The notes beneath the pieces are model-generated. The model ran no database searches. It was given only the letters and a program-made list of their open reading frames with translations, and had not been told where the DNA came from. DNA of 64,000 nucleotides, taken from NCBI RefSeq assembly GCF_002288105.1, contig NZ_CP016774.1, positions 1 through 64,000 of the forward strand, read 5' to 3'. The position numbers were made by a program, and so were the translations under genes. This document shows positions 1 through 64,000 of the stretch, in pieces (positions within the stretch are counted from its first letter, which is position 1; every line of letters starts with the position of its first letter). This DNA comes from Candidatus Planktophila versatilis (GTDB taxonomy: Bacteria > Actinomycetota > Actinomycetes > Nanopelagicales > Nanopelagicaceae).

Positions 1-93
1 TTTCCGCCAATGAGGTCTACTTTGCGGGTTCTCCACAGGTTTCCGTCGAAATCGGTCTAATTTGAGGCTAAACCTCACCTTTAGACCACAGCC

Positions 94-114
94 TGTGGAT
101 AACATTGTGGATAA
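94..114. promoter_or_regulatory. Pair of DnaA boxes upstream of dnaA
   Basis: Two copies of TGTGGATAA (reverse of the classical DnaA box TTATCCACA) lie at 94-102 and 106-114, 12 bp apart and just before the dnaA start at 131. This is the usual arrangement for autoregulation of dnaA by its own product. Seen directly; function inferred. Confidence 0.75.
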
Positions 115-130
115 GCCTGGGGGTGGGTAG

Positions 131-1534
131 ATGGCAGTTGTAGATCTCGAACTCTCCCAATTATGGGCCCGCGTGGTCGAGCATGTTTCGGTGGGTGAAC
201 CTCAACACCGAGCATTCTTGGCGATGACCAAACCTTTAGGCCTTCTACAGAAAGAGGGTGGGGCGACCAGTCTGCTGGTTGCCGCCCCGAACGCCTTTGC
301 AAAAGATGTACTTGAATCCCGTCTTCGCAGTGTGATCAATGAAGTGCTCACCGCCGAACTTGGCGAAAAAGCAAATATTGCGGTGATGGTCGATGAAACG
401 ATCGAGTTGGCCGATCTGCCTGCTCCTGCTGTTGCTGTTGAGGTGGTCCCCTCTCGTTCGGGTATGGGCCGCGATATCTCTGATGCTCCTAAATCAGATG
501 AGCTATCCCAATTAAATGCGCGCTATATCTTTGAAACATTTGTTATCGGCTCTTCCAACCGCTTTGCCCATGCCGCAGCGGTGGCCGTGGCTGAGGCACC
601 AGCAAAGGCTTATAACCCGCTCTTTATCTATGGGGAATCTGGCCTTGGAAAGACTCACTTGCTACACGCTATTGGTGCCTATGCCAAGGAGCTCTATGGC
701 AATGTGCGTGTTCGATACGTATCTTCTGAAGAGTTCACCAACGACTTTATCAACTCTATCCGTGATGATAAAGCTACTGCTTTCCAGCGCCGCTACCGCG
801 ATTTAGATATTCTGCTGGTTGATGATATTCAGTTCTTAGAAAATAAAGAGCGTACTCAGGAAGAGTTCTTCCATACCTTTAACACTTTATATAACGCTAA
901 TAAGCAGATTGTCATTTCATCAGATCGCCCACCTAAGCAGTTAACAACTTTGGAAGATCGCCTGCGTTCACGATTTGAGTGGGGTTTGATTACAGATATT
1001 CAACCGCCTGAACTTGAAACCCGTATTGCGATTCTGCGCAAAAAGGCAGCCCAAGATAAGTTAAATGCGCCTGATGATGTTCTTGAATTTATCGCAAGTA
1101 AAATCTCTACCAATATCCGCGAACTTGAAGGTGCTTTAATCCGTGTTACCGCTTTCGCATCGCTAAACCGCCAGCCAGTTGATATGGGCCTTGCTGAAAT
1201 TGTGTTAAAGGATTTAATCCCCACCAATGTTGCAACTGAGATAACAGCCCCAACGATCATGGCTCAGACCGCGGCCTACTTCAGCCTTACCCTCGATGAT
1301 CTCTGTGGCACTTCTCGTTCTCGCGCATTAGTTAATGCTCGCCAGATTGCGATGTATCTATGCCGTGAGCTCACCGAGTTATCACTGCCTAAAATCGGGC
1401 AGACTTTTGGCGGGCGCGATCACACAACAGTGATGCATGCCGACCGAAAGATCCGGGAGTTGATGGCTGAGCGCCGCTCGATCTATAACCAGGTAAATGA
1501 GTTAACGACAAGAATTAAGCAGCAGACGAAATAG
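131..1534 (+). CDS. dnaA: Chromosomal replication initiator DnaA
   Basis: DnaA binds DnaA boxes at oriC, oligomerises with ATP and melts the origin. The 467-residue protein shows the N-terminal domain, a variable linker around residues 95-130, the AAA+ domain with Walker [10 protein letters not shown] (near residue 169) and Walker [21 protein letters not shown], and the C-terminal DNA-binding domain with the signature [20 protein letters not shown]. Length is normal for a compact DnaA. DnaA boxes lie on both sides of the gene (94-114 and 1584-1613). The ATG at 131 follows these boxes closely. It is the first gene of the classical dnaA-dnaN-recF order, so the window starts at the origin end. 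Confidence 0.98.
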
Positions 1535-1900
1535 GTAGGGGTTAGGCGCTAATTGTCCGTTTTCACCCTCTTTACCCCCAAGGTGTGGATAAAGTGTGGA
1601 TAACTGTGGATATGTTGGGTAAATATGTGTGTAAAGCAGGGACTACTAGAGAAGGTGTGGAGGTGTTGATATGGATCTAGTGTTTATTCACCTATTCACC
1701 CACAGCTTTACTGGGGTTTTCCACACCGCGGCGGGGTTAAATCTAGGCTCTGACCTGGGGTTTTACCTCTTACCCACAGTTTTACTCTGCGGTTATTACT
1801 ACTACCTTTATATATATAAATCCCGTTTCCAAGCGGACCATCCCTAAATTAGAGTTAGTTCACTACATACAACCAATCTGATGAGTGCGAGGGCTACGGC
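1535..1900. other. Replication origin oriC (dnaA-dnaN spacer)
   Basis: This 366-bp gene-free stretch is the longest in the window. It holds TGTGGATAA at 1584-1592 and 1595-1603, TGTGGATAT at 1605-1613 and, on the other strand, TTACCCACA at 1770-1778, all matching or near the DnaA box. A weaker CACCCACA copy sits near 1697-1704. An AT-rich run with alternating TA at about 1792-1822 is a candidate unwinding element. The boxes at 1584-1613 repeat at 10-11 bp, one helical turn. Origin identity follows from position between dnaA and dnaN, as in Streptomyces and Mycobacterium. Confidence 0.85.
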
Positions 1901-3031
1901 GTGAAACTTACAGTGGATCAAAATTCTTTAACTGATGGGGTGAACTGGGTTTCTCGTTCACTCTCCACCCGCCCGATTAAAACTGAACTCCTCGGAATTA
2001 AAATCGATGCAACCGGCGATGAAGTCTTTCTCTCTGGCTCTGATTTAGAAACATCAAGCAAAGCACACTTCGCAGCCGACATCGCCAATAAAGGCGCAGT
2101 ACTTGTTCCCGGAAAACTACTAGCAGAAATTTGTAGATCACTTCCTAATAAACCAATCACTATTTCATTAGATGGTACCCGAGTGCTTGTTACATCAGGC
2201 GCGGCTAAATTCACCCTCCCCACACTTTCACTCTCTGAATATCCAAACCTGCCAGAACTTCCTGAAACAACCGGCAGTGTGGCAAGTGACACTTTCGCAA
2301 CAGCGGTAGCACAAGTAGCAATAGCTGCGGGGCGCGATGATTCACTACCAACGTTAACCGGCGTCCATGTTGAAATAAATGAAGACACCATCACACTCGC
2401 TGCAACAGATCGCTACCGCCTAGCGGTGCGCGAATTCAATTGGAGCCCGGCCACACCTGGTGTTTCAACGACAGCGCTAATGCGTGCTCGCACTTTAGCT
2501 GATGCCGCTAAATCACTTGTTGGAACAAAAAACGTCTCACTCTCTTTTGCGCCAGCAACATCGAATGATCGCCTTGCTGGATTTTCCGGCGATGGTAAAA
2601 CAATGACATCAAGAATGTTAGATGGAACATTTCCCCCATACCGCCACTTACTACCGACCGAGATGACAACCACGGCTGTTGTGGAAGTAGCCCCTTTCCT
2701 TGATTCTGTGCGCCGCGTTGCGCTAGTAACCGATAAAACAGTTCCACTACGCCTTGAGTTTAAAGATGGCGGAGTATCACTTGAGGCTGGCGCGGGTGAA
2801 GAAGCGCAAGCAACAGAGACAATTAATGTGTTGTTAAACGGTGAACCTATTTCTATTGCTTTTAACCCGGTCTTTCTAGCTGATGGCCTACAAGCAGTTG
2901 GCACACCTTTTGTTCAGATCTCATTTACTGGTTCAAATAAACCAGCGATTCTCACCGGGCGCACCGAACCAAATGGTGCATCTATTGATAATTACCGCTA
3001 TCTCTTAATGCCAATGCGCTACGCCTCATAG
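1901..3031 (+). CDS. dnaN: DNA polymerase III beta sliding clamp
   Basis: The beta clamp encircles DNA and tethers the replicase. The 376-residue length and the start MKLTVDQNSLTDGVNWVSRSL, three repeated clamp folds, and the C-terminal YRYLLMPMR motif are typical of DnaN. Start codon is GTG at 1901. The motif TDRYRLAVREF near residue 172 is the classical end of the first half of the clamp. It lies 366 bp after dnaA across oriC and 13 bp before recF, so dnaN-recF-dciA are likely one transcript. Confidence 0.98.
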   Translation: MKLTVDQNSLTDGVNWVSRSLSTRPIKTELLGIKIDATGDEVFLSGSDLETSSKAHFAADIANKGAVLVPGKLLAEICRSLPNKPITISLDGTRVLVTSGAAKFTLPTLSLSEYPNLPELPETTGSVASDTFATAVAQVAIAAGRDDSLPTLTGVHVEINEDTITLAATDRYRLAVREFNWSPATPGVSTTALMRARTLADAAKSLVGTKNVSLSFAPATSNDRLAGFSGDGKTMTSRMLDGTFPPYRHLLPTEMTTTAVVEVAPFLDSVRRVALVTDKTVPLRLEFKDGGVSLEAGAGEEAQATETINVLLNGEPISIAFNPVFLADGLQAVGTPFVQISFTGSNKPAILTGRTEPNGASIDNYRYLLMPMRYAS

Positions 3032-3044
3032 AGTAAAAACAACA

Positions 3045-4130
3045 ATGCGCGTCACCAAGCTAGCGCTGACAAATTTTCGTTCATACCCACACCTTGAACT
3101 TGAATTTCCGGCAGGTCCTATTACTTTTATTGGCAATAATGGCAGCGGTAAAACGAATATTGCCGAGAGTTTGATCTATCTCGCCTACCTTTCATCCCAC
3201 CGCGTTGCTAACAATCAACCACTGATTTCACTCGGTGCAGATCAAGCAATCATCCGTGCCGAAATCGAGAGCCAGAATCGCACACTGCAAGTCGACCTTG
3301 AGATCAACGCAACAAAAACAAACCGCGCAAGAATTAACGGCAATCCTGTTAAATCACAACGCGAGATATTAGGCGCACTACAAATTATTTACTTCTCCCC
3401 AGAAGATTTAGATTTAGTTCGAGGAGATCCCACCCACCGCCGTGATTTCCTGGATAAATTACTCATTACACAATCCCCACGTTTGGCTGGTGTGATCTCT
3501 GATTATGAACGCGTGGTAAAACAACGAAACACACTGCTAAAAACCAGGGCGCCAGAGAGCTCGCTTATCCCTTGGACAGAACAACTCATTTCCTATGGCG
3601 CACAGTTATCGGCAGAACGCATCAAGCTAGTGGATGACCTGAACCCATATGTGGCGGCAAATTATGAAAACCTCAATGAAGTTAAACCTGCCTCAATTTC
3701 TTATAAATCATCAACAGATAACTTGTCTGCAGATATTGCCCACAACATAGAAATGTTGACGCAACGACAGATAGAAGTAGCACGACAAGAACAAGATCGT
3801 GGTGTTTCACTCATTGGTCCACACCGTGATGACCTACATCTACAACTCGGTGATTTCCCAGCAAAAGGTTATGCCAGCCATGGCGAATCGTGGTCGATGG
3901 CAATCTCACTTCGTATCGGTGCCTACAACCTACTTAAATCAGAAGGCGCAGAGCCCGTACTCATCCTTGATGACATCTTCGCTGAACTAGACACCGCCCG
4001 CCGTCAACAACTCACATCGGTGACACAGATGGCCGAGCAAACATTTATCACAGCAGCTGTTGAATCAGACCTACCAGTCGAACTACTATCGGAGAAGTTC
4101 TATGTGAAGCCGGGGGTTGTTACCAAGTGA
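3045..4130 (+). CDS. recF: DNA replication and repair protein RecF
   Basis: RecF is an SMC-like ATPase that helps load RecA at gapped DNA. The 361-residue protein has Walker A GNNGSGKTN at residues about 31-39, the start MRVTKLALTNFRSYPHLELE typical of the family, the signature region HGESWSMAISLRIG, and Walker B PVLILDDIFAELD near residue 305. Its stop overlaps the start of the next gene in a GTGA overlap (4127-4130), so the two are translationally coupled. Confidence 0.97.
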   Translation: MRVTKLALTNFRSYPHLELEFPAGPITFIGNNGSGKTNIAESLIYLAYLSSHRVANNQPLISLGADQAIIRAEIESQNRTLQVDLEINATKTNRARINGNPVKSQREILGALQIIYFSPEDLDLVRGDPTHRRDFLDKLLITQSPRLAGVISDYERVVKQRNTLLKTRAPESSLIPWTEQLISYGAQLSAERIKLVDDLNPYVAANYENLNEVKPASISYKSSTDNLSADIAHNIEMLTQRQIEVARQEQDRGVSLIGPHRDDLHLQLGDFPAKGYASHGESWSMAISLRIGAYNLLKSEGAEPVLILDDIFAELDTARRQQLTSVTQMAEQTFITAAVESDLPVELLSEKFYVKPGVVTK

Positions 4131-4594
4131 GTGAAAACCCCCAGAGCAAACGAGATTTTGCAGTAGATCTCTTTCGAAGTTATAAAACTGGATTTATTAA
4201 AAAGAAGAAAATTGTTGAACAGCGCTCAAACACCCCCGGAGATCCCACACTGATCTCTAATGTGTTGAGTGAACTCATCGAAGAACGTGATTGGAATTCT
4301 GGGTTAGCTGAAGGAACCCTCTTTGCCACCTGGGCCCAGGTAGTAGGTGCCGATATTGCCCAGCACACAACACCACTTTCACTTCTAGATGGCCGCCTGC
4401 TCGTGCAGTGCTCGTCAACTGCCTGGGCGACCCAACTCAATCTTGTCGGGCCCTCTCTACTTGAGACCATCAGGTCTAGTGCGCCAGGTGCCCTTGTGGA
4501 GTCCCTAGATTTCATTGGGCCTGCCGCCCCCAGTTGGAAGCGTGGCCTACGCACGATCTCCAATGGCCGCGGTCCCCGCGACACCTATGGCTAA
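4127..4594 (+). CDS. dciA: DciA-type helicase-loading protein (DUF721)
   Basis: DUF721 proteins (DciA) interact with the replicative helicase DnaB and are found next to recF in most Actinobacteria. The 155-residue protein carries the conserved DUF721 stretch, FATWAQVVGADIAQHTTPLS followed by GRLLVQCSSTAWATQLN (residues about 64-105). It starts with GTG in a 4-bp overlap with recF. After it the expected gyrB is absent; the heat-shock operon follows instead. Function is from family knowledge; identity from motif and position. Confidence 0.9.
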   Translation: MSENPQSKRDFAVDLFRSYKTGFIKKKKIVEQRSNTPGDPTLISNVLSELIEERDWNSGLAEGTLFATWAQVVGADIAQHTTPLSLLDGRLLVQCSSTAWATQLNLVGPSLLETIRSSAPGALVESLDFIGPAAPSWKRGLRTISNGRGPRDTYG

Positions 4595-4639
4595 CCCCAG
4601 GGAATAAACCCCCGCTCCTTCCAGTTATATCCCTTGAAA

Positions 4640-4683
4640 CCTGAGTCGACTCGACTCAACTCTTTGCGTAGAATCGACTCAGG
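4640..4683. promoter_or_regulatory. Two tandem HAIR-type HspR operators before dnaK
   Basis: The HAIR consensus is CTTGAGT-N7-ACTCAAG. Box 1 at 4640-4660 reads CCTGAGT-N7-ACTCAAC. Box 2 at 4663-4683 reads TTTGCGT-N7-ACTCAGG. Both have the exact 7-bp spacer and start 23 bp apart. In addition the outer arms AACCTGAGTCGA (4638-4649) and TCGACTCAGGTT (4674-4685) form a perfect 12-bp inverted repeat. The downstream operon encodes HspR itself, so a negative feedback loop is likely. Confidence 0.85.
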
Positions 4684-4745
4684 TTACAAACCTCGACCCA
4701 CCCTGGCTCGAGTGGAAATAACGAAATTAAAGAAGGAGCAAGACC

Positions 4746-6581
4746 ATGGCTAGAGCAGTCGGAATCGACCTCGGAACTACAAATAGCTGCGTATCAGTAC
4801 TTGAAGGCGGAGAGCCCACAGTTATTGCCAACGCAGAAGGCGCTCGCACAACACCATCGATCGTTGCCTTTGCAAAAAATGGCGAAGTTCTTGTTGGTGA
4901 AGTAGCTAAGCGTCAATCAGTGACAAACGTTGAACGCACAATTCGTTCCGTTAAGCGTCACATGGGTACTAACTGGTCAATCGATATCGATGGCAAGAAG
5001 TACACCTCACAAGAAATTTCAGCACGCGTTCTACAAAAGTTAAAGCGTGATGCAGAGGCCTACCTCGGTGAAACTGTCACAGATGCTGTTATTACCGTGC
5101 CCGCCTACTTCAACGACGCGCAACGCCAAGCAACAAAAGAAGCTGGCGAAATTGCTGGTCTTAATGTGCTTCGCATTATCAACGAGCCAACAGCTGCCGC
5201 TCTTGCCTATGGTTTAGATAAGGCAGATCAAGAACAAACCATTCTTGTATTCGACCTTGGTGGCGGAACCTTCGACGTTTCACTCCTTGAAATCGGAGAT
5301 GGCGTTGTTGAAGTAAAGGCAACGAATGGCGATAACAACCTTGGTGGCGACGACTGGGATCAAGCACTTGTTGATCACCTTGTGAAGACATTCGGTTCTG
5401 CAAATGGCATCGATCTCACAAAAGATAAGATGGCGATGCAACGTATTCGTGAAGCTGCTGAAAAGGCGAAGATTGAACTTTCATCTTCCCAATCAGCAAC
5501 TATCAACTTGCCATACATCACCGTTGATTCTGAGAAGAATCCACTTTTCCTTGATGAAACAATTACCCGCGCACAGTTCCAAACACTTACTGCAGACCTA
5601 CTTGAGCGCTGCAAAAAGCCATTCCAAGCTGTCCTTAAGGATGCTGGAATTCCTATTGCAAATATTCAATCAGTGGTACTTGTTGGTGGATCAACTCGTA
5701 TGCCAGCAGTGGTTGACTTGGTACGCGAACTTACCGGTGGAAAAGAGCCAAATAAAGGCGTAAACCCCGATGAAGTAGTTGCAGTGGGCGCATCCCTTCA
5801 AGCTGGAGTACTTAAGGGTGAAGTAAAAGATGTGCTTCTCCTTGATGTGACACCACTTTCACTTGGCATTGAAACCAAGGGTGGTGTGATGACAAAACTC
5901 ATCGAACGCAACACAACTATTCCTACCAAGCGCAGTGAAATCTTCACCACAGCTGATGACAATCAGCCTGCTGTTCAGATTCAGGCCTACCAAGGCGAGC
6001 GTGAAATGGCTGCTTATAACAAGAAGCTAGGCATGTTCGAACTCACCGGAATCGCACCAGCACCTCGCGGAGTTCCGCAAGTTGAAGTGACATTTGATAT
6101 CGATGCCAACGGAATCGTTCATGTATCTGCAAAAGATCTTGCAACCGGCAAAGAGCAAGGTATGACCATCACAGGTGGCTCTGCTCTTTCTAAGGACGAG
6201 ATCGCGCAGATGATGGCAGATGCTGAAGCACACGCTAATGAAGATAAGCAGCGTCGTGAAGAGGCAGAGATCCGCAACACCGGAGACTCACTTGTCTATC
6301 AGACTGAGAAGTTCTTAACAGAGAACGCAGATAAGTTCACCGAAGGTGAAGCTGCAACAAAGAAGACTGAACTAGATGAGGCACTTGCTGAACTTAAGAC
6401 TTCTCTTGGCGGTGCCAACTTCGAATCAATTAAGTCAAATACTGAGAAAGTTTCGACAATCTCACAAGCACTCGGTGCGCTCATGTATGCAAATGCCGGA
6501 GCTCAAACTGATGGAGCAGCAGCAGGGTCGGAAGATCATGTTGAAGACGCTGAAGTTATTGATGCCGAAGAAGCTAACTAA
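4746..6581 (+). CDS. dnaK: Molecular chaperone DnaK (Hsp70)
   Basis: Hsp70 chaperone: binds exposed hydrophobic peptides under ATP control, with GrpE and a J-protein as partners. The 611-residue protein starts [20 protein letters not shown] (phosphate-1 loop) and carries [31 protein letters not shown], and the substrate domain from about residue 365; the C-terminal lid ends in an acidic [11 protein letters not shown] tail. A strong ribosome site (AAGGAG) sits before the ATG. It is the first gene of the operon and lies directly behind two HspR boxes. Its TAA overlaps the grpE start (TAATG). Confidence 0.98.
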
Positions 6582-7081
6582 TGTCAGAAACGACAGAGGA
6601 AGTTGTTGAAGAAACAACTGCTGTTGTAGCAGAAGTTGTAGAGGAGGCTGCGCCGGTTCTCGAAACAGACCCGGTTGCAGCCCTCACAGTTGATTTACAA
6701 CGACTTCAAGCAGAGTATGCCAACTACCGAAAGCGGGTAGAGCGCGATCGCACCCTGGCCCATGAACTAGCGATTGGTTCTGTTCTTACCGAACTTCTTG
6801 CAATTTTAGATGACGTTGACCGCGCAAGTGAGCACAACGAACTCACTGGGGGCTTTAAGGCTGTGGCAGATCAGTTAACTGCAATTACCAACCGCATTGG
6901 GTTGGAAAAATACGGTACTGAAGGTGAAGTTTTCGATCCACAAATTCACGAAGCTTTGTTACACGACACATCACCTGAAGTCAGCGTTCCTACTGCATCA
7001 AAGATTTTGCAACCAGGTTATAAGTTCAAAGAACGCATCTTGCGCCCGGCACGCGTTGCAGTGACTGACCCAGAAAACTAA
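6581..7081 (+). CDS. grpE: Nucleotide exchange factor GrpE
   Basis: GrpE releases ADP from DnaK. The 166-residue protein has an acidic, low-complexity N-terminus rich in Glu and Val (1-35), a coiled-coil helix including LQAEYANYRKRVERDRTLA (about residues 43-61), and the C-terminal beta domain with FDPQIHEALLHDTSPEV and GYKFKERILRPARVAV. It shares one base with the dnaK stop and lies 6 bp before the J-protein gene, so all are one operon. Confidence 0.96.
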   Translation: MSETTEEVVEETTAVVAEVVEEAAPVLETDPVAALTVDLQRLQAEYANYRKRVERDRTLAHELAIGSVLTELLAILDDVDRASEHNELTGGFKAVADQLTAITNRIGLEKYGTEGEVFDPQIHEALLHDTSPEVSVPTASKILQPGYKFKERILRPARVAVTDPEN

Positions 7082-7087
7082 TTAGTT

Positions 7088-8011
7088 ATGGCTGCCAAGG
7101 ATCTCTATGAGAAGGATTTCTACCAGGTCCTTGGCGTCGATAAAAAAGCTAGCGCCGATGAAATCAAGAAGAAATACCGCTCCTTAGCACGCGACCTACA
7201 CCCTGATAAAAATCAAGGAGATGCCGCACTTGAAGAGAAGTTCAAGGCTGTCTCTGAGGCCTATGACATTCTCTCTGATTCAAAAAAGCGCGCAGAGTAT
7301 GACGAAGCGCGTTCCATGTTTGAACGCGGTGGATTTAGAGCACCCACCGGTGGACAAAACTTCCAAGGTGGAGATTTCAACGACATCTTTGGTGGTGGCA
7401 ACCCACAAGATATTTTTGCCAATCTCTTTGGCGGTGGCGGCAGGCGCGGCCCACGCAAAGGCTCTGACCTACAAACAGAGTCAGCTATTACATTTAAAGA
7501 GTCAGTATTTGGCACAACTCTTGATCTCAAACTCAACACCGATGGCAACGGGCCACAGAACATTTCGGCCCGCGTACCTGCTGGAGTAAATGATGGCGCC
7601 AAAATTCGGGTTAAAGGAAAAGGCGCACCAGGAGAAGCAGGCCCTGGAGATCTCTTTATTCAACTACAAGTTAAGCCTCACCCAATCTTTTCTCGCAAAG
7701 GTGAAAACTTAGTTCTCACACTCCCTGTTACTTTTGCCGAAGCAGCACTGGGTGCCGATATTAAAGTTCCCACACTTGCCGGAGATGATGTCACTGTGCG
7801 ATTAGCAGCCGGTACTCCCACAGGTCGGGTCTTGCGGGTAAAAGGGCGCGGAATTAAGAAGGGCGCAATTACTGGCGATCTACTTGTCACTATCGAGGTG
7901 CAAGTGCCTCGAAAGGCAGAAGGTAAGGCGCAAGAGGCAATCAAAGCATTTGCCGCAGCAACTGCACACGAAGATGTGCGCGCCGAATTTATATCTAAGG
8001 CAAAGCTATGA
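7088..8011 (+). CDS. J-domain co-chaperone without zinc finger (CbpA/class II DnaJ)
   Basis: J-proteins stimulate DnaK ATPase activity and deliver substrates. The J-domain is at residues about 10-75 with the HPD motif (LHPDKNQ), followed by a Gly/Phe-rich region (GGQNFQGGDFNDIFGGGNPQ) and two C-terminal beta-sandwich domains (for example RVPAGVNDGAKIRVKGKGAPG). There is no cysteine in the protein, so the four CxxCxGxG repeats of class I DnaJ are absent; the 307-residue length fits CbpA-like proteins rather than the roughly 380-residue class I form expected in this operon. Its end overlaps hspR by ATGA. Confidence 0.93.
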   Translation: MAAKDLYEKDFYQVLGVDKKASADEIKKKYRSLARDLHPDKNQGDAALEEKFKAVSEAYDILSDSKKRAEYDEARSMFERGGFRAPTGGQNFQGGDFNDIFGGGNPQDIFANLFGGGGRRGPRKGSDLQTESAITFKESVFGTTLDLKLNTDGNGPQNISARVPAGVNDGAKIRVKGKGAPGEAGPGDLFIQLQVKPHPIFSRKGENLVLTLPVTFAEAALGADIKVPTLAGDDVTVRLAAGTPTGRVLRVKGRGIKKGAITGDLLVTIEVQVPRKAEGKAQEAIKAFAAATAHEDVRAEFISKAKL

Positions 8012-8400
8012 CAAAAGATTTGCCACAAGAAGATCATCCAGATGATGATGCTGGACTTTATGTAATTTCAGTTGCAGCAGAACTTTCCGGGCTACACCCA
8101 CAAACTCTGCGCCAATACGATCGCTTAGGTTTGGTCTCACCAGATCGCACAGTAGGTCGCAATCGCCGTTACTCACTTCGCGATATTGCATCCCTTCGCA
8201 TGGTGGGTCGTCTTGTCGGTGAAGGAATTAATCACGCGGGTATTAAGCGAATTATTGAGTTAGAGACTGCTGTTGCAAGTATGGCGATGGAGGTTGCAAA
8301 GCTGCGCATTGAAGTAGATGCACTGCTGGTGGAGAATCCGCCAAAAGGGCTAGCAACACGCAAGAAGAGCGATGTCATCATTTACAAAGAAGAGAATTAA
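8008..8400 (+). CDS. hspR: Heat-shock repressor HspR (MerR family)
   Basis: HspR represses the dnaK operon by binding HAIR sites, usually with DnaK as co-repressor. The 130-residue protein shows the MerR-type winged helix: LYVISVAAELSGLHPQTLRQ, then YDRLGLVSPDRT and NRRYSLRDIASLR (residues about 15-70), followed by a helical dimerisation segment. It overlaps dnaJ by 4 bp. The TAA stop interleaves with the stop of the convergent DUF1501 gene (8397-8400), leaving no spacer. Confidence 0.93.
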   Translation: MTKDLPQEDHPDDDAGLYVISVAAELSGLHPQTLRQYDRLGLVSPDRTVGRNRRYSLRDIASLRMVGRLVGEGINHAGIKRIIELETAVASMAMEVAKLRIEVDALLVENPPKGLATRKKSDVIIYKEEN

Positions 8401-9632
8401 GCGTTCAAGAATTTAGTTCGTCCAGCCCACTTTCCTAAAACCGGTTCTACCGGTGATTTCAATACGCCTTCAAGTAGTGCCGCATAAACATCTCGGAAGT
8501 CGGTCGTCACCGCCAAATCACCTTTGATGAGATTTTTTAAGGAAGGTTGGTCTCCATAAAATCCACCTGCGACTCGGTCGCCAATGACAAACATCGGCCC
8601 TGAAGTTCCATGGTCTGTTCCTTGGGATCCGTTTCCAACCACGCGACGCCCAAATTCACTGTAAACCACCACTGTTACATCACTAGCTCGAGTGGTGGAC
8701 TTCAGCTGGGTAAAGAAGCGCGAAATTGAATCAGAAACAACCCCCAAGAGTTCTGCTTGTGCGTTCGCCTCATTAGCGTGTGTGTCGAACCCGCCTAACG
8801 AAACTGACCACACTCTTGTTGGAGCTCCGGCCGAAATCAATTTAGAGACCACATCTAACTGTTGTGCGAGATCGCTATCACCCCCGGCATTCCCGCCATT
8901 AACTGTAGGCAAATCAGGAATCGAAGGAGCAGGTGCTTTCAAAATAGGTTGAACAGTTGACGAGACTGAGAAAAGATTGCGCATAGAGGTAGCAGCCGCA
9001 GCCATGAGTGGAGAATCAGTCCTTGACTTACTAGCTAGTTTCAAACAATTTTGACCAATTGAACCCTTAGGAATGAGGAGTCCGCCGAGAGGCAATACCG
9101 AACCAGATCTTTTAGCCCCAGCAAATAACGGGGGCAACACAGAACCTAGCGAGATTGCAAGCATTGAATCTTCTGCCTGACCATCAATCCAGCGCCCAAG
9201 CCACCCAGTGCTGATCTGATTAGTAGGTGAGGCGCTCTGCCACTTTGCCATGGATGAAAAGTGAGAGCGATCAGGATTTGGGTAACCAACTCCACGAATG
9301 ATTGCGACTTTTTTCTGGTCCCACAAAATTTTAAGATTTTTCATTGCAGGATTCAGGGCCAACTCTGCATCCAATGGCAACATCGTTTCTGGGCTATATG
9401 AAATTTCAGGACGAGACGAAAAATAGATTGGGTCTGTATAAGGAATTACTGTGTTTAACCCATCATTTCCACCGTAGAGCGTGACCATTACAAGAATTGG
9501 GGTGCCTGCGGCGAGCGGTCGACTTATTGCTGCTTGGGCAATTTCATCAACACTCAGTAGCGAAGCGCTAGCACCAACAGCCACAGTGCCGGCGGTTAAC
9601 CTCAGGAATTTTCTACGGGTTATTGTGTCCAT
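8397..9632 (-). CDS. DUF1501 family protein, Tat-exported
   Basis: DUF1501 proteins are distantly related to the alkaline-phosphatase/sulfatase fold and are nearly always paired with a DUF1800 gene; their role is not established. The 411-residue protein begins with a twin-arginine signal, TRRKFLRLTAGTVAVGASAS, and the processed part shows GGNDGLNTVIPY, SHFSSMAKWQSA, VWSVSLGGFDTHANE and YSEFGRRVVGNGSQGTDHG, all typical of the family. A GGAGGA ribosome site precedes the ATG. It lies 9 bp after the DUF1800 gene in the same operon. Confidence 0.88.
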   Translation of the reverse strand: MDTITRRKFLRLTAGTVAVGASASLLSVDEIAQAAISRPLAAGTPILVMVTLYGGNDGLNTVIPYTDPIYFSSRPEISYSPETMLPLDAELALNPAMKNLKILWDQKKVAIIRGVGYPNPDRSHFSSMAKWQSASPTNQISTGWLGRWIDGQAEDSMLAISLGSVLPPLFAGAKRSGSVLPLGGLLIPKGSIGQNCLKLASKSRTDSPLMAAAATSMRNLFSVSSTVQPILKAPAPSIPDLPTVNGGNAGGDSDLAQQLDVVSKLISAGAPTRVWSVSLGGFDTHANEANAQAELLGVVSDSISRFFTQLKSTTRASDVTVVVYSEFGRRVVGNGSQGTDHGTSGPMFVIGDRVAGGFYGDQPSLKNLIKGDLAVTTDFRDVYAALLEGVLKSPVEPVLGKWAGRTKFLNA

Positions 9633-9641
9633 GTCATCCTC

Positions 9642-10940
9642 CTAGGCATTCACTACATACTCGGGGCTACACAACGCCAAGACGGCAAATTCCATCGGGT
9701 CACTTAGCGAATTACGTAAAGCTGCTTGAGTTCTCGGACTCCATTGCGCAACACCTAACCAATCGGCACTGGATAGAACTCGACGTTCAACTGGAATCTC
9801 CAGCAATCCTCGTAATTGGCTCTGTTTTACCAACCAGGTAGCAAAAGCAATCCGATATTGGGCAGATGCTGAAGATAACCAAGCCTCCCCAGAAGGCCAC
9901 CCGCCAACACTTGGTGGGTAAAACGGAATCTGCCCTAATTTATTCAAATAATTCTTCAACTGGGCAGGCGTTTTTAACTTAGATGGAGTCAGTTCCAGAG
10001 CTCGCGCGGCGGAGATAAACCAATCCACCGGGGATTTAACCATTGCATTTTTAGGATCTCGCATCGCAGAATCTTTTGCTATGGCTGCTACCACGCTGGA
10101 AATTTCACGATTAGCAAATGATTGGATCCCGGCAAAATTATTTGGCATCGCTTCTGTGCTTGATATGAAGCGATACCAAAGCCTTTCCGAAATGAAACGA
10201 GCACAGTCATCTCTTGCTACTAGAAAATCTGAGACTTCCTCACCAGTAAAATGCTTTGTCGTCCCCAACAAAGTTACTGCCTTTGTATCATGCCGCTTAA
10301 GGTTGAAGGTAACGGTGCCGGAACTGTTTGCGACTTGATATCCAGTCAATGAGCGCGCTATAGCTTTAACATCATCTTCGGAATATCGGTTTACGCCAAG
10401 AGTAAATAGCTCCATGAATTCACGGCCAAGGTTTTCGTTAGGCGACTTGAAGGTGCTCTCTTGACCATCTAACCAATATTGCAAGGCACCGTCAGTGAGC
10501 ATTGCCCGCGACATCTCAGCAAAGTTACCTAGCGCGTATTTTCGAAAAGTTTCATTCTGCTTATACATAGGCAGCGGATGGTTTATCTTCGAAATCGAAG
10601 TGGCCCAATGGCCGTGCCAAAACCAAGTCATTCGCTCCGTGAGCCCGTTATCACCAAGGGCCATCCGATCCATCCACCAAGAAATAAGGTTTTCTGTCTG
10701 GGTTTTCATCCCAACAATAAAGGGGATTATTTCTGTATTATTTGGCTCAGGCCGTTTACCCAGATCCGTAAAAGTTGGAAGCGTGATTGACGCTAATCCA
10801 AAATCCGCACTGGGAACTGTTAAGAGCGAGTCACGTGTCGCCGGGACACCCTGCTTCAAGTAAGTAGTGAATTCACCAACACGTGGCCCAAAACCAAACC
10901 GGTGCACTAACCGAGAAGTCTCTAATCGGTCTAAGTTCAC
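9642..10940 (-). CDS. DUF1800 family protein
   Basis: This 432-residue protein belongs to DUF1800, a family of unknown function co-inherited with DUF1501. Family marks are LVHRFGFGPRVGEF at the start, MTWFWHGHWATSISKI, NENLGREFMELFTLGVNRYSE split over residues about 165-190, KHFTGEEVSDFLV, and PPSVGGWPSGEAWLS near residue 345. No clear signal peptide is seen. The start is GTG at 10940, with a TAACGT -10 hexamer 6 nt before it, so the mRNA is probably leaderless. It is divergent to pyrE with a 44-bp spacer. Confidence 0.87.
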   Translation of the reverse strand: MNLDRLETSRLVHRFGFGPRVGEFTTYLKQGVPATRDSLLTVPSADFGLASITLPTFTDLGKRPEPNNTEIIPFIVGMKTQTENLISWWMDRMALGDNGLTERMTWFWHGHWATSISKINHPLPMYKQNETFRKYALGNFAEMSRAMLTDGALQYWLDGQESTFKSPNENLGREFMELFTLGVNRYSEDDVKAIARSLTGYQVANSSGTVTFNLKRHDTKAVTLLGTTKHFTGEEVSDFLVARDDCARFISERLWYRFISSTEAMPNNFAGIQSFANREISSVVAAIAKDSAMRDPKNAMVKSPVDWFISAARALELTPSKLKTPAQLKNYLNKLGQIPFYPPSVGGWPSGEAWLSSASAQYRIAFATWLVKQSQLRGLLEIPVERRVLSSADWLGVAQWSPRTQAALRNSLSDPMEFAVLALCSPEYVVNA

Positions 10941-10946
10941 GAGACC

Positions 10947-10952
10947 ACGTTA
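10947..10952 (-). promoter_or_regulatory. -10 element, leaderless DUF1800 promoter
   Basis: TAACGT on the minus strand, 6 nt before the GTG start. Same spacing as many other genes here. No convincing -35 seen. Confidence 0.5.
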
Positions 10953-10972
10953 ACAATGAAGTACTGAAGCGG

Positions 10973-10978
10973 TAAGGT
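10973..10978 (+). promoter_or_regulatory. -10 element, leaderless pyrE promoter
   Basis: TAAGGT followed by 6 nt and the pyrE ATG; no ribosome site is present in the gap, which fits a leaderless mRNA. Confidence 0.55.
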
Positions 10979-10984
10979 TCAAAC

Positions 10985-11518
10985 ATGAATTCTAAGGGTA
11001 TTCTCCGGGAACAAATCCTCAACAAAGCTGTTGTCCACGGCAAAGTGATCTTGTCTTCCGGTATCGAAGCTGATTACTACGTAGACCTTCGCCGCGTCAC
11101 ACTCGATCATGTGGCAGCCCCACTTGTGGGTGAAGTGATGTTAGAGCTAACGAAAGATTTAGATTATGAAGCAGTAGGTGGGCTCACATTGGGCGCCGAC
11201 CCGGTTGCAACAGCGATGATGCATGTGGCAGCGCGTAACGGTAAAAACATTGATTCTTTTGTAGTTCGCAAGGCCGAGAAAGCACATGGCCTACAACGAC
11301 GCATTGAAGGACCAGATGTGAAAGGAAAGAAAGTATTGGCTGTGGAAGATACTTCAACAACAGGCGGCTCAGTTCTCACCGCCGTTGAAGCACTCGTTGA
11401 AGCGGGCGCAATCGTTGTGGGTGTTGCGGTCATTGTGGAACGTGGAGCCAAGCAGAAGATTTTGGATGCAGGGTACAAGTACTACGCAGCCTATTCACTA
11501 CAAGATTTAGGCCTGTAG
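10985..11518 (+). CDS. pyrE: Orotate phosphoribosyltransferase
   Basis: PyrE makes orotidine 5'-phosphate from orotate and PRPP in pyrimidine synthesis. The 177-residue protein has the PRPP-binding loop KVLAVEDTSTTGGSVLTAVE (residues about 118-137) and the substrate region SGIEADYYVDLRRVTLD near residue 26. Length is typical. It is a single gene: divergent to DUF1800 and convergent with dedA, whose stop codon directly abuts its own with no base between. Confidence 0.95.
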   Translation: MNSKGILREQILNKAVVHGKVILSSGIEADYYVDLRRVTLDHVAAPLVGEVMLELTKDLDYEAVGGLTLGADPVATAMMHVAARNGKNIDSFVVRKAEKAHGLQRRIEGPDVKGKKVLAVEDTSTTGGSVLTAVEALVEAGAIVVGVAVIVERGAKQKILDAGYKYYAAYSLQDLGL

Positions 11519-12169
11519 TTACTTCATATACCGCTTAGATTGCCACTCTCTAAAGATTTCAATAGCCAGCGGCACTAGCGAAATCAACACGATTAGGCCA
11601 ACGACACCATAAAGATAATAATTTGCCGAGTTACCTAAAACATCACCCAAGAGATAACCAACCCCAATTGCAACCTCTGTCCAAATAATTCCACCGATAG
11701 CGTTCCAGGTTGAGAATGTTTTTCGCTCTAATTGCACAACACCGCAGACCGGGTTGATAAGAGTTCTTCCAAAAGGAATAAAACGTCCGAAAACCAAAGC
11801 TTTCCGAGGGCCATACTTTCTTAACCACTTTTCAACAGTTTGCACCATCTTTTGGTTAAAGAAGCGACTATCTGGACGATCGAAGAATTTTCTGCCGTAG
11901 GTCCAGCCAAACCAATAACCAACCTCACCACCAGTTATTGCAGCTATCGGTGCGAGGATAAACAACAACGGTGTGGATAATTTAGCGTCTCCCAAAATAT
12001 CGGCACCTGCGCCAGAAGCAGCAATACCGGCTAGAAAGACAACCTCACCGCCGGGAAAGACTAAACCAATTAAAAGCCCGGTCTCCATAAAAATAATGCC
12101 AAGGACCCCAATCAACCCCAAAGTGGAAACCACAGAATTGGCGTCCAAAAGGTTTGTCAAGAATTCCAT
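11519..12169 (-). CDS. DedA family membrane protein
   Basis: DedA/VTT proteins are polytopic membrane proteins linked to phospholipid (undecaprenyl phosphate or PE) translocation and membrane homeostasis. From the ATG at 12169 the protein has 216 residues. It has the family signature ETGLLIGLVFPGGEVVFLAG, then GGEVGYWFGWTYGRKFFDRP and FGRFIPFGRTLINPVCGV, and several hydrophobic segments. A longer reading frame runs up to 12373 but would overlap the divergent GH32 gene and adds unrelated sequence, so the shorter start is preferred. Confidence 0.88.
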   Translation of the reverse strand: MEFLTNLLDANSVVSTLGLIGVLGIIFMETGLLIGLVFPGGEVVFLAGIAASGAGADILGDAKLSTPLLFILAPIAAITGGEVGYWFGWTYGRKFFDRPDSRFFNQKMVQTVEKWLRKYGPRKALVFGRFIPFGRTLINPVCGVVQLERKTFSTWNAIGGIIWTEVAIGVGYLLGDVLGNSANYYLYGVVGLIVLISLVPLAIEIFREWQSKRYMK

Positions 12170-12180
12170 GAGTCCGAGGG

Positions 12181-12186
12181 TAAGGT
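12181..12186 (+). promoter_or_regulatory. -10 element before the GH32 gene
   Basis: TAAGGT lies 7 nt before the GTG start. It sits inside the 24-bp spacer to dedA, so any -35 region falls in the dedA coding sequence. Confidence 0.35.
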
Positions 12187-12193
12187 AACCGCC

Positions 12194-13492
12194 GTGATTA
12201 CGCATCCTTCTGGCGCGCTCGGTGATGAAAAATATCGTCCGCAATTTCACTTCGCCCCTGAAAAAAATTGGATGAATGACCCCAACGGACTTATTTACTA
12301 CAAAGGCGAATATCACCTCTTCTTCCAACACAACCCAAAAGAGAATGTATGGGGAAATATGTCGTGGGGCCATGCAGTAAGCCCTGATTTATTTTCATGG
12401 CAAGAGCTACCTGTGGCTATTACCTGCACAGAAGAGACCGGGATATTTTCCGGAAGTACAGTTATTGATTACACGAATTCAACAGGCTTTGGAAGCGTAG
12501 AAAACCCGGCAATGGTTGCGATTTACACCGAGCACAAAAATGACAAAAGCAAGCAATCTCAATGCTTAGCCTTCAGCCTTGATAACGGTAGAACATTTAC
12601 TAAATATGAAGGAAATCCAGTTCTTGATATTAACTCCCCAGATTTTCGCGACCCTAAAGTGCAGTGGGTAGAAAACCAATGGCTGATGACAATTGCACGA
12701 CCAGATCTGCACCAGATTTCTTTCTTCACTTCACATAACCTCAAAGAGTGGAAACACCTCAGCGATTTCGGCCCAACTGCAGAAGTCGGTGGATGTTGGG
12801 AGTGCCCAGACCTATTTCAACTAGGGGATAAATGGGTTCTTATCGTTTCACTCAACCCAGGTGGTTATCAGGTTGGATCTGGAACGCAATACTTTCTTGG
12901 ACAGTGGAATGGAAAAAAATTTATCGCAGATGATGTGAAAACAAGATGGCTTGATTATGGCCGCGATAATTATGCTGGCATTACATTTAACAACACACCG
13001 CAAGATCGCAGAATATTTCTTGGTTGGATGAGCAATTGGGAATATGCCCACACCTTTCCTACCCAACCTTGGCGAGGGGCCATGACGCTACCGCGAGAAC
13101 TTTCACTACACGGCGATCGCATTATTCAAACTCCAATTAACCACCCCAACGGTTTTCCTGAAGTTTCATTTACAACATCAGATGGCGCAATTCGCATCTG
13201 TGAAAACAATGAACGATATGTTGAAATCGGAGTGCGCAACCAAAAGTTATATATAGATACATCGCGTGCATGGTGCGATCTAGATGCACCGACACTGCAA
13301 GAGATTGCAATCGAAAAAGGCGAGATTGATATTCGCGTAATTGTCGATCGCGGTTCAGTTGAAGTCTTTGCAGTTGGTGGGGCAATCGTCCTGACGAACT
13401 TGGTCTTCGTTGAGACCGCCCTAACCTCAGTCCAGCCCCTGGCTGGCGCAAATAACCTCAAGGTCGCAGGACTGCAAACCACCCACGCGTAA
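12194..13492 (+). CDS. Glycoside hydrolase family 32 (sucrose/fructan hydrolase)
   Basis: GH32 enzymes cleave beta-fructosides such as sucrose, sucrose-6-phosphate, inulin or levan. Catalytic motifs are all present: WMNDPNG with the nucleophile Asp near residue 27, FRDPKV with the stabilising Asp near residue 154, and the acid/base WECPD near residue 205. A C-terminal beta-sandwich follows, with VIVDRGSVEVFAVGG. No signal peptide is seen, so the enzyme is probably cytoplasmic and acts on imported sugar. The neighbouring binding protein, permeases and LacI regulator support a fructoside uptake and use locus. Start is GTG at 12194. Confidence 0.93.
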   Translation: MITHPSGALGDEKYRPQFHFAPEKNWMNDPNGLIYYKGEYHLFFQHNPKENVWGNMSWGHAVSPDLFSWQELPVAITCTEETGIFSGSTVIDYTNSTGFGSVENPAMVAIYTEHKNDKSKQSQCLAFSLDNGRTFTKYEGNPVLDINSPDFRDPKVQWVENQWLMTIARPDLHQISFFTSHNLKEWKHLSDFGPTAEVGGCWECPDLFQLGDKWVLIVSLNPGGYQVGSGTQYFLGQWNGKKFIADDVKTRWLDYGRDNYAGITFNNTPQDRRIFLGWMSNWEYAHTFPTQPWRGAMTLPRELSLHGDRIIQTPINHPNGFPEVSFTTSDGAIRICENNERYVEIGVRNQKLYIDTSRAWCDLDAPTLQEIAIEKGEIDIRVIVDRGSVEVFAVGGAIVLTNLVFVETALTSVQPLAGANNLKVAGLQTTHA

Positions 13493-13514
13493 ACTGCAAA
13501 AATCCGCAAAAAAG
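13491..13514 (+). promoter_or_regulatory. Candidate LacI-family operator before the sugar-binding protein gene
   Basis: The 14-mer AAACTGCAAAAATC (13491-13504) is followed by a second GCAAAAAA unit. The same 14-mer occurs exactly at 17801-17814 before the lacI-type gene. The units are direct, not inverted, which is unusual for LacI proteins. Shared sequence is observed; binding is inferred. Confidence 0.5.
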
Positions 13515-13627
13515 CGTTGTAGGAGCGTTATTGCCCAACCTCTCAAACCCTTCGCATCTGGCTTTATCGTTTTCCCACAGTCGGCCAACCTAGGACGCCG
13601 GCTAACCGTCGAAAGGAAACACTTCAT

Positions 13628-14965
13628 ATGAAGAAGTCAATGAAACTCGGAGCACTCGCTCTAGCTTCAACGCTTTCTTTGTCATTGATTGCGGTTGCTA
13701 CACCATCAGCATCTGCAAACACATGCCCAAGAAAAGCGACAGTAACAATGCTCGGAACAATCAAGCCTGAAATTCAGGATCAGTTCCTTGCAGCAGTTGC
13801 TGATTACAATAAGTCACAAAATTGCTACACAGTTAAGTCAGTTCCTGGCGATCGCAAGCTCACATTCCTTCAGAACGTGACACCAATGTACGCAGCTAAG
13901 AACGCACCAACAATCATGTACACACTTCAAGAGATTCCAGATATGGCCGACAAGGTTTTGGATCTCAAGTTAACACCGCTTGCACGTCTTGTCTCTAAGA
14001 GCCTGCTTGCATCAGGTAACGTCAACGGACGTCAAGTTGGTGTTCCATCAACAGCTGAAGCATTCGGACTTCTTTACAACAAGAAGGTTCTCGATAAGGC
14101 TGGCGTAGACCCATCAAAGATTGCAACGCGCGCAGACCTCGAAGCTGCATTCAAGAAGATCGAAGCTTCTGGTAAGAAGCCACTTCACTTCTCAGCTATC
14201 TGGTGGTCACTTGGTGCACACTTCACAAATATCTTCCACACCAATGTAGGAAAGACAAAAGAAGCTCGTCTTGCAGGCTTGGATGCTCTTGTAGCTGGAA
14301 AAGCAGACCTTGCAAATAACGCTACCTTCAAGAACTGGGTAGCGACCATGGATCTTCTTAAGAAGTACAACGCAGGCAAGGTAAATCTCACAGATACCGA
14401 ATATGACGCTTCAATCGCCAACCTTGCAGGCGGCGACTTCGGATTCATGTTCCAAGGTAACTGGACAGAGCCAAACTTGATCACAGCCTCAAAGGGCGAT
14501 GATTTCGGTCTCATGCCTCTTCCAATCAGCAACAACGCCAAGGATTACGGTAACGATTCAATTCCTGTCGGTGTTCCTGGCTACTTCATGATCGATGCAC
14601 AGCAGTCAACAAAGTGGGAGCAAAAGGGTGCACTCAGCTTCCTAACCTGGCTCTACACATCTCCAGAAGGACAGAAGCGTGTAGCTGGTCCAGTTGAAGA
14701 AGGCGGCATGAGCTTCATCCCTGTTTACAAGGGCTTCAAGATCGAGCCAAAGACTTACATGGCGAAGGAAATTTCAAAATTTGCTTCGGCAGGTAAGACT
14801 CTTGACTGGATGAACTCTTACTACCCAGCTGGCCTCCAAGAGGAAGTTGGAAAGGTATCTATGCAGCAGTACTTCACCGACAAGATCAGCGCAGCTGACC
14901 TTGCTAAGGCGATTGAAGCTGCATGGAAGGGCAAGCCAAAGACTTGGCGTGGAGAAGCTGCTTAA
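13628..14965 (+). CDS. ABC sugar transporter, solute-binding protein
   Basis: This 445-residue protein of the family-1 extracellular solute-binding group captures a sugar for import. It has a Sec signal peptide (charged MKKSMK, hydrophobic core, cleavage after ATPSASA near residue 30). There is no lipobox cysteine at +1; the NTCPRK cysteine is two residues after the cut, so it is either free in the envelope or held by the permease. A strong ribosome site (GAAAGGA) precedes the ATG. Codon choice is strongly biased as in highly expressed genes. Linked to GH32, so the ligand is likely sucrose or a fructo-oligosaccharide. Confidence 0.9.
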   Translation: MKKSMKLGALALASTLSLSLIAVATPSASANTCPRKATVTMLGTIKPEIQDQFLAAVADYNKSQNCYTVKSVPGDRKLTFLQNVTPMYAAKNAPTIMYTLQEIPDMADKVLDLKLTPLARLVSKSLLASGNVNGRQVGVPSTAEAFGLLYNKKVLDKAGVDPSKIATRADLEAAFKKIEASGKKPLHFSAIWWSLGAHFTNIFHTNVGKTKEARLAGLDALVAGKADLANNATFKNWVATMDLLKKYNAGKVNLTDTEYDASIANLAGGDFGFMFQGNWTEPNLITASKGDDFGLMPLPISNNAKDYGNDSIPVGVPGYFMIDAQQSTKWEQKGALSFLTWLYTSPEGQKRVAGPVEEGGMSFIPVYKGFKIEPKTYMAKEISKFASAGKTLDWMNSYYPAGLQEEVGKVSMQQYFTDKISAADLAKAIEAAWKGKPKTWRGEAA

Positions 14966-15006
14966 TAGCACTTCAACCACTTTAACGTCTAAAAAGAAGT
15001 AAATAG

Positions 15007-15044
15007 AATCATCCCGGGGCGAGGAAACTTGCCCCGGGATGATT
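15007..15044 (+). terminator. Strong intercistronic hairpin between binding protein and permease
   Basis: AATCATCCCGGGGC (15007-15020) pairs perfectly with 15031-15044, a 14-bp GC-rich stem with a 10-nt loop. No T-run follows, so it is more likely a 3' stabiliser or partial terminator that keeps the binding-protein mRNA more abundant than the permease part. Confidence 0.8.
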
Positions 15045-15066
15045 TCACTTAGGAAGGGGGATTCGA

Positions 15067-15936
15067 GTGACTCGAGCAAGATCAATAAAGAAATTTTTGA
15101 AATTTGCTGGCCTTCCACTTGCAATCTTCATCATCGTTCTCGTAGTGCCCTTTGTAAATGGTTTCTATTACTCCTTTACAGATTGGGATGGTTTCAAAAC
15201 CACCAAATTAGTTGGATTTACTAATTACACAGAATCATTTGCAGATCCAAGATTCTGGTCAACCCTAAAATTCACCGCGCTATTCGTTGTGGTATCACTT
15301 GTTTTGGTCAATGTGGTTGCGTTTGGGCTGGCACTCATTGTTACCTCAAAGCTCCGAAGTAAAAACTTCCTCCGCACCTTCTTCTTTGTACCAAACCTCA
15401 TCGGTGGCGTTATCCTCGGTGTTATTTGGCAATTTATCTTCAATAGTGCGCTCGTTGCAATTGCTGAGAAATATGATTGGGAGCCCTTTAAAGAATCCTG
15501 GCTACAAGATACAAACAAGGCATTCTGGGCGCTAATCATCGTGACCATCTGGCAATCATCTGGTTACATGATGATTGTTTACATTACAGGGCTCATCTCA
15601 ATCGAAAAAGATCTCATTGAAGCCTCTGAAATCGATGGCGCATCTCCACTGCGCGCGCTCTTTTCCATCAAGATTCCACTGATGGCACAAGCCTTTACCA
15701 TCGCGCTCTTCTTAACGCTGCGAAGTGGCTTTATGGCCTACGACGTCAACGTGGCACTTACCGGCGGTGGACCATTTCGCACAACTGAGCTGATCTCACT
15801 ACACATCTTTGAAGACGCTTTCGCTGAAGGTGATTTCGGTACTGGCCAAGCTAAAGCGGTCATTATGTTCTTAGTAGTTGCCCTGGCAGCTCTTGTCCAA
15901 GTAACGATCTCAAAGAGATACGAGGTCCAACGATGA
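15067..15936 (+). CDS. ABC sugar transporter permease (MalF/UgpA type)
   Basis: Integral membrane subunit of a carbohydrate importer, 289 residues with six predicted transmembrane segments. The EAA loop, EASEIDGASPLRALFSIKIP (residues about 180-199), is where the ATPase docks. Start is GTG at 15067 behind a clear AGGAAGGGGG ribosome site. It overlaps the second permease by ATGA. No ATP-binding subunit lies in this locus, so a shared MsiK-like ATPase encoded elsewhere is likely, as in Streptomyces. Confidence 0.92.
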   Translation: MTRARSIKKFLKFAGLPLAIFIIVLVVPFVNGFYYSFTDWDGFKTTKLVGFTNYTESFADPRFWSTLKFTALFVVVSLVLVNVVAFGLALIVTSKLRSKNFLRTFFFVPNLIGGVILGVIWQFIFNSALVAIAEKYDWEPFKESWLQDTNKAFWALIIVTIWQSSGYMMIVYITGLISIEKDLIEASEIDGASPLRALFSIKIPLMAQAFTIALFLTLRSGFMAYDVNVALTGGGPFRTTELISLHIFEDAFAEGDFGTGQAKAVIMFLVVALAALVQVTISKRYEVQR

Positions 15937-16757
15937 AGACTCGCACACGTTGGGGTAAGCGAGCCACATTCGCAGTCGGCATTACTCTCGCCTTCGCCTA
16001 TTTCTTCCCATTTTTCTTGGTCTTTGTTAACTCAGTAAAGTTGAAGTATGACATTTTAGAAAACCCATTGTCTTTCCCAGCGCCTATTACTTGGGATAAC
16101 TTTCAGCAAGCCCTCACCAAGATGGAATTTTTCCGCTCACTTACCAACTCACTCATCATCACAGTCTTTAGCGTCTCATTACTGATTGTCTTCTCTTCTA
16201 TGCTTGCCTACTACTTAGCGCGCACCAAGACAAAGTCATCAAAGTACATCTTCTTGGGGCTTGTTGCTTCAATGATTGTTCCCTTCCAAGCTTTAATGAT
16301 TCCATTCATGGCGCTCTTTGCTCCATTTGTTTCTTGGAATAATCGCGCCTCCCTTGTCTTTTTCTATATTGGTTTCGGCGTCGCACTGTCTACATTTTTA
16401 TATCACGGTTTTATCTCCACAATCCCTACCGAGATTGATGAGGCAGCATCTATTGATGGCGCTTCAGATATGGAGGCATTCTGGAAAATCATCTTCCCAA
16501 TGATGCGACCTATCACCGCAACGGTCGCCATTATTAACGCTCTTTGGATCTGGAATGACTTCTTATTGCCGCGTCTTGTGCTCACAAGAGAGACACAGAC
16601 GCTGCCGTTATCTACCTATCTCTTCTTTGGGCAGTATTCAATTGAATACGGACAAGCGATGGCCGGACTTGCACTCGCTGTAATCCCAATCGTGATCTTC
16701 TATTTGATCCTGCAAAGGCAGTTCATTTCAGGTATTTCGCAGGGTGCCATCAAGTAA
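15933..16757 (+). CDS. ABC sugar transporter permease (MalG/UgpE type)
   Basis: Second permease, 274 residues, six predicted membrane segments, with the EAA loop DEAASIDGASDMEAFWKIIF (residues about 168-187) and NALWIWNDFLLPRLVL typical of MalG-like proteins. It overlaps the preceding permease by 4 bp and is the last gene of the transporter operon. It converges on the LacI-family gene with an 17-bp spacer that holds no visible terminator. Confidence 0.92.
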   Translation: MKTRTRWGKRATFAVGITLAFAYFFPFFLVFVNSVKLKYDILENPLSFPAPITWDNFQQALTKMEFFRSLTNSLIITVFSVSLLIVFSSMLAYYLARTKTKSSKYIFLGLVASMIVPFQALMIPFMALFAPFVSWNNRASLVFFYIGFGVALSTFLYHGFISTIPTEIDEAASIDGASDMEAFWKIIFPMMRPITATVAIINALWIWNDFLLPRLVLTRETQTLPLSTYLFFGQYSIEYGQAMAGLALAVIPIVIFYLILQRQFISGISQGAIK

Positions 16758-16774
16758 AGCGCACGGTCAAGTAA

Positions 16775-17779
16775 TTAGTTAATCTTCAATACCGATTGGC
16801 GCTGCACTAGTTCAATCGGCACAACCATCTGCCTTACGACAGACTCTGGTTTTTCAATCAACGCCATCACTTGCGATGCTGCAAGCTGGCCTAAGAAGCG
16901 CACGGGCTGCGCAACTGTTGTCAGCCCGAGCGTGACACCGAAATCATGTCCGTCATAACCCACAATTGAAATATCTTCAGGTACGCGCATACCTTTCTTG
17001 CGTAGCGCCTGATACACACCAAAGGCCATTTCATCTGATTCACAGAAGATCGCTGTGGGTAACTTCTTACGGGTTAAGAATTCCTCCATCGCAATCTCAG
17101 AGGTTGTACTAGTGAAATCTGAATACAGTTCATTTCTTGGGTTGAATTCAAGGTCGTTCGCCTGCAAGACCTCCATAAATCCCTGCAAGCGTTGGTTAGC
17201 CACTCTAAAGTCGAAGGCTGGTTCTTTCTGCCCAGTCATAATCGCAATATCGCGATGGCCCATATCAACCAGGTGCTGCGTTGCAATTCTGCCGCCCAGC
17301 ACGTCATCAATCGAAACCGATGAGCAGAGCTCGCTGGCTACTCCCAGTAACGAAACTGGAATACCGAGATTCAATAAACGCTCGAATTCTTTCTCGCTAG
17401 GCGGAAGAGAAATCACAATCAACCCATCGACCTTATCGACCAACTTCTTCTGCATCATCACACGTTCACGCGCATCAACCTGGGCAAAGTTATAGAGCAG
17501 CAGATCAAGACCTGCTTCACGTAGCGCCTGTTCAACTCCAGAAATTGATTGTGAGAAATACCAACGCGAGATAAAGGGCGCGATCACACCGATCGTATTT
17601 GTCTTCTCGTTTTGCCCACGCGGCAATAAATCTGGGCGGACCGGATAATCTAAATCGCGAGCTGCATCAACAATCTTCTTACGGGTCTTCTCGTTGACAT
17701 GATGGATTCCCCGCAGAGCGCGCGAGACAGTGGCCGGTGAGACCCCAGCCTTCTTCGCGATTTCGACGATGCCCGACAT
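16775..17779 (-). CDS. LacI family transcriptional regulator
   Basis: 334-residue regulator with an N-terminal helix-turn-helix, VEIAKKAGVSPATVSRALRG, a hinge near residues 45-60, and a periplasmic-binding-protein-like sensor domain (IGVIAPFISRWYFSQSISGV, VSIDDVLGGRIATQHLVDMG, ISIVGYDGHDFG). It most likely controls the GH32/ABC locus next to it. A 14-mer before this gene is shared with the promoter of the binding-protein gene. The -10-like TAGCCT lies 9 nt before the ATG, and the repeated TGCAAAAA units start right behind it, as expected for autorepression. Confidence 0.9.
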   Translation of the reverse strand: MSGIVEIAKKAGVSPATVSRALRGIHHVNEKTRKKIVDAARDLDYPVRPDLLPRGQNEKTNTIGVIAPFISRWYFSQSISGVEQALREAGLDLLLYNFAQVDARERVMMQKKLVDKVDGLIVISLPPSEKEFERLLNLGIPVSLLGVASELCSSVSIDDVLGGRIATQHLVDMGHRDIAIMTGQKEPAFDFRVANQRLQGFMEVLQANDLEFNPRNELYSDFTSTTSEIAMEEFLTRKKLPTAIFCESDEMAFGVYQALRKKGMRVPEDISIVGYDGHDFGVTLGLTTVAQPVRFLGQLAASQVMALIEKPESVVRQMVVPIELVQRQSVLKIN

Positions 17780-17793
17780 AAGAGTTAAAGGCT

Positions 17794-17814
17794 ATGCAAA
17801 AAACTGCAAAAATC
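17794..17814. promoter_or_regulatory. Candidate operator of the LacI-family regulator
   Basis: TGCAAAAA is repeated with a 10-bp period at 17795 and 17805. Positions 17801-17814 match 13491-13504 exactly. It lies 15 bp from the regulator start and about 120 bp before hppA, so hppA could also be affected. Confidence 0.5.
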
Positions 17815-17930
17815 AATACCTCGATCCAGGCGGGAGTTTTCCCCGTAATAGATATGTATATGTACACTCGGGCAATCTGCGCGCCTTGCCCTCGAATGGG
17901 GCGCCCTGACTCTCCAACGGAGGAGAACCC

Positions 17931-20216
17931 ATGAGAGCTTCTGCTGCTCTAAGTAATGTCCAAGTAACAGGGACTAACCTAAATATCACCTACATCGTTT
18001 TGGCGGTGGCACTTGCTGCCCTTGGTATCGCCTATGCGTTGCGCCAGCAAGTACTTGCTGCCAACGATGGCACTGAGAAGATGCGCGAGATTGCCGAAGC
18101 TGTTCAAGAAGGAGCGGCGGCATATCTTGCCCGCCAGTTCCGCACCCTTTCTTATTTTGTAGGAATTGTTTTCTTCCTGCTCTTTGCATTGCCCGCCGAC
18201 ACAACTGCTATCCGCGTTGGTCGCTCTATCTTCTTCCTTGTAGGCGCTGGGTTCTCAGCCCTGGTTGGTTATAACGGTATGTGGTTGGCAGTTCGCGCAA
18301 ATGTGCGCGTTGCTGAAGCTGCTCGTCAGAAAGATGGCACCAAGGCTGTGCAGATTGCTTTCCGCACAGGTGGCGTTGTTGGCATGACAACGGTAGGTCT
18401 GGGCCTAGTAGGAGCCGCACTCGTAGTTATTTTATTCCGCGAGAACGCACCTGTTGTTCTTGAAGGATTTGGTTTTGGCGCTGCGATGCTCGCGATGTTT
18501 ATGCGCGTGGGTGGCGGAATCTTTACTAAGGCAGCTGATGTGGGAGCAGACCTCGTCGGTAAAGTTGAAAAAGGTATTCCAGAAGATGACCCACGAAATG
18601 CGGCAACAATTGCAGATAACGTGGGCGATAACGTAGGTGACTGCGCTGGTATGGCAGCAGACTTGTTCGAGTCATATGCGGTAACACTTGTTGCAGCGTT
18701 GATCTTAGGTAAGGCAGCTTTCGGTAACGAAGGTCTGATCTATCCGCTCATCGTGCCAGCAATCGGTATCGTCACAGCCGTAATCGGAATCTTTGCAACT
18801 CGCTTGCGTTCAACCGATAAGTCAGCAATGACAGCTATTAACCGCTCATTTTTCATGTCAGCGATTATCTCTGCTGGTCTTACCGGCCTTGCAACATTTA
18901 CGTACTTGCCAGGTAAGTTCAACTTGCTTACTAACTTCTCACCTACAGTGCTAGAAGAAGCGGGCAATATCAATCCACGCGTGCTGGCTTTTGGCGCAGT
19001 CATTATCGGAATCGTTTTAGCTGCTGCTATTCAAGTACTTACCGGCTTCTTTACTGAAACCGGCAAGCGCCCAGTTAATGATGTGGCAGCCTCCTCTCAG
19101 ACAGGTGCGGCAACAGTAATTCTGGCTGGTATTTCAGTTGGTTTTGAATCAGCTGTCTATTCTGCAATCTTGATTGCATCCGCAGTCTTTGGCGCCTTCT
19201 TACTCGGCGGCGGATCTGTTGTTCTCTCACTCTTTGCTATCGCACTTGCAGGAACCGGACTACTCACAACAGTGGGTGTCATCGTTGCAATGGACACCTT
19301 CGGGCCTATCTCAGATAACGCACAAGGCATTGCCGAGATGTCGGGTGATGTTAAAGGTGAGGGTGCACAGATCCTTACTTCTCTCGATGCCGTTGGTAAT
19401 ACAACAAAGGCAATTACTAAAGGAATCGCAATTGCCACCGCAGTATTAGCTGCAACGGCGCTCTTTGGTGCATTTACTGATGCCATCAAGGAAGCTGTCA
19501 TTAAGGCAGTGGGCGAGGGCGCAGATGTTGCACTTGAGTACCAAGGCATCCTTGATATTGCATCGCCTCGTAACTTAGTTGGTTTGATTATTGGAGCCGC
19601 AGTTGTGTTCCTCTTCTCAGGTCTAGCAGTCAACGCTGTCTCACGCGCGGCAAGTGCCGTAGTTGTTGAAGTTCGTAATCAATTCAAGATGCACCCAGGA
19701 ATCATGAACGGCACTGAAAAGCCGGAATATGGTCGGGTGGTTGATATCTGTACTCGCGACTCACTACGTGAATTGGTAACACCAGGTCTGCTAGCAGTCA
19801 TGGCGCCAATCGCAGTGGGATTCGGCCTGGGCGTTGGCGCACTCGGTGCCTACCTAGCTGGTGCAATTGGCACCGGAACACTAATGGCAGTCTTCCTATC
19901 TAACTCAGGTGGTGCGTGGGATAACGCAAAGAAGATGGTTGAAGATGGTCACTACGGTGGCAAGGGCACAGAGGCACACGCTGCAACTGTTGTCGGAGAC
20001 ACTGTGGGAGATCCATTTAAGGACACCGCGGGGCCTGCAATTAACCCACTAATTAAGGTGATGAACCTGGTTGGTTTGTTGATTACTCCAGCAATTGTCA
20101 GCTTCGCACTACCTGCGCGATCATCGATGTCACTAGTGATTGCACTTGTTGCAACAGCGATCATTATTGGAGCGCTGATTCGTAATCGTCGTCAATCGAC
20201 AACTATCGAATACTAA
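17931..20216 (+). CDS. hppA: Membrane-bound H+-translocating pyrophosphatase, K+-independent type
   Basis: HppA couples PPi hydrolysis to proton pumping across the membrane and saves energy in streamlined cells. The 761-residue protein has about 16 membrane segments. The catalytic loop shows GGGIFTKAADVGADLVGKVE and then DDPRNAATIADNVGDNVGDC (residues about 196-238); a second acidic cluster is GDTVGDPFKDTAGPAINPLI near the C-terminus. The sequence GNTTKAITKG has Lys where K+-dependent enzymes have Ala, so the K+-independent class is expected. A GGAGGAG ribosome site precedes the ATG. Confidence 0.96.
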   Translation: MRASAALSNVQVTGTNLNITYIVLAVALAALGIAYALRQQVLAANDGTEKMREIAEAVQEGAAAYLARQFRTLSYFVGIVFFLLFALPADTTAIRVGRSIFFLVGAGFSALVGYNGMWLAVRANVRVAEAARQKDGTKAVQIAFRTGGVVGMTTVGLGLVGAALVVILFRENAPVVLEGFGFGAAMLAMFMRVGGGIFTKAADVGADLVGKVEKGIPEDDPRNAATIADNVGDNVGDCAGMAADLFESYAVTLVAALILGKAAFGNEGLIYPLIVPAIGIVTAVIGIFATRLRSTDKSAMTAINRSFFMSAIISAGLTGLATFTYLPGKFNLLTNFSPTVLEEAGNINPRVLAFGAVIIGIVLAAAIQVLTGFFTETGKRPVNDVAASSQTGAATVILAGISVGFESAVYSAILIASAVFGAFLLGGGSVVLSLFAIALAGTGLLTTVGVIVAMDTFGPISDNAQGIAEMSGDVKGEGAQILTSLDAVGNTTKAITKGIAIATAVLAATALFGAFTDAIKEAVIKAVGEGADVALEYQGILDIASPRNLVGLIIGAAVVFLFSGLAVNAVSRAASAVVVEVRNQFKMHPGIMNGTEKPEYGRVVDICTRDSLRELVTPGLLAVMAPIAVGFGLGVGALGAYLAGAIGTGTLMAVFLSNSGGAWDNAKKMVEDGHYGGKGTEAHAATVVGDTVGDPFKDTAGPAINPLIKVMNLVGLLITPAIVSFALPARSSMSLVIALVATAIIIGALIRNRRQSTTIEY

Positions 20217-20240
20217 GAGCGAGTAACTTCCCCTACACGC

Positions 20241-23000
20241 ATGGCTAAAGTCTTTAAGAAGCTGGTGATCGTTGAATCACCGGCAAAAGCGCGCAAGATT
20301 GGCGGCTACCTCGGCGATGGTTACATCGTCGAGGCTAGCGTCGGTCATATCCGCGACCTTCCGCAGCGCGCTGCTGATATTCCTAAAGAAGTAAAGAAGT
20401 TAGCCTGGTCTAAAGAGGGCGTGGATATCGAAAATGATTTCGCCCCTTTATATGTCATCAACCCCGATAAGAAGGCGAAGGTTGCCGAACTTAAAGAGTT
20501 GATGAAAGAGGCAGATGAGATCCTGCTGGCAACGGATGAAGACCGCGAAGGTGAAGCGATTGCTTGGCACTTAGTAGAAGTTCTGCAACCAAAGATTCCT
20601 ATTAAGCGGATGGTCTTTAATGAAATTACCGAAGAGGCGATAAAGGCTGCCGTAGAAAATACCCGCGATCTTGATTACAACCTGATTGACGCCCAGGAAA
20701 CAAGGCGTGTGCTAGATAGGCTTTTTGGGTATCGACTTTCGCCAGTCTTGTGGAAGAAAGTGATGCCACGAATTTCAGCAGGTCGCGTGCAATCAGTTGC
20801 CACCAAGTTGATTGTGGAGAAAGAACGCGAGCGGATGGCCTTTATTTCATCCTCTTGGTGGGATCTCAATGCCAAGACAGATCTTGGCTTTACCGCGCGG
20901 CTACTTTCAGTTGATGGCAAAAAAGTAGCTGCCACCAGTGACTTTGGCGCAGATGGTGCGGTAAAAGAAAAGTCCCTAAAAGACATTTTGTTATTGGATG
21001 AAAAACAAGCAACTGCGCTGACCGAAAGTCTTAAAGGCACACCACTGACTGTGAAGTCGATGGAAGAGAGTCCGCGTACCGAACGACCTAAGCCACCTTT
21101 TACAACTTCAACGATGCAACAAGATGCTGGCAGCCGACTTGGGTGGGGCGCACAAATTACGATGCGTATTGCACAGCGCCTCTATGAAAACGGCTACATC
21201 ACCTATATGCGAACCGATTCCATCAATTTATCTGAGCAGGCAGTCAAAGCAGCCCGCGCTTCAGCTGCTTCGCTTTATGGCAAAGACCATGTTTATGAAA
21301 GTGCCCGTGTGTATCAAGGAAAGACAAAGAATGCCCAGGAAGCCCACGAAGCAATTAGACCGGCAGGTGATGTCTTTAAGACACCAGGTGAGTTAGCACC
21401 AGAGCTATCACGCGATGAGTTCGCACTCTATGACTTGATTTGGAAGCGCACTGTGGCATCGCAAATGGCTGATGCTAAGAAGATGCAGATGCGGGTTGAT
21501 TTTGATGCAACGACAGCCGATAAGAAGGCAACCATCTTCCGCGCCAATGGCTCTGTGATTACCTTTGCTGGCTTCTTAGCTGCCTATGACGATATTGCCA
21601 GTGATGAAAACAAAGATGAAGAGTCAGAAGATCGCCGCCTACCTGCAATGACAGTGGGGCAATCAGTTAAAGTTGAGGAATATTCCTGTGAAGGCCACGA
21701 GACAAAGCCACCTGCGCGCTATACCGAGCCAACTCTTGTGAAGAAGTTGGAAGAGCTCGGTATAGGACGGCCATCAACATTTGCCTCCATTATTCAAACG
21801 ATTCAAGATCGTGGCTATGTCTCAAAGCGCGGGCGCGCACTTGTGCCAACCTTCTTAGCATTTTCAGTAACAGGCCTATTAGAGACTCACTTTACGAAGC
21901 TAGTGGATTATGACTTCACCGCATCAATGGAAGAAGATCTCGACAAGATTGCAGCCGGGGAGGCAGGCCGGGTTGATTGGTTGCGCGATTTCTATTACGG
22001 CGTTAACGGTGAGCCAGGCCTTAATGAGTTAGCACTTGATCTCGGTGTGATTGACGCCCGAGCGACAAACACGATGAACTTATCTGACACTATTGAAATT
22101 CGGGTGGGCCGCTTTGGTCCTTACTTGCAAGAGAACCTACCTGATCAAGATCGCAAGCTTGCCAATATCCCAGAAGGTTTAGCACCGGATGAGCTCACAC
22201 TTGCGAAAGCAATTGAGTTACTTGCCGCTCCATCAGGTGAGCGTGAATTAGGTGTTGACCCCAAGACAAACTTTGAAGTGGTTGCAAAGTCAGGTCGCTT
22301 TGGTCCATACATCACTGAAATCTTTCCGGCAGAGCCGGTAGAACTTAACGATAAAGGTGAACCGAAGAAGAAGCGGAAGAAGAAAGATGCACCGAAGCCA
22401 AAGACCGCATCGCTTCTTTCCACAATGAATCTAGACACCATCACACTCGATGATGCGCTGCAGCTGCTCTCTCTTCCACGCGTGCTGGGAACAAATAGTG
22501 CGGGCGATGAAATCACGGTGCAGAACGGTCGCTATGGTCCATATCTCAAAGCTGGTGCTGACTCACGGACCTTAACCTCAGAAGATCAACTCTTTTCAAT
22601 CAACCTAGATGAAGCACTTGAGATTTATTCAAAGCCAAAAGAGCGACGGCGCGGTGTGGCAAAGCCGCCACTAAAAGAACTCGGTGTTGATCCGGGTAGT
22701 GAAAAACAAGTCATCATTAAAGATGGGCGCTTTGGTATGTATGTCACCGATGGCGAGACCAATGCAACGCTACGTCGTGGTGACACCCTGGAAGCAATGA
22801 CACTTGAGCGTGGCCTAGAGCTACTGGCCGGACGCCGTGCGTGGGAGGCAGAAAATGGCCCATCTCCTAAGAAGTCACGGAAGAAAGCAGCTAAAGCAAA
22901 GCCAAGCGCAACTGCGCCAACGCTAACCAAGAACACGGTGAAGAAAGCTGCAACAAAGAAGAAGGCGGCTAAGAAGGCGAGCGGTAAGGCTAAAAGTTAA
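20241..23000 (+). CDS. topA: DNA topoisomerase I
   Basis: Type IA topoisomerase that relaxes negative supercoils. The 919-residue protein has the Toprim domain (VESPAKARKIGGYLGDGYIV, then TDEDREGEAIAWHLVEVL), the active-site region YITYMRTDSINLS with the catalytic Tyr, and four C-terminal repeats such as VGRFGPYLQE, KSGRFGPYITE, QNGRYGPYLKA and KDGRFGMYVTD, typical of actinobacterial TopA without zinc fingers. The last 50 residues are a Lys/Ala-rich tail, a known actinobacterial trait that increases processivity. Gene starts 24 bp after hppA. Confidence 0.97.
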   Translation: MAKVFKKLVIVESPAKARKIGGYLGDGYIVEASVGHIRDLPQRAADIPKEVKKLAWSKEGVDIENDFAPLYVINPDKKAKVAELKELMKEADEILLATDEDREGEAIAWHLVEVLQPKIPIKRMVFNEITEEAIKAAVENTRDLDYNLIDAQETRRVLDRLFGYRLSPVLWKKVMPRISAGRVQSVATKLIVEKERERMAFISSSWWDLNAKTDLGFTARLLSVDGKKVAATSDFGADGAVKEKSLKDILLLDEKQATALTESLKGTPLTVKSMEESPRTERPKPPFTTSTMQQDAGSRLGWGAQITMRIAQRLYENGYITYMRTDSINLSEQAVKAARASAASLYGKDHVYESARVYQGKTKNAQEAHEAIRPAGDVFKTPGELAPELSRDEFALYDLIWKRTVASQMADAKKMQMRVDFDATTADKKATIFRANGSVITFAGFLAAYDDIASDENKDEESEDRRLPAMTVGQSVKVEEYSCEGHETKPPARYTEPTLVKKLEELGIGRPSTFASIIQTIQDRGYVSKRGRALVPTFLAFSVTGLLETHFTKLVDYDFTASMEEDLDKIAAGEAGRVDWLRDFYYGVNGEPGLNELALDLGVIDARATNTMNLSDTIEIRVGRFGPYLQENLPDQDRKLANIPEGLAPDELTLAKAIELLAAPSGERELGVDPKTNFEVVAKSGRFGPYITEIFPAEPVELNDKGEPKKKRKKKDAPKPKTASLLSTMNLDTITLDDALQLLSLPRVLGTNSAGDEITVQNGRYGPYLKAGADSRTLTSEDQLFSINLDEALEIYSKPKERRRGVAKPPLKELGVDPGSEKQVIIKDGRFGMYVTDGETNATLRRGDTLEAMTLERGLELLAGRRAWEAENGPSPKKSRKKAAKAKPSATAPTLTKNTVKKAATKKKAAKKASGKAKS

Positions 23001-23015
23001 CTAATCCAAAGTGGA

Positions 23016-23393
23016 TTAATAGAGAGTCAGCTTTAATTTCTGCGCATTTGTCGCCATTTGCTTATCCAGAGTGATCACTCCGTCAATTAAAAGTGAAATA
23101 GTTTCAGCTGTTGCCAGATGAATTGCATCTGCGGCTTTCACGGTAATCTCACTGGAATAACTTTCAGCACGGTTAAGAATTGTATTGCTGATATCAACAA
23201 AGGAGAATTGAGTTAATAAATGCTGAGCACGAGGTAATAGCAAATCGTTGAACTTAGTAACAGCCCGAAGCACCTCAACACTGGAAAGTCGAGAGGTAAC
23301 AGGATGGTCCTTTAACACACTAGATAACTCAATACTGTTTGGTTCTTCGAAAACCGAGGCGAGAATTACCGAGCTATCAACATACCAACTCAA
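23016..23393 (-). CDS. PIN-domain toxin (VapC-like ribonuclease)
   Basis: PIN toxins cleave RNA with a Mg2+ centre of conserved acids. The 125-residue protein shows the first Asp in WYVDSSVIL (residue 6), the Glu in SSVEVLRAV (about 40), the Asp in KAADAIHLATAE (about 90) and a last Asp in DGVITLDKQMA (about 108). Length is normal, so it looks intact. It overlaps its antitoxin gene by 4 bp, the standard antitoxin-first layout, and lies convergent to topA. Confidence 0.88.
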   Translation of the reverse strand: MSWYVDSSVILASVFEEPNSIELSSVLKDHPVTSRLSSVEVLRAVTKFNDLLLPRAQHLLTQFSFVDISNTILNRAESYSSEITVKAADAIHLATAETISLLIDGVITLDKQMATNAQKLKLTLY

Positions 23394-23761
23394 TAGCGTG
23401 CTTCTTCACGCTCTTTGAGAAACTCTGCTAAGAGACTTCTTCCATCGGGGTTTGGTAGTGGCTCGAAAACCTTTGGATCAAATTTAGCCTTTGCTGGAGT
23501 TATGAGCCCGGCATCAATGAGATCTTGAAGTGATGTCGGTTTAATAGCGCGAATCTCTGCAACTGGTTTTCCCCATTCGGTAACGATGACAATTTCACCG
23601 CTCTTTACAAGACCAAGTACTTTTGAGGCTTCTTGACGGAGTTCTCGGACACCGACAGACAATTTCTTTGTGATCATATCTTCAAGGAGAGAAGGTTTTT
23701 TAGCTTTTGAAGGTGCCTTCTTCACTGCACGGGTTGCACTTTTTTTCGCTGATGTGGCCAT
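23390..23761 (-). CDS. Antitoxin of Phd/YefM type with basic N-terminal tail
   Basis: The antitoxin binds and neutralises the PIN toxin and represses the operon. The 123-residue protein has a Phd/YefM-like fold core: SVGVRELRQEASKVLGLVKS, then VIVTEWGKPVAEIRAI, followed by a C-terminal toxin-binding part (LLAEFLKEREEARY). Unusually the first about 24 residues are a Lys/Ala-rich tail (SAKKSATRAVKKAPSKAKKP), similar in composition to the neighbouring TopA tail. The ATG at 23761 is preferred over an upstream ATG because the -10 element and operator lie directly before it. Confidence 0.85.
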   Translation of the reverse strand: MATSAKKSATRAVKKAPSKAKKPSLLEDMITKKLSVGVRELRQEASKVLGLVKSGEIVIVTEWGKPVAEIRAIKPTSLQDLIDAGLITPAKAKFDPKVFEPLPNPDGRSLLAEFLKEREEARY

Positions 23762-23766
23762 GGCTA

Positions 23767-23797
23767 AATGTAGCACAAAAAGTAAAAGTGCTACATT
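23767..23797. promoter_or_regulatory. Inverted-repeat operator of the toxin-antitoxin operon
   Basis: AATGTAGCAC (23767-23776) and GTGCTACATT (23788-23797) are perfect 10-bp arms with an 11-bp spacer, so half-sites are 21 bp (two helical turns) apart. The minus-strand TACATT -10 hexamer lies inside the proximal arm, 5 nt before the antitoxin ATG, so binding would block transcription. Confidence 0.85.
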
Positions 23798-23850
23798 ATC
23801 CACAGCCCCAGCTATTCACCCTCATTAATAGGAGTTTTTAGCTGCGCCGA

Positions 23851-23856
23851 TACACT
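23851..23856 (+). promoter_or_regulatory. -10 element, leaderless galE promoter
   Basis: TACACT, 6 nt before the galE ATG; no ribosome site in between. Confidence 0.5.
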
Positions 23857-23862
23857 TCCGTA

Positions 23863-24831
23863 ATGACCCCCGAGAGATGGCTGCTCACAGGTGGCGCTGG
23901 CTATATTGGCGCCCATATCGCAGATGAGTTCATCTGTAATGATAAATCTGTAGTCATCATTGATTCGCTCTATCAAGGCCTGGAATCCCGCATCACCTTC
24001 CTGCGGGCAAAACATGGCCTGGAGATTCCCTTTATCAAGTGCGATATCCGTGATTACAACGAGATTGAAAGCTTAATCCGCGAATACAAGATCGATGGCA
24101 TCATTCACACCGCAGCCCTAAAAGCTGTCGGTGAATCAATGGAAAAACCAGATGAGTATTTCCAAGTGAATTTAGAAGCAACTAATGAATTAATCGAAAT
24201 AGCAAAGCGCAATGGAGTGAAGAAATTTATCTTCTCATCCACCGCAGCTGTCTATGGCAGTCCAGACACTATGGATCCATGCAAAGAAGATGGCCCGAAG
24301 GCACCCATCTCTCCTTATGGAGATTCAAAGTATCAAGCAGAATCAAAGGTGACCGCTTTTATTAATACACCCGGTAACCATGGAACATCACTGCGTTTCT
24401 TTAATGTGGTGGGCACCGCAGCACCAGAACTCCTGGATAACTCGGTCGAGAACTTAGTTCCCATTGTTCTAGGCAAATTAAATAAAGGCCAAGCACCTGA
24501 GATCTTCGGCACCGACTACCCCACCGCCGATGGCACCTGTGTGCGCGACTATGTCGATGTCAGAGATATTGCCCGCGCACATTTAGCGGCAGCCGATGCC
24601 ACAACCCCACTGCCACCAGCGATGAACATCGGCACCGGGCGCGGGGCATCTGTGCGCGAGATTATTGATTTAGTTCTGCAAGCAACGAATAAGACTCAGA
24701 CCGAAGTAATTAAGAGCCCACGCCGGGCAGGAGATCCAGCGTTCTTATGTGCTGATGTGGCACTTGCAAAGAGTGCGATGGGCTTTACATCCAAATACTC
24801 ACTTGAAGAGAGCATTCGCAGTCTGTTCTAG
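23863..24831 (+). CDS. galE: UDP-glucose 4-epimerase
   Basis: GalE interconverts UDP-glucose and UDP-galactose with NAD. The 322-residue SDR protein has the Rossmann motif TGGAGYIGAHIADEF at residues 9-23, HTAALKAVGESMEKPDEY (near 83), the Ser-x24-YxxxK catalytic set (FSSTAAVYG, then YGDSKYQAE) and RFFNVVGTA. These are classical GalE marks. UDP-galactose would feed the envelope glycan genes at 29-58 kb. Promoter appears leaderless. Confidence 0.93.
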   Translation: MTPERWLLTGGAGYIGAHIADEFICNDKSVVIIDSLYQGLESRITFLRAKHGLEIPFIKCDIRDYNEIESLIREYKIDGIIHTAALKAVGESMEKPDEYFQVNLEATNELIEIAKRNGVKKFIFSSTAAVYGSPDTMDPCKEDGPKAPISPYGDSKYQAESKVTAFINTPGNHGTSLRFFNVVGTAAPELLDNSVENLVPIVLGKLNKGQAPEIFGTDYPTADGTCVRDYVDVRDIARAHLAAADATTPLPPAMNIGTGRGASVREIIDLVLQATNKTQTEVIKSPRRAGDPAFLCADVALAKSAMGFTSKYSLEESIRSLF

Positions 24832-24860
24832 GCTCTAAAGTCATTATCTGATGCGCCCGA

Positions 24861-24866
24861 TAGACT
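24861..24866 (+). promoter_or_regulatory. -10 element, leaderless MFS-tmk promoter
   Basis: TAGACT, 6 nt before the ATG; the 15-bp block around it closely resembles those of galE (23851) and the Fur-family gene (63329). Confidence 0.5.
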
Positions 24867-24872
24867 TCCCTC

Positions 24873-26966
24873 ATGCCAGCTAGCCTGCCCACACCTGCTG
24901 CTCCTAAGCAGGATGCCACTCGCAGCGTCCTTGCTATCCCGGCATTTCGCAAACTCTGGAAGGCGATGGTCTTCTCATCTTTAGGTGATTGGCTCGGCCT
25001 ACTTGCAACAACTGCCCTGGCCGCACAACTTTCTGGCGGTTCTTATGCCACCGCAAACTTTGCTATCGCTGGTGTCTTTATTGCGCGTTTGTTACCTGCA
25101 GTATTTCTTGGTCCCATTGCTGGAGTATTTGCAGATCGCTTTGATCGCCGCCGCTTGATGGTTGTCATCGACATTCTTCGCGCCGCCCTCTATATCTCCA
25201 TCCCAATCGTGCACACCTACTTCTGGCTCTATGCCGCGATGATCTTGGTTGAATGCCTCACGCTCTTCTGGTCACCAGCGAAGGAAGCATCAGTACCTAA
25301 TCTTGTCCCACGCGATAAGTTAGAAAATGCTAATCAGGTCTCACTACTAGCTGCCTATGGCACCGCACCCATTGCCGCAATTCTCTTCACACTTCTTACC
25401 TTGCTCTCAGGTGCCCTGGCAACGATTAGCCCACTGCTACCAACTAACTCAGTAGATATCGCCCTCTACTTCAACGCTCTCTCCTTCCTCTTTGCCGCCT
25501 ACACAATCCGTGGTCTCAAAGAGATTCCAAAAGGCGCCGCCTCTAAAAAAGATGCCGAGCAGAACATCGGCCAATCACTGCTTCAAGGTTGGAAGGCTGT
25601 CTCGCAATCAAAGATTATTCGTGGGCTGATCATTGGCATGATTGGCGCCTTCTCCGCAGCAGGTGCTGTGATTGGCCTAGCTCGCACATTTGTAGGAGAC
25701 CTTGGCGGAGGAGATGCCGCATATGGTGTTCTCTTTGGCGCAGTCTTTACCGGTCTTGCCATCGGCATTGCATTTGGCCCAAAGATATTCGCCCAGTTCT
25801 CTCGCCGTCGTTTATTTGGCGCATCTCTTTCCACTGCCGGCTTCTTCCTTGTGTTGCTGGCACTGATTTCAAATCTCACACTGTCAGTCATCATCGTGAT
25901 CTTCCTTGGCGCCTTTAGCGGCATCACTTGGGTCACTGGCTTCACCATGCTCGGCATGGAAGTACATGATGACGTTCGTGGCCGCACCTTTGCCTTTGTG
26001 CAATCACTGATTCGCATTACCTTGGTAGCAGTCCTGGCCACCGCGCCCATTATCGCTGCCACCATTGGTGAGCATAGATATGAATTCCAGAACACCACCC
26101 TTGACTACAACGGCGCCCAGATAACTATGTTGCTTGCCGGTTTAATCGCAGCGCTGATTGGTTACATCTCCTACCGCCAGATGAAAGACCGCCCACAAGT
26201 CTCGCTCTGGTCCGATATCGTCGCAGCGCTGCAAGGAGAACTTGGCGCCATCACTGGCGCCCAAACCCAGAGCATCTTCATCGCCTTTGAAGGTGGCGAA
26301 GGCACCGGCAAATCAACCCAATCTAAGTTACTTGCTAAGTGGTTAGAACAAGAAGCTGAGACCGTGCTTCTGACCCGTGAACCCGGGGGCACCACACTCG
26401 GAAAAGATCTACGCACCATCTTGCTCGGCCACGAAACTGGCGCAATTAGCCCACGAGCAGAAGCTCTGCTCTATGCCGCAGATCGCGCCCACCATGTTTA
26501 CTCTGTTATTCGCCCAGCGTTAGAACGCGGTGAAGTAGTTATCTCAGATCGCTACTTTGATTCATCGGCTGCCTACCAAGGCGCCGGAAGAGTTCTTATT
26601 CCAGGTGAGGTTGCGCGCATCTCTCGATGGGCCACCGAGAGCCTTTATCCCACACTGACTATCCTGATCGACCTGCCAGCAGAAGTTGGTCTTGCTCGCC
26701 TGCATTCACTAGATCGCTTAGAGGCAGAACCGAAAGAATTTCACGAACGCGTGCGCCAAGAGTTCTTACAAATCGCCATGATGGACCCAGAGCGCTACTT
26801 TGTAGTTGATGGCACCCAGTCAGTGGAAGAGATCCACAAACAAATCATTGAACGCGTTGCCGAGCTACCAGCGCTCAAGCGCAACGCAGCTGGCCCACAC
26901 CAGAATCGTTTACTACGCCCTATTCGTTTTGCAACGAATGCAGTCACGCATCGGATAAAGAAGTAA
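24873..26966 (+). CDS. tmk: MFS transporter-thymidylate kinase fusion
   Basis: Two units in one 697-residue chain. Residues about 25-430 are a 12-segment major facilitator transporter (FADRFDRRRLMVVIDILRAA is the conserved loop 2-3 motif). Residues about 467-670 are dTMP kinase, which phosphorylates dTMP to dTDP: P-loop FEGGEGTGKSTQ near 473, LLTREPGGTTLGKDLR, and SDRYFDSSAAYQGAGR. A short basic tail follows. Similar bifunctional MFS/dTMP kinase proteins are annotated in other Actinobacteria. It is directly followed by holB with no gap, as tmk-holB are paired in many bacteria. The transported compound is not evident. Confidence 0.92.
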   Translation: MPASLPTPAAPKQDATRSVLAIPAFRKLWKAMVFSSLGDWLGLLATTALAAQLSGGSYATANFAIAGVFIARLLPAVFLGPIAGVFADRFDRRRLMVVIDILRAALYISIPIVHTYFWLYAAMILVECLTLFWSPAKEASVPNLVPRDKLENANQVSLLAAYGTAPIAAILFTLLTLLSGALATISPLLPTNSVDIALYFNALSFLFAAYTIRGLKEIPKGAASKKDAEQNIGQSLLQGWKAVSQSKIIRGLIIGMIGAFSAAGAVIGLARTFVGDLGGGDAAYGVLFGAVFTGLAIGIAFGPKIFAQFSRRRLFGASLSTAGFFLVLLALISNLTLSVIIVIFLGAFSGITWVTGFTMLGMEVHDDVRGRTFAFVQSLIRITLVAVLATAPIIAATIGEHRYEFQNTTLDYNGAQITMLLAGLIAALIGYISYRQMKDRPQVSLWSDIVAALQGELGAITGAQTQSIFIAFEGGEGTGKSTQSKLLAKWLEQEAETVLLTREPGGTTLGKDLRTILLGHETGAISPRAEALLYAADRAHHVYSVIRPALERGEVVISDRYFDSSAAYQGAGRVLIPGEVARISRWATESLYPTLTILIDLPAEVGLARLHSLDRLEAEPKEFHERVRQEFLQIAMMDPERYFVVDGTQSVEEIHKQIIERVAELPALKRNAAGPHQNRLLRPIRFATNAVTHRIKK

Positions 26967-28124
26967 GTGAGCTCTGTCTTTGATGACCTGGTAGGTCAAG
27001 AACACATCACAACAATTTTGCAAGCAGCTGTTGCAGCATCGCGCACTGGCGAGGAAAGCCAAGAGATGACACACGCTTGGCTCTTTACAGGTCCCCCAGG
27101 ATCAGGTCGCTCCAGTGCTGCGGTTGCTTTCGCGCAAGCACTGATCTGCTCTAACAACGGTTGCGGCACTTGTAGTGATTGCAATGCGGCAAAGACTCAC
27201 GGCCACCCCGATGTTGAAATCATTCGTACTGAAGGTTTGTCGATCAAGGTAGAAGAAGTGCGTGAGCTTTTAACCCGCGTTGCCTGGGCGCCCTCCATGG
27301 GCGGCTGGCGGGTAGTTGTGATGGAAGATGCTGACAGACTCACTGAATCAGCTGCTAACGCGCTGCTTAAGGCGATTGAAGAGCCTGGCACGAGAACGGT
27401 CTGGTTGCTCTGTGCCCCCACTTTGCATGATCTCTTGCCCACCATCCGCTCACGTTGTCGCCACTTGCAGCTGCGCACGCCCTCACTACAAGCAGTTACC
27501 AACGTGTTGGTTGCAAGAGACAAGATTGCCCCAGCGATGGCAGATTTTGCAGCCCGCGTTTCACAGGGGCACATTGGCCGCGCCCGGTATTTAGCAACGA
27601 ATGAAAGCGTGCGCGGTAACCGCGCTCGCATTATGGCCTTACCACTTCAACTTGGTTCATTGGCTGCAGCATTTGCTGCGGCGCAAACACTGGTCGACCT
27701 AGCAACAGCAGAGGCAAACACTTCTAGTGATGAACGAGATGAGAAAGAGATTGAAAAGCTGCAAGAGGCTTATGGAAAAGGTGCAACTGGTCGTGGCATG
27801 GCAACCGGTGGTGCGAAGGCGGTAAAAGAGTTGGAGAAGGAACAGAAGTCGAGATCAACAAGAATGGTGCGCGACTCCATTGATGGCGCACTTCTTGATA
27901 TCGCCACCTTCTATCGCGATGTCATGATGGTGCAATCAGGTAATACAGAGACAATGATTAATACCGATATGCGAGAGGCGATAGAGAGCTACGCCGCTAA
28001 ATCACCAGCACACTCAACTGTTAACAAGATTACCGCCATCATGGAAGCACGCACCAACCTTGCCTATAACGCAGCACCGCTAGTTACCTGTGAAGCTCTG
28101 ATGTGCCGACTGGCAAGAGCGTAG
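26967..28124 (+). CDS. holB: DNA polymerase III subunit delta'
   Basis: HolB is the stator of the clamp loader that opens the beta clamp. The 385-residue protein has a Walker-A-like GPPGSGRS in which the usual Lys is Arg, as expected for a subunit that does not hydrolyse ATP, a zinc motif CSNNGCGTCSDC (residues about 62-73), NALLKAIEEPGTRTVWLL and the SRC motif in IRSRCRHLQL. Start is GTG at 26967 directly after the tmk stop. The next gene again starts at the base after its stop. Confidence 0.93.
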   Translation: MSSVFDDLVGQEHITTILQAAVAASRTGEESQEMTHAWLFTGPPGSGRSSAAVAFAQALICSNNGCGTCSDCNAAKTHGHPDVEIIRTEGLSIKVEEVRELLTRVAWAPSMGGWRVVVMEDADRLTESAANALLKAIEEPGTRTVWLLCAPTLHDLLPTIRSRCRHLQLRTPSLQAVTNVLVARDKIAPAMADFAARVSQGHIGRARYLATNESVRGNRARIMALPLQLGSLAAAFAAAQTLVDLATAEANTSSDERDEKEIEKLQEAYGKGATGRGMATGGAKAVKELEKEQKSRSTRMVRDSIDGALLDIATFYRDVMMVQSGNTETMINTDMREAIESYAAKSPAHSTVNKITAIMEARTNLAYNAAPLVTCEALMCRLARA

Positions 28125-29621
28125 ATGCAGACTTTCTCCACAAATCCAGGTAAGGCCCTATCAACTCGCACAGGAAAAATCACAGCAACTATCACAGTAT
28201 TCGCACTCGCACTTTTTTCAACAGTTTCCTATATTCAATCAAGACCAGAGATACCTACGAATCTTGCTGCCTACTATGCCCAGCAGCTGCAATGGCAAAG
28301 TTGTTATGAAAACTACCAATGCGCAGATCTGTTAGTGCCCATCGATTACACAGAGTTAAAGACCGGAACATTTGACATCTCAATCCTGAAATACCCAACA
28401 ACAGGTGAGAAGAAGCTGGGCAGCCTGATTGTTAATCCCGGTGGCCCGGGAGGCTCGGGGGTTGATTACGCCTACGCCGCCGAATACATCTTTAGCCCCG
28501 CAATCCTTGACGCCTATGACATTGTGGGCTTTGACCCCCGTGGGGTCTCGCGCAGCGAGCCCATCGTTTGTTTGAGCGATAAAGAGTTAGATGCTAACTA
28601 CGCCTCTGATTCAAAGCCGGATAACGAGCAAGAGTTTGCACAAATCTTGATTGAATCAAAGAAGTTTATTCAGCAGTGCGAAGAGAAAAACAAGCATCTG
28701 ACTTCATTTAGCACAGCAAATGCCGCCCGCGATATGGATATCTTGCGAGAAGCAGTTGGTGATAAGCAACTGAACTACATGGGTAAGTCCTATGGCACCT
28801 TCCTTGGCACTCTCTATGCCCAATTCTTTCCAGGCAAAGTGGGTCATATGGTGCTAGATGGCGCAGTTGATCACTCTATCTCTAACTTCCAACAGGGGCT
28901 CACACAAGCAGTTGCTTTCGATAAAGCATTTGCAGTTTTCGCTGCAGATTGCAATACGAGAAGTAACTGTCCGCTACCGAAAGAAAAAAGCGCCGCGATA
29001 GATGCGATGAAGAAGATTTTGAGTCAACTGAGTGACAAGCCAAATAAGAGACTCTCTGAGTCGCTAGTTCTGCTTGGCGTAGCAGCAGCGCTCTATGACA
29101 GTGCAACTGGGTGGCCAAAACTGCGCATAGCGATTACAGATGTAAAGAACGGCAAAGGCGACAAGTTCTTGGCGTTAGCTGATGAATACACAGGGCGCAC
29201 AAAAGAGGGCTACACCGCTAATGAGTTTGATTCGGGTGCAATCATTGATTGTTTAGATTTCACAGATGCACGAAGTGTTAAACATATGAAAGAAGATGCA
29301 AAGGTATTTGCAGAGCAAGCACCGCTCTTTGGTCCCTACCTTGCCTATGGTGGGCTGGTCTGTCAGTACTTTGACACACCAAAAGCCACAGAAGTTCTGC
29401 CCACAAAGACTGCCAACCCAATTGTCATCATTGGCACAACAGGTGACCCGGCCACGCCTTATGAATGGGCGCAGGGACTGCACAAGATCCTGACTAATTC
29501 GGTTCTTATCTCACTGACAGGAGATGGGCATACGGGGCAAGGGCAGGGTAATAAGTGTGTTGATGGGCAGGTGGATAAGTTTTATATAAATCGCGCCGAA
29601 CCCACCAGATTAATTTGTTAG
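28125..29621 (+). CDS. Exported alpha/beta hydrolase (tripeptidyl aminopeptidase/SlpD type)
   Basis: Serine hydrolase of the proline-iminopeptidase/TAP group that trims peptides outside the cell. An N-terminal hydrophobic segment (residues about 20-38) acts as signal or anchor. The oxyanion motif NPGGPGGSGVDYA lies near residue 105; the nucleophile elbow is GKSYGTFLG near 222; the acid is in GTTGDPATPYEWA near 438; and the His in TGDGHTGQG near 465. A pattern of paired cysteines suggests disulfides. 498 residues is normal. It begins at the base after the holB stop. Confidence 0.88.
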   Translation: MQTFSTNPGKALSTRTGKITATITVFALALFSTVSYIQSRPEIPTNLAAYYAQQLQWQSCYENYQCADLLVPIDYTELKTGTFDISILKYPTTGEKKLGSLIVNPGGPGGSGVDYAYAAEYIFSPAILDAYDIVGFDPRGVSRSEPIVCLSDKELDANYASDSKPDNEQEFAQILIESKKFIQQCEEKNKHLTSFSTANAARDMDILREAVGDKQLNYMGKSYGTFLGTLYAQFFPGKVGHMVLDGAVDHSISNFQQGLTQAVAFDKAFAVFAADCNTRSNCPLPKEKSAAIDAMKKILSQLSDKPNKRLSESLVLLGVAAALYDSATGWPKLRIAITDVKNGKGDKFLALADEYTGRTKEGYTANEFDSGAIIDCLDFTDARSVKHMKEDAKVFAEQAPLFGPYLAYGGLVCQYFDTPKATEVLPTKTANPIVIIGTTGDPATPYEWAQGLHKILTNSVLISLTGDGHTGQGQGNKCVDGQVDKFYINRAEPTRLIC

Positions 29622-29624
29622 AAA

Positions 29625-29630
29625 TATGAT
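29625..29630 (+). promoter_or_regulatory. -10 element, leaderless promoter
   Basis: TATGAT, 6 nt before the GTG start of the membrane glycosyltransferase. Confidence 0.5.
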
Positions 29631-29636
29631 TACCTA

Positions 29637-30947
29637 GTGAATTCTCAAAGAGAAGGCCTTTTGTCCAAGATTGCCAAACACGTACAAAAATACCAATGGG
29701 GGTATGTTTTTTTTGTAGGAATTTTCTATCTGCTGCTAACCATCTCAAAAGGCACGCACAACATGAATTATTTCGAAGAGTGGGTTGCAGGTTTTATCCG
29801 AGGAGATTTCTTTACTCTTTACCACGTTGTCCCCAACCAGGGGATCCTAGAAACAGACAATCTAACTGTTCCCTACCCTCCTTTCTCACTCTATATGCTA
29901 GGCGCCGTTGCAAAGATCTTGATCTTCTTTGGGGGAGAGTTCTCGTCAGTCTTCCTTGTAGCCTCAAATTTGACCTCAGTAGTATTTACATTCCTCACAG
30001 CGGGATTACTTTGGTATTGGGGTAGGACAAGAGGTGGACTACAACCATTTTTTTATCTAATTACTCCTGCAGTTTTCCTAATATCACCAATTCTAGGATA
30101 TCAAGATTCGATCATGTCTTTCTTTATAGTTGCAGCGCTAATCGCTGCGGAGAATCAAAGATATTTTGCAACCGGCCTCCTTGCCTCCTCTGCAGTCTTC
30201 TCAAAGCAACTTGCAGTAATGCCAATGTTCGGCCTCGGTTTGCTTGTACTGTTTTCATTAAACTGGAAGGCCATCTATCGCGCGGTCTCTGGTTTCGCAC
30301 TGGGCTTCTTAGTGATTCTTTCACCTTTTATTTTTACGGGCACCCTCACTGCCTATTTTCGCGCTCAGGGGCTTGCATCAGTCCACACGATGATGTCTGC
30401 TCAGAATCCAAACATCCCCTGGGTCGTTGGTCTATTTTCACGGATTGGCGAGTATGGATTCAATGACTCACGAAGCTATTCCGCTCTTCCATTAAGGATT
30501 GCGGATGACAATTTAAGACAAGTGTTGTATTTGTCCTTCGGAGCCATCACAGTCGCAGCAATCCTAGCTTGGCTTCTCTTCTGGACAAAGCGTGTTGGAG
30601 CGCGAAATATTTCACCTATTTACATCGGCGCGGTCGCCATCACTGCTTACAATTTGTTAAGTTTTGGAGTGCACGAAAACCATTTCTTCATGGCCATTCC
30701 AGTCTTGTTTGCACTGGCCGTAACCCAGCAGACCAGGAGAATTTATCTTCTTGCCAGTGGAGGGCTGGCCTTGAACCTGCTAGCGACCTGCGGGCTTGGG
30801 CGGTCAGTTGCGGCGATATCGCCTATCACTCAAATTAGTGGGGAACTCTATACAGCAACCTCGATGGTTTCATTAGCGCTTTATGTCTGGGCCATGTTGG
30901 GCTTAGTTCGAATAAAGCCCATCTCGGGCGGTAAGGCAATACTTTAA
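29637..30947 (+). CDS. Polytopic membrane glycosyltransferase-like protein (GT-C type)
   Basis: 436-residue protein with about ten hydrophobic segments. The first outer loop carries acidic/aromatic residues (MNYFEEWVAGFIRGDFFTLY) followed by TVPYPPFSLYMLGAV, and a later loop LGYQDSIMSFF resembles the conserved His/Asp loop of ALG6/ALG8 and GT87-like lipid-linked-sugar transferases. Such enzymes move sugars from polyprenyl-phosphate carriers outside the membrane. Exact family and sugar are not determined. Start is GTG at 29637 behind a leaderless-type -10. It marks the start of the surface-glycan part of the window. Confidence 0.65.
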   Translation: MNSQREGLLSKIAKHVQKYQWGYVFFVGIFYLLLTISKGTHNMNYFEEWVAGFIRGDFFTLYHVVPNQGILETDNLTVPYPPFSLYMLGAVAKILIFFGGEFSSVFLVASNLTSVVFTFLTAGLLWYWGRTRGGLQPFFYLITPAVFLISPILGYQDSIMSFFIVAALIAAENQRYFATGLLASSAVFSKQLAVMPMFGLGLLVLFSLNWKAIYRAVSGFALGFLVILSPFIFTGTLTAYFRAQGLASVHTMMSAQNPNIPWVVGLFSRIGEYGFNDSRSYSALPLRIADDNLRQVLYLSFGAITVAAILAWLLFWTKRVGARNISPIYIGAVAITAYNLLSFGVHENHFFMAIPVLFALAVTQQTRRIYLLASGGLALNLLATCGLGRSVAAISPITQISGELYTATSMVSLALYVWAMLGLVRIKPISGGKAIL

Positions 30948-31000
30948 GGTTCCAGCCCGTTTGGTAATTACCACCCCCTGCCATGGTGCAGAATTCCCCC

Positions 31001-31645
31001 ATGCGCTTAGATCATGTTTCTTATGTGACTTCCCACGACCAACTAGCTGACACTGTGCAAAGACTAGGTTCACGCCTAGGTAGCACATTTGTAGATGGTG
31101 GTATCCACCCACGCTTTGGTACACGTAACTTCACCGCCTCACTTAAGAACGGTCAATACATAGAAGTTGTATGTCCACTTGATCACCCGGCAACAGAACA
31201 AACACCATGGGGTAAGGCAGTATCAAAGAAGGCAAATGAAGGTGGCGGTTGGTTTACCTGGGTATTTAGTACAAAAGACATCACGCCAATAGCTACAAAG
31301 TTCGGCCGTGAGGCAACAGAAGGTCACCGCACACGACCAAACGGAACAGATCTCAAGTGGGTGCAAATTGGAGTGAAAGAGATTACTGACACAAGAGAAT
31401 TCCCATTCTTCATTCAGTGGCTCTCTGCAGATCACCCGTCACAGGATGGCACACCTCTTGCTGAGATTGAAAAAATTGTTATTGCAGATACTGATCAACT
31501 AGCTGACTCTTGGTTTAAAGAAGACATCCTGGCATCCCTCGGTGATGTCACGATTGAGTGGGTAGACCCATCAACTAATGATGATCAGTCTGGGATTGTT
31601 GCAGTCCATCTTTCAACGCCGAGTGGTGTTGTGATTCTTGATTAG
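31001..31645 (+). CDS. Glyoxalase-like (VOC superfamily) protein
   Basis: 214 residues from the ATG at 31001. The beginning RLDHVSYVTSHDQLADTVQRL and the later FGTRNFTASLKNGQYIEVVC match the glyoxalase-like-domain group of vicinal oxygen chelate proteins found in Actinobacteria; the substrate is unknown. An ATG at 30983 would add six residues; 31001 is preferred because MRLDHV is the family start and a CAGAAT hexamer lies 6 nt before it. Followed on the other strand by the AT-rich glycan region. Confidence 0.75.
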   Translation: MRLDHVSYVTSHDQLADTVQRLGSRLGSTFVDGGIHPRFGTRNFTASLKNGQYIEVVCPLDHPATEQTPWGKAVSKKANEGGGWFTWVFSTKDITPIATKFGREATEGHRTRPNGTDLKWVQIGVKEITDTREFPFFIQWLSADHPSQDGTPLAEIEKIVIADTDQLADSWFKEDILASLGDVTIEWVDPSTNDDQSGIVAVHLSTPSGVVILD

Positions 31646-31675
31646 ACCGAGCCAAGTTCAAGACAAGTCTAAGGT

Positions 31676-32419
31676 TTATGTGGCTCGTTTTGAAGACATA
31701 ATTATGACTAAATCTAAATAGGTGTTGACCGGGTTAGCGTAACTATAACCACCAGTAAAAATCTGCCAAAAACTCTTTTCAATTTTGTGAAGTCGGCCAG
31801 TGAAGAAAAATGTAGTCCCATATTGACTAAGGGTGTATTGAAATTTTGTTATAGGCCCATTTCTTGGGCCTATAAATTTGAAAAAAGTTATATCGTGCTC
31901 ACGTTGAATTTTCTTTAACTGTTTTCGCGTGGAAGTGATAACGACATAATCAAAGTAGTTTAGCGAATTGCTTATGAATTTATCTCTAATTGTTTTATCC
32001 TTCCATTCACCATGCAGGATGTTCAAGCAGCTCAGTGCGGTATGCCCAGACTGAGTTAAAGTCACGAAATCTGAAATTTTTGTTGGAAAGAGATCTTCCA
32101 TTGACAAGTTTGTAGTGTTAAGCCCAGCCTCTCTCGCCTTTCTTATTGAGTCTAGATTTACATCAATGCCTCGAGCCTTAATCCCCTTCTGATTTGCAAG
32201 TTCCAGTAAAGAACCGAAATCGCACCCAACATCTAGGAGCGTAGAGACGCCCATAGCCTTCAAATTCAATGAAATTACTTCATCCCGTAAACGAATTGCA
32301 GCTGCTTGAACTGCTAGAAATGATTGATCCACTAAATCTCCGGGGGGGGCAATCGATTCAATTTGACGATTCTTAGGATTGATTCTCAGATTGGAGTAAT
32401 TAGAAAAAAAACTTGTCAT
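31676..32419 (-). CDS. SAM-dependent methyltransferase
   Basis: 247 residues. The SAM-binding motif I is LLDVGCDFGSLLELANQKG (about residues 62-80), followed by ARGIDVNLDSIRKAREAG (motif II acidic residue) and an AdoMet-fold core. The C-terminal part contains HDITFFKFIGPRNGPITKFQ, not assigned to a known subfamily. A GGGAG ribosome site precedes the ATG. It is the left border of the AT-rich glycan cluster, so methylation of a glycan sugar is plausible but not shown. Confidence 0.75.
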   Translation of the reverse strand: MTSFFSNYSNLRINPKNRQIESIAPPGDLVDQSFLAVQAAAIRLRDEVISLNLKAMGVSTLLDVGCDFGSLLELANQKGIKARGIDVNLDSIRKAREAGLNTTNLSMEDLFPTKISDFVTLTQSGHTALSCLNILHGEWKDKTIRDKFISNSLNYFDYVVITSTRKQLKKIQREHDITFFKFIGPRNGPITKFQYTLSQYGTTFFFTGRLHKIEKSFWQIFTGGYSYANPVNTYLDLVIIMSSKRAT

Positions 32420-32671
32420 ATTCTCCCTTAAATGGTTAACTAGGAGTGATGGTGATGTAAATGCAAGAATATCCTAGCTTTCTGCTTAATTATTGCCCTG
32501 AACTAATAACTTAACAATAGTTGGAAGTTTGCGTTCCTCGAGAGGAATTTAAGATTATTTCAAGATTCGTATGTTGATAACACCCCTGCCTTTGGGTTAC
32601 TTTAACTTGAAATCAAGAAATAAAGTCTAATCGCTATATCGGATAATGGGTAAGAGTTGCTACAATTTACG
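32420..32671. other. Divergent spacer at left border of glycan cluster
   Basis: A 252-bp AT-rich spacer between the methyltransferase and rmlC. It contains an inverted repeat TTCCTC-GA-GAGGAA at 32534-32547, a possible regulator site, and a TACAAT hexamer at 32661-32666, 5 nt before the preferred rmlC start. No RNA gene was seen. Confidence 0.4.
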
Positions 32672-33256
32672 GTGGCCAAAATAAGTAAGCGTCAAGATGA
32701 TGTTCTTGAATCGGTAACTCATATTGAGTCAACTCTCTATCAGGATCAGAGAGGTCACTTCTTGGAGACTTGGAGTCAATCCCTATCTGAAACCCTAGTG
32801 GTTCCAACTCTATCTCAGGTCAACCTCTCTCATTCTAGGAAAGGTGTAATCCGAGGTTTGCACCGTCAGAAGCCACCATACTCACAAGGCAAATTGGTGG
32901 TTTGCTTATCGGGCGCAATTCAAGACGTAGTTGTAGATATAGACCCAAAGTCATCAAGTTTTGGGAAATACACCTCAAATGTCCTCCTTGGAAATACCGA
33001 AAAAATGCTCTGGGTCCCCAAAGGGTTAGCTCACGGTTTTCAAGCTTTATCCGAAGACACAATAGTTTTGTACATGACAGACAGCCGATATATGCCTGGT
33101 TTCGAGGAAACTATCTACCCACTAGATAAAACAATTGGGATTTCCTGGAAGTTAGACGATTTTATCTTGAGTGCAAAAGATCTGGAAGGAATATCTCTGA
33201 GTAGCTTGCGCCAAGATTCCGAAGTCAACCTAAAGCCTAGAAATGAGACCTCTTAA
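32672..33256 (+). CDS. rmlC: dTDP-4-dehydrorhamnose 3,5-epimerase-like protein
   Basis: RmlC epimerises C3 and C5 of dTDP-4-keto-6-deoxyglucose. Cupin protein of 194 residues with the family motif GVIRGLHRQKPP (the His is catalytic), YQDQRGHFLETW, and WVPKGLAHGFQALSEDTIVLY. The GTG at 32672 is preferred to TTG at 32657 because a TACAAT -10 lies 5 nt before it and because neither has a ribosome site at proper distance. Its TAA overlaps the rmlB ATG by one base. Confidence 0.88.
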   Translation: MAKISKRQDDVLESVTHIESTLYQDQRGHFLETWSQSLSETLVVPTLSQVNLSHSRKGVIRGLHRQKPPYSQGKLVVCLSGAIQDVVVDIDPKSSSFGKYTSNVLLGNTEKMLWVPKGLAHGFQALSEDTIVLYMTDSRYMPGFEETIYPLDKTIGISWKLDDFILSAKDLEGISLSSLRQDSEVNLKPRNETS

Positions 33257-34245
33257 TGTTTGCGGTCGTTAGTGGCGGCGCCGGATTTATCGGTTCTCAC
33301 CTAGTCTCAAAACTGCTTGAAAGTGAAAAATACTTGAAAGTTGTTGTAATCGATAGGTTATCTATAGGTGGATCAATTTCCAATTTAGAAATCGAAAATC
33401 CTAAACTAATTTTTGAACAAGCAGACATCTCTGACCTAAATGCGATGCAAAGAATCTTTGAGAAATTCCCATTTGAACCGATTGAGATTTATCACCTCGC
33501 GGCGGAGAGCCATGTCGATCGCTCAATAAAATCAGGTATACCTTTTGTTCTATCGAACGTACTTGGCACGCAAGTAATTTTGGATTGTGCTATGCAGTAT
33601 GGTGTCGTTCGGGTCTTGCACGTTAGCACCGATGAGGTTTATGGTTCACTTTTAGATGGGACCGCGTCGGAAAATCATCCGCTCAACCCATCATCTGCCT
33701 ACTCAGCTAGCAAGGCAGGAAGTGATCTTTTAGCGAGTGCGGCGCAAAAAACCCATAATCTAGATGTAATCGTGACGAGATGCGTGAATAATTTTGGAAT
33801 ACGCCAGTCCCCTGAAAAATTCATTCCCAGGATGATTATTCGAGCCCTAGACGGGAAACCCTTACCTATCTACGGACGAGGTGACCAAATAAGGGAATGG
33901 ATATCAGCCGAAGATCACTCCGATGCACTCATCAAACTAATGAATTCAAACCCTACTGAAAGGATTTATAATATAGGGACGGCAGATAGGTTGAGTAACT
34001 TGCAACTAGCAACTGAAATAATTAAAGTCACAAAATCTGGTTCGGAAATAGTTCATATCGAAGATAGAAAGGGTCATGATTATCGGTATGCGCTGAATTC
34101 CTCTTTGTTGCATTCCGAGTTTAACTGGTTGCCCACCTCATCAGTTATCGAACAAATACCCAAGCTTGTGGAACATTACGCAGAAAGGCTAAGAAATTCT
34201 GGCTTTCGCACTCAAGTTCAAGAGGTAGAGAAGAATTATGGCTGA
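33256..34245 (+). CDS. rmlB: dTDP-glucose 4,6-dehydratase
   Basis: RmlB makes dTDP-4-keto-6-deoxyglucose, the precursor of many deoxysugars. The 329-residue SDR has SGGAGFIGSHLVSKLLE at the N-terminus, YHLAAESHVDRSIKSG, the active-site STDEVYGSLLDG, YSASKAGSDLL (YxxxK) and TRCVNNFGIRQSPEKFIPRM. These are classical RmlB marks. It overlaps rmlA by 8 bp (34238-34245). Codon use is AT-rich compared with the core genes. Confidence 0.92.
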   Translation: MFAVVSGGAGFIGSHLVSKLLESEKYLKVVVIDRLSIGGSISNLEIENPKLIFEQADISDLNAMQRIFEKFPFEPIEIYHLAAESHVDRSIKSGIPFVLSNVLGTQVILDCAMQYGVVRVLHVSTDEVYGSLLDGTASENHPLNPSSAYSASKAGSDLLASAAQKTHNLDVIVTRCVNNFGIRQSPEKFIPRMIIRALDGKPLPIYGRGDQIREWISAEDHSDALIKLMNSNPTERIYNIGTADRLSNLQLATEIIKVTKSGSEIVHIEDRKGHDYRYALNSSLLHSEFNWLPTSSVIEQIPKLVEHYAERLRNSGFRTQVQEVEKNYG

Positions 34246-35107
34246 ACGCAAAGGAATAATTCTCGCAGGAGGTCGCGCGACGAGAATGTATCCGATCACG
34301 ACTGTTGTTTCAAAACAACTATTACCAATATTTGATAAACCTATGATTTATTACCCACTTTCCGTCTTAATGCTTGCGGGAATTCGTGAAGTGTTAATAA
34401 TTGTCAATCCTGAAGATCACAATTCTTTTCAGGAGTTACTGGGAGATGGTTCAAATTTCGGAATTCAAATCACTTACAAAATTCAGTTAGAGCCAAAGGG
34501 CATTGCAGAGGCGTTCGTGATCGCTGAAGATTTCTTGAAAAATGATGCAAGCTTTTTAATTTTAGGTGATAATCTCTTTATTGGTTCGGGTCTAGGAAGA
34601 AATCTCTCTCAAGTTGAATTCAAGTATGGATCTCATATTTTCCTGTACGAGGTTGATAACCCCTCCGATTACGGAAACGTTGAGATGAATAATCAAGGAC
34701 AAATAATTGGAATCTATGAAAAGCCTCTTACCCCTAAATCTAAATATGTGGTTCCAGGTCTCTACATATGCGACGCTACAGCACGGGAGCGAGTGAAGAA
34801 TTTAAAGCCATCAGCCCGGGGCGAGCTTGAAATCACTGATTTATTGAAAACCTACTTAGAAGAGAACCTGCTCACTTCAACAATTCTGACTCGAGGAACT
34901 GTTTGGCTTGATACAGGGAGTGCGCGCAATTTATATACAGCATCAGAGTATGTCAGAGTGATTCAAGAGCGACAAGGCACTCAAATTGCATGTCTTGAAG
35001 AGATTGCGCTATTGAATGGATGGATTACGGAATCTAAGTTAAAAAACTTACCATCATTTTCATTCAAATCTCCCTATGGCGATTACATACGGAATCTAGT
35101 AAGTTGA
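34238..35107 (+). CDS. rmlA: Glucose-1-phosphate thymidylyltransferase
   Basis: RmlA activates glucose-1-phosphate to dTDP-glucose. 289 residues with the nucleotide motif GIILAGGRATRMYPITTVVS (the usual GSGTRL is changed to GRATRM, still within RmlA variation), KPMIYYPLSVLMLAGIREV, ILGDNLFIGSGLG and VPGLYICDATA. Together with rmlB and rmlC it forms a rmlCBA operon; rmlD (the final reductase) is not in the window. Its TGA overlaps the next start in TTGA. Confidence 0.93.
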   Translation: MAERKGIILAGGRATRMYPITTVVSKQLLPIFDKPMIYYPLSVLMLAGIREVLIIVNPEDHNSFQELLGDGSNFGIQITYKIQLEPKGIAEAFVIAEDFLKNDASFLILGDNLFIGSGLGRNLSQVEFKYGSHIFLYEVDNPSDYGNVEMNNQGQIIGIYEKPLTPKSKYVVPGLYICDATARERVKNLKPSARGELEITDLLKTYLEENLLTSTILTRGTVWLDTGSARNLYTASEYVRVIQERQGTQIACLEEIALLNGWITESKLKNLPSFSFKSPYGDYIRNLVS

Positions 35108-36054
35108 AAAAAAAAGTAGTGAATGTCATGAAAGTGGCACACAAATTTGGAGTTCGCAGATTTCAGAGTTTAACGGAACTTGTTGAGCACCAAAACCCAA
35201 CAATCCATTCGGAGTTTCAGATTCCTGGCACAAAAAACCATGACCCAAACCCATGTTTACTCGACGAATCCACATACCCAATGTTTCAAGTCGAACTTCA
35301 AAATTATATGGAAAACCTGGAAAGAGATTTCGAATCTGGAAGGAGCTATACTTCATTCAAATTCGGCGATGGCGACTACAATTTCTTAAAAAGGATTCCA
35401 AGCGGAAGTGCGCAACCAGGAAAACGTGCGGTGAGTAGAAATCTCAGTAAATCAGAGATGTCACCCTTCATAACCGGCTCTAAGAAATGTAACAAATATT
35501 TTTGTGAGATATACCCAGAGAATAGAAAGATGTTTCAAGAGGTAATTGGCTCTGATAGAAATACGATTCCTGCAGAATTCAATTATGGGCTCGTATCCAA
35601 CAAATGGCTATTTAAAGAATTTGGAAGCTCAATAGGGATTATTGGAGCCTCCGAAAAAGTTGACTTAATTAGACAGTTGATGCAATATCCCGAGTATCAA
35701 GAGTATTTGGGTCTACGCGAGTTTAGTGATTACATCAAGGTGCCCCAAAAATTCGCTTGTGACGATCTTGAATCTCTTGAAATAAGCATGAAAGAGCAAT
35801 TTAAAGAAGCGAAATCAAAACTGTTTCTTTTTGGCATTGGCCATGTTAAATCGGGTATAGCCTGGAAGCTAAACTCTTTCTGGCCTGCAATTTATCTGGA
35901 TATAGGTTCGGGGATTGACGCAATTGCAGGAATCATTGATGAAAAAAGACCCTACTTTGGAGATTGGACGAATCACCAACTCAGATCTGGATTCGATTAT
36001 TCTAAATTAGACTTGCTACAACTTGAAAAATCAAAAGTAAAATTTCTAAATTAA
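35104..36054 (+). CDS. Putative glycosyltransferase with GT-D-like FGDGD motif
   Basis: 316 residues, no confident family. The stretch SYTSFKFGDGDYNFLKR (residues about 80-96) resembles the RFGDGE motif of GT-D (DUF1792) glycosyltransferases, and LFLFGIGHVKSGIAWKLNSF followed by AIYLDIGSGIDAIAG near the C-terminus resembles their last Rossmann-like segment with a conserved Asp. Start is TTG at 35104 in a 4-bp overlap with rmlA, so it is cotranslated with rmlCBA and may use the dTDP-sugar they make. Function is inferred from motif and context only. Confidence 0.6.
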   Translation: MKKKVVNVMKVAHKFGVRRFQSLTELVEHQNPTIHSEFQIPGTKNHDPNPCLLDESTYPMFQVELQNYMENLERDFESGRSYTSFKFGDGDYNFLKRIPSGSAQPGKRAVSRNLSKSEMSPFITGSKKCNKYFCEIYPENRKMFQEVIGSDRNTIPAEFNYGLVSNKWLFKEFGSSIGIIGASEKVDLIRQLMQYPEYQEYLGLREFSDYIKVPQKFACDDLESLEISMKEQFKEAKSKLFLFGIGHVKSGIAWKLNSFWPAIYLDIGSGIDAIAGIIDEKRPYFGDWTNHQLRSGFDYSKLDLLQLEKSKVKFLN

Positions 36055-36061
36055 GGATTTA

Positions 36062-37027
36062 TCAGAACCAGTTTTTTGAATCAAACTTCTGCCGGATTTC
36101 ATCGAACCATTTCACTGTGGTCATGATCCCCTCGTCTAGAGATGTATAGGGAAATACGCCAACAGTCTTATCCAGCAGCAGCCCATTCGATTTTGTCACA
36201 GGAATATCTTGTCCATCTGGATCAACGTAATGAAGGGGAATAGAGACTCCTGTTGCCCTTTGGATAGAGTTCACTAAATCTAAAAGGGATACTTCATTAC
36301 TGCCCCCGATATTCAAAACTTCCGGTAAGTTCTCTTCCGACTCAATCAATAGGATTAATCGACGGATTACATCGTCCACAAAAGTGAAATCTCTCTTGAT
36401 TAAGCCATCCCCGTTTAAATTGAACTCGAATTGACCGCGCGCGGCGGCAATGAGGCGTAGGTATGCCATGTCTGGGCGCCCCCAAGGCCCATAAACAGAA
36501 AAGAATCTCAGGCCCACGAACTTTGTATTGGATAACTGATGTAGTTTTTTTGCTAACCCTTCATTTAACCACTTTGTATATGGGTAAAGGCCAGTGGGTT
36601 GGCCCAACATCTCTGATTCAACAAATGGAAAACTTTCAGACTTCTCATAAACACTAGAAGAAGAGGCGTAAATGAATTTAGGAACATTGTGCTTCACCGC
36701 CAAGCTGGCTATCCTTGAGAAAGCTTCAATATTGTCCCTAAAGTAAGAAAGATTATGAGGATAAGAAACCCGAACTCCAGGTTGTGCCGCTAAATGGACA
36801 ACACACTCAAAATCTTCGTCAGCAAATAATTTCTCGGTTCGATCATCAGAAATTTCAAATTCATAAAGCTTGTCACCGAGTAGAGTCTGCGCTCGTAATT
36901 TTTTATACTCAGGTGAATAGTATGGAGAAATTCGATCTAAATAAACACACTCATGTCCTTCGGATTCTAATCTACTTCCTAGATGAGCTCCAATGAAACC
37001 AGCTGCCCCCGATACCAGAATCTTCAT
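36062..37027 (-). CDS. NAD-dependent epimerase, UDP-glucuronate 4-epimerase-like
   Basis: 321-residue SDR. N-terminal SGAAGFIGAHLGSRLESEGH, then DRISPYYSPEYKKLR, VHLAAQPGVRVSYPHNLSYF, YASSSSVYEKSESFPF, YPYTKWLNEGLAKK (YxxxK) and RFFSVYGPWGRPDMAYLR. The PYYSPxxKxLR and VYGPWGRPDMA marks are those of UDP-glucuronate 4-epimerases (CapI/LpsL). It would supply UDP-galacturonate. On the opposite strand to its neighbours, with a leaderless-type TAGCCT 6 nt before the ATG. Confidence 0.8.
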   Translation of the reverse strand: MKILVSGAAGFIGAHLGSRLESEGHECVYLDRISPYYSPEYKKLRAQTLLGDKLYEFEISDDRTEKLFADEDFECVVHLAAQPGVRVSYPHNLSYFRDNIEAFSRIASLAVKHNVPKFIYASSSSVYEKSESFPFVESEMLGQPTGLYPYTKWLNEGLAKKLHQLSNTKFVGLRFFSVYGPWGRPDMAYLRLIAAARGQFEFNLNGDGLIKRDFTFVDDVIRRLILLIESEENLPEVLNIGGSNEVSLLDLVNSIQRATGVSIPLHYVDPDGQDIPVTKSNGLLLDKTVGVFPYTSLDEGIMTTVKWFDEIRQKFDSKNWF

Positions 37028-37033
37028 AGCGCA

Positions 37034-37039
37034 AGGCTA
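37034..37039 (-). promoter_or_regulatory. -10 element, leaderless epimerase promoter
   Basis: TAGCCT on the minus strand, exactly 6 nt before the ATG. Confidence 0.5.
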
Positions 37040-37060
37040 CTATTTAACCAGCTTTATTGT

Positions 37061-37066
37061 TAATAT
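37061..37066 (+). promoter_or_regulatory. -10 element, leaderless promoter
   Basis: TAATAT, exactly 6 nt before the ATG at 37073. Divergent to the element at 37034-37039, with 21 bp between them. Confidence 0.5.
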
Positions 37067-37072
37067 CCGGAC

Positions 37073-37810
37073 ATGCAAAGTCACGATAAATTTCACCAGA
37101 GCGAAATTTCGAAGCATGTAATCCTTTACTTCATGTCTGTTGCACCAAGAGAATTATCTTCTCGCGAGGTACAAAAGAGAGTTCTGGATTACAAAATCGC
37201 ATTCAAGCAACTTCAGCGAGTACTCCCACAGTCCTGGCAAGTGATCATTTGCGAAAACACACTCGGGGCAAACGAATCCAGTTTGACCTCGATACTTGAT
37301 TTCCAGAGGGGACCTTTTCCTATTTCTTCTCTAAGTGCTAACTCAGGGGAAATCAATAAGGGAATTGGAGAGTTGGACATGATGGTCAATGCTGCCACTG
37401 ATTTTCCTGAGTTATTGAGGAATTCAAGAACAGTAAGCTATTTTACCGGCAGAAGAATTGTCACGAACAGATATATTTTCGAAAGAACAGAGAATTTGAC
37501 TTCAGAAGCACTGATATCAAACCCGGACTTTTTCTATCTTGATGGAACTATTGTCGAGACAGAAAAACAATACATGTACAACGATATGTTCTTTTCAATG
37601 AAATCCAGAACTTTTCTTGATTATGTGGAATTTTTTAAGTCCAATCGGGAGAAAATGATAGAGTTAGGGGTAGGATCTGAGCAGAATCTATTTGACTTCA
37701 TGAAGAAGAACGGCATCGGTTTTGAGTGGTTAAATGAATTAGGTCTTCTGCGCAGGGAGAAGCAAACATTTTTTAGATGGTTTCAAAAAGATCGCATCCA
37801 TATCTGTTAA
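37073..37810 (+). CDS. Unidentified protein of the glycan cluster (glycosyltransferase-like?)
   Basis: 245 residues, not recognised. The central SGEINKGIGELDMMVNAATD and SYFTGRRIVTNRYIFERTEN, and the later YMYNDMFFSMKSRTFLDYVE, have the look of a GT-A-like fold in which an NKG/GE pair binds the nucleotide sugar, but no DXD motif is evident. No signal peptide or membrane segment. It lies 17 bp before the aminotransferase gene and is probably transcribed with it. Role could be sugar transfer or sugar-nucleotide modification. Confidence 0.5.
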   Translation: MQSHDKFHQSEISKHVILYFMSVAPRELSSREVQKRVLDYKIAFKQLQRVLPQSWQVIICENTLGANESSLTSILDFQRGPFPISSLSANSGEINKGIGELDMMVNAATDFPELLRNSRTVSYFTGRRIVTNRYIFERTENLTSEALISNPDFFYLDGTIVETEKQYMYNDMFFSMKSRTFLDYVEFFKSNREKMIELGVGSEQNLFDFMKKNGIGFEWLNELGLLRREKQTFFRWFQKDRIHIC

Positions 37811-37827
37811 ATCGAAAGGCAGTAGTA

Positions 37828-38967
37828 ATGGAAATCAGAAAAGACATTTTGCCGGTTCTTCGCCCTGTTTCCGGAGTTGAAGAGATCGCATCTTTGGCAG
37901 AAACACTCGAATCAGGTTGGTGGGGCAAAGGTCCTAAAGTTGCCAAGTTTGAGGAAGAATTCGCGAAGATGGTTGGTGCAAAATATGCGGTTGCAGTTAC
38001 GAGTGCGACACATGGGCAAGATTTAGTTTTCAAGGCACTTGGCATCCGACACGTAGACGTTATCAATCCCACTATTTCCTTTATGACAACGGCCGCAGTC
38101 CCACTTTGGAATGATTGCACGAGCAATATTGTTGACGTGGATCCACATACTTTAAATCTCGACCCGAATGATGTGAAAAAATCGCTTAGGATTAATACCG
38201 AAGCAATTATTGCGGTTAACCATGCCGGAGTACCTGCACCTATTGCTGAGATTCGCGAGTTCTTCGATGGATTTATTCTTGAAGACTGTGCCCATAGTTG
38301 TTATGTGCCCGGAGCTGGACTGCAAGGAGACGCTGCAGTTTGGTCGTTTCAAGCAGTTAAAACAATGCCGACCGGTGATGGAGGGATGATCACAACAAAC
38401 AGTAAAGAACTCTATGAAAAACTAGTTCCAATGACTTGGCTCGGAATCTCAAGTACCTATTCAAGAACTTTGGCTACGAGCTCTCTTATTCCTGGGAATA
38501 AGCCAGGTGGCTATAATTGGGACTATGAGGTTGATGTTCTAGGCTACAAGTGTTACATGATTGATTTGACCGCGGCAATAGGACTAGAACAAATGAAGAA
38601 ATTGCCAAAAAATCTTGAATACCGTCGTCATATTCAATCGCGATATAACAATGAGCTTGATATGAAAATTGGCCGACCCGCATGGTCTGAAACTGTTCAG
38701 TATTATTGTGCACGCGTTGATGCTGAAATTAGAAACGATCTAATCAACTATCTCGCTGACAAAAAAATACATACAAGCGTGCATTTTAAGCCGCTTCACC
38801 TGTATCAGATTGTCAAGCAAAATAGAGAATACCCAGTCGCGGATCAAGAATGGCGCAGGCTTATTTCTTTACCATGCCACCCAGGAATGACTGAAGAAGA
38901 TATTTCATATGTGATTTATTGGGTTAACCAATATTTTAAAGAATCTCATAAACGTGAGAAATTTTGA
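37828..38967 (+). CDS. DegT/DnrJ/EryC1/StrS aminotransferase
   Basis: PLP-dependent sugar aminotransferase that converts a keto-sugar nucleotide to an amino sugar. From the ATG at 37828 (behind AAAGG) it has 379 residues. Marks: SGWWGKGPKVAKFEEEFAKM at the N-terminus, VAVTSATHGQDLVFKAL, ILEDCAHSCY (PLP-binding Asp), SFQAVKTMPTGDGGMITT with the Schiff-base Lys, and the C-terminal HFKPLHLY. An upstream in-frame ATG at 37777 is unlikely since it lies within the previous gene. With rmlAB next door, a dTDP-amino-deoxysugar is a possible product. Confidence 0.88.
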   Translation: MEIRKDILPVLRPVSGVEEIASLAETLESGWWGKGPKVAKFEEEFAKMVGAKYAVAVTSATHGQDLVFKALGIRHVDVINPTISFMTTAAVPLWNDCTSNIVDVDPHTLNLDPNDVKKSLRINTEAIIAVNHAGVPAPIAEIREFFDGFILEDCAHSCYVPGAGLQGDAAVWSFQAVKTMPTGDGGMITTNSKELYEKLVPMTWLGISSTYSRTLATSSLIPGNKPGGYNWDYEVDVLGYKCYMIDLTAAIGLEQMKKLPKNLEYRRHIQSRYNNELDMKIGRPAWSETVQYYCARVDAEIRNDLINYLADKKIHTSVHFKPLHLYQIVKQNREYPVADQEWRRLISLPCHPGMTEEDISYVIYWVNQYFKESHKREKF

Positions 38968-39074
38968 AATCTCCGACAATTAGCGTCAAATCATCTTGGC
39001 AATTCACACCAGATTCTTAATTTTTTGATTCCGGCGGATCAATTGATTTTCCAACTCTTGGAGTATGTGTATTC

Positions 39075-40031
39075 ATGAAACCAAAATATGAGAGACACAC
39101 TTATCAAGATTTGAGCTTAAATCTTCATACCGAACGCGATTCTCTCCACTACAGAGTAAAACTTGCTGCTGTAAGACTTTTCATTGATAAAAACCCATTT
39201 GCATTTCAACAAAATGGTACTTCCGTAGTCAAATCCAGGTTGAGACACAACTTGAATCTTATGAAGATAAAAGCGCAGAACCAGACAGACTGGATCTTGA
39301 ATGTTAATGGTGAGCAGCTTTGGAGAACAATGAAATTGAACGGTTCTAGGTTATTGATAGGACCAAATGTTGAATTCCATGCCCCATGGGTTCGCCAAAA
39401 AATTGAAGATGTCTCAGATGCGACAATTCTTATTCCAAGCATTTGGGTGGAGCCAATAATTCGCTCAAGAATTCCATGGTTCAAAGGGGAAATTCGAGTT
39501 CTCGACAGCGATATCGATTTGAATTATTGGCGCCCAAGCGATAGCAAACGTACTCACCTACTCGTTTACTTGAAATCGAATGAAAACGAAGCTGACTACC
39601 TGACGCTTGTGGGTTATTGCAAAGAATTACAAGTCGAAATATCTACAGTCCGCTACGGTCAATATTCGAAAAAGGAATTCAGAAAGAAACTCGATAATTC
39701 ATTCGCAGCTGTTTGGTTGGGCGGTACGGAAAGCCAAGGCTTGTCTTTGCTGGAAGCTTGGGCGATGGGCGTTCCTACTTTAGTTCGATCTGCACCCAAA
39801 TACTTTGACGATGTTACAAAACAATGGTTCAACTCTTCAAGTGCACCACTCCTTTCGGCAAAGTGTGGCATTGAATTTTCAATGGAGAGTTTTTCAATGA
39901 GTCAACTCAAGCTTTTTATAGATGAATCGAAACACCTCATGCCCAGAGAATTTGTGGTGGCTAACTACTCAGAGGAAAAATCACGATTAAAAATTCAGCA
40001 ACTATTGCAGGCTTCGAATCCCAGAATCTAG
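39075..40031 (+). CDS. Glycosyltransferase, GT-B fold (GT4-like)
   Basis: 318 residues. The C-terminal Rossmann domain has the retaining GT-B signature AVWLGGTESQGLSLLEAWAM followed by GVPTLVR, with the E-x7-E pair. The N-terminal half is short and shows ILNVNGEQLWRTMKLNGSRL and LIGPNVEFHAPWVRQKI. Donor and acceptor unknown. The last 30 bp (40002-40031) overlap the 3' end of the convergent GT11 gene. A 107-bp AT-rich spacer separates it from the aminotransferase gene. Confidence 0.78.
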   Translation: MKPKYERHTYQDLSLNLHTERDSLHYRVKLAAVRLFIDKNPFAFQQNGTSVVKSRLRHNLNLMKIKAQNQTDWILNVNGEQLWRTMKLNGSRLLIGPNVEFHAPWVRQKIEDVSDATILIPSIWVEPIIRSRIPWFKGEIRVLDSDIDLNYWRPSDSKRTHLLVYLKSNENEADYLTLVGYCKELQVEISTVRYGQYSKKEFRKKLDNSFAAVWLGGTESQGLSLLEAWAMGVPTLVRSAPKYFDDVTKQWFNSSSAPLLSAKCGIEFSMESFSMSQLKLFIDESKHLMPREFVVANYSEEKSRLKIQQLLQASNPRI

Positions 40032-40871
40032 TTGTTGCCAATGAGAGTAAAGCAGGTCTTGTGTATCTATTGAGCTCTTCGCGAACCAAGGCTTAGGTAG
40101 ATAGATCTGGTCTTGTTTGGAATTAAGGAATGCAGCCCACCAACTCAAAGAACTGTTAGATCCAATCAATCCAGACATGCGGGACATTAGCAATAAATTC
40201 TCAGAGGGTTTAGGTAAATCGTTATGCGATATGTAGCTTTCAGCATTCGGGAAAACCTTCCTTGCAATTTCAATAGAATCAGAGAAAACAACAAATTTCG
40301 CGGCTGAATTGATTTGCATGATTCTGTCAGATGCCTCTTTGTAATACTCAGGACTTACAATTCCGTGGAAATTTTCTTTCCCAATATAATCTCCACGTCG
40401 GATGTGGATCGCATAATGACTGTGCTGAGTGATTTTTGCGCTCAGTAAATGGAATTCATTGCTGAATTGAACGTGTTGATTGGGTAGCGAACGTAAATCA
40501 TCCTGGACATTCTCTAGATATAGAAATGATTGGAAGTAGCCATAAAGCGTTTTCCCTCTGGGATTTTCATAAAATCGAGAGTCAAATCTGAAACTTTGCT
40601 CAGCAAAGAAGAAACGTTCTCTATTGACTATCCTGTTCAACCTAGAAATCAATGTAGATCTGTAGGGATGGCGGCTACCTGGTTGTCGAGAGGCCGCGTG
40701 AATATTGAAATTATGGAGTTCATAAGGCCTGTCTTTGATGCTGGGTTGAATAAATTGACATTCGAGCCCCGTGAATTTCTCGATGCTCTTGCCCGCGGCA
40801 TACCCGAACAATTGATTTCCAAGGCCGCCTGTTAGCGCCACTTCGAATCTACCGACCGAAACCTTAGGCAC
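40002..40871 (-). CDS. Alpha-1,2-fucosyltransferase family (GT11)
   Basis: GT11 enzymes transfer fucose (or galactose-like sugars) in alpha-1,2 linkage. From the GTG at 40871, 289 residues. All family motifs are visible: ALTGGLGNQLFGYAAGKSIE at the start, YAIHIRRGDYIGKENFHG in the middle (donor binding), and GLIGSNSSLSWWAAFLN near the C-terminus. A longer frame reaches 40928 but would overlap the divergent gene; a TATCAT -10 hexamer lies exactly 6 nt before the GTG. Its 3' end overlaps the convergent GT-B gene by 30 bp. Confidence 0.88.
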   Translation of the reverse strand: MPKVSVGRFEVALTGGLGNQLFGYAAGKSIEKFTGLECQFIQPSIKDRPYELHNFNIHAASRQPGSRHPYRSTLISRLNRIVNRERFFFAEQSFRFDSRFYENPRGKTLYGYFQSFLYLENVQDDLRSLPNQHVQFSNEFHLLSAKITQHSHYAIHIRRGDYIGKENFHGIVSPEYYKEASDRIMQINSAAKFVVFSDSIEIARKVFPNAESYISHNDLPKPSENLLLMSRMSGLIGSNSSLSWWAAFLNSKQDQIYLPKPWFAKSSIDTQDLLYSHWQQLDSGIRSLQ

Positions 40872-40877
40872 TCCGAA

Positions 40878-40887
40878 ATGATAACAT
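40878..40887. promoter_or_regulatory. Overlapping divergent -10 elements
   Basis: Minus-strand TATCAT (40878-40883) serves the GT11 gene at 6 nt from its GTG; plus-strand TAACAT (40882-40887) serves the GT2 gene at 7 nt from its GTG. The two hexamers share bases, so the two promoters should exclude each other. Confidence 0.5.
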
Positions 40888-40894
40888 CGAGCCT

Positions 40895-41713
40895 GTGGGT
40901 AACCAGCTATTTTCTGTAGTTGTCCCAATCATTCCAAAGCATTTTGTGTATCTCCCCAAGCTACTCAAGGAGTTTGAGTCGGAGGAGGAATCTGTAGGAG
41001 AAATTATTATTTGTGCCAGTTCGACTATTGACACTGATCTAAGCCGCCTTCAACTCATCAAGTCAGAATCCAACTTATCCAAACTCATTCGAATTCTTTC
41101 CACTGACCTGTATCAGACTGCAGGACTCAATCGAAACCGAGGCTGGGAATCGGCCCTCTTCCCGGTAGTCTCATTCATTGACGCTGATGACACCTATCAC
41201 CCAAAAAGACTTAAAATCTTAAATGAAGTTTTGGAAGCAACGGGGGCAGATTGCGTCGTACATGATTATTACCGGCTTACCCCTCGATTTAGGTTCAAGT
41301 TATCCGTAAATAAGTTCAGCAGAGTATCAACTTCAGATGAAATGAGAAAAGCTAATTCTGGAATTAAAAGTGATCATGACCCAGCTGACAATCTTTATAG
41401 AGGTGAAACTAACTTGAGGTTACCCTCAAACGTTTCGAAGCGCAGTCGCATACATCATGGGCATGCGACAGTTAAAACAAAAATTTTGCTGCGGTTTTCT
41501 GACAGAAGATTTGGAGAAGATGGAGAGCTACTGCAGAAAATTGTTAATTCCGGGCTCGATCTAGTTTATTTGGATGCAAAATTGTCGATTTACGATCGCC
41601 TCAATTTTTCAAATCTTTCTCAAAGCGCGCGAGGGCACCTTTCGAATTACCTCAGGCTCATTTACAGAGGAATTTTTTTAGCAAAGCCGAGTAGAAAGAT
41701 GCCCAAAAAATAA
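40895..41713 (+). CDS. Glycosyltransferase family 2 protein
   Basis: 272 residues, GT-A fold. Start is GTG at 40895, giving the usual first strand FSVVVPIIPKHFVYLPKLLK; the metal-binding motif is VSFIDADDTYHPKRLKILNE near residue 90, and DRRFGEDGELLQKIV near residue 210 is the acceptor-side ED motif. It is divergent from the GT11 gene with 23 bp between start codons, and its last 56 bp (41658-41713) overlap the convergent next gene. Confidence 0.82.
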   Translation: MGNQLFSVVVPIIPKHFVYLPKLLKEFESEEESVGEIIICASSTIDTDLSRLQLIKSESNLSKLIRILSTDLYQTAGLNRNRGWESALFPVVSFIDADDTYHPKRLKILNEVLEATGADCVVHDYYRLTPRFRFKLSVNKFSRVSTSDEMRKANSGIKSDHDPADNLYRGETNLRLPSNVSKRSRIHHGHATVKTKILLRFSDRRFGEDGELLQKIVNSGLDLVYLDAKLSIYDRLNFSNLSQSARGHLSNYLRLIYRGIFLAKPSRKMPKK

Positions 41714-42515
41714 GGTCTCTACCCGGCGCCAGTCTGACTGTTCCGGCCTTCCAAATCCTAGTAATTGTTAGTCTCTTATTCTTAACACTCTGATCATTCG
41801 TAATTGAACCGGTACTGACCCACGCACCCTTCAAATCACTCTGCGTACTCTCAATTCCACTACTGAAAAAACCCGAACCCATAGGCTCAATAATGATTCT
41901 TTTCTTCGCTACTAAAATACTTAAGACAGACTGATCATGCCGATGAATTCTTGAATTTCTCTCAAATGGGAGTTCCATAAGAACTCTAGGGTCATTCATG
42001 GCGTCTCTCCAGACACCCAGATATTCTCTAGCTAATTCAGAATTCTTCACAATCAGAATGCCTGCCGTAAACATAGGGTAGTTACCGAATTCCCCTGCTG
42101 ACAATCTTTTTAGCACGCGAGGTAACGTCCACTCCCCAATAGTTGAGTTAATCTTGAATCCAGCTATCTCAAAATCTTTAGGCAGAGACTTGATTACTTG
42201 TTCAGGATTTGAATGCAACTGGCAATCTGCGTCCAAATAAATCAAATAATCATAAGAATTCAATTTTAGGAAATGATCAACTGCAATTGGCTTCCAAAAC
42301 CAAGCCCCGACACCTTTTTTAAATTTTGGGAAATCCTGAAAAGGAGTTCCCGAGATTTCTTTTCTTAAATCTGAAAATGTATAGTTCAGAAAATCCACAC
42401 CATGAGCTTCAGCGGATGCGCGGAGAGTCCTTAGCTGGGAGGAAAAATCTCTAAAACCTCTGTCATCAAGAGTCGTACCGAAGGCAACAACACCAATTCT
42501 CATGTCTGGGCTCAT
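41658..42515 (-). CDS. GT-A glycosyltransferase (GT8-like, DxD)
   Basis: 285 residues. Marks: RIGVVAFGTTLDDRGFRDF at the N-terminus, GVGAWFWKPIAVDHFLKLN, then YDYLIYLDADCQLHSNPEQV with the DxD metal motif near residue 95, and HRHDQSVLSILVAKK typical of nucleotide-diphospho-sugar transferases. An internal ATG four codons later (42503) is also a possible start. The 3' end overlaps the convergent GT2 gene by 56 bp. Sugar unknown. Confidence 0.75.
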   Translation of the reverse strand: MSPDMRIGVVAFGTTLDDRGFRDFSSQLRTLRASAEAHGVDFLNYTFSDLRKEISGTPFQDFPKFKKGVGAWFWKPIAVDHFLKLNSYDYLIYLDADCQLHSNPEQVIKSLPKDFEIAGFKINSTIGEWTLPRVLKRLSAGEFGNYPMFTAGILIVKNSELAREYLGVWRDAMNDPRVLMELPFERNSRIHRHDQSVLSILVAKKRIIIEPMGSGFFSSGIESTQSDLKGAWVSTGSITNDQSVKNKRLTITRIWKAGTVRLAPGRDLIFWASFYSALLKKFLCK

Positions 42516-42522
42516 AGAGCCG

Positions 42523-42529
42523 TATACTA
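42523..42529. promoter_or_regulatory. Overlapping divergent -10 elements
   Basis: Plus-strand TATACT (42523-42528), close to the consensus, would drive the ATT-start GT2 gene; minus-strand TAGTAT (42524-42529) lies 8 nt before the ATG at 42515. Confidence 0.45.
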
Positions 42530-42572
42530 GCTAATGATCTCACACCGGCACTAAGTTTTTGGAGGGTTTCGT

Positions 42573-43496
42573 ATTAAACCTCGAATCACGTTTATAACTC
42601 CAATTGGGAACTTCGTTCGAGACGAACCCACTTTAGACGTGAATATCGAAAAATTTAATCGTATCAAGAATTGTGAATTCATTCTAATAAATGATTCCTT
42701 CCGCAAGCCCAGTTCGCTTTCTAGACTAAAGAAGAAGTATGAGTCTCACAACATACATTGTGTTGAAGTTTCCAAGGGGAACCCGGGCGAAACAAGAAAC
42801 GCAGGAATTGAGATTGCCTCTGGGGATTGGATTTCGTTCATTGATTCGGATGATTTCGTGGAATTCTCCGGCTATGTAGACTTGGTCGAGAAGGCTCAGT
42901 TAGCGGGAGCTGATTTTGCGGTTGGACAGTATGTAAGAATGTTACTTGCGGATTCAGGACTCACCAAGACTTTCGTTCCTTCAAATCAAGACAGCATTGA
43001 GCAACTTGCTCGCGATCCGGGAATCTGGCGTATGTGCTTCCGAAGGGATTTAATCAGCGCTAACCGATTCACTCCGATGAGAATGGCCGAAGACCAAGTC
43101 TTTCTATTAAATTTAGAATTTTGGAAACATAAAGCCCTTTTTTCGAGGTTGCCAATCTACTCCTACCGAACTGGAGTTGAGACACAACTGACCCAAACAT
43201 TGGATGCATTCGATGACATTAAATTATCAATCGGAATTTTCTTTGACTATCTATTTAACGTAAGCCAAGAAAGGGATGATCGGAAGATTGTATCGATCAT
43301 GCTGAGTTCTCAATTAATTAGTGTCTTTCGTCGTAAACCGTTTAAGGGTCCATTCTTACTTGCTGCGAATCTGCTGAGGGTTAGAAACTCGATTAGATTC
43401 ACGAGAACCACTCTTTTTCTGATGAGAATCCTTATAATTGAATTCCTGGGAAGAAGCCGCAATTTTCTCGTAGACAAAGGAAATAGAAATGTCTAG
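42573..43496 (+). CDS. Glycosyltransferase family 2 protein, probable ATT start codon
   Basis: From ATT at 42573 the protein has 307 residues and begins with a perfect GT2 first strand, KPRITFITPIGNFVRDEPTL. A GGAGGG ribosome site lies at 42561-42566, 6 nt before the ATT. The nearest normal start, GTG at 42639, would delete this strand and has no ribosome site; a TAA at 42552 closes the frame upstream and no ATG, GTG or TTG lies between. Other marks: NPGETRNAGIEIASGDWISF, the metal motif IDSDDFVEF, and MAEDQVFLLNLEFW. It overlaps the ABC transporter gene by 8 bp. Confidence 0.8.
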   Translation: MKPRITFITPIGNFVRDEPTLDVNIEKFNRIKNCEFILINDSFRKPSSLSRLKKKYESHNIHCVEVSKGNPGETRNAGIEIASGDWISFIDSDDFVEFSGYVDLVEKAQLAGADFAVGQYVRMLLADSGLTKTFVPSNQDSIEQLARDPGIWRMCFRRDLISANRFTPMRMAEDQVFLLNLEFWKHKALFSRLPIYSYRTGVETQLTQTLDAFDDIKLSIGIFFDYLFNVSQERDDRKIVSIMLSSQLISVFRRKPFKGPFLLAANLLRVRNSIRFTRTTLFLMRILIIEFLGRSRNFLVDKGNRNV

Positions 43497-45321
43497 CTCA
43501 AATCTACAAATTGCAAAGCAGGCTCTCGGGTTAGTTAGCCAGAGAGACAAAAGAAAAATATACATCGTTTCAGTTTCTCAATGTATCGCAAGCATCCTTG
43601 ATCTTATTGGTGTTGCCGCCATCGGAATTCTCTCCGCAATTGCGGTGAATGGCGTACAGTCCAGACCGCCCGGGAACCGAGTGGGAAAAATACTTGAAAT
43701 CTTGGGCTTGTCGGATTCTACTTTCCGAACCCAAATCATTTTTTTGGCCAGTGTTGCATTATTTGCAATGATTTTAAGAACTTGCCTTTCAATTATACTT
43801 TCCAGGAAAACACTGAGACTTCTTAGTAAAATTTCAGCTGAGATTTCTAATGATTTGGTGTCTAAGCTGTTCTCTCACTCATTACTAGAGGTCAAAACTC
43901 GCTCTAATTATCAGAATGTCTACGCATTGACGGCTGGCGTGAATTCCATAATGATCGGAGTCATTGGAGTAATCGTATCTTTACTTTCGGATATCTCCTT
44001 AATGATTGTCCTTGTCGGCGGATTGCTTGCGGTAAACCCAACGGTAGCAATTTCAACCCTAGCTGTCTTTTCCATGATTGGATTTTTGTTGTACTTATAT
44101 CAACATCATCGTGCTGAAGTTATGGGCACTAAGTTTACAGAGTCAACTATTGAACGTGATTCAGATTTATTTACAGGCCTAAACTTGTATCGCGAATTAC
44201 TTGTTCGAAATCAGAGGCATACCTTTGCCGAACAAATCAATCAGAAAACGACGGCGCTATCTCGTCTAAGTGCGGAAGTTAGCTTTCTCCCGTTAGTAAA
44301 CAAGTATGTCATTGAAATTACAGTCGTTGTTGCTACCTTCCTTGTCGCTGCCGCAAGTTTTGCTTTTCAAGATGTCTCCCGAGCCGTGTCGGGGTTAGCA
44401 ATTTTTTCAGCCGCCGCCGCGAGAATCACGCCCGGGATTATCCGCATACAGCAATCAATGATCCTTTTGAGATCTAGTATCGGTAGCACTTATCCGACTT
44501 TGGACCTGATCAAATCTTTGAAAGACGTAACAGCTTCTCAAAGTACTGAAATGTCGTCAAAGCCAACCCTGAATCAATTCATTCCCGAGGTTGTGTTTAA
44601 GAACGTTGATTTCACTTACCCTAACGCCCCAAGACCAGTTTTGAGCTCACTAAATTGCACAATTAATCCTGGGGAGCTTGTCGCTGTCATTGGGCCGTCA
44701 GGTGCAGGCAAGTCAACTTTTGTTGATTTGCTTCTAGGAGTAATTGAGCCAACAAGTGGATCAGTGACCATATCTTCCAGACGCCCGATTCAGGCAGCGA
44801 GAGATTTTCCGGGAGCCCTCGCATACGTCCCGCAGGAGGTCTCCTTAATGTCAGCTTCTGTGGAAGAGAATGTATTGATGGGATACTCAAAAAGTTTACA
44901 GAATATAGAGAAAATGAAAATGGCGCTCACGGATTCCGAACTTGATAATCTCATCAGTGAACTCCCGCTTGGATATCAGACAAGAATAGGTGAGCGAGGC
45001 ATCCCATTAAGTGGTGGCCAAAGGCAAAGAATTGGAATCGCGAGAGCGTTGATTACCAATCCACGTTTGATAGTTTTTGATGAAGCCACGAGTTCGCTAG
45101 ATGCAGAAACGGAAAATCGAATTAAGGAAACTATCCAGATCATGAAAGGGCGCGTAACTCAAGTGATTGTCGCACATAGACTATCTACAGTTCGAGACGC
45201 AGACACGGTTTTCTATATTGATGATGGTGGGATTAGGGCGCGGGGATCATTTGAGGACATTGCTCGAGAAATTCCAAACTTTAATTCGATCGCCCACCAA
45301 ATGGGCCTGACAGACCGCTGA
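43489..45321 (+). CDS. ABC transporter, fused permease-ATPase (glycolipid flippase-like)
   Basis: 610-residue exporter half-transporter in the MsbA/PglK style, likely flipping a lipid-linked glycan across the membrane. Residues about 20-320 hold six membrane segments; residues about 365-600 are the ATPase: Walker A AVIGPSGAGKSTFVDLLLG, Q-loop LAYVPQEVSLMSASV, signature IPLSGGQRQRIGIARALI, Walker B LIVFDEATSSLD and the H-loop VIVAHRLSTV. It overlaps the preceding glycosyltransferase by 8 bp, so synthesis and export are coupled. It is the only flippase candidate in the cluster. Confidence 0.9.
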   Translation: MSSSNLQIAKQALGLVSQRDKRKIYIVSVSQCIASILDLIGVAAIGILSAIAVNGVQSRPPGNRVGKILEILGLSDSTFRTQIIFLASVALFAMILRTCLSIILSRKTLRLLSKISAEISNDLVSKLFSHSLLEVKTRSNYQNVYALTAGVNSIMIGVIGVIVSLLSDISLMIVLVGGLLAVNPTVAISTLAVFSMIGFLLYLYQHHRAEVMGTKFTESTIERDSDLFTGLNLYRELLVRNQRHTFAEQINQKTTALSRLSAEVSFLPLVNKYVIEITVVVATFLVAAASFAFQDVSRAVSGLAIFSAAAARITPGIIRIQQSMILLRSSIGSTYPTLDLIKSLKDVTASQSTEMSSKPTLNQFIPEVVFKNVDFTYPNAPRPVLSSLNCTINPGELVAVIGPSGAGKSTFVDLLLGVIEPTSGSVTISSRRPIQAARDFPGALAYVPQEVSLMSASVEENVLMGYSKSLQNIEKMKMALTDSELDNLISELPLGYQTRIGERGIPLSGGQRQRIGIARALITNPRLIVFDEATSSLDAETENRIKETIQIMKGRVTQVIVAHRLSTVRDADTVFYIDDGGIRARGSFEDIAREIPNFNSIAHQMGLTDR

Positions 45322-45327
45322 TAATCT
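45322..45327 (+). promoter_or_regulatory. -10 element, leaderless FkbM promoter
   Basis: TAATCT starts at the base after the ABC transporter stop and lies exactly 6 nt before the ATG at 45334. Confidence 0.45.
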
Positions 45328-45333
45328 AGAGCA

Positions 45334-46089
45334 ATGTTAATCTCACCTCTTGAGTTGGAATATCTCTGGCGTATAAAACCTAAATCCATTTTGCACATAG
45401 GTGCTCACTTGGGCGAAGAATCGGGTAGATATACATCCCGTGGATGGAACGATGTGGTTTGGATAGAAGCTCAGGAGGCTCTGGCAATTTCACTCACTGA
45501 AAGAATGATTCTAAAAAAACAAAGAGTGATTCACGCGGCAATTTGGGACATCGATGGAATCATATTGGATTTGAACGTAACCAATAATTCCCAATCTACG
45601 AGTTTGCTGGAATTTGGTACTCATAAGAATGATTACCCAGACGTTCACGTGTCACATAAGGAAAAGGTTTCAACCAAACGGATAGATTCGATATTCGACG
45701 AAGGCACCATTCCAGACTTTATTAATTTAGACATTCAAGGAGCTGAGATAAGAGCCCTAAAGAGTTGTGGGAAACTATTATCGAAAGTGAAGTACGTTTA
45801 TTGTGAAGTCAACAAAAAGGAAGTATACCTGGATTGCCCTTTGGTAGATGAAATAGACGAACTCTTATCTGGATTTGGTTTCGAGAGAGTGACAACAAGA
45901 TGGGTTCCCTATAAGGGATGGGGTGATGCATTTTACGTCAATACGGAAGTAACAAGAATTTCTATGCTTGCAAAACTGGTGGGTAAATCCTTCGAGTTGC
46001 TTTACACCCAATACTATTTTTTGTCAGTTGCTCACTTCAAATTTCTGCGAACTTTAAGAAAACTCAAGAATTCATTCGCTAATCGATAA
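45334..46089 (+). CDS. FkbM family methyltransferase
   Basis: 251 residues; FkbM-type enzymes O-methylate sugars or small molecules with SAM. Marks: SILHIGAHLGEESGRYTSRG (motif I), VVWIEAQEALAISL, AIWDIDGIILDLNVTNNSQS, VSTKRIDSIFDEGTIPDFIN followed by LDIQGAEIRALKS, the conserved D-x-EG/QG motif of FkbM. Its 3' end overlaps by 58 bp with the end of the broken glycosyltransferase gene on the other strand. Confidence 0.85.
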   Translation: MLISPLELEYLWRIKPKSILHIGAHLGEESGRYTSRGWNDVVWIEAQEALAISLTERMILKKQRVIHAAIWDIDGIILDLNVTNNSQSTSLLEFGTHKNDYPDVHVSHKEKVSTKRIDSIFDEGTIPDFINLDIQGAEIRALKSCGKLLSKVKYVYCEVNKKEVYLDCPLVDEIDELLSGFGFERVTTRWVPYKGWGDAFYVNTEVTRISMLAKLVGKSFELLYTQYYFLSVAHFKFLRTLRKLKNSFANR

Positions 46090-46787
46090 GTGATGGCTTG
46101 ATACCGCATCAAACTCCTTAAATGTAGAAATGAAATCAAAAGAGTTTCAATCCTTCCGCACCTGTTATGGTGAGCCGAAAAATTTGGAAATTCACTAGAC
46201 ACTAACAGATAAGAGAGATAATCAAACTTTTTTGATTCATAAAGAGAACACAACTGTCTGAAATCGGCAGCAACTCGATAGTTTAAATCCAATTTTCGGG
46301 GTCCCCTGAGGAAAGTGGTGGAGAAAATTACTCACTGGTGGCTGACATATGAATTCCTCTTTGCTGAGAGAAACCCCGGTAAACTAATCTGTCTTGAATT
46401 GAGATCTTCATCCCATCCTACGCTTACTGGGAAAAGATAAGAAGTTTCATCTTTTTCGTAGGTATCTCTTAGGCAGATTTGAAGACTTTGATGATTGATT
46501 AATTCGTCTCCGGTATTTGAGAACAATACATGGGTTTTACTAGCACATTGAACTCCCACATTCATGGCTTGGTAGACCCAATGGCCGGAATCACGCACTA
46601 CTCGAACCTTAAGCTCATCCATTAGGCCTAGCTCAATATCATCATCTACTGGCACTACCAGAATAATCTCAATTTCCGATAAACCTGAAGGGATGGAAGA
46701 AAGGGTCTTGTACAACCGAGTATTCTCATATGCGGAAACAACTACGATAGATATCTCTGAGAAAAGGCTGGTGAAATTTGTGGACAT
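46032..46787 (-). pseudogene. Glycosyltransferase family 2 gene interrupted by one in-frame TGA
   Basis: The minus-strand frame from ATG at 46787 runs to a TGA at 46332-46334 (151 residues), then stays open in the same frame to 46032. Reading through gives about 250 residues, collinear and gap-free with the intact paralogue at 55354-56127 (257 residues): NSYVSHQ then stop here against NGYVSHQS there, and later YRVAADFRQLCSL against FPIAADTKQIFQL. The stop sits where the paralogue has Ser. N-terminal marks: SIVVVSAYENTRLYKTLSSI and VYQAMNVGVQCASKTHVLFS. It is either a very recent pseudogene, a readthrough gene or a sequence error. AAGGA precedes the ATG. Confidence 0.82.
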
Positions 46788-47682
46788 ACCAATCCTTCTG
46801 CTTGCTCATAAACGGCCTCACAATACTAGACAAATTGAGGAGTTAATTCCTGCATCTTCGCGAGCTTATTGTTTTGTAGATTTTGCTGGGGAAGGCTCCA
46901 ATCTGAGCCGCGATGTGGTTGATTTTGTAAAGTCAACATTCACAAATCCTCAGCGTAGTTACAAGATTTCAGATGCGCCCCTAGGGCCTGGAAAGGCAAT
47001 GATTGAGGCTATTGACTGGGTTTTTGACTTCGAAGAAAGAGTGTTAATTCTAGAAGATGATGTATTTCTCAATGAATATGCCATTGATTTTGTATACCAA
47101 TCATCCCTCGCCATCAAAGATTCGACGACACTAATCACACTTCGTTCCCCATTCCAAGATCAGGATTACGTGGGCGATATCCCGTCGGGTTACTCAAAAT
47201 TCTGTTTAACGAATGGTTGGATTCTAAACCGTGAAGCCTGGAGGCAATTTCAACACCATCGAACCAAATCCCTGTTTTCAGAGTTAGTTACCTTCGTTAT
47301 TCGCCGGCCAACGTCCTTAAGAATTGAACATTTTTTCTTCTTATCTGCATCCGCGCTAAGCAGAAAGGAATTAATTCGAGCGTGGGACACACAGTTTATT
47401 TTTTTCACATTACTTAACAATATCCAGACTCTCACACCAAATCGATCTTGCGTAGAAATTCGAGGAGTTGACTCGGTTGCAAGTAATACGTTACCAGCGA
47501 GCAGTCATTTCAGTGATGTATTTTGGCCAGCGAGTAAGTTGCCACCTAGCCTAATATTTTCCAAGTCTCGGTCAGTCAGTAAAGTCTATAACGCTGAGAT
47601 CCGAGACTCAGTCTATAAAATTCGCCCAAGGCATTTTTTCTCACCAATTAAGAGTTTATTGCAAATTATCAAGCACAGATGA
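46771..47682 (+). CDS. GT-A type glycosyltransferase-like protein
   Basis: 303 residues from the GTG at 46771 (AAAAGG ribosome site 5 nt upstream). Marks: FVDIPILLLAHKRPHNTRQI as first strand, GPGKAMIEAIDWVFDFEERV, then LILEDDVFLNEYAIDFVYQS with the metal-binding EDD motif near residue 95, and FCLTNGWILNREAW. This resembles GNT-I-like/sugar transferases that use an EDD motif; donor unknown. Its start overlaps the divergent broken GT2 gene by 17 bp, and its end overlaps the convergent GT4 gene by 27 bp. Confidence 0.7.
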   Translation: MKFVDIPILLLAHKRPHNTRQIEELIPASSRAYCFVDFAGEGSNLSRDVVDFVKSTFTNPQRSYKISDAPLGPGKAMIEAIDWVFDFEERVLILEDDVFLNEYAIDFVYQSSLAIKDSTTLITLRSPFQDQDYVGDIPSGYSKFCLTNGWILNREAWRQFQHHRTKSLFSELVTFVIRRPTSLRIEHFFFLSASALSRKELIRAWDTQFIFFTLLNNIQTLTPNRSCVEIRGVDSVASNTLPASSHFSDVFWPASKLPPSLIFSKSRSVSKVYNAEIRDSVYKIRPRHFFSPIKSLLQIIKHR

Positions 47683-48828
47683 GTAGACATTAGTAATCGA
47701 ATGAGTTGAAAAAGTTGCAGCTGTCCCTGTGTCAAATAAATTTGCTCGCTGCGAATTGAAAATTTGCCGGATTCCCCCCAAGATATTTTCTATATTGTGC
47801 TCATGAGGTTCAAGTGCAATCCCGTTGCTATCTAGAATTTCCAAAATACCGCCAACATTTGAAGTGAGTACTGGGATGCCCAAACTTTGAGCTTCGACGA
47901 TGCTATTTGGACTGTTGTCGGCGCGCGAGAGAGCTAAGAGTAAATCTATCTCCTTCCAAAAGTTTGGAAGAGATTTTCCAACTGGTTTAAAATCTCTCAA
48001 AAACAATACCTTATAGTTTCGCTTAAATCGTTCATCGCTTAACAATTTCGTGACCAAATCACCATACTTCGTGTAACTATCGCTCATAGTTGCTATGCCA
48101 ATTCTCGGATTCTTCGCAATTTCCCCAGTTCTCTCTAGTAAATATCTTTCTGTATTCCAATCTGGCCCTAATGGATTGGGAATTCTTGAGACCTGCCTTT
48201 CGGAAATACTCAAATTCATTAATGCAGCACCTTGTAGCCAAAGCGAGGGTGAGACTAGGTGAAGATTGGGAAACTTTGTTAGATCCAGATTCCCTAACAA
48301 GTCTCTACCTCTTTGAATTTGGCGAGTGATTAACTTGCTGGCTCTTGGGCAGGCTCTACAACCGCCTTCATTTTCGATGCAATTCAACCTGTAATGGCAA
48401 CCACCCGTGATAAGTCGCTCGTCGTGCATCGTTAAAACAATTGGAAATCCTTCTTGAATCAGCTGAACAAAATTCTTGGTGCTTATCAGGTTTTGCCAAT
48501 TGTGAAAATGTAATACGCGGGTCTTGCCTTTCGACAATTTTTTGAAAAATTCAAGTGGAACTGCATTTGTTGAGAAAACAGAAAAATGAATATCTCTCGT
48601 AAATCGCTCATTTAACGCAATCGCTATCCTTGAACCAACTTTTGACACAATGTTTCGATTGATCGGATACTCTTTTAGCTCCAGAGTTAAATCGTTCCGG
48701 CCGATGCAGTAAAACTCTGAGTCATAACCCTCCTGAAGGAGTTCAGCATGGAGTCTTCTTGCCGCGAGTCCTGCTCCTCCAGTGTGCCCGGTAGATAGCT
48801 GAACCACGGAAGATTTTATATTTTGCAC
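47656..48828 (-). CDS. Glycosyltransferase family 4 protein
   Basis: 390 residues, GT-B fold. N-terminal SSVVQLSTGHTGGAGLAARR with the glycine-rich loop, then TRVLHFHNWQNLISTKNF, VLTMHDERLITGGCHYRLNC and a cysteine group CHYRLNC-x-ENEGGCRACP seen in WcaC-like GT4 enzymes, and C-terminal LLALSRADNSPNSIVEAQSL followed by GIPVLTSNVGG with the E-x7-E signature. Start is GTG at 48828 with TATCAT 6 nt before it. It is the last gene of the AT-rich cluster. Its 3' end overlaps the convergent gene by 27 bp. Confidence 0.85.
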   Translation of the reverse strand: MQNIKSSVVQLSTGHTGGAGLAARRLHAELLQEGYDSEFYCIGRNDLTLELKEYPINRNIVSKVGSRIAIALNERFTRDIHFSVFSTNAVPLEFFKKLSKGKTRVLHFHNWQNLISTKNFVQLIQEGFPIVLTMHDERLITGGCHYRLNCIENEGGCRACPRASKLITRQIQRGRDLLGNLDLTKFPNLHLVSPSLWLQGAALMNLSISERQVSRIPNPLGPDWNTERYLLERTGEIAKNPRIGIATMSDSYTKYGDLVTKLLSDERFKRNYKVLFLRDFKPVGKSLPNFWKEIDLLLALSRADNSPNSIVEAQSLGIPVLTSNVGGILEILDSNGIALEPHEHNIENILGGIRQIFNSQRANLFDTGTAATFSTHSITNVYSSVLDNLQ

Positions 48829-48834
48829 TCATAA

Positions 48835-48840
48835 ATGATA
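48835..48840 (-). promoter_or_regulatory. -10 element, leaderless GT4 promoter
   Basis: TATCAT on the minus strand, exactly 6 nt before the GTG start. Confidence 0.5.
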
Positions 48841-48971
48841 CTGAGCAACTTGGGCAATATGTCCGTTTTGTCCCCTTCCCACGACAAACTAGGATGGGAT
48901 TCGTAGTAGCGAATAGAGGCGGCGACGGCTGAGCTCTTCAAGACAAAACCGGTTAAAGAAGGATCACTCAA

Positions 48972-50309
48972 GTGGCACTTAGCGTATGGACAGTTGCTGA
49001 ACTGGGGGCTTTTTACACTGAGCACCGTTCAGAGCTTCTCTCGCATGCCAATCGAGTATTGAAAGACTCAGCTAAAGCTGAAGAAATCACTCAAGACTCA
49101 CTAATCAAGTTCATGTTGGCTGCCCCTGAGCTTGAATCTTCAGAACACGCTCTCTCATATCTACATCGCACCATCGAAAACCTCTGTATCGACTACTTCC
49201 GCATGGAAGGGCGCCGTCCGAACCTTGTGGTTTTAGATGATGCCCAAGCTGAGGTAGAAGCTGCATGGCAGGTTTCCGGTGATCACTCAGCAGTTCTTTC
49301 CCAGGCAGAAGATGCAGCAATTATTCGCCAAGCTCTAGCCCTACTCTCCCCAGCCGAGCGCGCAGCGCTGGTTATGTGGGAGATGGAAGGTCGCTCAACT
49401 TCAGAGATCGCAGCAGAACTTGGTATCAAGGAATCTGCCGTGCGCCACACTGTTTCTCGCGCCCGAACATCACTTCGTCGTATTCTTTCTGAACTTGTTA
49501 TCGATCACGAGCGTGGCCTCACAGCCCTCGATATGCTTTCAACCACCTATAAGAAGGCAGCCGATCTTGCAGCGAAGTCTTCTAAGGTCGCACTTTCTCT
49601 ACTCTTAGTAGTCACCGCATTCCTTGGTTTTAACTCACTTACGGGCCGTGAAGGCGTTCTGCCAACAGCCACAACCCAGGAGCCAACTGCCAAGGTTGCT
49701 GCGCCTGCTGAAGCAACAGAGGCAGCCTCACCTGCACCATCTATCTCAATGCCAGCTAAGAAGTCTTCAACTATGGTCTCTGGTGTCTTTATCAAGGGCG
49801 CTAAGGCCACCTGGCCTGGCCTTGATTCAGAAGGCCTCCCAACAGCTTTCACTGTCACGGGTGAGAACGGAACCCTCGGCAAGATCCGCATTAACCGCAA
49901 TATCCCCGAGGCAACTGAGCAAGGCACAATTTTGGCTACCCAAGCAATTACCTACCAGGGTGGACCAAACGTCTCCATCGATCAGAGCATCACAGTCGAT
50001 GGCAACGGCACGAAGTATGAGGTTCAATACGTCTCATTCGGAATCAACGGGGTCTGGGCGGTAGCGGAAGCCCGCGCCACGAGCGTCGATTTTGAGCGTA
50101 TGTCCAATGGCCAGTACCTTACGACCGTTACAATTTCCCTACTCTCAACCCCAACTTCAGAGTTGTCTATACCCGTGGGCAACCGCGGCTATGACGTGGT
50201 TGGCGCACCTAAGACGATTACAACTCGTCTCTTGCTCAACGCGAGCAAGACCCAAATTTTGGCTCAGGCAATTTTAATTCCTGAGCCTGCACAAAAGGCA
50301 AAGGGCTGA
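48972..50309 (+). CDS. ECF-type sigma factor with transmembrane anchor and extracytoplasmic domain
   Basis: 445 residues in three parts. Residues 10-90 are sigma region 2 (SAKAEEITQDSLIKFMLAA; YLHRTIENLCIDYFRMEGRR). Residues 115-172 are region 4 with the helix-turn-helix EGRSTSEIAAELGIKESAVR. Residues 206-223 are one hydrophobic segment (VALSLLLVVTAFLGFNSL), then an Ala/Thr/Pro linker (about 228-270) and a beta-rich domain to 440 with no recognised family. The N-terminus must be inside and the C-terminus outside. Start is GTG at 48972 with AAGGA upstream. The next gene encodes a secreted surface protein, a probable target. Codon use is that of the core genome, not of the AT-rich cluster. Confidence 0.8.
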   Translation: MALSVWTVAELGAFYTEHRSELLSHANRVLKDSAKAEEITQDSLIKFMLAAPELESSEHALSYLHRTIENLCIDYFRMEGRRPNLVVLDDAQAEVEAAWQVSGDHSAVLSQAEDAAIIRQALALLSPAERAALVMWEMEGRSTSEIAAELGIKESAVRHTVSRARTSLRRILSELVIDHERGLTALDMLSTTYKKAADLAAKSSKVALSLLLVVTAFLGFNSLTGREGVLPTATTQEPTAKVAAPAEATEAASPAPSISMPAKKSSTMVSGVFIKGAKATWPGLDSEGLPTAFTVTGENGTLGKIRINRNIPEATEQGTILATQAITYQGGPNVSIDQSITVDGNGTKYEVQYVSFGINGVWAVAEARATSVDFERMSNGQYLTTVTISLLSTPTSELSIPVGNRGYDVVGAPKTITTRLLLNASKTQILAQAILIPEPAQKAKG

Positions 50310-50373
50310 TCACGTGTTACATCAGCTAACAAATAAGTTTCTTCACCGCGTCCGGATACACGGTGGAGAATTT

Positions 50374-50451
50374 GATTCATCAGCACGTGCGATGAATCGA
50401 GCGGAATCAGGAAACTGATTCCAAGCCGAGGTACGGAAATTCCGTAACTCG
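50374..50451 (+). promoter_or_regulatory. Multi-hairpin 5' leader of the surface-protein gene
   Basis: Three tandem inverted repeats: GATTCATC/GATGAATC (50374-50381 and 50391-50398), GGAATCAG-GAAA-CTGATTCC (50403-50422, with a GAAA tetraloop), and a 12-bp arm pair with one mismatch around 50427-50451 (core TACGGAA-A-TTCCGTA). A weaker CACCG/CGGTG pair precedes at 50344-50365. Probably an mRNA-stabilising or regulated leader. Confidence 0.7.
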
Positions 50452-50469
50452 ACTATCGAAAGGAAACAA

Positions 50470-52356
50470 ATGTCTACAACGACAACTTTCAAGCGCATTG
50501 CGTTTGTAACTGTTGCAGCTTTGGGTCTTGGTCTGCTTTCAGTTGCGCCTTCAAACGCAGCAGTTGCAGCTGACACTCTAACTGTGACAGATGGAACAGC
50601 TTCTGTTGGTGACACCGTCACAGCAACATCAGCTACAGCAACAATTTCATTCCTACCAAGTGCGTACACCACTGACTCACACTCAGTAACTGCGTCACTC
50701 GTATCAGGTCCAGCTGCAAACACACTGTTCCCGGTATTGAAACTTACTGAAACAACAAGTGCAATCGTGAGTGGCACTGTTGCAAACCTAACTCCTGAGA
50801 CAGCAACTGCCATTGGCGGAGATTTTGATGCTTACAATAAGGTATACGTCAAGGGCCGCGCAGCTGCAGTAACAACTGCTAAGTTTGCTGTATTTATCGG
50901 CACCTCATCTAATACAGGTGTTGTAACAGCTGGTACATACGTAGTTCGTATTACACCTGCTGCTGCACCAACTGCTGGAACAGCTGCTGCTAAGGACATC
51001 ACAATCGTAGTTACAGCTGCGACCCAGTCCTCATCAAGCTCAACTGCACACATCTCAACTGGTACTGCTGCCCCAGATGCTGCAACGGATATCGTTGCAG
51101 TCGTTGCTGCTAACACAGCAAAGACAGCTGCAACTGATGCTGCTGCAAATATCAAGGTGACACAAGTTAAGTCATCTGGTGCTGCTGCAAATGAATCAAT
51201 CACAGCGGTAATCACTGGCCCAGGAACAATTGGTGGTGCTGGAACTCAAGCTGCTGCTGCTTCAATGGGTCGTTCAATTACAGTTGGAACTAATGGTTCA
51301 GGCGTTGCATTCATCAACGTATTCGGAGATGGAACATCAGGTAAGGCAACAATTACCCTTACCGGCGTAACATCAGGATACTCATTTGGATCAAAGACTG
51401 TTCTCTTCTCAAGCACAACAATTGCTACATTGACAGCAGCTGCTGTCAATCCAGTTGTTGCTGCATCAGGAACAGCTAAGACTGATGCAGTTTCAGTTAT
51501 TGCTAAGGATGCCGATGGCAACCAGATCTATAACCCAACTGTCTACACACTCTCATCTGCAACATCTGTAATCTCGAATTCATATTCGACAACAGGTTGT
51601 AATTGGGATGGAACTGATCTTGTTACTTACTGCGATGTGACTCCGGTTGCCGCAGGTTCAGCTAACATCACATTCACAAACCGTGCTTCAGCTACAGCAA
51701 CAACACCTACAACAGCAGTTACTTCAAACGCTGTTGCAATCCGTGTTGGTTCAACAACTGCAGCAACAATGAAGCTCACAACTGATAAGGCAAGCTACCT
51801 ACCGGGTGAAAAGATTACTTTGACCCTGGCAATCCTTGACTCAGCAGGAAATGCAGTTGCTGGTTCAGCTGATAACACCACATATGCAAACGTATTTGCT
51901 ACAGGTGGAATCACTTCTGACTATGCGTTCTACACAGGCAGTGACACACTGACTGCAGTATTCGCACAGCTCTCACCAAAAACAAGCCTTAAGACATGGA
52001 CGCTCTTTGCTCCACTTCAGGCTGCAGAGGTCACAATGACAGCTATTCCGGGAGCATCATTCCCAGCTGCATACCAAGCTACTAACGCACTAGGTCTTAC
52101 TGCAAAGATCACTGTTGGTAACTCAGCAGGCGTCGATGCAGCTACAGATGCAGCTAACGAAGCAACTGATGCAGCAAACGCAGCAACTGATGCAGCACTT
52201 GCTGCCGCAGATGCAGCAGATGCAGCAACAGCAGCAGCAGAAGATGCATCAGCTGCAGTTGCAACACTTGCTAAGTCTGTTAACACAGCACTTGCAAGCC
52301 TCAAGAAGCAGATCACAGCGTTGACTGCCCTTGTTAACAAGCTCCTCAAGAAGTAA
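50470..52356 (+). CDS. Secreted S-layer-like surface protein with Ala-rich coiled tail
   Basis: 628 residues. Signal peptide at 1-30 (RIAFVTVAALGLGLLSVAPSNA, cleavage after SNA in shorter form). The body is Thr/Ala/Ser-rich beta-structure without a known domain, with repeated short strands and only one Cys pair (TGCNWDGTDLVTYCDV near 378-391). The last about 75 residues (DNA from 52130) form an Ala/Asp/Thr helical stretch with repeats such as AATDAANEATDAANAATDAA, ending in the amphipathic LKKQITALTALVNKLLKK, a likely coiled coil or cell-wall anchor. Codon bias, the structured leader, GAAAGGA ribosome site and strong terminator suggest very high expression. Likely an S-layer or major surface protein; not proven. 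Confidence 0.75.
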   Translation: MSTTTTFKRIAFVTVAALGLGLLSVAPSNAAVAADTLTVTDGTASVGDTVTATSATATISFLPSAYTTDSHSVTASLVSGPAANTLFPVLKLTETTSAIVSGTVANLTPETATAIGGDFDAYNKVYVKGRAAAVTTAKFAVFIGTSSNTGVVTAGTYVVRITPAAAPTAGTAAAKDITIVVTAATQSSSSSTAHISTGTAAPDAATDIVAVVAANTAKTAATDAAANIKVTQVKSSGAAANESITAVITGPGTIGGAGTQAAAASMGRSITVGTNGSGVAFINVFGDGTSGKATITLTGVTSGYSFGSKTVLFSSTTIATLTAAAVNPVVAASGTAKTDAVSVIAKDADGNQIYNPTVYTLSSATSVISNSYSTTGCNWDGTDLVTYCDVTPVAAGSANITFTNRASATATTPTTAVTSNAVAIRVGSTTAATMKLTTDKASYLPGEKITLTLAILDSAGNAVAGSADNTTYANVFATGGITSDYAFYTGSDTLTAVFAQLSPKTSLKTWTLFAPLQAAEVTMTAIPGASFPAAYQATNALGLTAKITVGNSAGVDAATDAANEATDAANAATDAALAAADAADAATAAAEDASAAVATLAKSVNTALASLKKQITALTALVNKLLKK

Positions 52357-52396
52357 TCGGCTAAAACCCGAAAACTTCTAGAAAAGCTCTAGAACC

Positions 52397-52430
52397 GAAA
52401 CCCGGTTCTCCTTCGGGAGAGCCGGGTTTC
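52397..52430 (+). terminator. Rho-independent-type terminator after the surface-protein gene
   Basis: A 15-bp stem (52397-52411 with 52416-52430, one G-U pair) closed by a TTCG loop, followed by a short T-containing tail. It is the strongest terminator in the window and isolates the surface-protein transcript. Confidence 0.88.
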
Positions 52431-52444
52431 GGCCTTTCTATCGT

Positions 52445-52450
52445 TAGGAT
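52445..52450 (+). promoter_or_regulatory. -10 element, leaderless ligase promoter
   Basis: TAGGAT, exactly 6 nt before the ATG at 52457, just behind the terminator. Confidence 0.5.
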
Positions 52451-52456
52451 TAGCCC

Positions 52457-54151
52457 ATGTTTAATAAGGCCGCAGAGAAGATATCGGCGCTGGTATTGCT
52501 CATCGGCGCTCCATTTACCACTTTGTTTTTGACTACCCAGGCTGTAACCGATCCAGTCAATGCCACCAAGCTCTTTATCGCGGGTGGTTTCGGTTTTGCA
52601 TTTATCTTTGTTCTCCTTGGCTTTAATGCCCGAGCTACCTACGCCAACTTCAAGGTATATCTTCTTATTTCAATCTTGTTCCTATTGGCGGCGCTCAATG
52701 CGGTCATTTCAAGCGCGGCCCCGCTAACACAGAATCTTTATGGCTCATACGGCAGAAACACCGGCCTTGTCGCATATGTGATTCTTGTCTTTGTTAGTGT
52801 GGGCATGTTGGGGTTACGTGAGCAATCTAGTTTTAGAAAGCTCATCATTGGTCTGCAATTTGCCGGGGTCATAAACGTTCTTTACTGCGCTTGGGTAATC
52901 GCTTTTGGCGACTTCTTGTCATGGAACAATCCATACGGCAACATTCTTGGATTCTTTGGTAATCCAAACTTCATATCCTCATTTCTTGGCATCTTTATCG
53001 CTTCACTTCTTGCGTTTATTGCAGATAAGAAATCTTCGTGGCGTTATAGGGCAATTGCTGCGCTTATCGCTTTGGTTGCCTTCTATGAGATTGTTGATTC
53101 AAGCGCAATTCAAGGAATTGTTGTAACTGCCGGCGGTATCGCAATCGTTGGCTTCTTTGTTGTTCGTTCATATATCAAGCAGAACGTATTTACATATCTA
53201 TATGTCTTGGCAGTAAGTGGCGTGGGGGCCCTAGCAATTCTCGGTGCTCTTCAAAAAGGGCCGTTCACCTTCATCTATAAGACCTCTGTCTCCTTACGCG
53301 GCGCTTATTGGAACGCTGGGACCACAATGGGTCTTGATCACCCACTAACGGGCGTTGGTATGGATACATACGGTGATTGGTATCGCCGAGCTCGTTCAGA
53401 ATATGCGGCTACCGTGTTGCCTGGGCCGAAGACATTTACAAATGCTTCACACAACGTTGTCATTGATTTCTTTGCTTACGGTGGATGGCCACTCCTGCTT
53501 ACCTATGTCGGGCTCTTAGTTCTTGCTGCTGTTGCTGCCTTTCGAGTCATTGCACGCACTCGAACATACGATGCAATCTTTGTCGCCATCTTTGCGGCCT
53601 GGGCGTGTTACATCACCCAGGCAATCATCAGCATTAACCAGATTGGCCTTGCAATTTGGGGCTGGCTACTTACCGGCGCACTTGTTGCATATGAATATGC
53701 CACCAGGCCAGAGAGTCCAATTGCACAGCTGGTCGCCACTAAAGGCGCACGAAAGAGCGCGAAGGCCAATGTTATTTCACCGCAGTTAGTGGCAGGCGTT
53801 GGTGTAGTTGTCGGGCTATTGGTGGCCGTGCCACCACTTAGTGCTGATATGAAGTGGAGATCAGCGCTGGATTCAAAAGATGCAAATAAAGTCATTGCAG
53901 CCCTGGAACCTGGTTATTTGAGCCCGAGTGATAGCCAGAGACTTGCTCAAGCTGTCCAGCTTTTTGCATCTAGTAACTTGATGGAGCAAGCACGCGATAC
54001 TGCGCTTAAAGGAGTTGAATATAACCCTGATTATTTTGACGCCTGGAGAGTTCTCTACTTTTTATCTAACTCAACGGATGCTGAAAAGGCGCAAGCACTT
54101 GAGAATATGAAGCGCCTTGATCCACGCAATCCAGATGTTCTAGCGCCATAG
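52457..54151 (+). CDS. O-antigen ligase/polymerase-like membrane protein with TPR-like tail
   Basis: 564 residues. About ten to twelve membrane segments in residues 10-460; the large outer loop holds TSVSLRGAYWNAGTTMGLDH and PLTGVGMDTYGDWYRRARSE, the pattern of the Wzy_C/WaaL family (RxxYW plus a GxGxxT/D loop). Residues about 470-560 lie after the last segments and look like one or two TPR units (DAWRVLYFLSNSTDAEKAQA). It would polymerise or ligate the glycan made by the cluster to its acceptor. Its stop is directly followed by the next ATG. Confidence 0.82.
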   Translation: MFNKAAEKISALVLLIGAPFTTLFLTTQAVTDPVNATKLFIAGGFGFAFIFVLLGFNARATYANFKVYLLISILFLLAALNAVISSAAPLTQNLYGSYGRNTGLVAYVILVFVSVGMLGLREQSSFRKLIIGLQFAGVINVLYCAWVIAFGDFLSWNNPYGNILGFFGNPNFISSFLGIFIASLLAFIADKKSSWRYRAIAALIALVAFYEIVDSSAIQGIVVTAGGIAIVGFFVVRSYIKQNVFTYLYVLAVSGVGALAILGALQKGPFTFIYKTSVSLRGAYWNAGTTMGLDHPLTGVGMDTYGDWYRRARSEYAATVLPGPKTFTNASHNVVIDFFAYGGWPLLLTYVGLLVLAAVAAFRVIARTRTYDAIFVAIFAAWACYITQAIISINQIGLAIWGWLLTGALVAYEYATRPESPIAQLVATKGARKSAKANVISPQLVAGVGVVVGLLVAVPPLSADMKWRSALDSKDANKVIAALEPGYLSPSDSQRLAQAVQLFASSNLMEQARDTALKGVEYNPDYFDAWRVLYFLSNSTDAEKAQALENMKRLDPRNPDVLAP

Positions 54152-55357
54152 ATGAAAGTTGCAATTATTGGGCAAGGCTATGTAGGCCTGACCATCTCAG
54201 CTTTTGCTGGCGAGTTCTATGAGGTGGTGGGCTTTGATAACAATCAAAAGATTGTGGATCAATTAAATCAAGGTCTTTCACATATTGAAGGCGTTGAAAG
54301 TTCAGTCATAAAACAATGGATTAAGCAGGGGCGCTATCGCGCCACTACTAAGGGTGCCGACATTGCCGACTCTGACATTGTGGTAATTGCAGTACCAACG
54401 CCGCTGACAAAAGATCGTAAGCCAGATTTAACATTCATTGATGCGGCATGTAAGACGGTGGGTGAAAACCTCAATCGCACAGCGCTAATTATCAATGAAT
54501 CAACATCTTTTCCTGGCACGCTGCGTGATTACATCAAGCCAGCCATAGATAAGTATTCAGCTGGGAAGTTCGACCATTTGTACGCGATCTCACCTGAGCG
54601 AGTAGATCCAGGGCGCAATGATTTCAACCAGAAGAACACTCCGAGGCTGTATGCGGGATTAACGCCAGAAGCATCAAGTGCAACCCGTGCGTTCTATGCA
54701 AAGTTCTGTGATCAATTAGTTGAAGTCTCATCTCCTGAAGTAGCAGAGGCAGCAAAGTTATTTGAAAATACTTTCAGGCAAGTCAACATTGCTTTGGTAA
54801 ATGAGTTTGCCCAGATTACAAACGCTTTAGGCATTAGCGTCTATGAGACGTTAGATGCGGCTAATACCAAGCCTTATGGGTTTATGAAGTTCACACCGAG
54901 TGCGGGTGTGGGCGGGCACTGTATCCCGGTGGATCCCACGTATTTGGCGGCGGTAGCTGAAGAACGTGGCGTGCCAGCAACATTTATTCGCCGGGCAAAT
55001 GAAGTAAATCTAGAGATGTCGAAATACATTGTGGATCGGGTGCAGGCAGATAACGGTGAATCGCTGCAAGGTAAGAGTGTTTTGGTTGTGGGAGTTGCCT
55101 ATAAGCCCAATGTGGCAGATGTGCGAGAGACCGCCGCCGAGTTAGTCATAGAGCACTTGCGTGGCCGTGGGGCTGTGGTGGCCTGGCACGATGATGTTGT
55201 GGGCAGTTGGCAGGGCGAAAGCTCCGCCCCGCTATCGGGGGCAGATATCACGGTGGTGATTACTAAGCATGATGTGGTGGATGCGAGAGCGATTATGGCT
55301 AGTGCGCCTTATGTATTTGATACAACAGGAAAGATTGCAGGAGCGAATAGGTTGTGA
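54152..55357 (+). CDS. Nucleotide-sugar dehydrogenase, UDP-HexNAc type
   Basis: Oxidises a UDP-sugar C6-OH to a uronic acid with two NAD. 401 residues: N-terminal Rossmann KVAIIGQGYVGLTISAFAGE, VVIAVPTPLTKDRKPDL, INESTSFPGTLRDYIKP, the conserved Lys region AEAAKLFENTFRQVNIALVN, and the catalytic Cys in SAGVGGHCIPVDPTYLA (residues about 249-265). GGHCIPVDP is the mark of the UDP-GlcNAc/ManNAc group (WbpA/WecC), unlike the GGSCFPKD of UDP-glucose dehydrogenase. It starts at the base after the ligase stop and overlaps the next gene by GTGA. Confidence 0.88.
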   Translation: MKVAIIGQGYVGLTISAFAGEFYEVVGFDNNQKIVDQLNQGLSHIEGVESSVIKQWIKQGRYRATTKGADIADSDIVVIAVPTPLTKDRKPDLTFIDAACKTVGENLNRTALIINESTSFPGTLRDYIKPAIDKYSAGKFDHLYAISPERVDPGRNDFNQKNTPRLYAGLTPEASSATRAFYAKFCDQLVEVSSPEVAEAAKLFENTFRQVNIALVNEFAQITNALGISVYETLDAANTKPYGFMKFTPSAGVGGHCIPVDPTYLAAVAEERGVPATFIRRANEVNLEMSKYIVDRVQADNGESLQGKSVLVVGVAYKPNVADVRETAAELVIEHLRGRGAVVAWHDDVVGSWQGESSAPLSGADITVVITKHDVVDARAIMASAPYVFDTTGKIAGANRL

Positions 55358-56127
55358 GTGCAAGCCCTACGCTCACACTTGTTACTGTTTCAGCTTTTGA
55401 TCTATCGCGTTTGTCTAGAACGATTGAAAGCTGTAAAGGCATGGTTGCTGACTTAGAACATCTATTTGTAATTCCTTCTAATGATTTGGAATCTTTAGAA
55501 GCGATTGATTTGTATTCCAAGACGGCAAATTTTGATGTTCGGGTAGTGCATGATAACAAAGAAGGAATTTATGCAGCCATGAACTTAGGAGCATTATCGG
55601 CACAAGGAATTTATTGTCTTTTTCTAAACGCTGGCGATGAGGTGTTCTCCGGGCCAACGGTAAGAAAAAATGTTGAGACTCTTAAGGTTCTCAACCCTAT
55701 TTGGGGCGTGACTGGTGTTTCTCTGCCTTGGAATGCAAATTATTATGCTTACCAATCTATGGATAAGGACTTCAGGAAGCAGAAGAGCAATGGGTACGTC
55801 TCTCACCAAAGTGTTTTTGTCAGGCTAGATATATTCAAGAAACTGAACGGACTTGATGTCAAATTCCCAATAGCTGCAGATACCAAACAGATTTTTCAGC
55901 TAAGCGCTCTATGCTCCCCTCAAATTCTTGAAGGAATAGCAATTAAAGTTGAACAGGGTTTCAATGTAACCTCAAATAATCGAGAAAGTAGAATTGAAGT
56001 TCTTCGCCTGATTAACTCCATTGGAGGAGTCGTCACTAGGCTGGTTTCAAATTTTTACTTTTTTAAGCGCGAATTAAATTTTATATCACGTTATATTTTG
56101 AGATTGTTTCGAGAATTCAACTCTTGA
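55354..56127 (+). CDS. Glycosyltransferase family 2 protein
   Basis: 257 residues; intact paralogue of the interrupted gene at 46032-46787. Marks: TLTLVTVSAFDLSRLSRTIE, VVHDNKEGIYAAMNLGALSA, FLNAGDEVFSGPTVRKN (metal-binding NAGDE), and GYVSHQSVFVRLDIFKKLNG. WcaA/Colanic-type family-2 enzymes have the same GIYxAMNxG mark. Start is GTG in a 4-bp overlap with the dehydrogenase gene. Its last 37 bp (56091-56127) overlap the end of the convergent epimerase gene. Confidence 0.85.
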   Translation: MSASPTLTLVTVSAFDLSRLSRTIESCKGMVADLEHLFVIPSNDLESLEAIDLYSKTANFDVRVVHDNKEGIYAAMNLGALSAQGIYCLFLNAGDEVFSGPTVRKNVETLKVLNPIWGVTGVSLPWNANYYAYQSMDKDFRKQKSNGYVSHQSVFVRLDIFKKLNGLDVKFPIAADTKQIFQLSALCSPQILEGIAIKVEQGFNVTSNNRESRIEVLRLINSIGGVVTRLVSNFYFFKRELNFISRYILRLFREFNS

Positions 56128-57086
56128 GAAATCCAAGCGTAAGTTAGTCGAATCCCCTCATCTATAGCTACAGAGGGGGCCCATCCTAAAGTTTCCCTAC
56201 ATAAAGTATTTTCAGAAGATCGACCTCGAACTCCTTGAGGAGCGGTAAAATCGTATTCGAATTCAGCTTGTGATACATCTGCTGCTTTTAGCGCGATATC
56301 GTAAAGTTGCTGAATCGTTATTGACTCAGCGCTACCAATATTTAATGGCATAGAATATTCTGAATTCATAAGCTTAAGAGTGCCATCAATACAGTCTGTG
56401 ATGTAAGTAAAAGAACGAACCTGGTTACCGTCACCCCAGATTTGAATTTTACTTGCTGCTCCAGTAGCTAGTTCGTGAACTTTCCGACAAGCAGCAGCAG
56501 GCGCTTTTTCTCGCCCCCCGTCATAAGTCCCGTGCGGTCCATACACATTGTGATATCTCGCAATCCTGACTTCAAGTCCAAAGTCTTCAGAAAAATGTCG
56601 GCACATTCTTTCTCCAAATAATTTTTCCCAACCATAGCCATCTTCTGGTTCTGCTGGATAAGCATCATCTTCCTTGAGTGCGATGTCTACCGAAGTTTGT
56701 TGGTGCCAACTGGCGTAAACGCAGGCCGATGAGGAAAAGAAGTACCTTTTGACTTTATTTTCGACACTTCCCATGAGTAGATGTGTGTTAATGAGTGAAG
56801 AGAGCATACATAGTGCCTTATTCGCTTCGATAAATCCCATACCGCCCATATCTGCAGCTAAATTGAATACCCACTCAACATTTTCAGTACTTTTATACGC
56901 CTCAGCCTTAAGTGACAGATCCAAAACTAAATTTTCAGCTTTAGGATGAATTTGGTACCAATCTCCCAATGCTTTTTTGTCGACGGCTCGCACCTGATGA
57001 CCTTCTGAAATCAAACGAGATACTAGGTGTCCACCTATAAACCCACCTGCGCCGGCGACAAGAATATTCATCTGATTTCCATTCAC
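56091..57086 (-). CDS. GDP-mannose 3,5-epimerase-like NAD-dependent epimerase
   Basis: 331 residues from GTG at 57086 (GTGA overlap with the preceding gene); an ATG five codons later (57071, behind GGAAATC) is equally possible and gives the usual NILVAGAGGFIGGHLVSRL start. Close match to plant-type GME: FNLAADMGGMGFIEANKALC, SSSACVYASW with the Cys acid/base candidate, EPEDGYGWEKLFGERM (YxxxK), RYHNVYGPHGTYDGGREKAP with the REKAP Lys, and WGDGNQVRSFTYITDC. GME converts GDP-mannose to GDP-L-galactose/gulose, uncommon in bacteria. Confidence 0.82.
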   Translation of the reverse strand: MNGNQMNILVAGAGGFIGGHLVSRLISEGHQVRAVDKKALGDWYQIHPKAENLVLDLSLKAEAYKSTENVEWVFNLAADMGGMGFIEANKALCMLSSLINTHLLMGSVENKVKRYFFSSSACVYASWHQQTSVDIALKEDDAYPAEPEDGYGWEKLFGERMCRHFSEDFGLEVRIARYHNVYGPHGTYDGGREKAPAAACRKVHELATGAASKIQIWGDGNQVRSFTYITDCIDGTLKLMNSEYSMPLNIGSAESITIQQLYDIALKAADVSQAEFEYDFTAPQGVRGRSSENTLCRETLGWAPSVAIDEGIRLTYAWISQELNSRNNLKI

Positions 57087-58048
57087 TTAAGGTTTCCTAA
57101 TGAGTAGTGAGCAACTATATCTTCAATAATTGAATCAAGGGTGTGAGTGGGTGCCCAGCCGATACTCTTTTTGATCTTGCTGATATCAGGGACTCTACGT
57201 TGCATATCTTCAAAGCCGGCTGGATATGCCTCGGTATAGGGGATGTGTTTTATTGGTGACTGTGAGTTCGTGCGCGCGATAATCTTTGTGGCAAGTTCTT
57301 TAATGGTGGTCTCTCCCATGCCACCCACATTGAAGTAGTCACCAATGGTGGAATCAGTATCTGCCAGAGTCAATACAGCCCTTATGGCATCTTCGATATG
57401 GCAGAAAACTCGTGATTGGCTGCCATCGTCATAGATGACTATCTCTTCGTTCTTAAGGGCTGCTTGAATAAAGCGTGGAACAACCATTCCGTATTGGCCA
57501 GTTTGGCGCGGGCCTACGGTGTTAAAGAAACGTATGGTGGTGACTTTAAGTCCATGGGTCTTATGCAGTGTGTGCGCAACAGCCTCCTCAAGCGCTTTGG
57601 CATCTGAATAGGTCCAGCGAATCTTTTGTGGGGGGCCAACAACGCGATCTGATTCTTCATGCAGTGGTTGGTTGGGGTTCTTGCCATAGATTTCAGAGGT
57701 GGAGGCGATGATGATGCGTTTTTTGTGTGTGGTGGCGGCATTCAGAACTACCTCAGAGCCGGCAAAGTTACGGTCAATAGATTCGATGGTGTGATCCATG
57801 ATGTTCTTAACACCAAGGGCAGCAGCTAAGTGAAAGACTATGTCTGATTGCTCAACGAGTTCATTGACTAGGGCTACATCTCGGATGTCTCCGGTGTGAA
57901 CCGTGATTTTCTCTTTCAGGTGAGCAATATTGGCTTGTGAGCCGGTACTCATATTGTCCAGGATTGTCACTTCATCCCCACGGGCGATGAGGGCATCGGC
58001 TAGGTGAGAGCCGATGAAACCGGCACCACCGGTAATGAATGCACGCAT
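57083..58048 (-). CDS. NAD-dependent epimerase/dehydratase (SDR), nucleotide-sugar
   Basis: 321 residues from the ATG at 58048. Marks: RAFITGGAGFIGSHLADALI, ILDNMSTGSQANIAHL, VFHLAAALGVKNIMDHTIES, IASTSEIYGKNPNQPLHEES, TYSDAKALEEAVAH (YxxxK) and RFFNTVGPRQTGQYGMVVPR. It belongs to the UDP-glucose epimerase/UDP-glucuronate decarboxylase-like branch; the exact reaction is not clear. An upstream ATG (58069) adds seven residues, but TAGACT lies 7 nt before 58048, favouring the shorter form. Operon with the GME-like gene. Confidence 0.82.
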   Translation of the reverse strand: MRAFITGGAGFIGSHLADALIARGDEVTILDNMSTGSQANIAHLKEKITVHTGDIRDVALVNELVEQSDIVFHLAAALGVKNIMDHTIESIDRNFAGSEVVLNAATTHKKRIIIASTSEIYGKNPNQPLHEESDRVVGPPQKIRWTYSDAKALEEAVAHTLHKTHGLKVTTIRFFNTVGPRQTGQYGMVVPRFIQAALKNEEIVIYDDGSQSRVFCHIEDAIRAVLTLADTDSTIGDYFNVGGMGETTIKELATKIIARTNSQSPIKHIPYTEAYPAGFEDMQRRVPDISKIKKSIGWAPTHTLDSIIEDIVAHYSLGNLK

Positions 58049-58055
58049 AGGTGTG

Positions 58056-58061
58056 AGTCTA
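58056..58061 (-). promoter_or_regulatory. -10 element before the epimerase operon
   Basis: TAGACT on the minus strand, 7 nt before the ATG at 58048. Confidence 0.4.
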
Positions 58062-58146
58062 TCTTTCATTCTTATTCTTTATTGTTAAGGGCTAGCTCAG
58101 CTTTACGGCAAGATAGCCCCGTGGCCAAGCGAACGGGTGGGCAGCG

Positions 58147-59055
58147 ATGACCATTTGGGTCTGTGGCGAAGTACTTATTGATCTCATTCCGGGCGCCGAT
58201 GGCGTGAGAGTTGGACATGTAGGTGGTGGGCCGGCAAATACCGCCAAAACTTTGGCGCGACTTGGCCAGGATGTGCAGTTCATTGCTGGTATTTCAACTG
58301 ATGTTGATGGAGTAGCTGCGCGCAAAGAGTTACTTGAAGATGAAGTGAAGTTAGATTTAGCACTCACGAGTGATAAACCAACATGTTTAGCAATCGTTTC
58401 ACTTGATAGAAATGGCAGTGCTTCTTATGAATTTAAGATTGCTGGAACAGCCACCTTTGATTTCTCACTCGATTGGTTACCTGATGCTTCGCGCTATAAG
58501 CCCAATGTGTTGCATATCGGCACGCTGGCCACAGTTATTGCGCCAGGTGCTGATGTGCTCTACGACTGGGCGCTACGCGTTGCAGAATTTGCACCGATTG
58601 TCTTTGATCCCAATATTCGCCCAGCAGTCTTAGCTGATCGCGATCTCTATGAAGCAGCTGTTGAAAAGTGGGCCGCAATTTCATCTGTCATTAAAGTAAG
58701 CGATGACGATCTGGCTTGGCTTTATCCGGGGCAGAACTACGCCGATGTGGCTGCGTGCTGGATCAACGATGGCGCAGCACTCGTTGTAGTTACTCGTGGC
58801 TCACAAGGAATTGTTGGTTTCACATCAGAAGGCTTTGTTCAGGTGGAAGGTGCGAAGATCACCGTGGCAGATACTGTGGGAGCAGGGGATACCGTGGGTG
58901 CCATCATTGTGGAAGCGATGATTGAAAAAGGAATTCTGGCACTGACAGGTGACGTGCTTCGTGCAACACTGCACCGAGCAGCAGTTGCCGCTGGCATCAC
59001 CTGTTCTCGTAAAGGTGCGCAGCCACCGTATAAGCATGAGTTAAAGGGTGTGTAA
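58147..59055 (+). CDS. PfkB family carbohydrate kinase (fructokinase-like)
   Basis: Phosphorylates a sugar, most likely fructose, with ATP. 302 residues: IWVCGEVLIDLIPG, GGGPANTAKTLARLGQDVQF (PfkB signature 1), FDPNIRPAVLADRD, and the catalytic ADTVGAGDTVGAIIVEAM near residue 240 with the base Asp. GH32 at 12 kb would release the fructose, which makes this kinase a functional partner although 45 kb away. Its TAA overlaps the next ATG by one base. Confidence 0.87.
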   Translation: MTIWVCGEVLIDLIPGADGVRVGHVGGGPANTAKTLARLGQDVQFIAGISTDVDGVAARKELLEDEVKLDLALTSDKPTCLAIVSLDRNGSASYEFKIAGTATFDFSLDWLPDASRYKPNVLHIGTLATVIAPGADVLYDWALRVAEFAPIVFDPNIRPAVLADRDLYEAAVEKWAAISSVIKVSDDDLAWLYPGQNYADVAACWINDGAALVVVTRGSQGIVGFTSEGFVQVEGAKITVADTVGAGDTVGAIIVEAMIEKGILALTGDVLRATLHRAAVAAGITCSRKGAQPPYKHELKGV

Positions 59056-59819
59056 TGCAATTTATTGATGATGCCGAGTTTCAAGTTGCGATCGACCTCG
59101 ATGGTGGCGGAAAAATCACTTCCATCAAATGGCGCGAGCTGGAATTTACTATTCCTTTTCGCGGGAACGTACTTACCTCTGGTTGGTATCCGATGGCGCC
59201 GTGGGCGGGGCGAGTTCGAGATGGATTGATTACTTCGGCATCTGGTGTGGAACATCAACTGCCAACAAATATCGATCCCCCACATGCGATTCATGGTTTT
59301 GGAATTACTTCTTCCTGGCAAGAAATTGGCCCTGGTCGTTCTTTGTTACATCTACCAAAGCCATATCAAGGTGCAACGGTGGAGCAGACAATAGAAGTTC
59401 TCGATGATGCAATTCGTTGGTCACTTGAATACGATGACAATGGCTGCGATCTTCCGTTCTGGTTGGGTATGCATCCATGGTTTGCGCGCGATCTAGACCG
59501 CGGTGGGCAAGCAGAAGTTGAATTCAATGCAGAGAAGATGCTTAAGCGTGGCTCTGATGGTCTGCCCATGAATGAGATGGTGGCGATGGCACCTGAGCCT
59601 TGGGATGATGCCTTTACTGAAATTCGTGGAACTCCAGCAGTTGTGTGGGAAGGTCTTGCACGTATTGATATTGAATCTGATGCGCCGTGGTGGGTTGTTT
59701 ATACCGAAGATCCTGATGGAGTTTGTATTGAGCCACAGACGGCGCCCCCTGATGCTGCCAATCTTGGAATAAGTGGTGAGAACTACATTGAAGCGCTCTT
59801 TGTTTTCTCGGAAGGCTAA
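59055..59819 (+). CDS. Aldose 1-epimerase family protein
   Basis: Interconverts alpha and beta anomers of a hexose. 254 residues with PMAPWAGRVRDGLITSASGV (the NRI/GRV substrate region), PPHAIHGFGITSSWQEIG with the HG-x-G His, CDLPFWLGMHPWFARDL with a second catalytic-type His, and a C-terminal VCIEPQTAPPDAAN with the Glu base. Shorter than E. coli GalM but normal for the GalM-like/YeaD-like group. It overlaps the kinase gene by one base, so both act in sugar catabolism. Confidence 0.85.
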   Translation: MQFIDDAEFQVAIDLDGGGKITSIKWRELEFTIPFRGNVLTSGWYPMAPWAGRVRDGLITSASGVEHQLPTNIDPPHAIHGFGITSSWQEIGPGRSLLHLPKPYQGATVEQTIEVLDDAIRWSLEYDDNGCDLPFWLGMHPWFARDLDRGGQAEVEFNAEKMLKRGSDGLPMNEMVAMAPEPWDDAFTEIRGTPAVVWEGLARIDIESDAPWWVVYTEDPDGVCIEPQTAPPDAANLGISGENYIEALFVFSEG

Positions 59820-59835
59820 ATAGACTTCCATCACT

Positions 59836-61197
59836 ATGAGTACTCAGATAGATAGAGCACACTTAAAGAAGCTGCGCGCAGTAGAAGAACAGCGCTTTCT
59901 TGACCTCCATAAGAAATCAGCGGCTGCCTTTGCAGATTCAAAGAAGGTGATGCATGAGGGTGTTCCCATGTCGTGGATGGCTAAGTGGCCGGGTGCGCAT
60001 CCTCTTTTTGTGAAAGAGGCAAAAGGTGCGCGCTTTACCGACCTTGATGGTCACACTTACGTTGATTTTTGTTTAGGTGATACCGGCTCGATGACCGGAC
60101 ACTCTCCTGATGCCACAGTTGCTGCAATTCGCGAGCAGGTGGCAAGAGGCATTACTGCGATGTTGCCAACGCAAGATGCCGCTCTTGTCTCACAGCTACT
60201 CAAAGATCGCTTTGGTCTGCCGCTCTGGCAATTCACCGTCTCTGCCACCGATGCCAACCGCCATGTGATTCGCTATTCACGCATGATTACTGGGCGTAGC
60301 AAGATAGTTGTGATTGATCGTTGTTATCACGGCTCAGTTGATGAAACATTTGCCACCCTCGATGGCGCCGGCTTAACGGTAAAGCGCGAAGGAAATATTG
60401 GTGCACCGGTTGATCTTGATGTGACAACTCGAGTCGTTGAATTCAATGATTTAGCTGCCATGGAGGCAGCCCTTGCCCATGGTGATGTTGCTGCTATCTT
60501 GATGGAACCGGCGATGACAAATATTGGAATTGTTTTGCCAGTAGCTGGTTATCTGCAGGGCGTGCAGACTTTGGCTAAGAAATACGGCACCTACTTAATT
60601 ATTGATGAGACTCACACCATCTCAGTCGGCCCTGGTGGAATGACAAAAGATTTGGGCTTAAAACCAGATTTCCTCACCATCGGTAAGGCACTTGCCGCCG
60701 GTATCCCCACTGGAACATTTGGCATGACGCAAGAGATTGCAGATGCCATTACCAAGATGGTGGAGTTAGAGATTATTGATTTAGGTGGAATTGGTGGAAC
60801 GCTGGCTGGTAACGCACTTTCTTTGGCTGCGATGAAAGCAACGCTTACCGACGTACTAACGCCGGCAAACTTTGAAAAGATGATTGCTCTGGGAAATCGT
60901 TGGTGTGATGGAGTAGATGCTGCTATTAAAGAGTTTGACCTTGATTGGCATTGCAATCGACTCGGTGCGCGCGGGGAATACATCTTTAAAGGCAAAGCCC
61001 CAATAACAGGTAAGCAGGCAGCTGAATCGGGTGACTTTGAACTTGAGCAGTACATCCACCTGCGCTTACTTAACGATGGCTATTTGATTACGCCTTTTCA
61101 CAATATGGCGCTGATGTGTCCTGATACCAGCGAGTCTGATGTTGATGGTCATACGGAGGCTTTTAGGGCGATGTGTGCGGAGCTGGTCAAGGCTTAG
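59836..61197 (+). CDS. Class-III PLP aminotransferase (glutamate-1-semialdehyde aminotransferase-like)
   Basis: 453 residues. Marks: ARFTDLDGHTYVDFCLGDTG, SMTGHSPDATVAAIREQVAR, VIDRCYHGSVDETFATLDG, YLIIDETHTISVGPGG (PLP-binding Asp) and FLTIGKALAAGIPTGTFGMT with the Schiff-base Lys. The overall similarity is to the HemL/ornithine-aminotransferase superfamily, but the N-terminal FADSKKVMHEGVPMSWMAKW points to a HemL-like aminotransferase of unknown substrate rather than HemL itself. TAGACT lies 9 nt before the ATG. Confidence 0.82.
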   Translation: MSTQIDRAHLKKLRAVEEQRFLDLHKKSAAAFADSKKVMHEGVPMSWMAKWPGAHPLFVKEAKGARFTDLDGHTYVDFCLGDTGSMTGHSPDATVAAIREQVARGITAMLPTQDAALVSQLLKDRFGLPLWQFTVSATDANRHVIRYSRMITGRSKIVVIDRCYHGSVDETFATLDGAGLTVKREGNIGAPVDLDVTTRVVEFNDLAAMEAALAHGDVAAILMEPAMTNIGIVLPVAGYLQGVQTLAKKYGTYLIIDETHTISVGPGGMTKDLGLKPDFLTIGKALAAGIPTGTFGMTQEIADAITKMVELEIIDLGGIGGTLAGNALSLAAMKATLTDVLTPANFEKMIALGNRWCDGVDAAIKEFDLDWHCNRLGARGEYIFKGKAPITGKQAAESGDFELEQYIHLRLLNDGYLITPFHNMALMCPDTSESDVDGHTEAFRAMCAELVKA

Positions 61198-61667
61198 TTA
61201 AACCCTAAGGTCTTATAAAGACCCTTACCTGCTTCATTATCTTCATCAACATAGAGCATTCCTTGTGTGATGCCCTTATTCTTTAAGTAGATCAGGCCTT
61301 GTGTGCACAGGGCTTTGCCAATTCCTTTTCCTGAATGTGCAGGGTCAACACCGATTACGTAAAGTTCACCAATAGGCTCTTTATTGACGAGATCTTGATG
61401 GATCTTTGTCCAGCAGAAGCCAACAATTCTCTCCTCACTTACACATAAGAGGAAACCATGTGGATCAAACCAAGGCTCATGCATACGGTTCTCTAAATCT
61501 GCCATCGCCCAATTACCTTGGTCTGGGTGGGTGCTAAAGATTTCATTGTTTAGCTCTAGCCAGAGCTTGGGGTGTAGTTGGGTATCAAAGGTGATGATGT
61601 GAAAGTTATGTGTAACCGGGGTAACTGGTTCTGCTAGTGAGCGATGGAGTTTAAGAATACGGCGCAT
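61194..61667 (-). CDS. GNAT acetyltransferase matching the C-terminal half of mycothiol synthase MshD
   Basis: 157 residues with one GNAT domain. Typical MshD C-terminal marks are all present: LWLELNNEIFSTHPDQGNWA, ENRMHEPWFDPHGFLLCVSE, VGFCWTKIH, GELYVIGVDPAHSGKGIGKA and LYVDEDNEAGKGLYKTLGF. MshD is normally about 300 residues with two GNAT domains; here the protein starts at the interdomain linker (RSLAEPV) and ends right after GFN. No N-terminal half lies next to it: glnR ends 2 bp upstream. It would acetylate Cys-GlcN-Ins, if active. Its end overlaps the convergent aminotransferase gene by 4 bp. Confidence 0.82.
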   Translation of the reverse strand: MRRILKLHRSLAEPVTPVTHNFHIITFDTQLHPKLWLELNNEIFSTHPDQGNWAMADLENRMHEPWFDPHGFLLCVSEERIVGFCWTKIHQDLVNKEPIGELYVIGVDPAHSGKGIGKALCTQGLIYLKNKGITQGMLYVDEDNEAGKGLYKTLGFN

Positions 61668-61669
61668 TG

Positions 61670-62383
61670 CTACACAAGCTCAGAGATAGCTGATTCCTTG
61701 CCACCACTTTGAACAGTGAAGCGGTATCCAACGTTGCGCACGGTGCCAATGACAGATTCAAACTCTGGACCAAGCTTTGAGCGAAGGCGACGGATGTGAA
61801 CATCTACCGTGCGCGTGCCGCCGAAGTAGTCATAGCCCCAGATCTCTTGCAGAAGTTGGGCGCGTGAAAATACCCGACCAGGATGTTGAGCAAGGTATTT
61901 AAGGAGTTCAAACTCTTTAAAGGTCAGATCGAGCGCGGTTCCCTTAATTTTTGCAGTGTAAGAATGTTCGTCAATGACAACGTCGCCTTGGCGAATTTCA
62001 GATGAGGTGGGATCACTTGCCTGGGTGTGGGCAGCGTGGGCACCGACTGCGATACGAATACGTGCATCTACTTCAGCTGGGCCGGCAGTGTCGAGAATGA
62101 CATCGGTAAAACCCCAATCTGCAGCAAATGCAGATAGTCCACCTTCAGTAGTAATTGCAATGATCGGAGCGCCTACACCTGTTGTGGCAAGTAAACGTGT
62201 GAGTGATTTAGCTGCTGGAAAATCACGACGGGCATCAATAAAGACGATATCCATTACCGGTGTATCAATCAGAACTGATGCTTCAAGGGGTGCCACCTTG
62301 CAAGTGTGTTGCAAGAGGGCAAGTGCTGGCAGCACGTCAGCACTTGCTGCATGCGAATTTGTCAGTAGCAACACCTTGGCCAT
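61670..62383 (-). CDS. glnR: GlnR-type orphan response regulator
   Basis: GlnR is the global nitrogen regulator of Actinobacteria, an OmpR-family protein without partner kinase. From ATG at 62383, 237 residues. Marks: [39 protein letters not shown] with the receiver Asp, [20 protein letters not shown] then [16 protein letters not shown], both very close to GlnR, and the winged-helix DNA-binding domain with [20 protein letters not shown] and [14 protein letters not shown] longer frame (to 62419) overlaps the divergent gene; TATTCT lies exactly 6 nt before 62383. Confidence 0.88.
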
Positions 62384-62388
62384 TGTGT

Positions 62389-62395
62389 GAGAATA
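62389..62395. promoter_or_regulatory. Overlapping divergent -10 elements of glnR and thioredoxin-like gene
   Basis: Minus-strand TATTCT (62390-62395) is 6 nt before the glnR ATG; plus-strand GAGAAT (62389-62394) is 6 nt before the GTG at 62401. The two hexamers share five bases in a 17-bp spacer. Confidence 0.55.
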
Positions 62396-62400
62396 CTCTT

Positions 62401-62814
62401 GTGAAAACCTATCTTCCACTCGCGATTGTCATAGCCCTCTCAACGGCCTATGGCTTCTGGTGGAAGGCCAACCAGGGAGCAATCCGTACCAAGAAGGCGG
62501 TTCCTGGCCATCGCTTGAATGCGCAGATCTTGGGTGAGGCACTGGGCGCTCGCGCCACCATGGTGCAGTTCTCATCAGCTTTCTGCACACCGTGCCGGGC
62601 CACACACTCACTTCTCGCACAAATGGTGGAGAGCATGAGCGATGTGAAACACATTCAAGTCGATGCCGAATCCCACCTAGAACTAGTGCGGGAATTAGAT
62701 ATTCGTTCAACTCCCACAACACTGTTCATCAATAGCCAAGGCATTGAAGTGGGTCGGGCAGCTGGCACACCCAAGCGCGATCAAGTCTTGGCCGCCCTTG
62801 CCAACATCGCCTAA
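62401..62814 (+). CDS. Membrane-anchored thioredoxin-like protein
   Basis: 137 residues from GTG at 62401. One N-terminal membrane segment ([19 protein letters not shown]), then a thioredoxin fold facing outside, with the redox motif [11 protein letters not shown] (CxxC variant CTPC, residues about 60-63) and [20 protein letters not shown] containing the cis-Pro. It likely reduces or oxidises extracytoplasmic thiols. An upstream ATG at 62260 would lie inside the divergent glnR gene and is not credible. The DUF4395 gene follows on the same strand; this pairing is common in Actinobacteria. Confidence 0.85.
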
Positions 62815-62816
62815 CC

Positions 62817-62829
62817 GCGAATTATTCGC
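62817..62829. repeat. Perfect palindrome between thioredoxin-like and DUF4395 genes
   Basis: GCGAAT-T-ATTCGC, a 13-bp palindrome directly after the thioredoxin stop. A second looser inverted repeat, TTAGG-N6-CCTAA (62843-62858), covers the DUF4395 -10 region and could be an operator. Function unknown. Confidence 0.45.
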
Positions 62830-62855
62830 AAGTGGTCTTTTGTTAGGTGATTGCC

Positions 62856-62861
62856 TAATCT
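62856..62861 (+). promoter_or_regulatory. -10 element, leaderless DUF4395 promoter
   Basis: TAATCT, exactly 6 nt before the ATG at 62868. Confidence 0.5.
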
Positions 62862-62867
62862 TCACTC

Positions 62868-63314
62868 ATGTCTGAAGTATTAGATAACAAAGAAGTTGCA
62901 AAGATCTATATCGATGCACGTGGTCCCCGTTTTGGTGCAACGATTACAACAATTGTTCTTGCCATCGCACTGGTTACCCAGAACAAGTGGGTCATAGTTG
63001 CGCAAGGTCTTGTCTTTCTGATTGGCGCAGTCAAAGGCCCACAGTTCACCCCTTATGGTCTGATCTTTAAGAACGTGATCAAGCCACGTCTGAATGGTGT
63101 GGCACCAACTGAAGATGTACGCCCACCCAAGTTTGCCCAAGCCGTTGGTTTTGTATTCGCACTTATTGCCGGCATCGCAGCATTTGCCGGTGCCGATCTG
63201 GTCTTTACTATCGCAGTGGGCGCAGCCCTTGCTGCTGCCATTCTTAATGCCGCCTTTAATTACTGCCTTGGCTGCGAGATGTACCTGCTGATAGTCCGCT
63301 TCACTTCCAAGTAA
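62868..63314 (+). CDS. DUF4395 family membrane protein
   Basis: 148 residues with four hydrophobic segments. Family marks are IDARGPRFGATITTIVLAIA at the start, GPQFTPYGLIFKNVIKPRL in the loop, and the C-terminal NAAFNYCLGCEMYLLIVR, whose CLGC pair is conserved in DUF4395 and suggests thiol chemistry. It is found next to thioredoxin-like genes, as here. Biochemical role unknown. Confidence 0.85.
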   Translation: MSEVLDNKEVAKIYIDARGPRFGATITTIVLAIALVTQNKWVIVAQGLVFLIGAVKGPQFTPYGLIFKNVIKPRLNGVAPTEDVRPPKFAQAVGFVFALIAGIAAFAGADLVFTIAVGAALAAAILNAAFNYCLGCEMYLLIVRFTSK

Positions 63315-63328
63315 TAGGAAAAAGAAAG

Positions 63329-63334
63329 TAGACT
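63329..63334 (+). promoter_or_regulatory. -10 element, leaderless Fur-family promoter
   Basis: TAGACT, exactly 6 nt before the ATG at 63341. Confidence 0.5.
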
Positions 63335-63340
63335 TCAGTC

Positions 63341-63748
63341 ATGGCTGATAAGCATGAGCTCCATGAAAAAGGTTTACGTCTGACACCACAGCGTGAACTT
63401 GTTCTCGCTGCTGTGCGCGCACTTGGCCATGCAACCCCGGAAGAGGTAGCGGAAAAAGTACGCCAGACACATCCTGGAATTAATTTATCTACTGTTTATC
63501 GCAACCTAGAAACACTAGAAAATGTAGGACTTGTGCAGCACACCCACCTTGGCCACGGTGGTGCTACCTATCACGCGGCAGCAGAGCTCACCCATTTACA
63601 CCTTGTCTGTGGCACCTGCGGATCTGTGGGCGATGCACCAATCGATGTGGCAGCTAACTTTGTGCAGAATCTTTCTGATGACTTTGGTTTTAAAACTGAT
63701 GTCACACACTTTGCCATCTATGGCACATGTGCCACCTGTGTTAAGTAA
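63341..63748 (+). CDS. Fur family metal-dependent regulator (Fur/Zur/PerR)
   Basis: 135 residues. Winged helix with GLRLTPQRELVLAAVRAL and INLSTVYRNLETLENVGLVQ (residues about 10-65), the metal region HTHLGHGGATYHAAAELTHL followed by HLVCGTCGSVGD, and a second CxxC at the C-terminus (GTCATC). Two CxxC pairs bind structural zinc. Whether it senses iron, zinc or peroxide cannot be settled from sequence. It precedes the YgfZ-like gene by 5 bp. Confidence 0.9.
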   Translation: MADKHELHEKGLRLTPQRELVLAAVRALGHATPEEVAEKVRQTHPGINLSTVYRNLETLENVGLVQHTHLGHGGATYHAAAELTHLHLVCGTCGSVGDAPIDVAANFVQNLSDDFGFKTDVTHFAIYGTCATCVK

Positions 63749-63753
63749 GAGCA

Positions 63754-64000
63754 ATGACTGCCGTATTTGTCGAAGATGGCCCCGATAAGGGTGCGATTTG
63801 GCATTTCGGTGAACCTAATAAAGAACAACGCGCACTTCTAGCGGGCGCCGCATGGGCAGACCTCTCGCATTTAGCTGTGGTTGCAGTGACAGGTGAAGAC
63901 CGCCTGAAATGGCTCCATGATTTAACAACACAGCATTTACTTGAGTTTGGTGTTGGAATCTGGACATCAGCGCTGATTTTAGATCCGCAAGGACATGTGG
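63754..64000 (+). CDS. Folate-binding YgfZ/GcvT-like protein, 5' part
   Basis: Only the first 82 residues lie in the window; the frame is open at the end. The stretch AGAAWADLSHLAVVAVTGED followed by RLKWLHDLTTQHL is typical of the YgfZ/GcvT-like family, tetrahydrofolate-binding proteins that help iron-sulfur cluster assembly. ATG at 63754, 5 bp after the Fur-family stop. It continues beyond 64000. Confidence 0.8.
   Translation, partial: MTAVFVEDGPDKGAIWHFGEPNKEQRALLAGAAWADLSHLAVVAVTGEDRLKWLHDLTTQHLLEFGVGIWTSALILDPQGHV

Follow-up and report, generated by a model that had tools for sequence, protein, structure and literature searches.

Does a single in-frame TGA in a glycosyltransferase gene of Candidatus Planktophila versatilis, a free-living, streamlined freshwater actinobacterium, mark a gene that has been lost, a gene that is reversibly switched or read through, or a gene that is intact in the living strain and misrepresented in the assembly? 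The gene lies within the window, by which we mean the whole stretch of DNA analysed here (positions 1 to 64,000 of contig NZ_CP016774.1, assembly GCF_002288105.1; 64,000 nucleotides); the coordinates of the features discussed below are given in the table.

We consider it likely that a gene for a WcaE/WrtF-like glycosyltransferase of GT-A fold, situated in a replaceable surface-glycan island, has recently become a nonsense pseudogene. On this reading translation would stop after residue 151, the truncated product, deprived of the last core strand and of the probable catalytic Asp175, would transfer no sugar, and the strain would build a glycan lacking the corresponding residue or linkage. The stop itself is ordinary, and the type of event is already known.

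Features of the interrupted glycosyltransferase locus and its surroundings in the window
Feature	Position	Strand	Remark
Glycan-biosynthesis island	31645..48858		No blastn match (E<=1e-5) in the corresponding G298 stretch
Downstream 99 codons and terminal TGA	46032..46331	-	AAD175 segment, C-terminal helices; open, weak coding signal
In-frame TGA, codon 152	46332..46334	-	Position A/S/T/G in 16/16 aligned homologues
Upstream part, 151 codons, WcaE/WrtF-like GT2	46335..46787	-	N-terminal strands and NTGDE segment
Divergent partner gene	46780..47682	+	Predicted start; 5' end overlaps the start of the interrupted gene; pair also in G043
Group 1 glycosyltransferase, distant WcaC match	47656..48828	-	Third gene of the block common to G043
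Strain-specific insertion: paralogue and GDP-fucose-synthase-like epimerase	55348..57122		38 bp at that place in G298
Distant paralogue, intact, 28% identical	55354..56127	+	

The interrupted frame and its predicted product

The glycosyltransferase frame comprises 251 codons and, by translation of the minus strand, runs from an ATG at 46787 to 46032, with its terminal TGA at 46034-46032; translation of the same interval (46032-46787) on the plus strand meets stops throughout. The original prediction of a gene broken by one in-frame TGA is confirmed, and its missing strand can now be given as minus. The internal TGA (bases 46334-46332) is the sole stop inside the frame, and the roughly 100 codons said to remain open after it were counted as 99 sense codons. 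An open stretch of this length occurred by chance in 86 of 18,492 windows (0.46%) drawn from the non-gene frames of island genes. The stop was also said to stand at a Ser position, and this is borne out: the paralogue has Ser opposite it, and all 16 homologues carry a small residue there (A in 7, S in 3, T in 3 and G in 3). The alignment to the paralogue past the stop, described as gapless, is so for the 64 residues from 153 to 216, but beyond them a global alignment requires gaps. The NTGDE segment of the upstream part is presumably of the DxD type.

The interrupted protein by itself matched no Pfam family at E<=1, and the paralogue just passes PF00535 (24.6 vs 23.3 bits). Over residues 12-216 the two proteins share 59 of 211 positions (28%; 82.4 bits, E 5e-21); the upstream part scores 67.0 bits against the paralogue before the downstream part is added to reach that total, and the downstream 99 residues as a lone query missed it at E<=1. 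A tree built from 17 homologues groups the interrupted protein with the paralogue and with a protein from another genome of the genus (G043), with support of 0.99 from the upstream columns and 0.87 from the downstream columns. The likeness to WcaE, the colanic acid glycosyltransferase (TIGR04009), is that of a distant relative only, the match at 1.6e-9 being the paralogue's own and reaching 37.4 bits where the cut-off is 369.2.

A model of the read-through protein, built from the query aligned with 12 homologues, adopts a GT-A fold with a pLDDT of 73.5, dropping below 50 in residues 119-145 and 203-206. Its best structural match in a second-look structure comparison was WrtF, a fucosyltransferase of GT-A fold (PDB 9omh-9omn; Z 19.9 over 211 residues, rmsd 3.8), and SpsA matched with Z 18.3; ranked by Foldseek E-value, TarS and TarP lead the matches. 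WrtF also ranks first when the PDB is searched with the family profile (E 5.6e-30), although it shares just 15% identity with the gene described here and the latter is interrupted.

Past the stop lies Asp175, which all 16 homologues share. In the model it stands among the first residues of helix 174-185, and its counterpart in chondroitin polymerase is the first Asp of the DYD segment of the second domain. According to the available part of PMC7185993, the catalytic base of most inverting GT-A enzymes is an xED-motif Asp located where helix alpha-F begins, and alignment and model together make Asp175 the probable catalytic base of this protein. The stop falls just ahead of strand 154-156 and helix 174-185 in the model, and the in-frame disruption removes Asp175 along with the C-terminal two fifths of the protein. 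Because this invariant and probably catalytic residue is removed, the truncated product (residues 1-151) should be inactive.

A strain-variable island and a separately acquired paralogue

At the place of the island, the same-species genome G298 carries a different stretch of 27,645 bases without DNA similarity to it (E<=1e-5). Compared with 60 kb of G298, the window matches from 19957, which is where the compared G298 stretch starts, to 31644, with the exception of 29589-30961, and the match resumes at 48859. A gene at 29637-30947 sits in the unmatched segment, where G298 has about 0.7 kb. Some island proteins have distant relatives encoded in the alternative stretch of G298, the closest being an ABC transporter at 34% identity. 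The island encodes a dTDP-sugar 3,5-epimerase, NAD-dependent epimerases/dehydratases, a nucleotidyltransferase and an aminotransferase, along with GT2, GT11 and group 1 glycosyltransferases, an FkbM methyltransferase and an ABC transporter. Because the interrupted gene sits in this strain-variable surface-glycan island, an altered surface glycan is a plausible consequence of its loss.

No close relatives of the gene turned up. Searched against 298 related genomes, the read-through protein matched six, including its own, with identities of 24-28% in the other five, and it matched none of 50,697 phage records. The upstream part picked out 70 stretches in genome contigs, and a search of viral contigs gave 14 stretches; none of either set was confirmed. 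No orthologue was found in G298, although the same query does detect the paralogue in genome G000. A limited literature search returned no report of this particular gene, which says little.

The order of interrupted gene (-), divergent partner (+) and group 1 glycosyltransferase (-) recurs in G043, with identities of 25%, 27% and 33%, respectively; the homologue there is intact and in the same divergent arrangement, and no closer one was found. The partner itself has no Pfam or NCBIfam match at E<=0.001, and a relative of it was present at one of 42 homologue loci (that of G043), most of these loci extending no more than about 1.5 kb to either side. The two divergent genes meet head to head at 46771-46787, the ATG at 46787 (-) facing a probable GTG at 46780 or 46771 (+), which gives a 5' overlap of 8-17 bases. 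A similar overlap seems to be present at the G043 locus (L003), between a GTG at 2178 on the minus strand and a TTG at 2169 or 2145 on the plus strand. Judged by eye, the homologous glycosyltransferase of that locus (661-2178) belongs to a protein of 505 residues that has a further, methyltransferase-like region at its C-terminal end.

As to the paralogue, the original prediction was right that it is intact, but it is not a copy of the same gene. It stands at 28% identity and belongs to a separate, strain-specific insertion of 1.8 kb at a place where G298 has 38 bp; it is thus no recent duplicate and no species-wide back-up. A nearby intact paralogue thus need not mean redundancy, this one having arrived by an insertion of its own.

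Age of the stop and condition of the downstream part

Since the 250 codons have acquired no second stop, the loss is young by the standards of the gene family. In a simulation of neutral substitutions alone, random mutation of the 250 sense codons at 0.1 substitutions per site left them free of new stops with a probability of 0.03-0.05, which dropped to less than 0.02 at 0.15; the 99 downstream codons, taken alone, still stayed free with a probability of 0.2-0.3 at 0.1 substitutions per site. We put the upper bound of the loss at about 0.1 neutral substitutions per site. Near the island, the two main stretches of the flanks diverge from G298 by 5-7%, and the 683 bases bordering its left edge by 14%. 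Set against this flank divergence, the stop-free bound implies that the loss is at most about as old as the divergence within the species, or that it is a base error. The proposal of a recent loss by one substitution therefore gains support, the event being probably recent.

The original prediction had named strong decay of the downstream part as an observation that would speak against it; the signs that we found are weak and mixed. The codon score of the upstream part is the best of six frames in its own frame and falls at the 39th percentile of 119 intact island-gene windows, whereas that of the downstream part is the lowest of six in its own frame, falls at the 7.6th percentile of the same windows, and is exceeded by 30.6% of 601 non-gene-frame windows. 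In leave-one-out profile scoring the downstream part scored 0.097, the lowest of 17 members (the next being 0.389); upstream the interrupted gene was again the lowest of 17, but close to the paralogue, and in the difference between downstream and upstream scores it was second lowest, one intact member being lower. The terminal branch of the interrupted gene measures 2.23 downstream (1.14 for the paralogue) and 1.54 upstream (1.34 for the paralogue), and a Trp occupies a position at which 15 of 16 homologues have Gly.

Other measures of decay are equivocal. With the G043 homologue as outgroup, a relative-rate test counted 33 vs 19 changes (p 0.07); across 15 outgroups p ranged from 0.003 to 1.0, with two of the 15 below 0.05 and two leaning the opposite way. 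Conserved columns were mismatched at 8 of 24 positions at a 70% threshold, where intact members had 2 to 11 mismatches, and at 6 positions at an 80% threshold, equal to the two highest intact members. The substitutions G70W, G84K, G120P and G201P were considered as marks of decay and rejected, given that two intact but divergent homologues, L063 and L064, show 11 and 9 mismatches at the 70% threshold. Surface glycosyltransferases of lake bacterioplankton show high pN/pS in the available part of PMC9426551, and fast change need not therefore mean loss. Downstream decay is thus hinted at, short of proof. Decay of this size would moreover conflict with the young age of the loss, and part of the extra downstream divergence is therefore probably older than the stop.

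Competing readings and known systems

Among the alternatives to a recent nonsense pseudogene, a base error in the assembly, with the gene intact in the living strain, survives best, though we consider it unlikely. One substitution would suffice to create the TGA, and the frame, the invariant residues and the C-terminal region are otherwise kept. On the other hand, the genome is assembled as one contig of 1,331,009 bases, 100% complete by the tool's estimate, and the weak coding signal and extra divergence of the downstream part are unexpected, if not strongly so, in an active gene.

Readthrough or UGA recoding, yielding a little full-length enzyme, had been proposed on the strength of the sequence and agrees with the open frame after the stop, but the remaining evidence makes it very unlikely. 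Genome-wide, no tRNA-Sec was found above the cut-off (the best candidate, at 37.9 vs 47 bits, is a tRNA-Ser), nor any SelB (best 203.6 vs 242.25), and none of 38 tRNA matches, all with assigned anticodons, carried a UCA anticodon. No homologue out of 16 has Cys opposite the stop, and selenocysteine insertion was dropped on these grounds. The RF2 gene prfB is intact, and TGA is the terminal stop of 14 of the 48 listed window genes, which are intact frames by construction. Read by hand, the tRNA-Trp has A9, G24 and a paired 27-43, and shows none of the readthrough changes named in the available part of PMC13092985.

No other homologue with a stop inside came up among the matches listed. In a profile search of 396 Actinomycetota genomes, this gene alone among the 33 matches listed (E<=1e-20) had stops inside, its terminal TGA being counted along with the internal one and stops being scored inside the matched part alone. 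Scored in the same way, the 296 genomes of the order gave no interrupted homologue among the other matches listed. When 135 genomes of the genus were scanned for PF00535, no interrupted genes appeared among the matches listed; this control is imperfect in that the interrupted gene itself has no PF00535 match and stops were again scored inside the matched part alone.

More doubtful still is a functional truncated or split protein, consisting of residues 1-151 alone or complemented by a restart at TTG 46292. An 86-codon TTG frame does begin 39 bases past the stop, but such a restart leaves out the segment directly past the stop, and in the model the 151-residue piece would be without Asp175 and helix 174-185.

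Fainter again is the idea that the UGA is retained on purpose, such that leaky readthrough would supply few enzyme copies, a variable fraction of the glycan would receive an extra sugar, and the site would act as a leaky phage-receptor switch. The first phages of the globally abundant freshwater bacterial group to which this strain belongs have been isolated recently, and the group is said to be without CRISPR-Cas, according to the available part of PMC10202952.

A reversible switch (phase variation) of the glycan, the phase-like loss once suggested for this site, is the least credible reading of all: the gene does lie inside a strain-variable surface-glycan island, but the change is a point substitution, the interrupted gene contains neither direct or inverted repeats of at least 12 bases nor a tandem array, and the paralogue is too divergent at 28% identity to act as a conversion donor, for which reason gene conversion from it was dropped as a candidate.

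If the stop is real, the recent nonsense pseudogene would be a small case in which the loss of a gene alters a glycan, in addition to the exchange of whole islands. Both layers have counterparts elsewhere. Inactivation of wciE in pneumococcus leads to capsule type 33E (PMC10462825, available part), where likewise one glycosyltransferase gene of a polysaccharide locus is lost by an inactivating mutation; there the glycan change was shown chemically, whereas here we infer it. The O-chain clusters of Pelagibacterales are strain-specific polysaccharide clusters in streamlined plankton, as set out in the available part of PMC11898729, and resemble the present island in that glycan clusters differ between close relatives, although the genome studied here is actinobacterial and two genomes were compared.

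The comparison with G298 also brought out differences beyond the right edge of the island. For the segment 50719-52146 the G298 stretch offers no DNA match, and an O-antigen-ligase-like gene at 52457-54151 (Wzy_C, 30 bits vs a cut-off of 31.7) shares just 67% identity with its G298 counterpart, the next gene being 95% identical.
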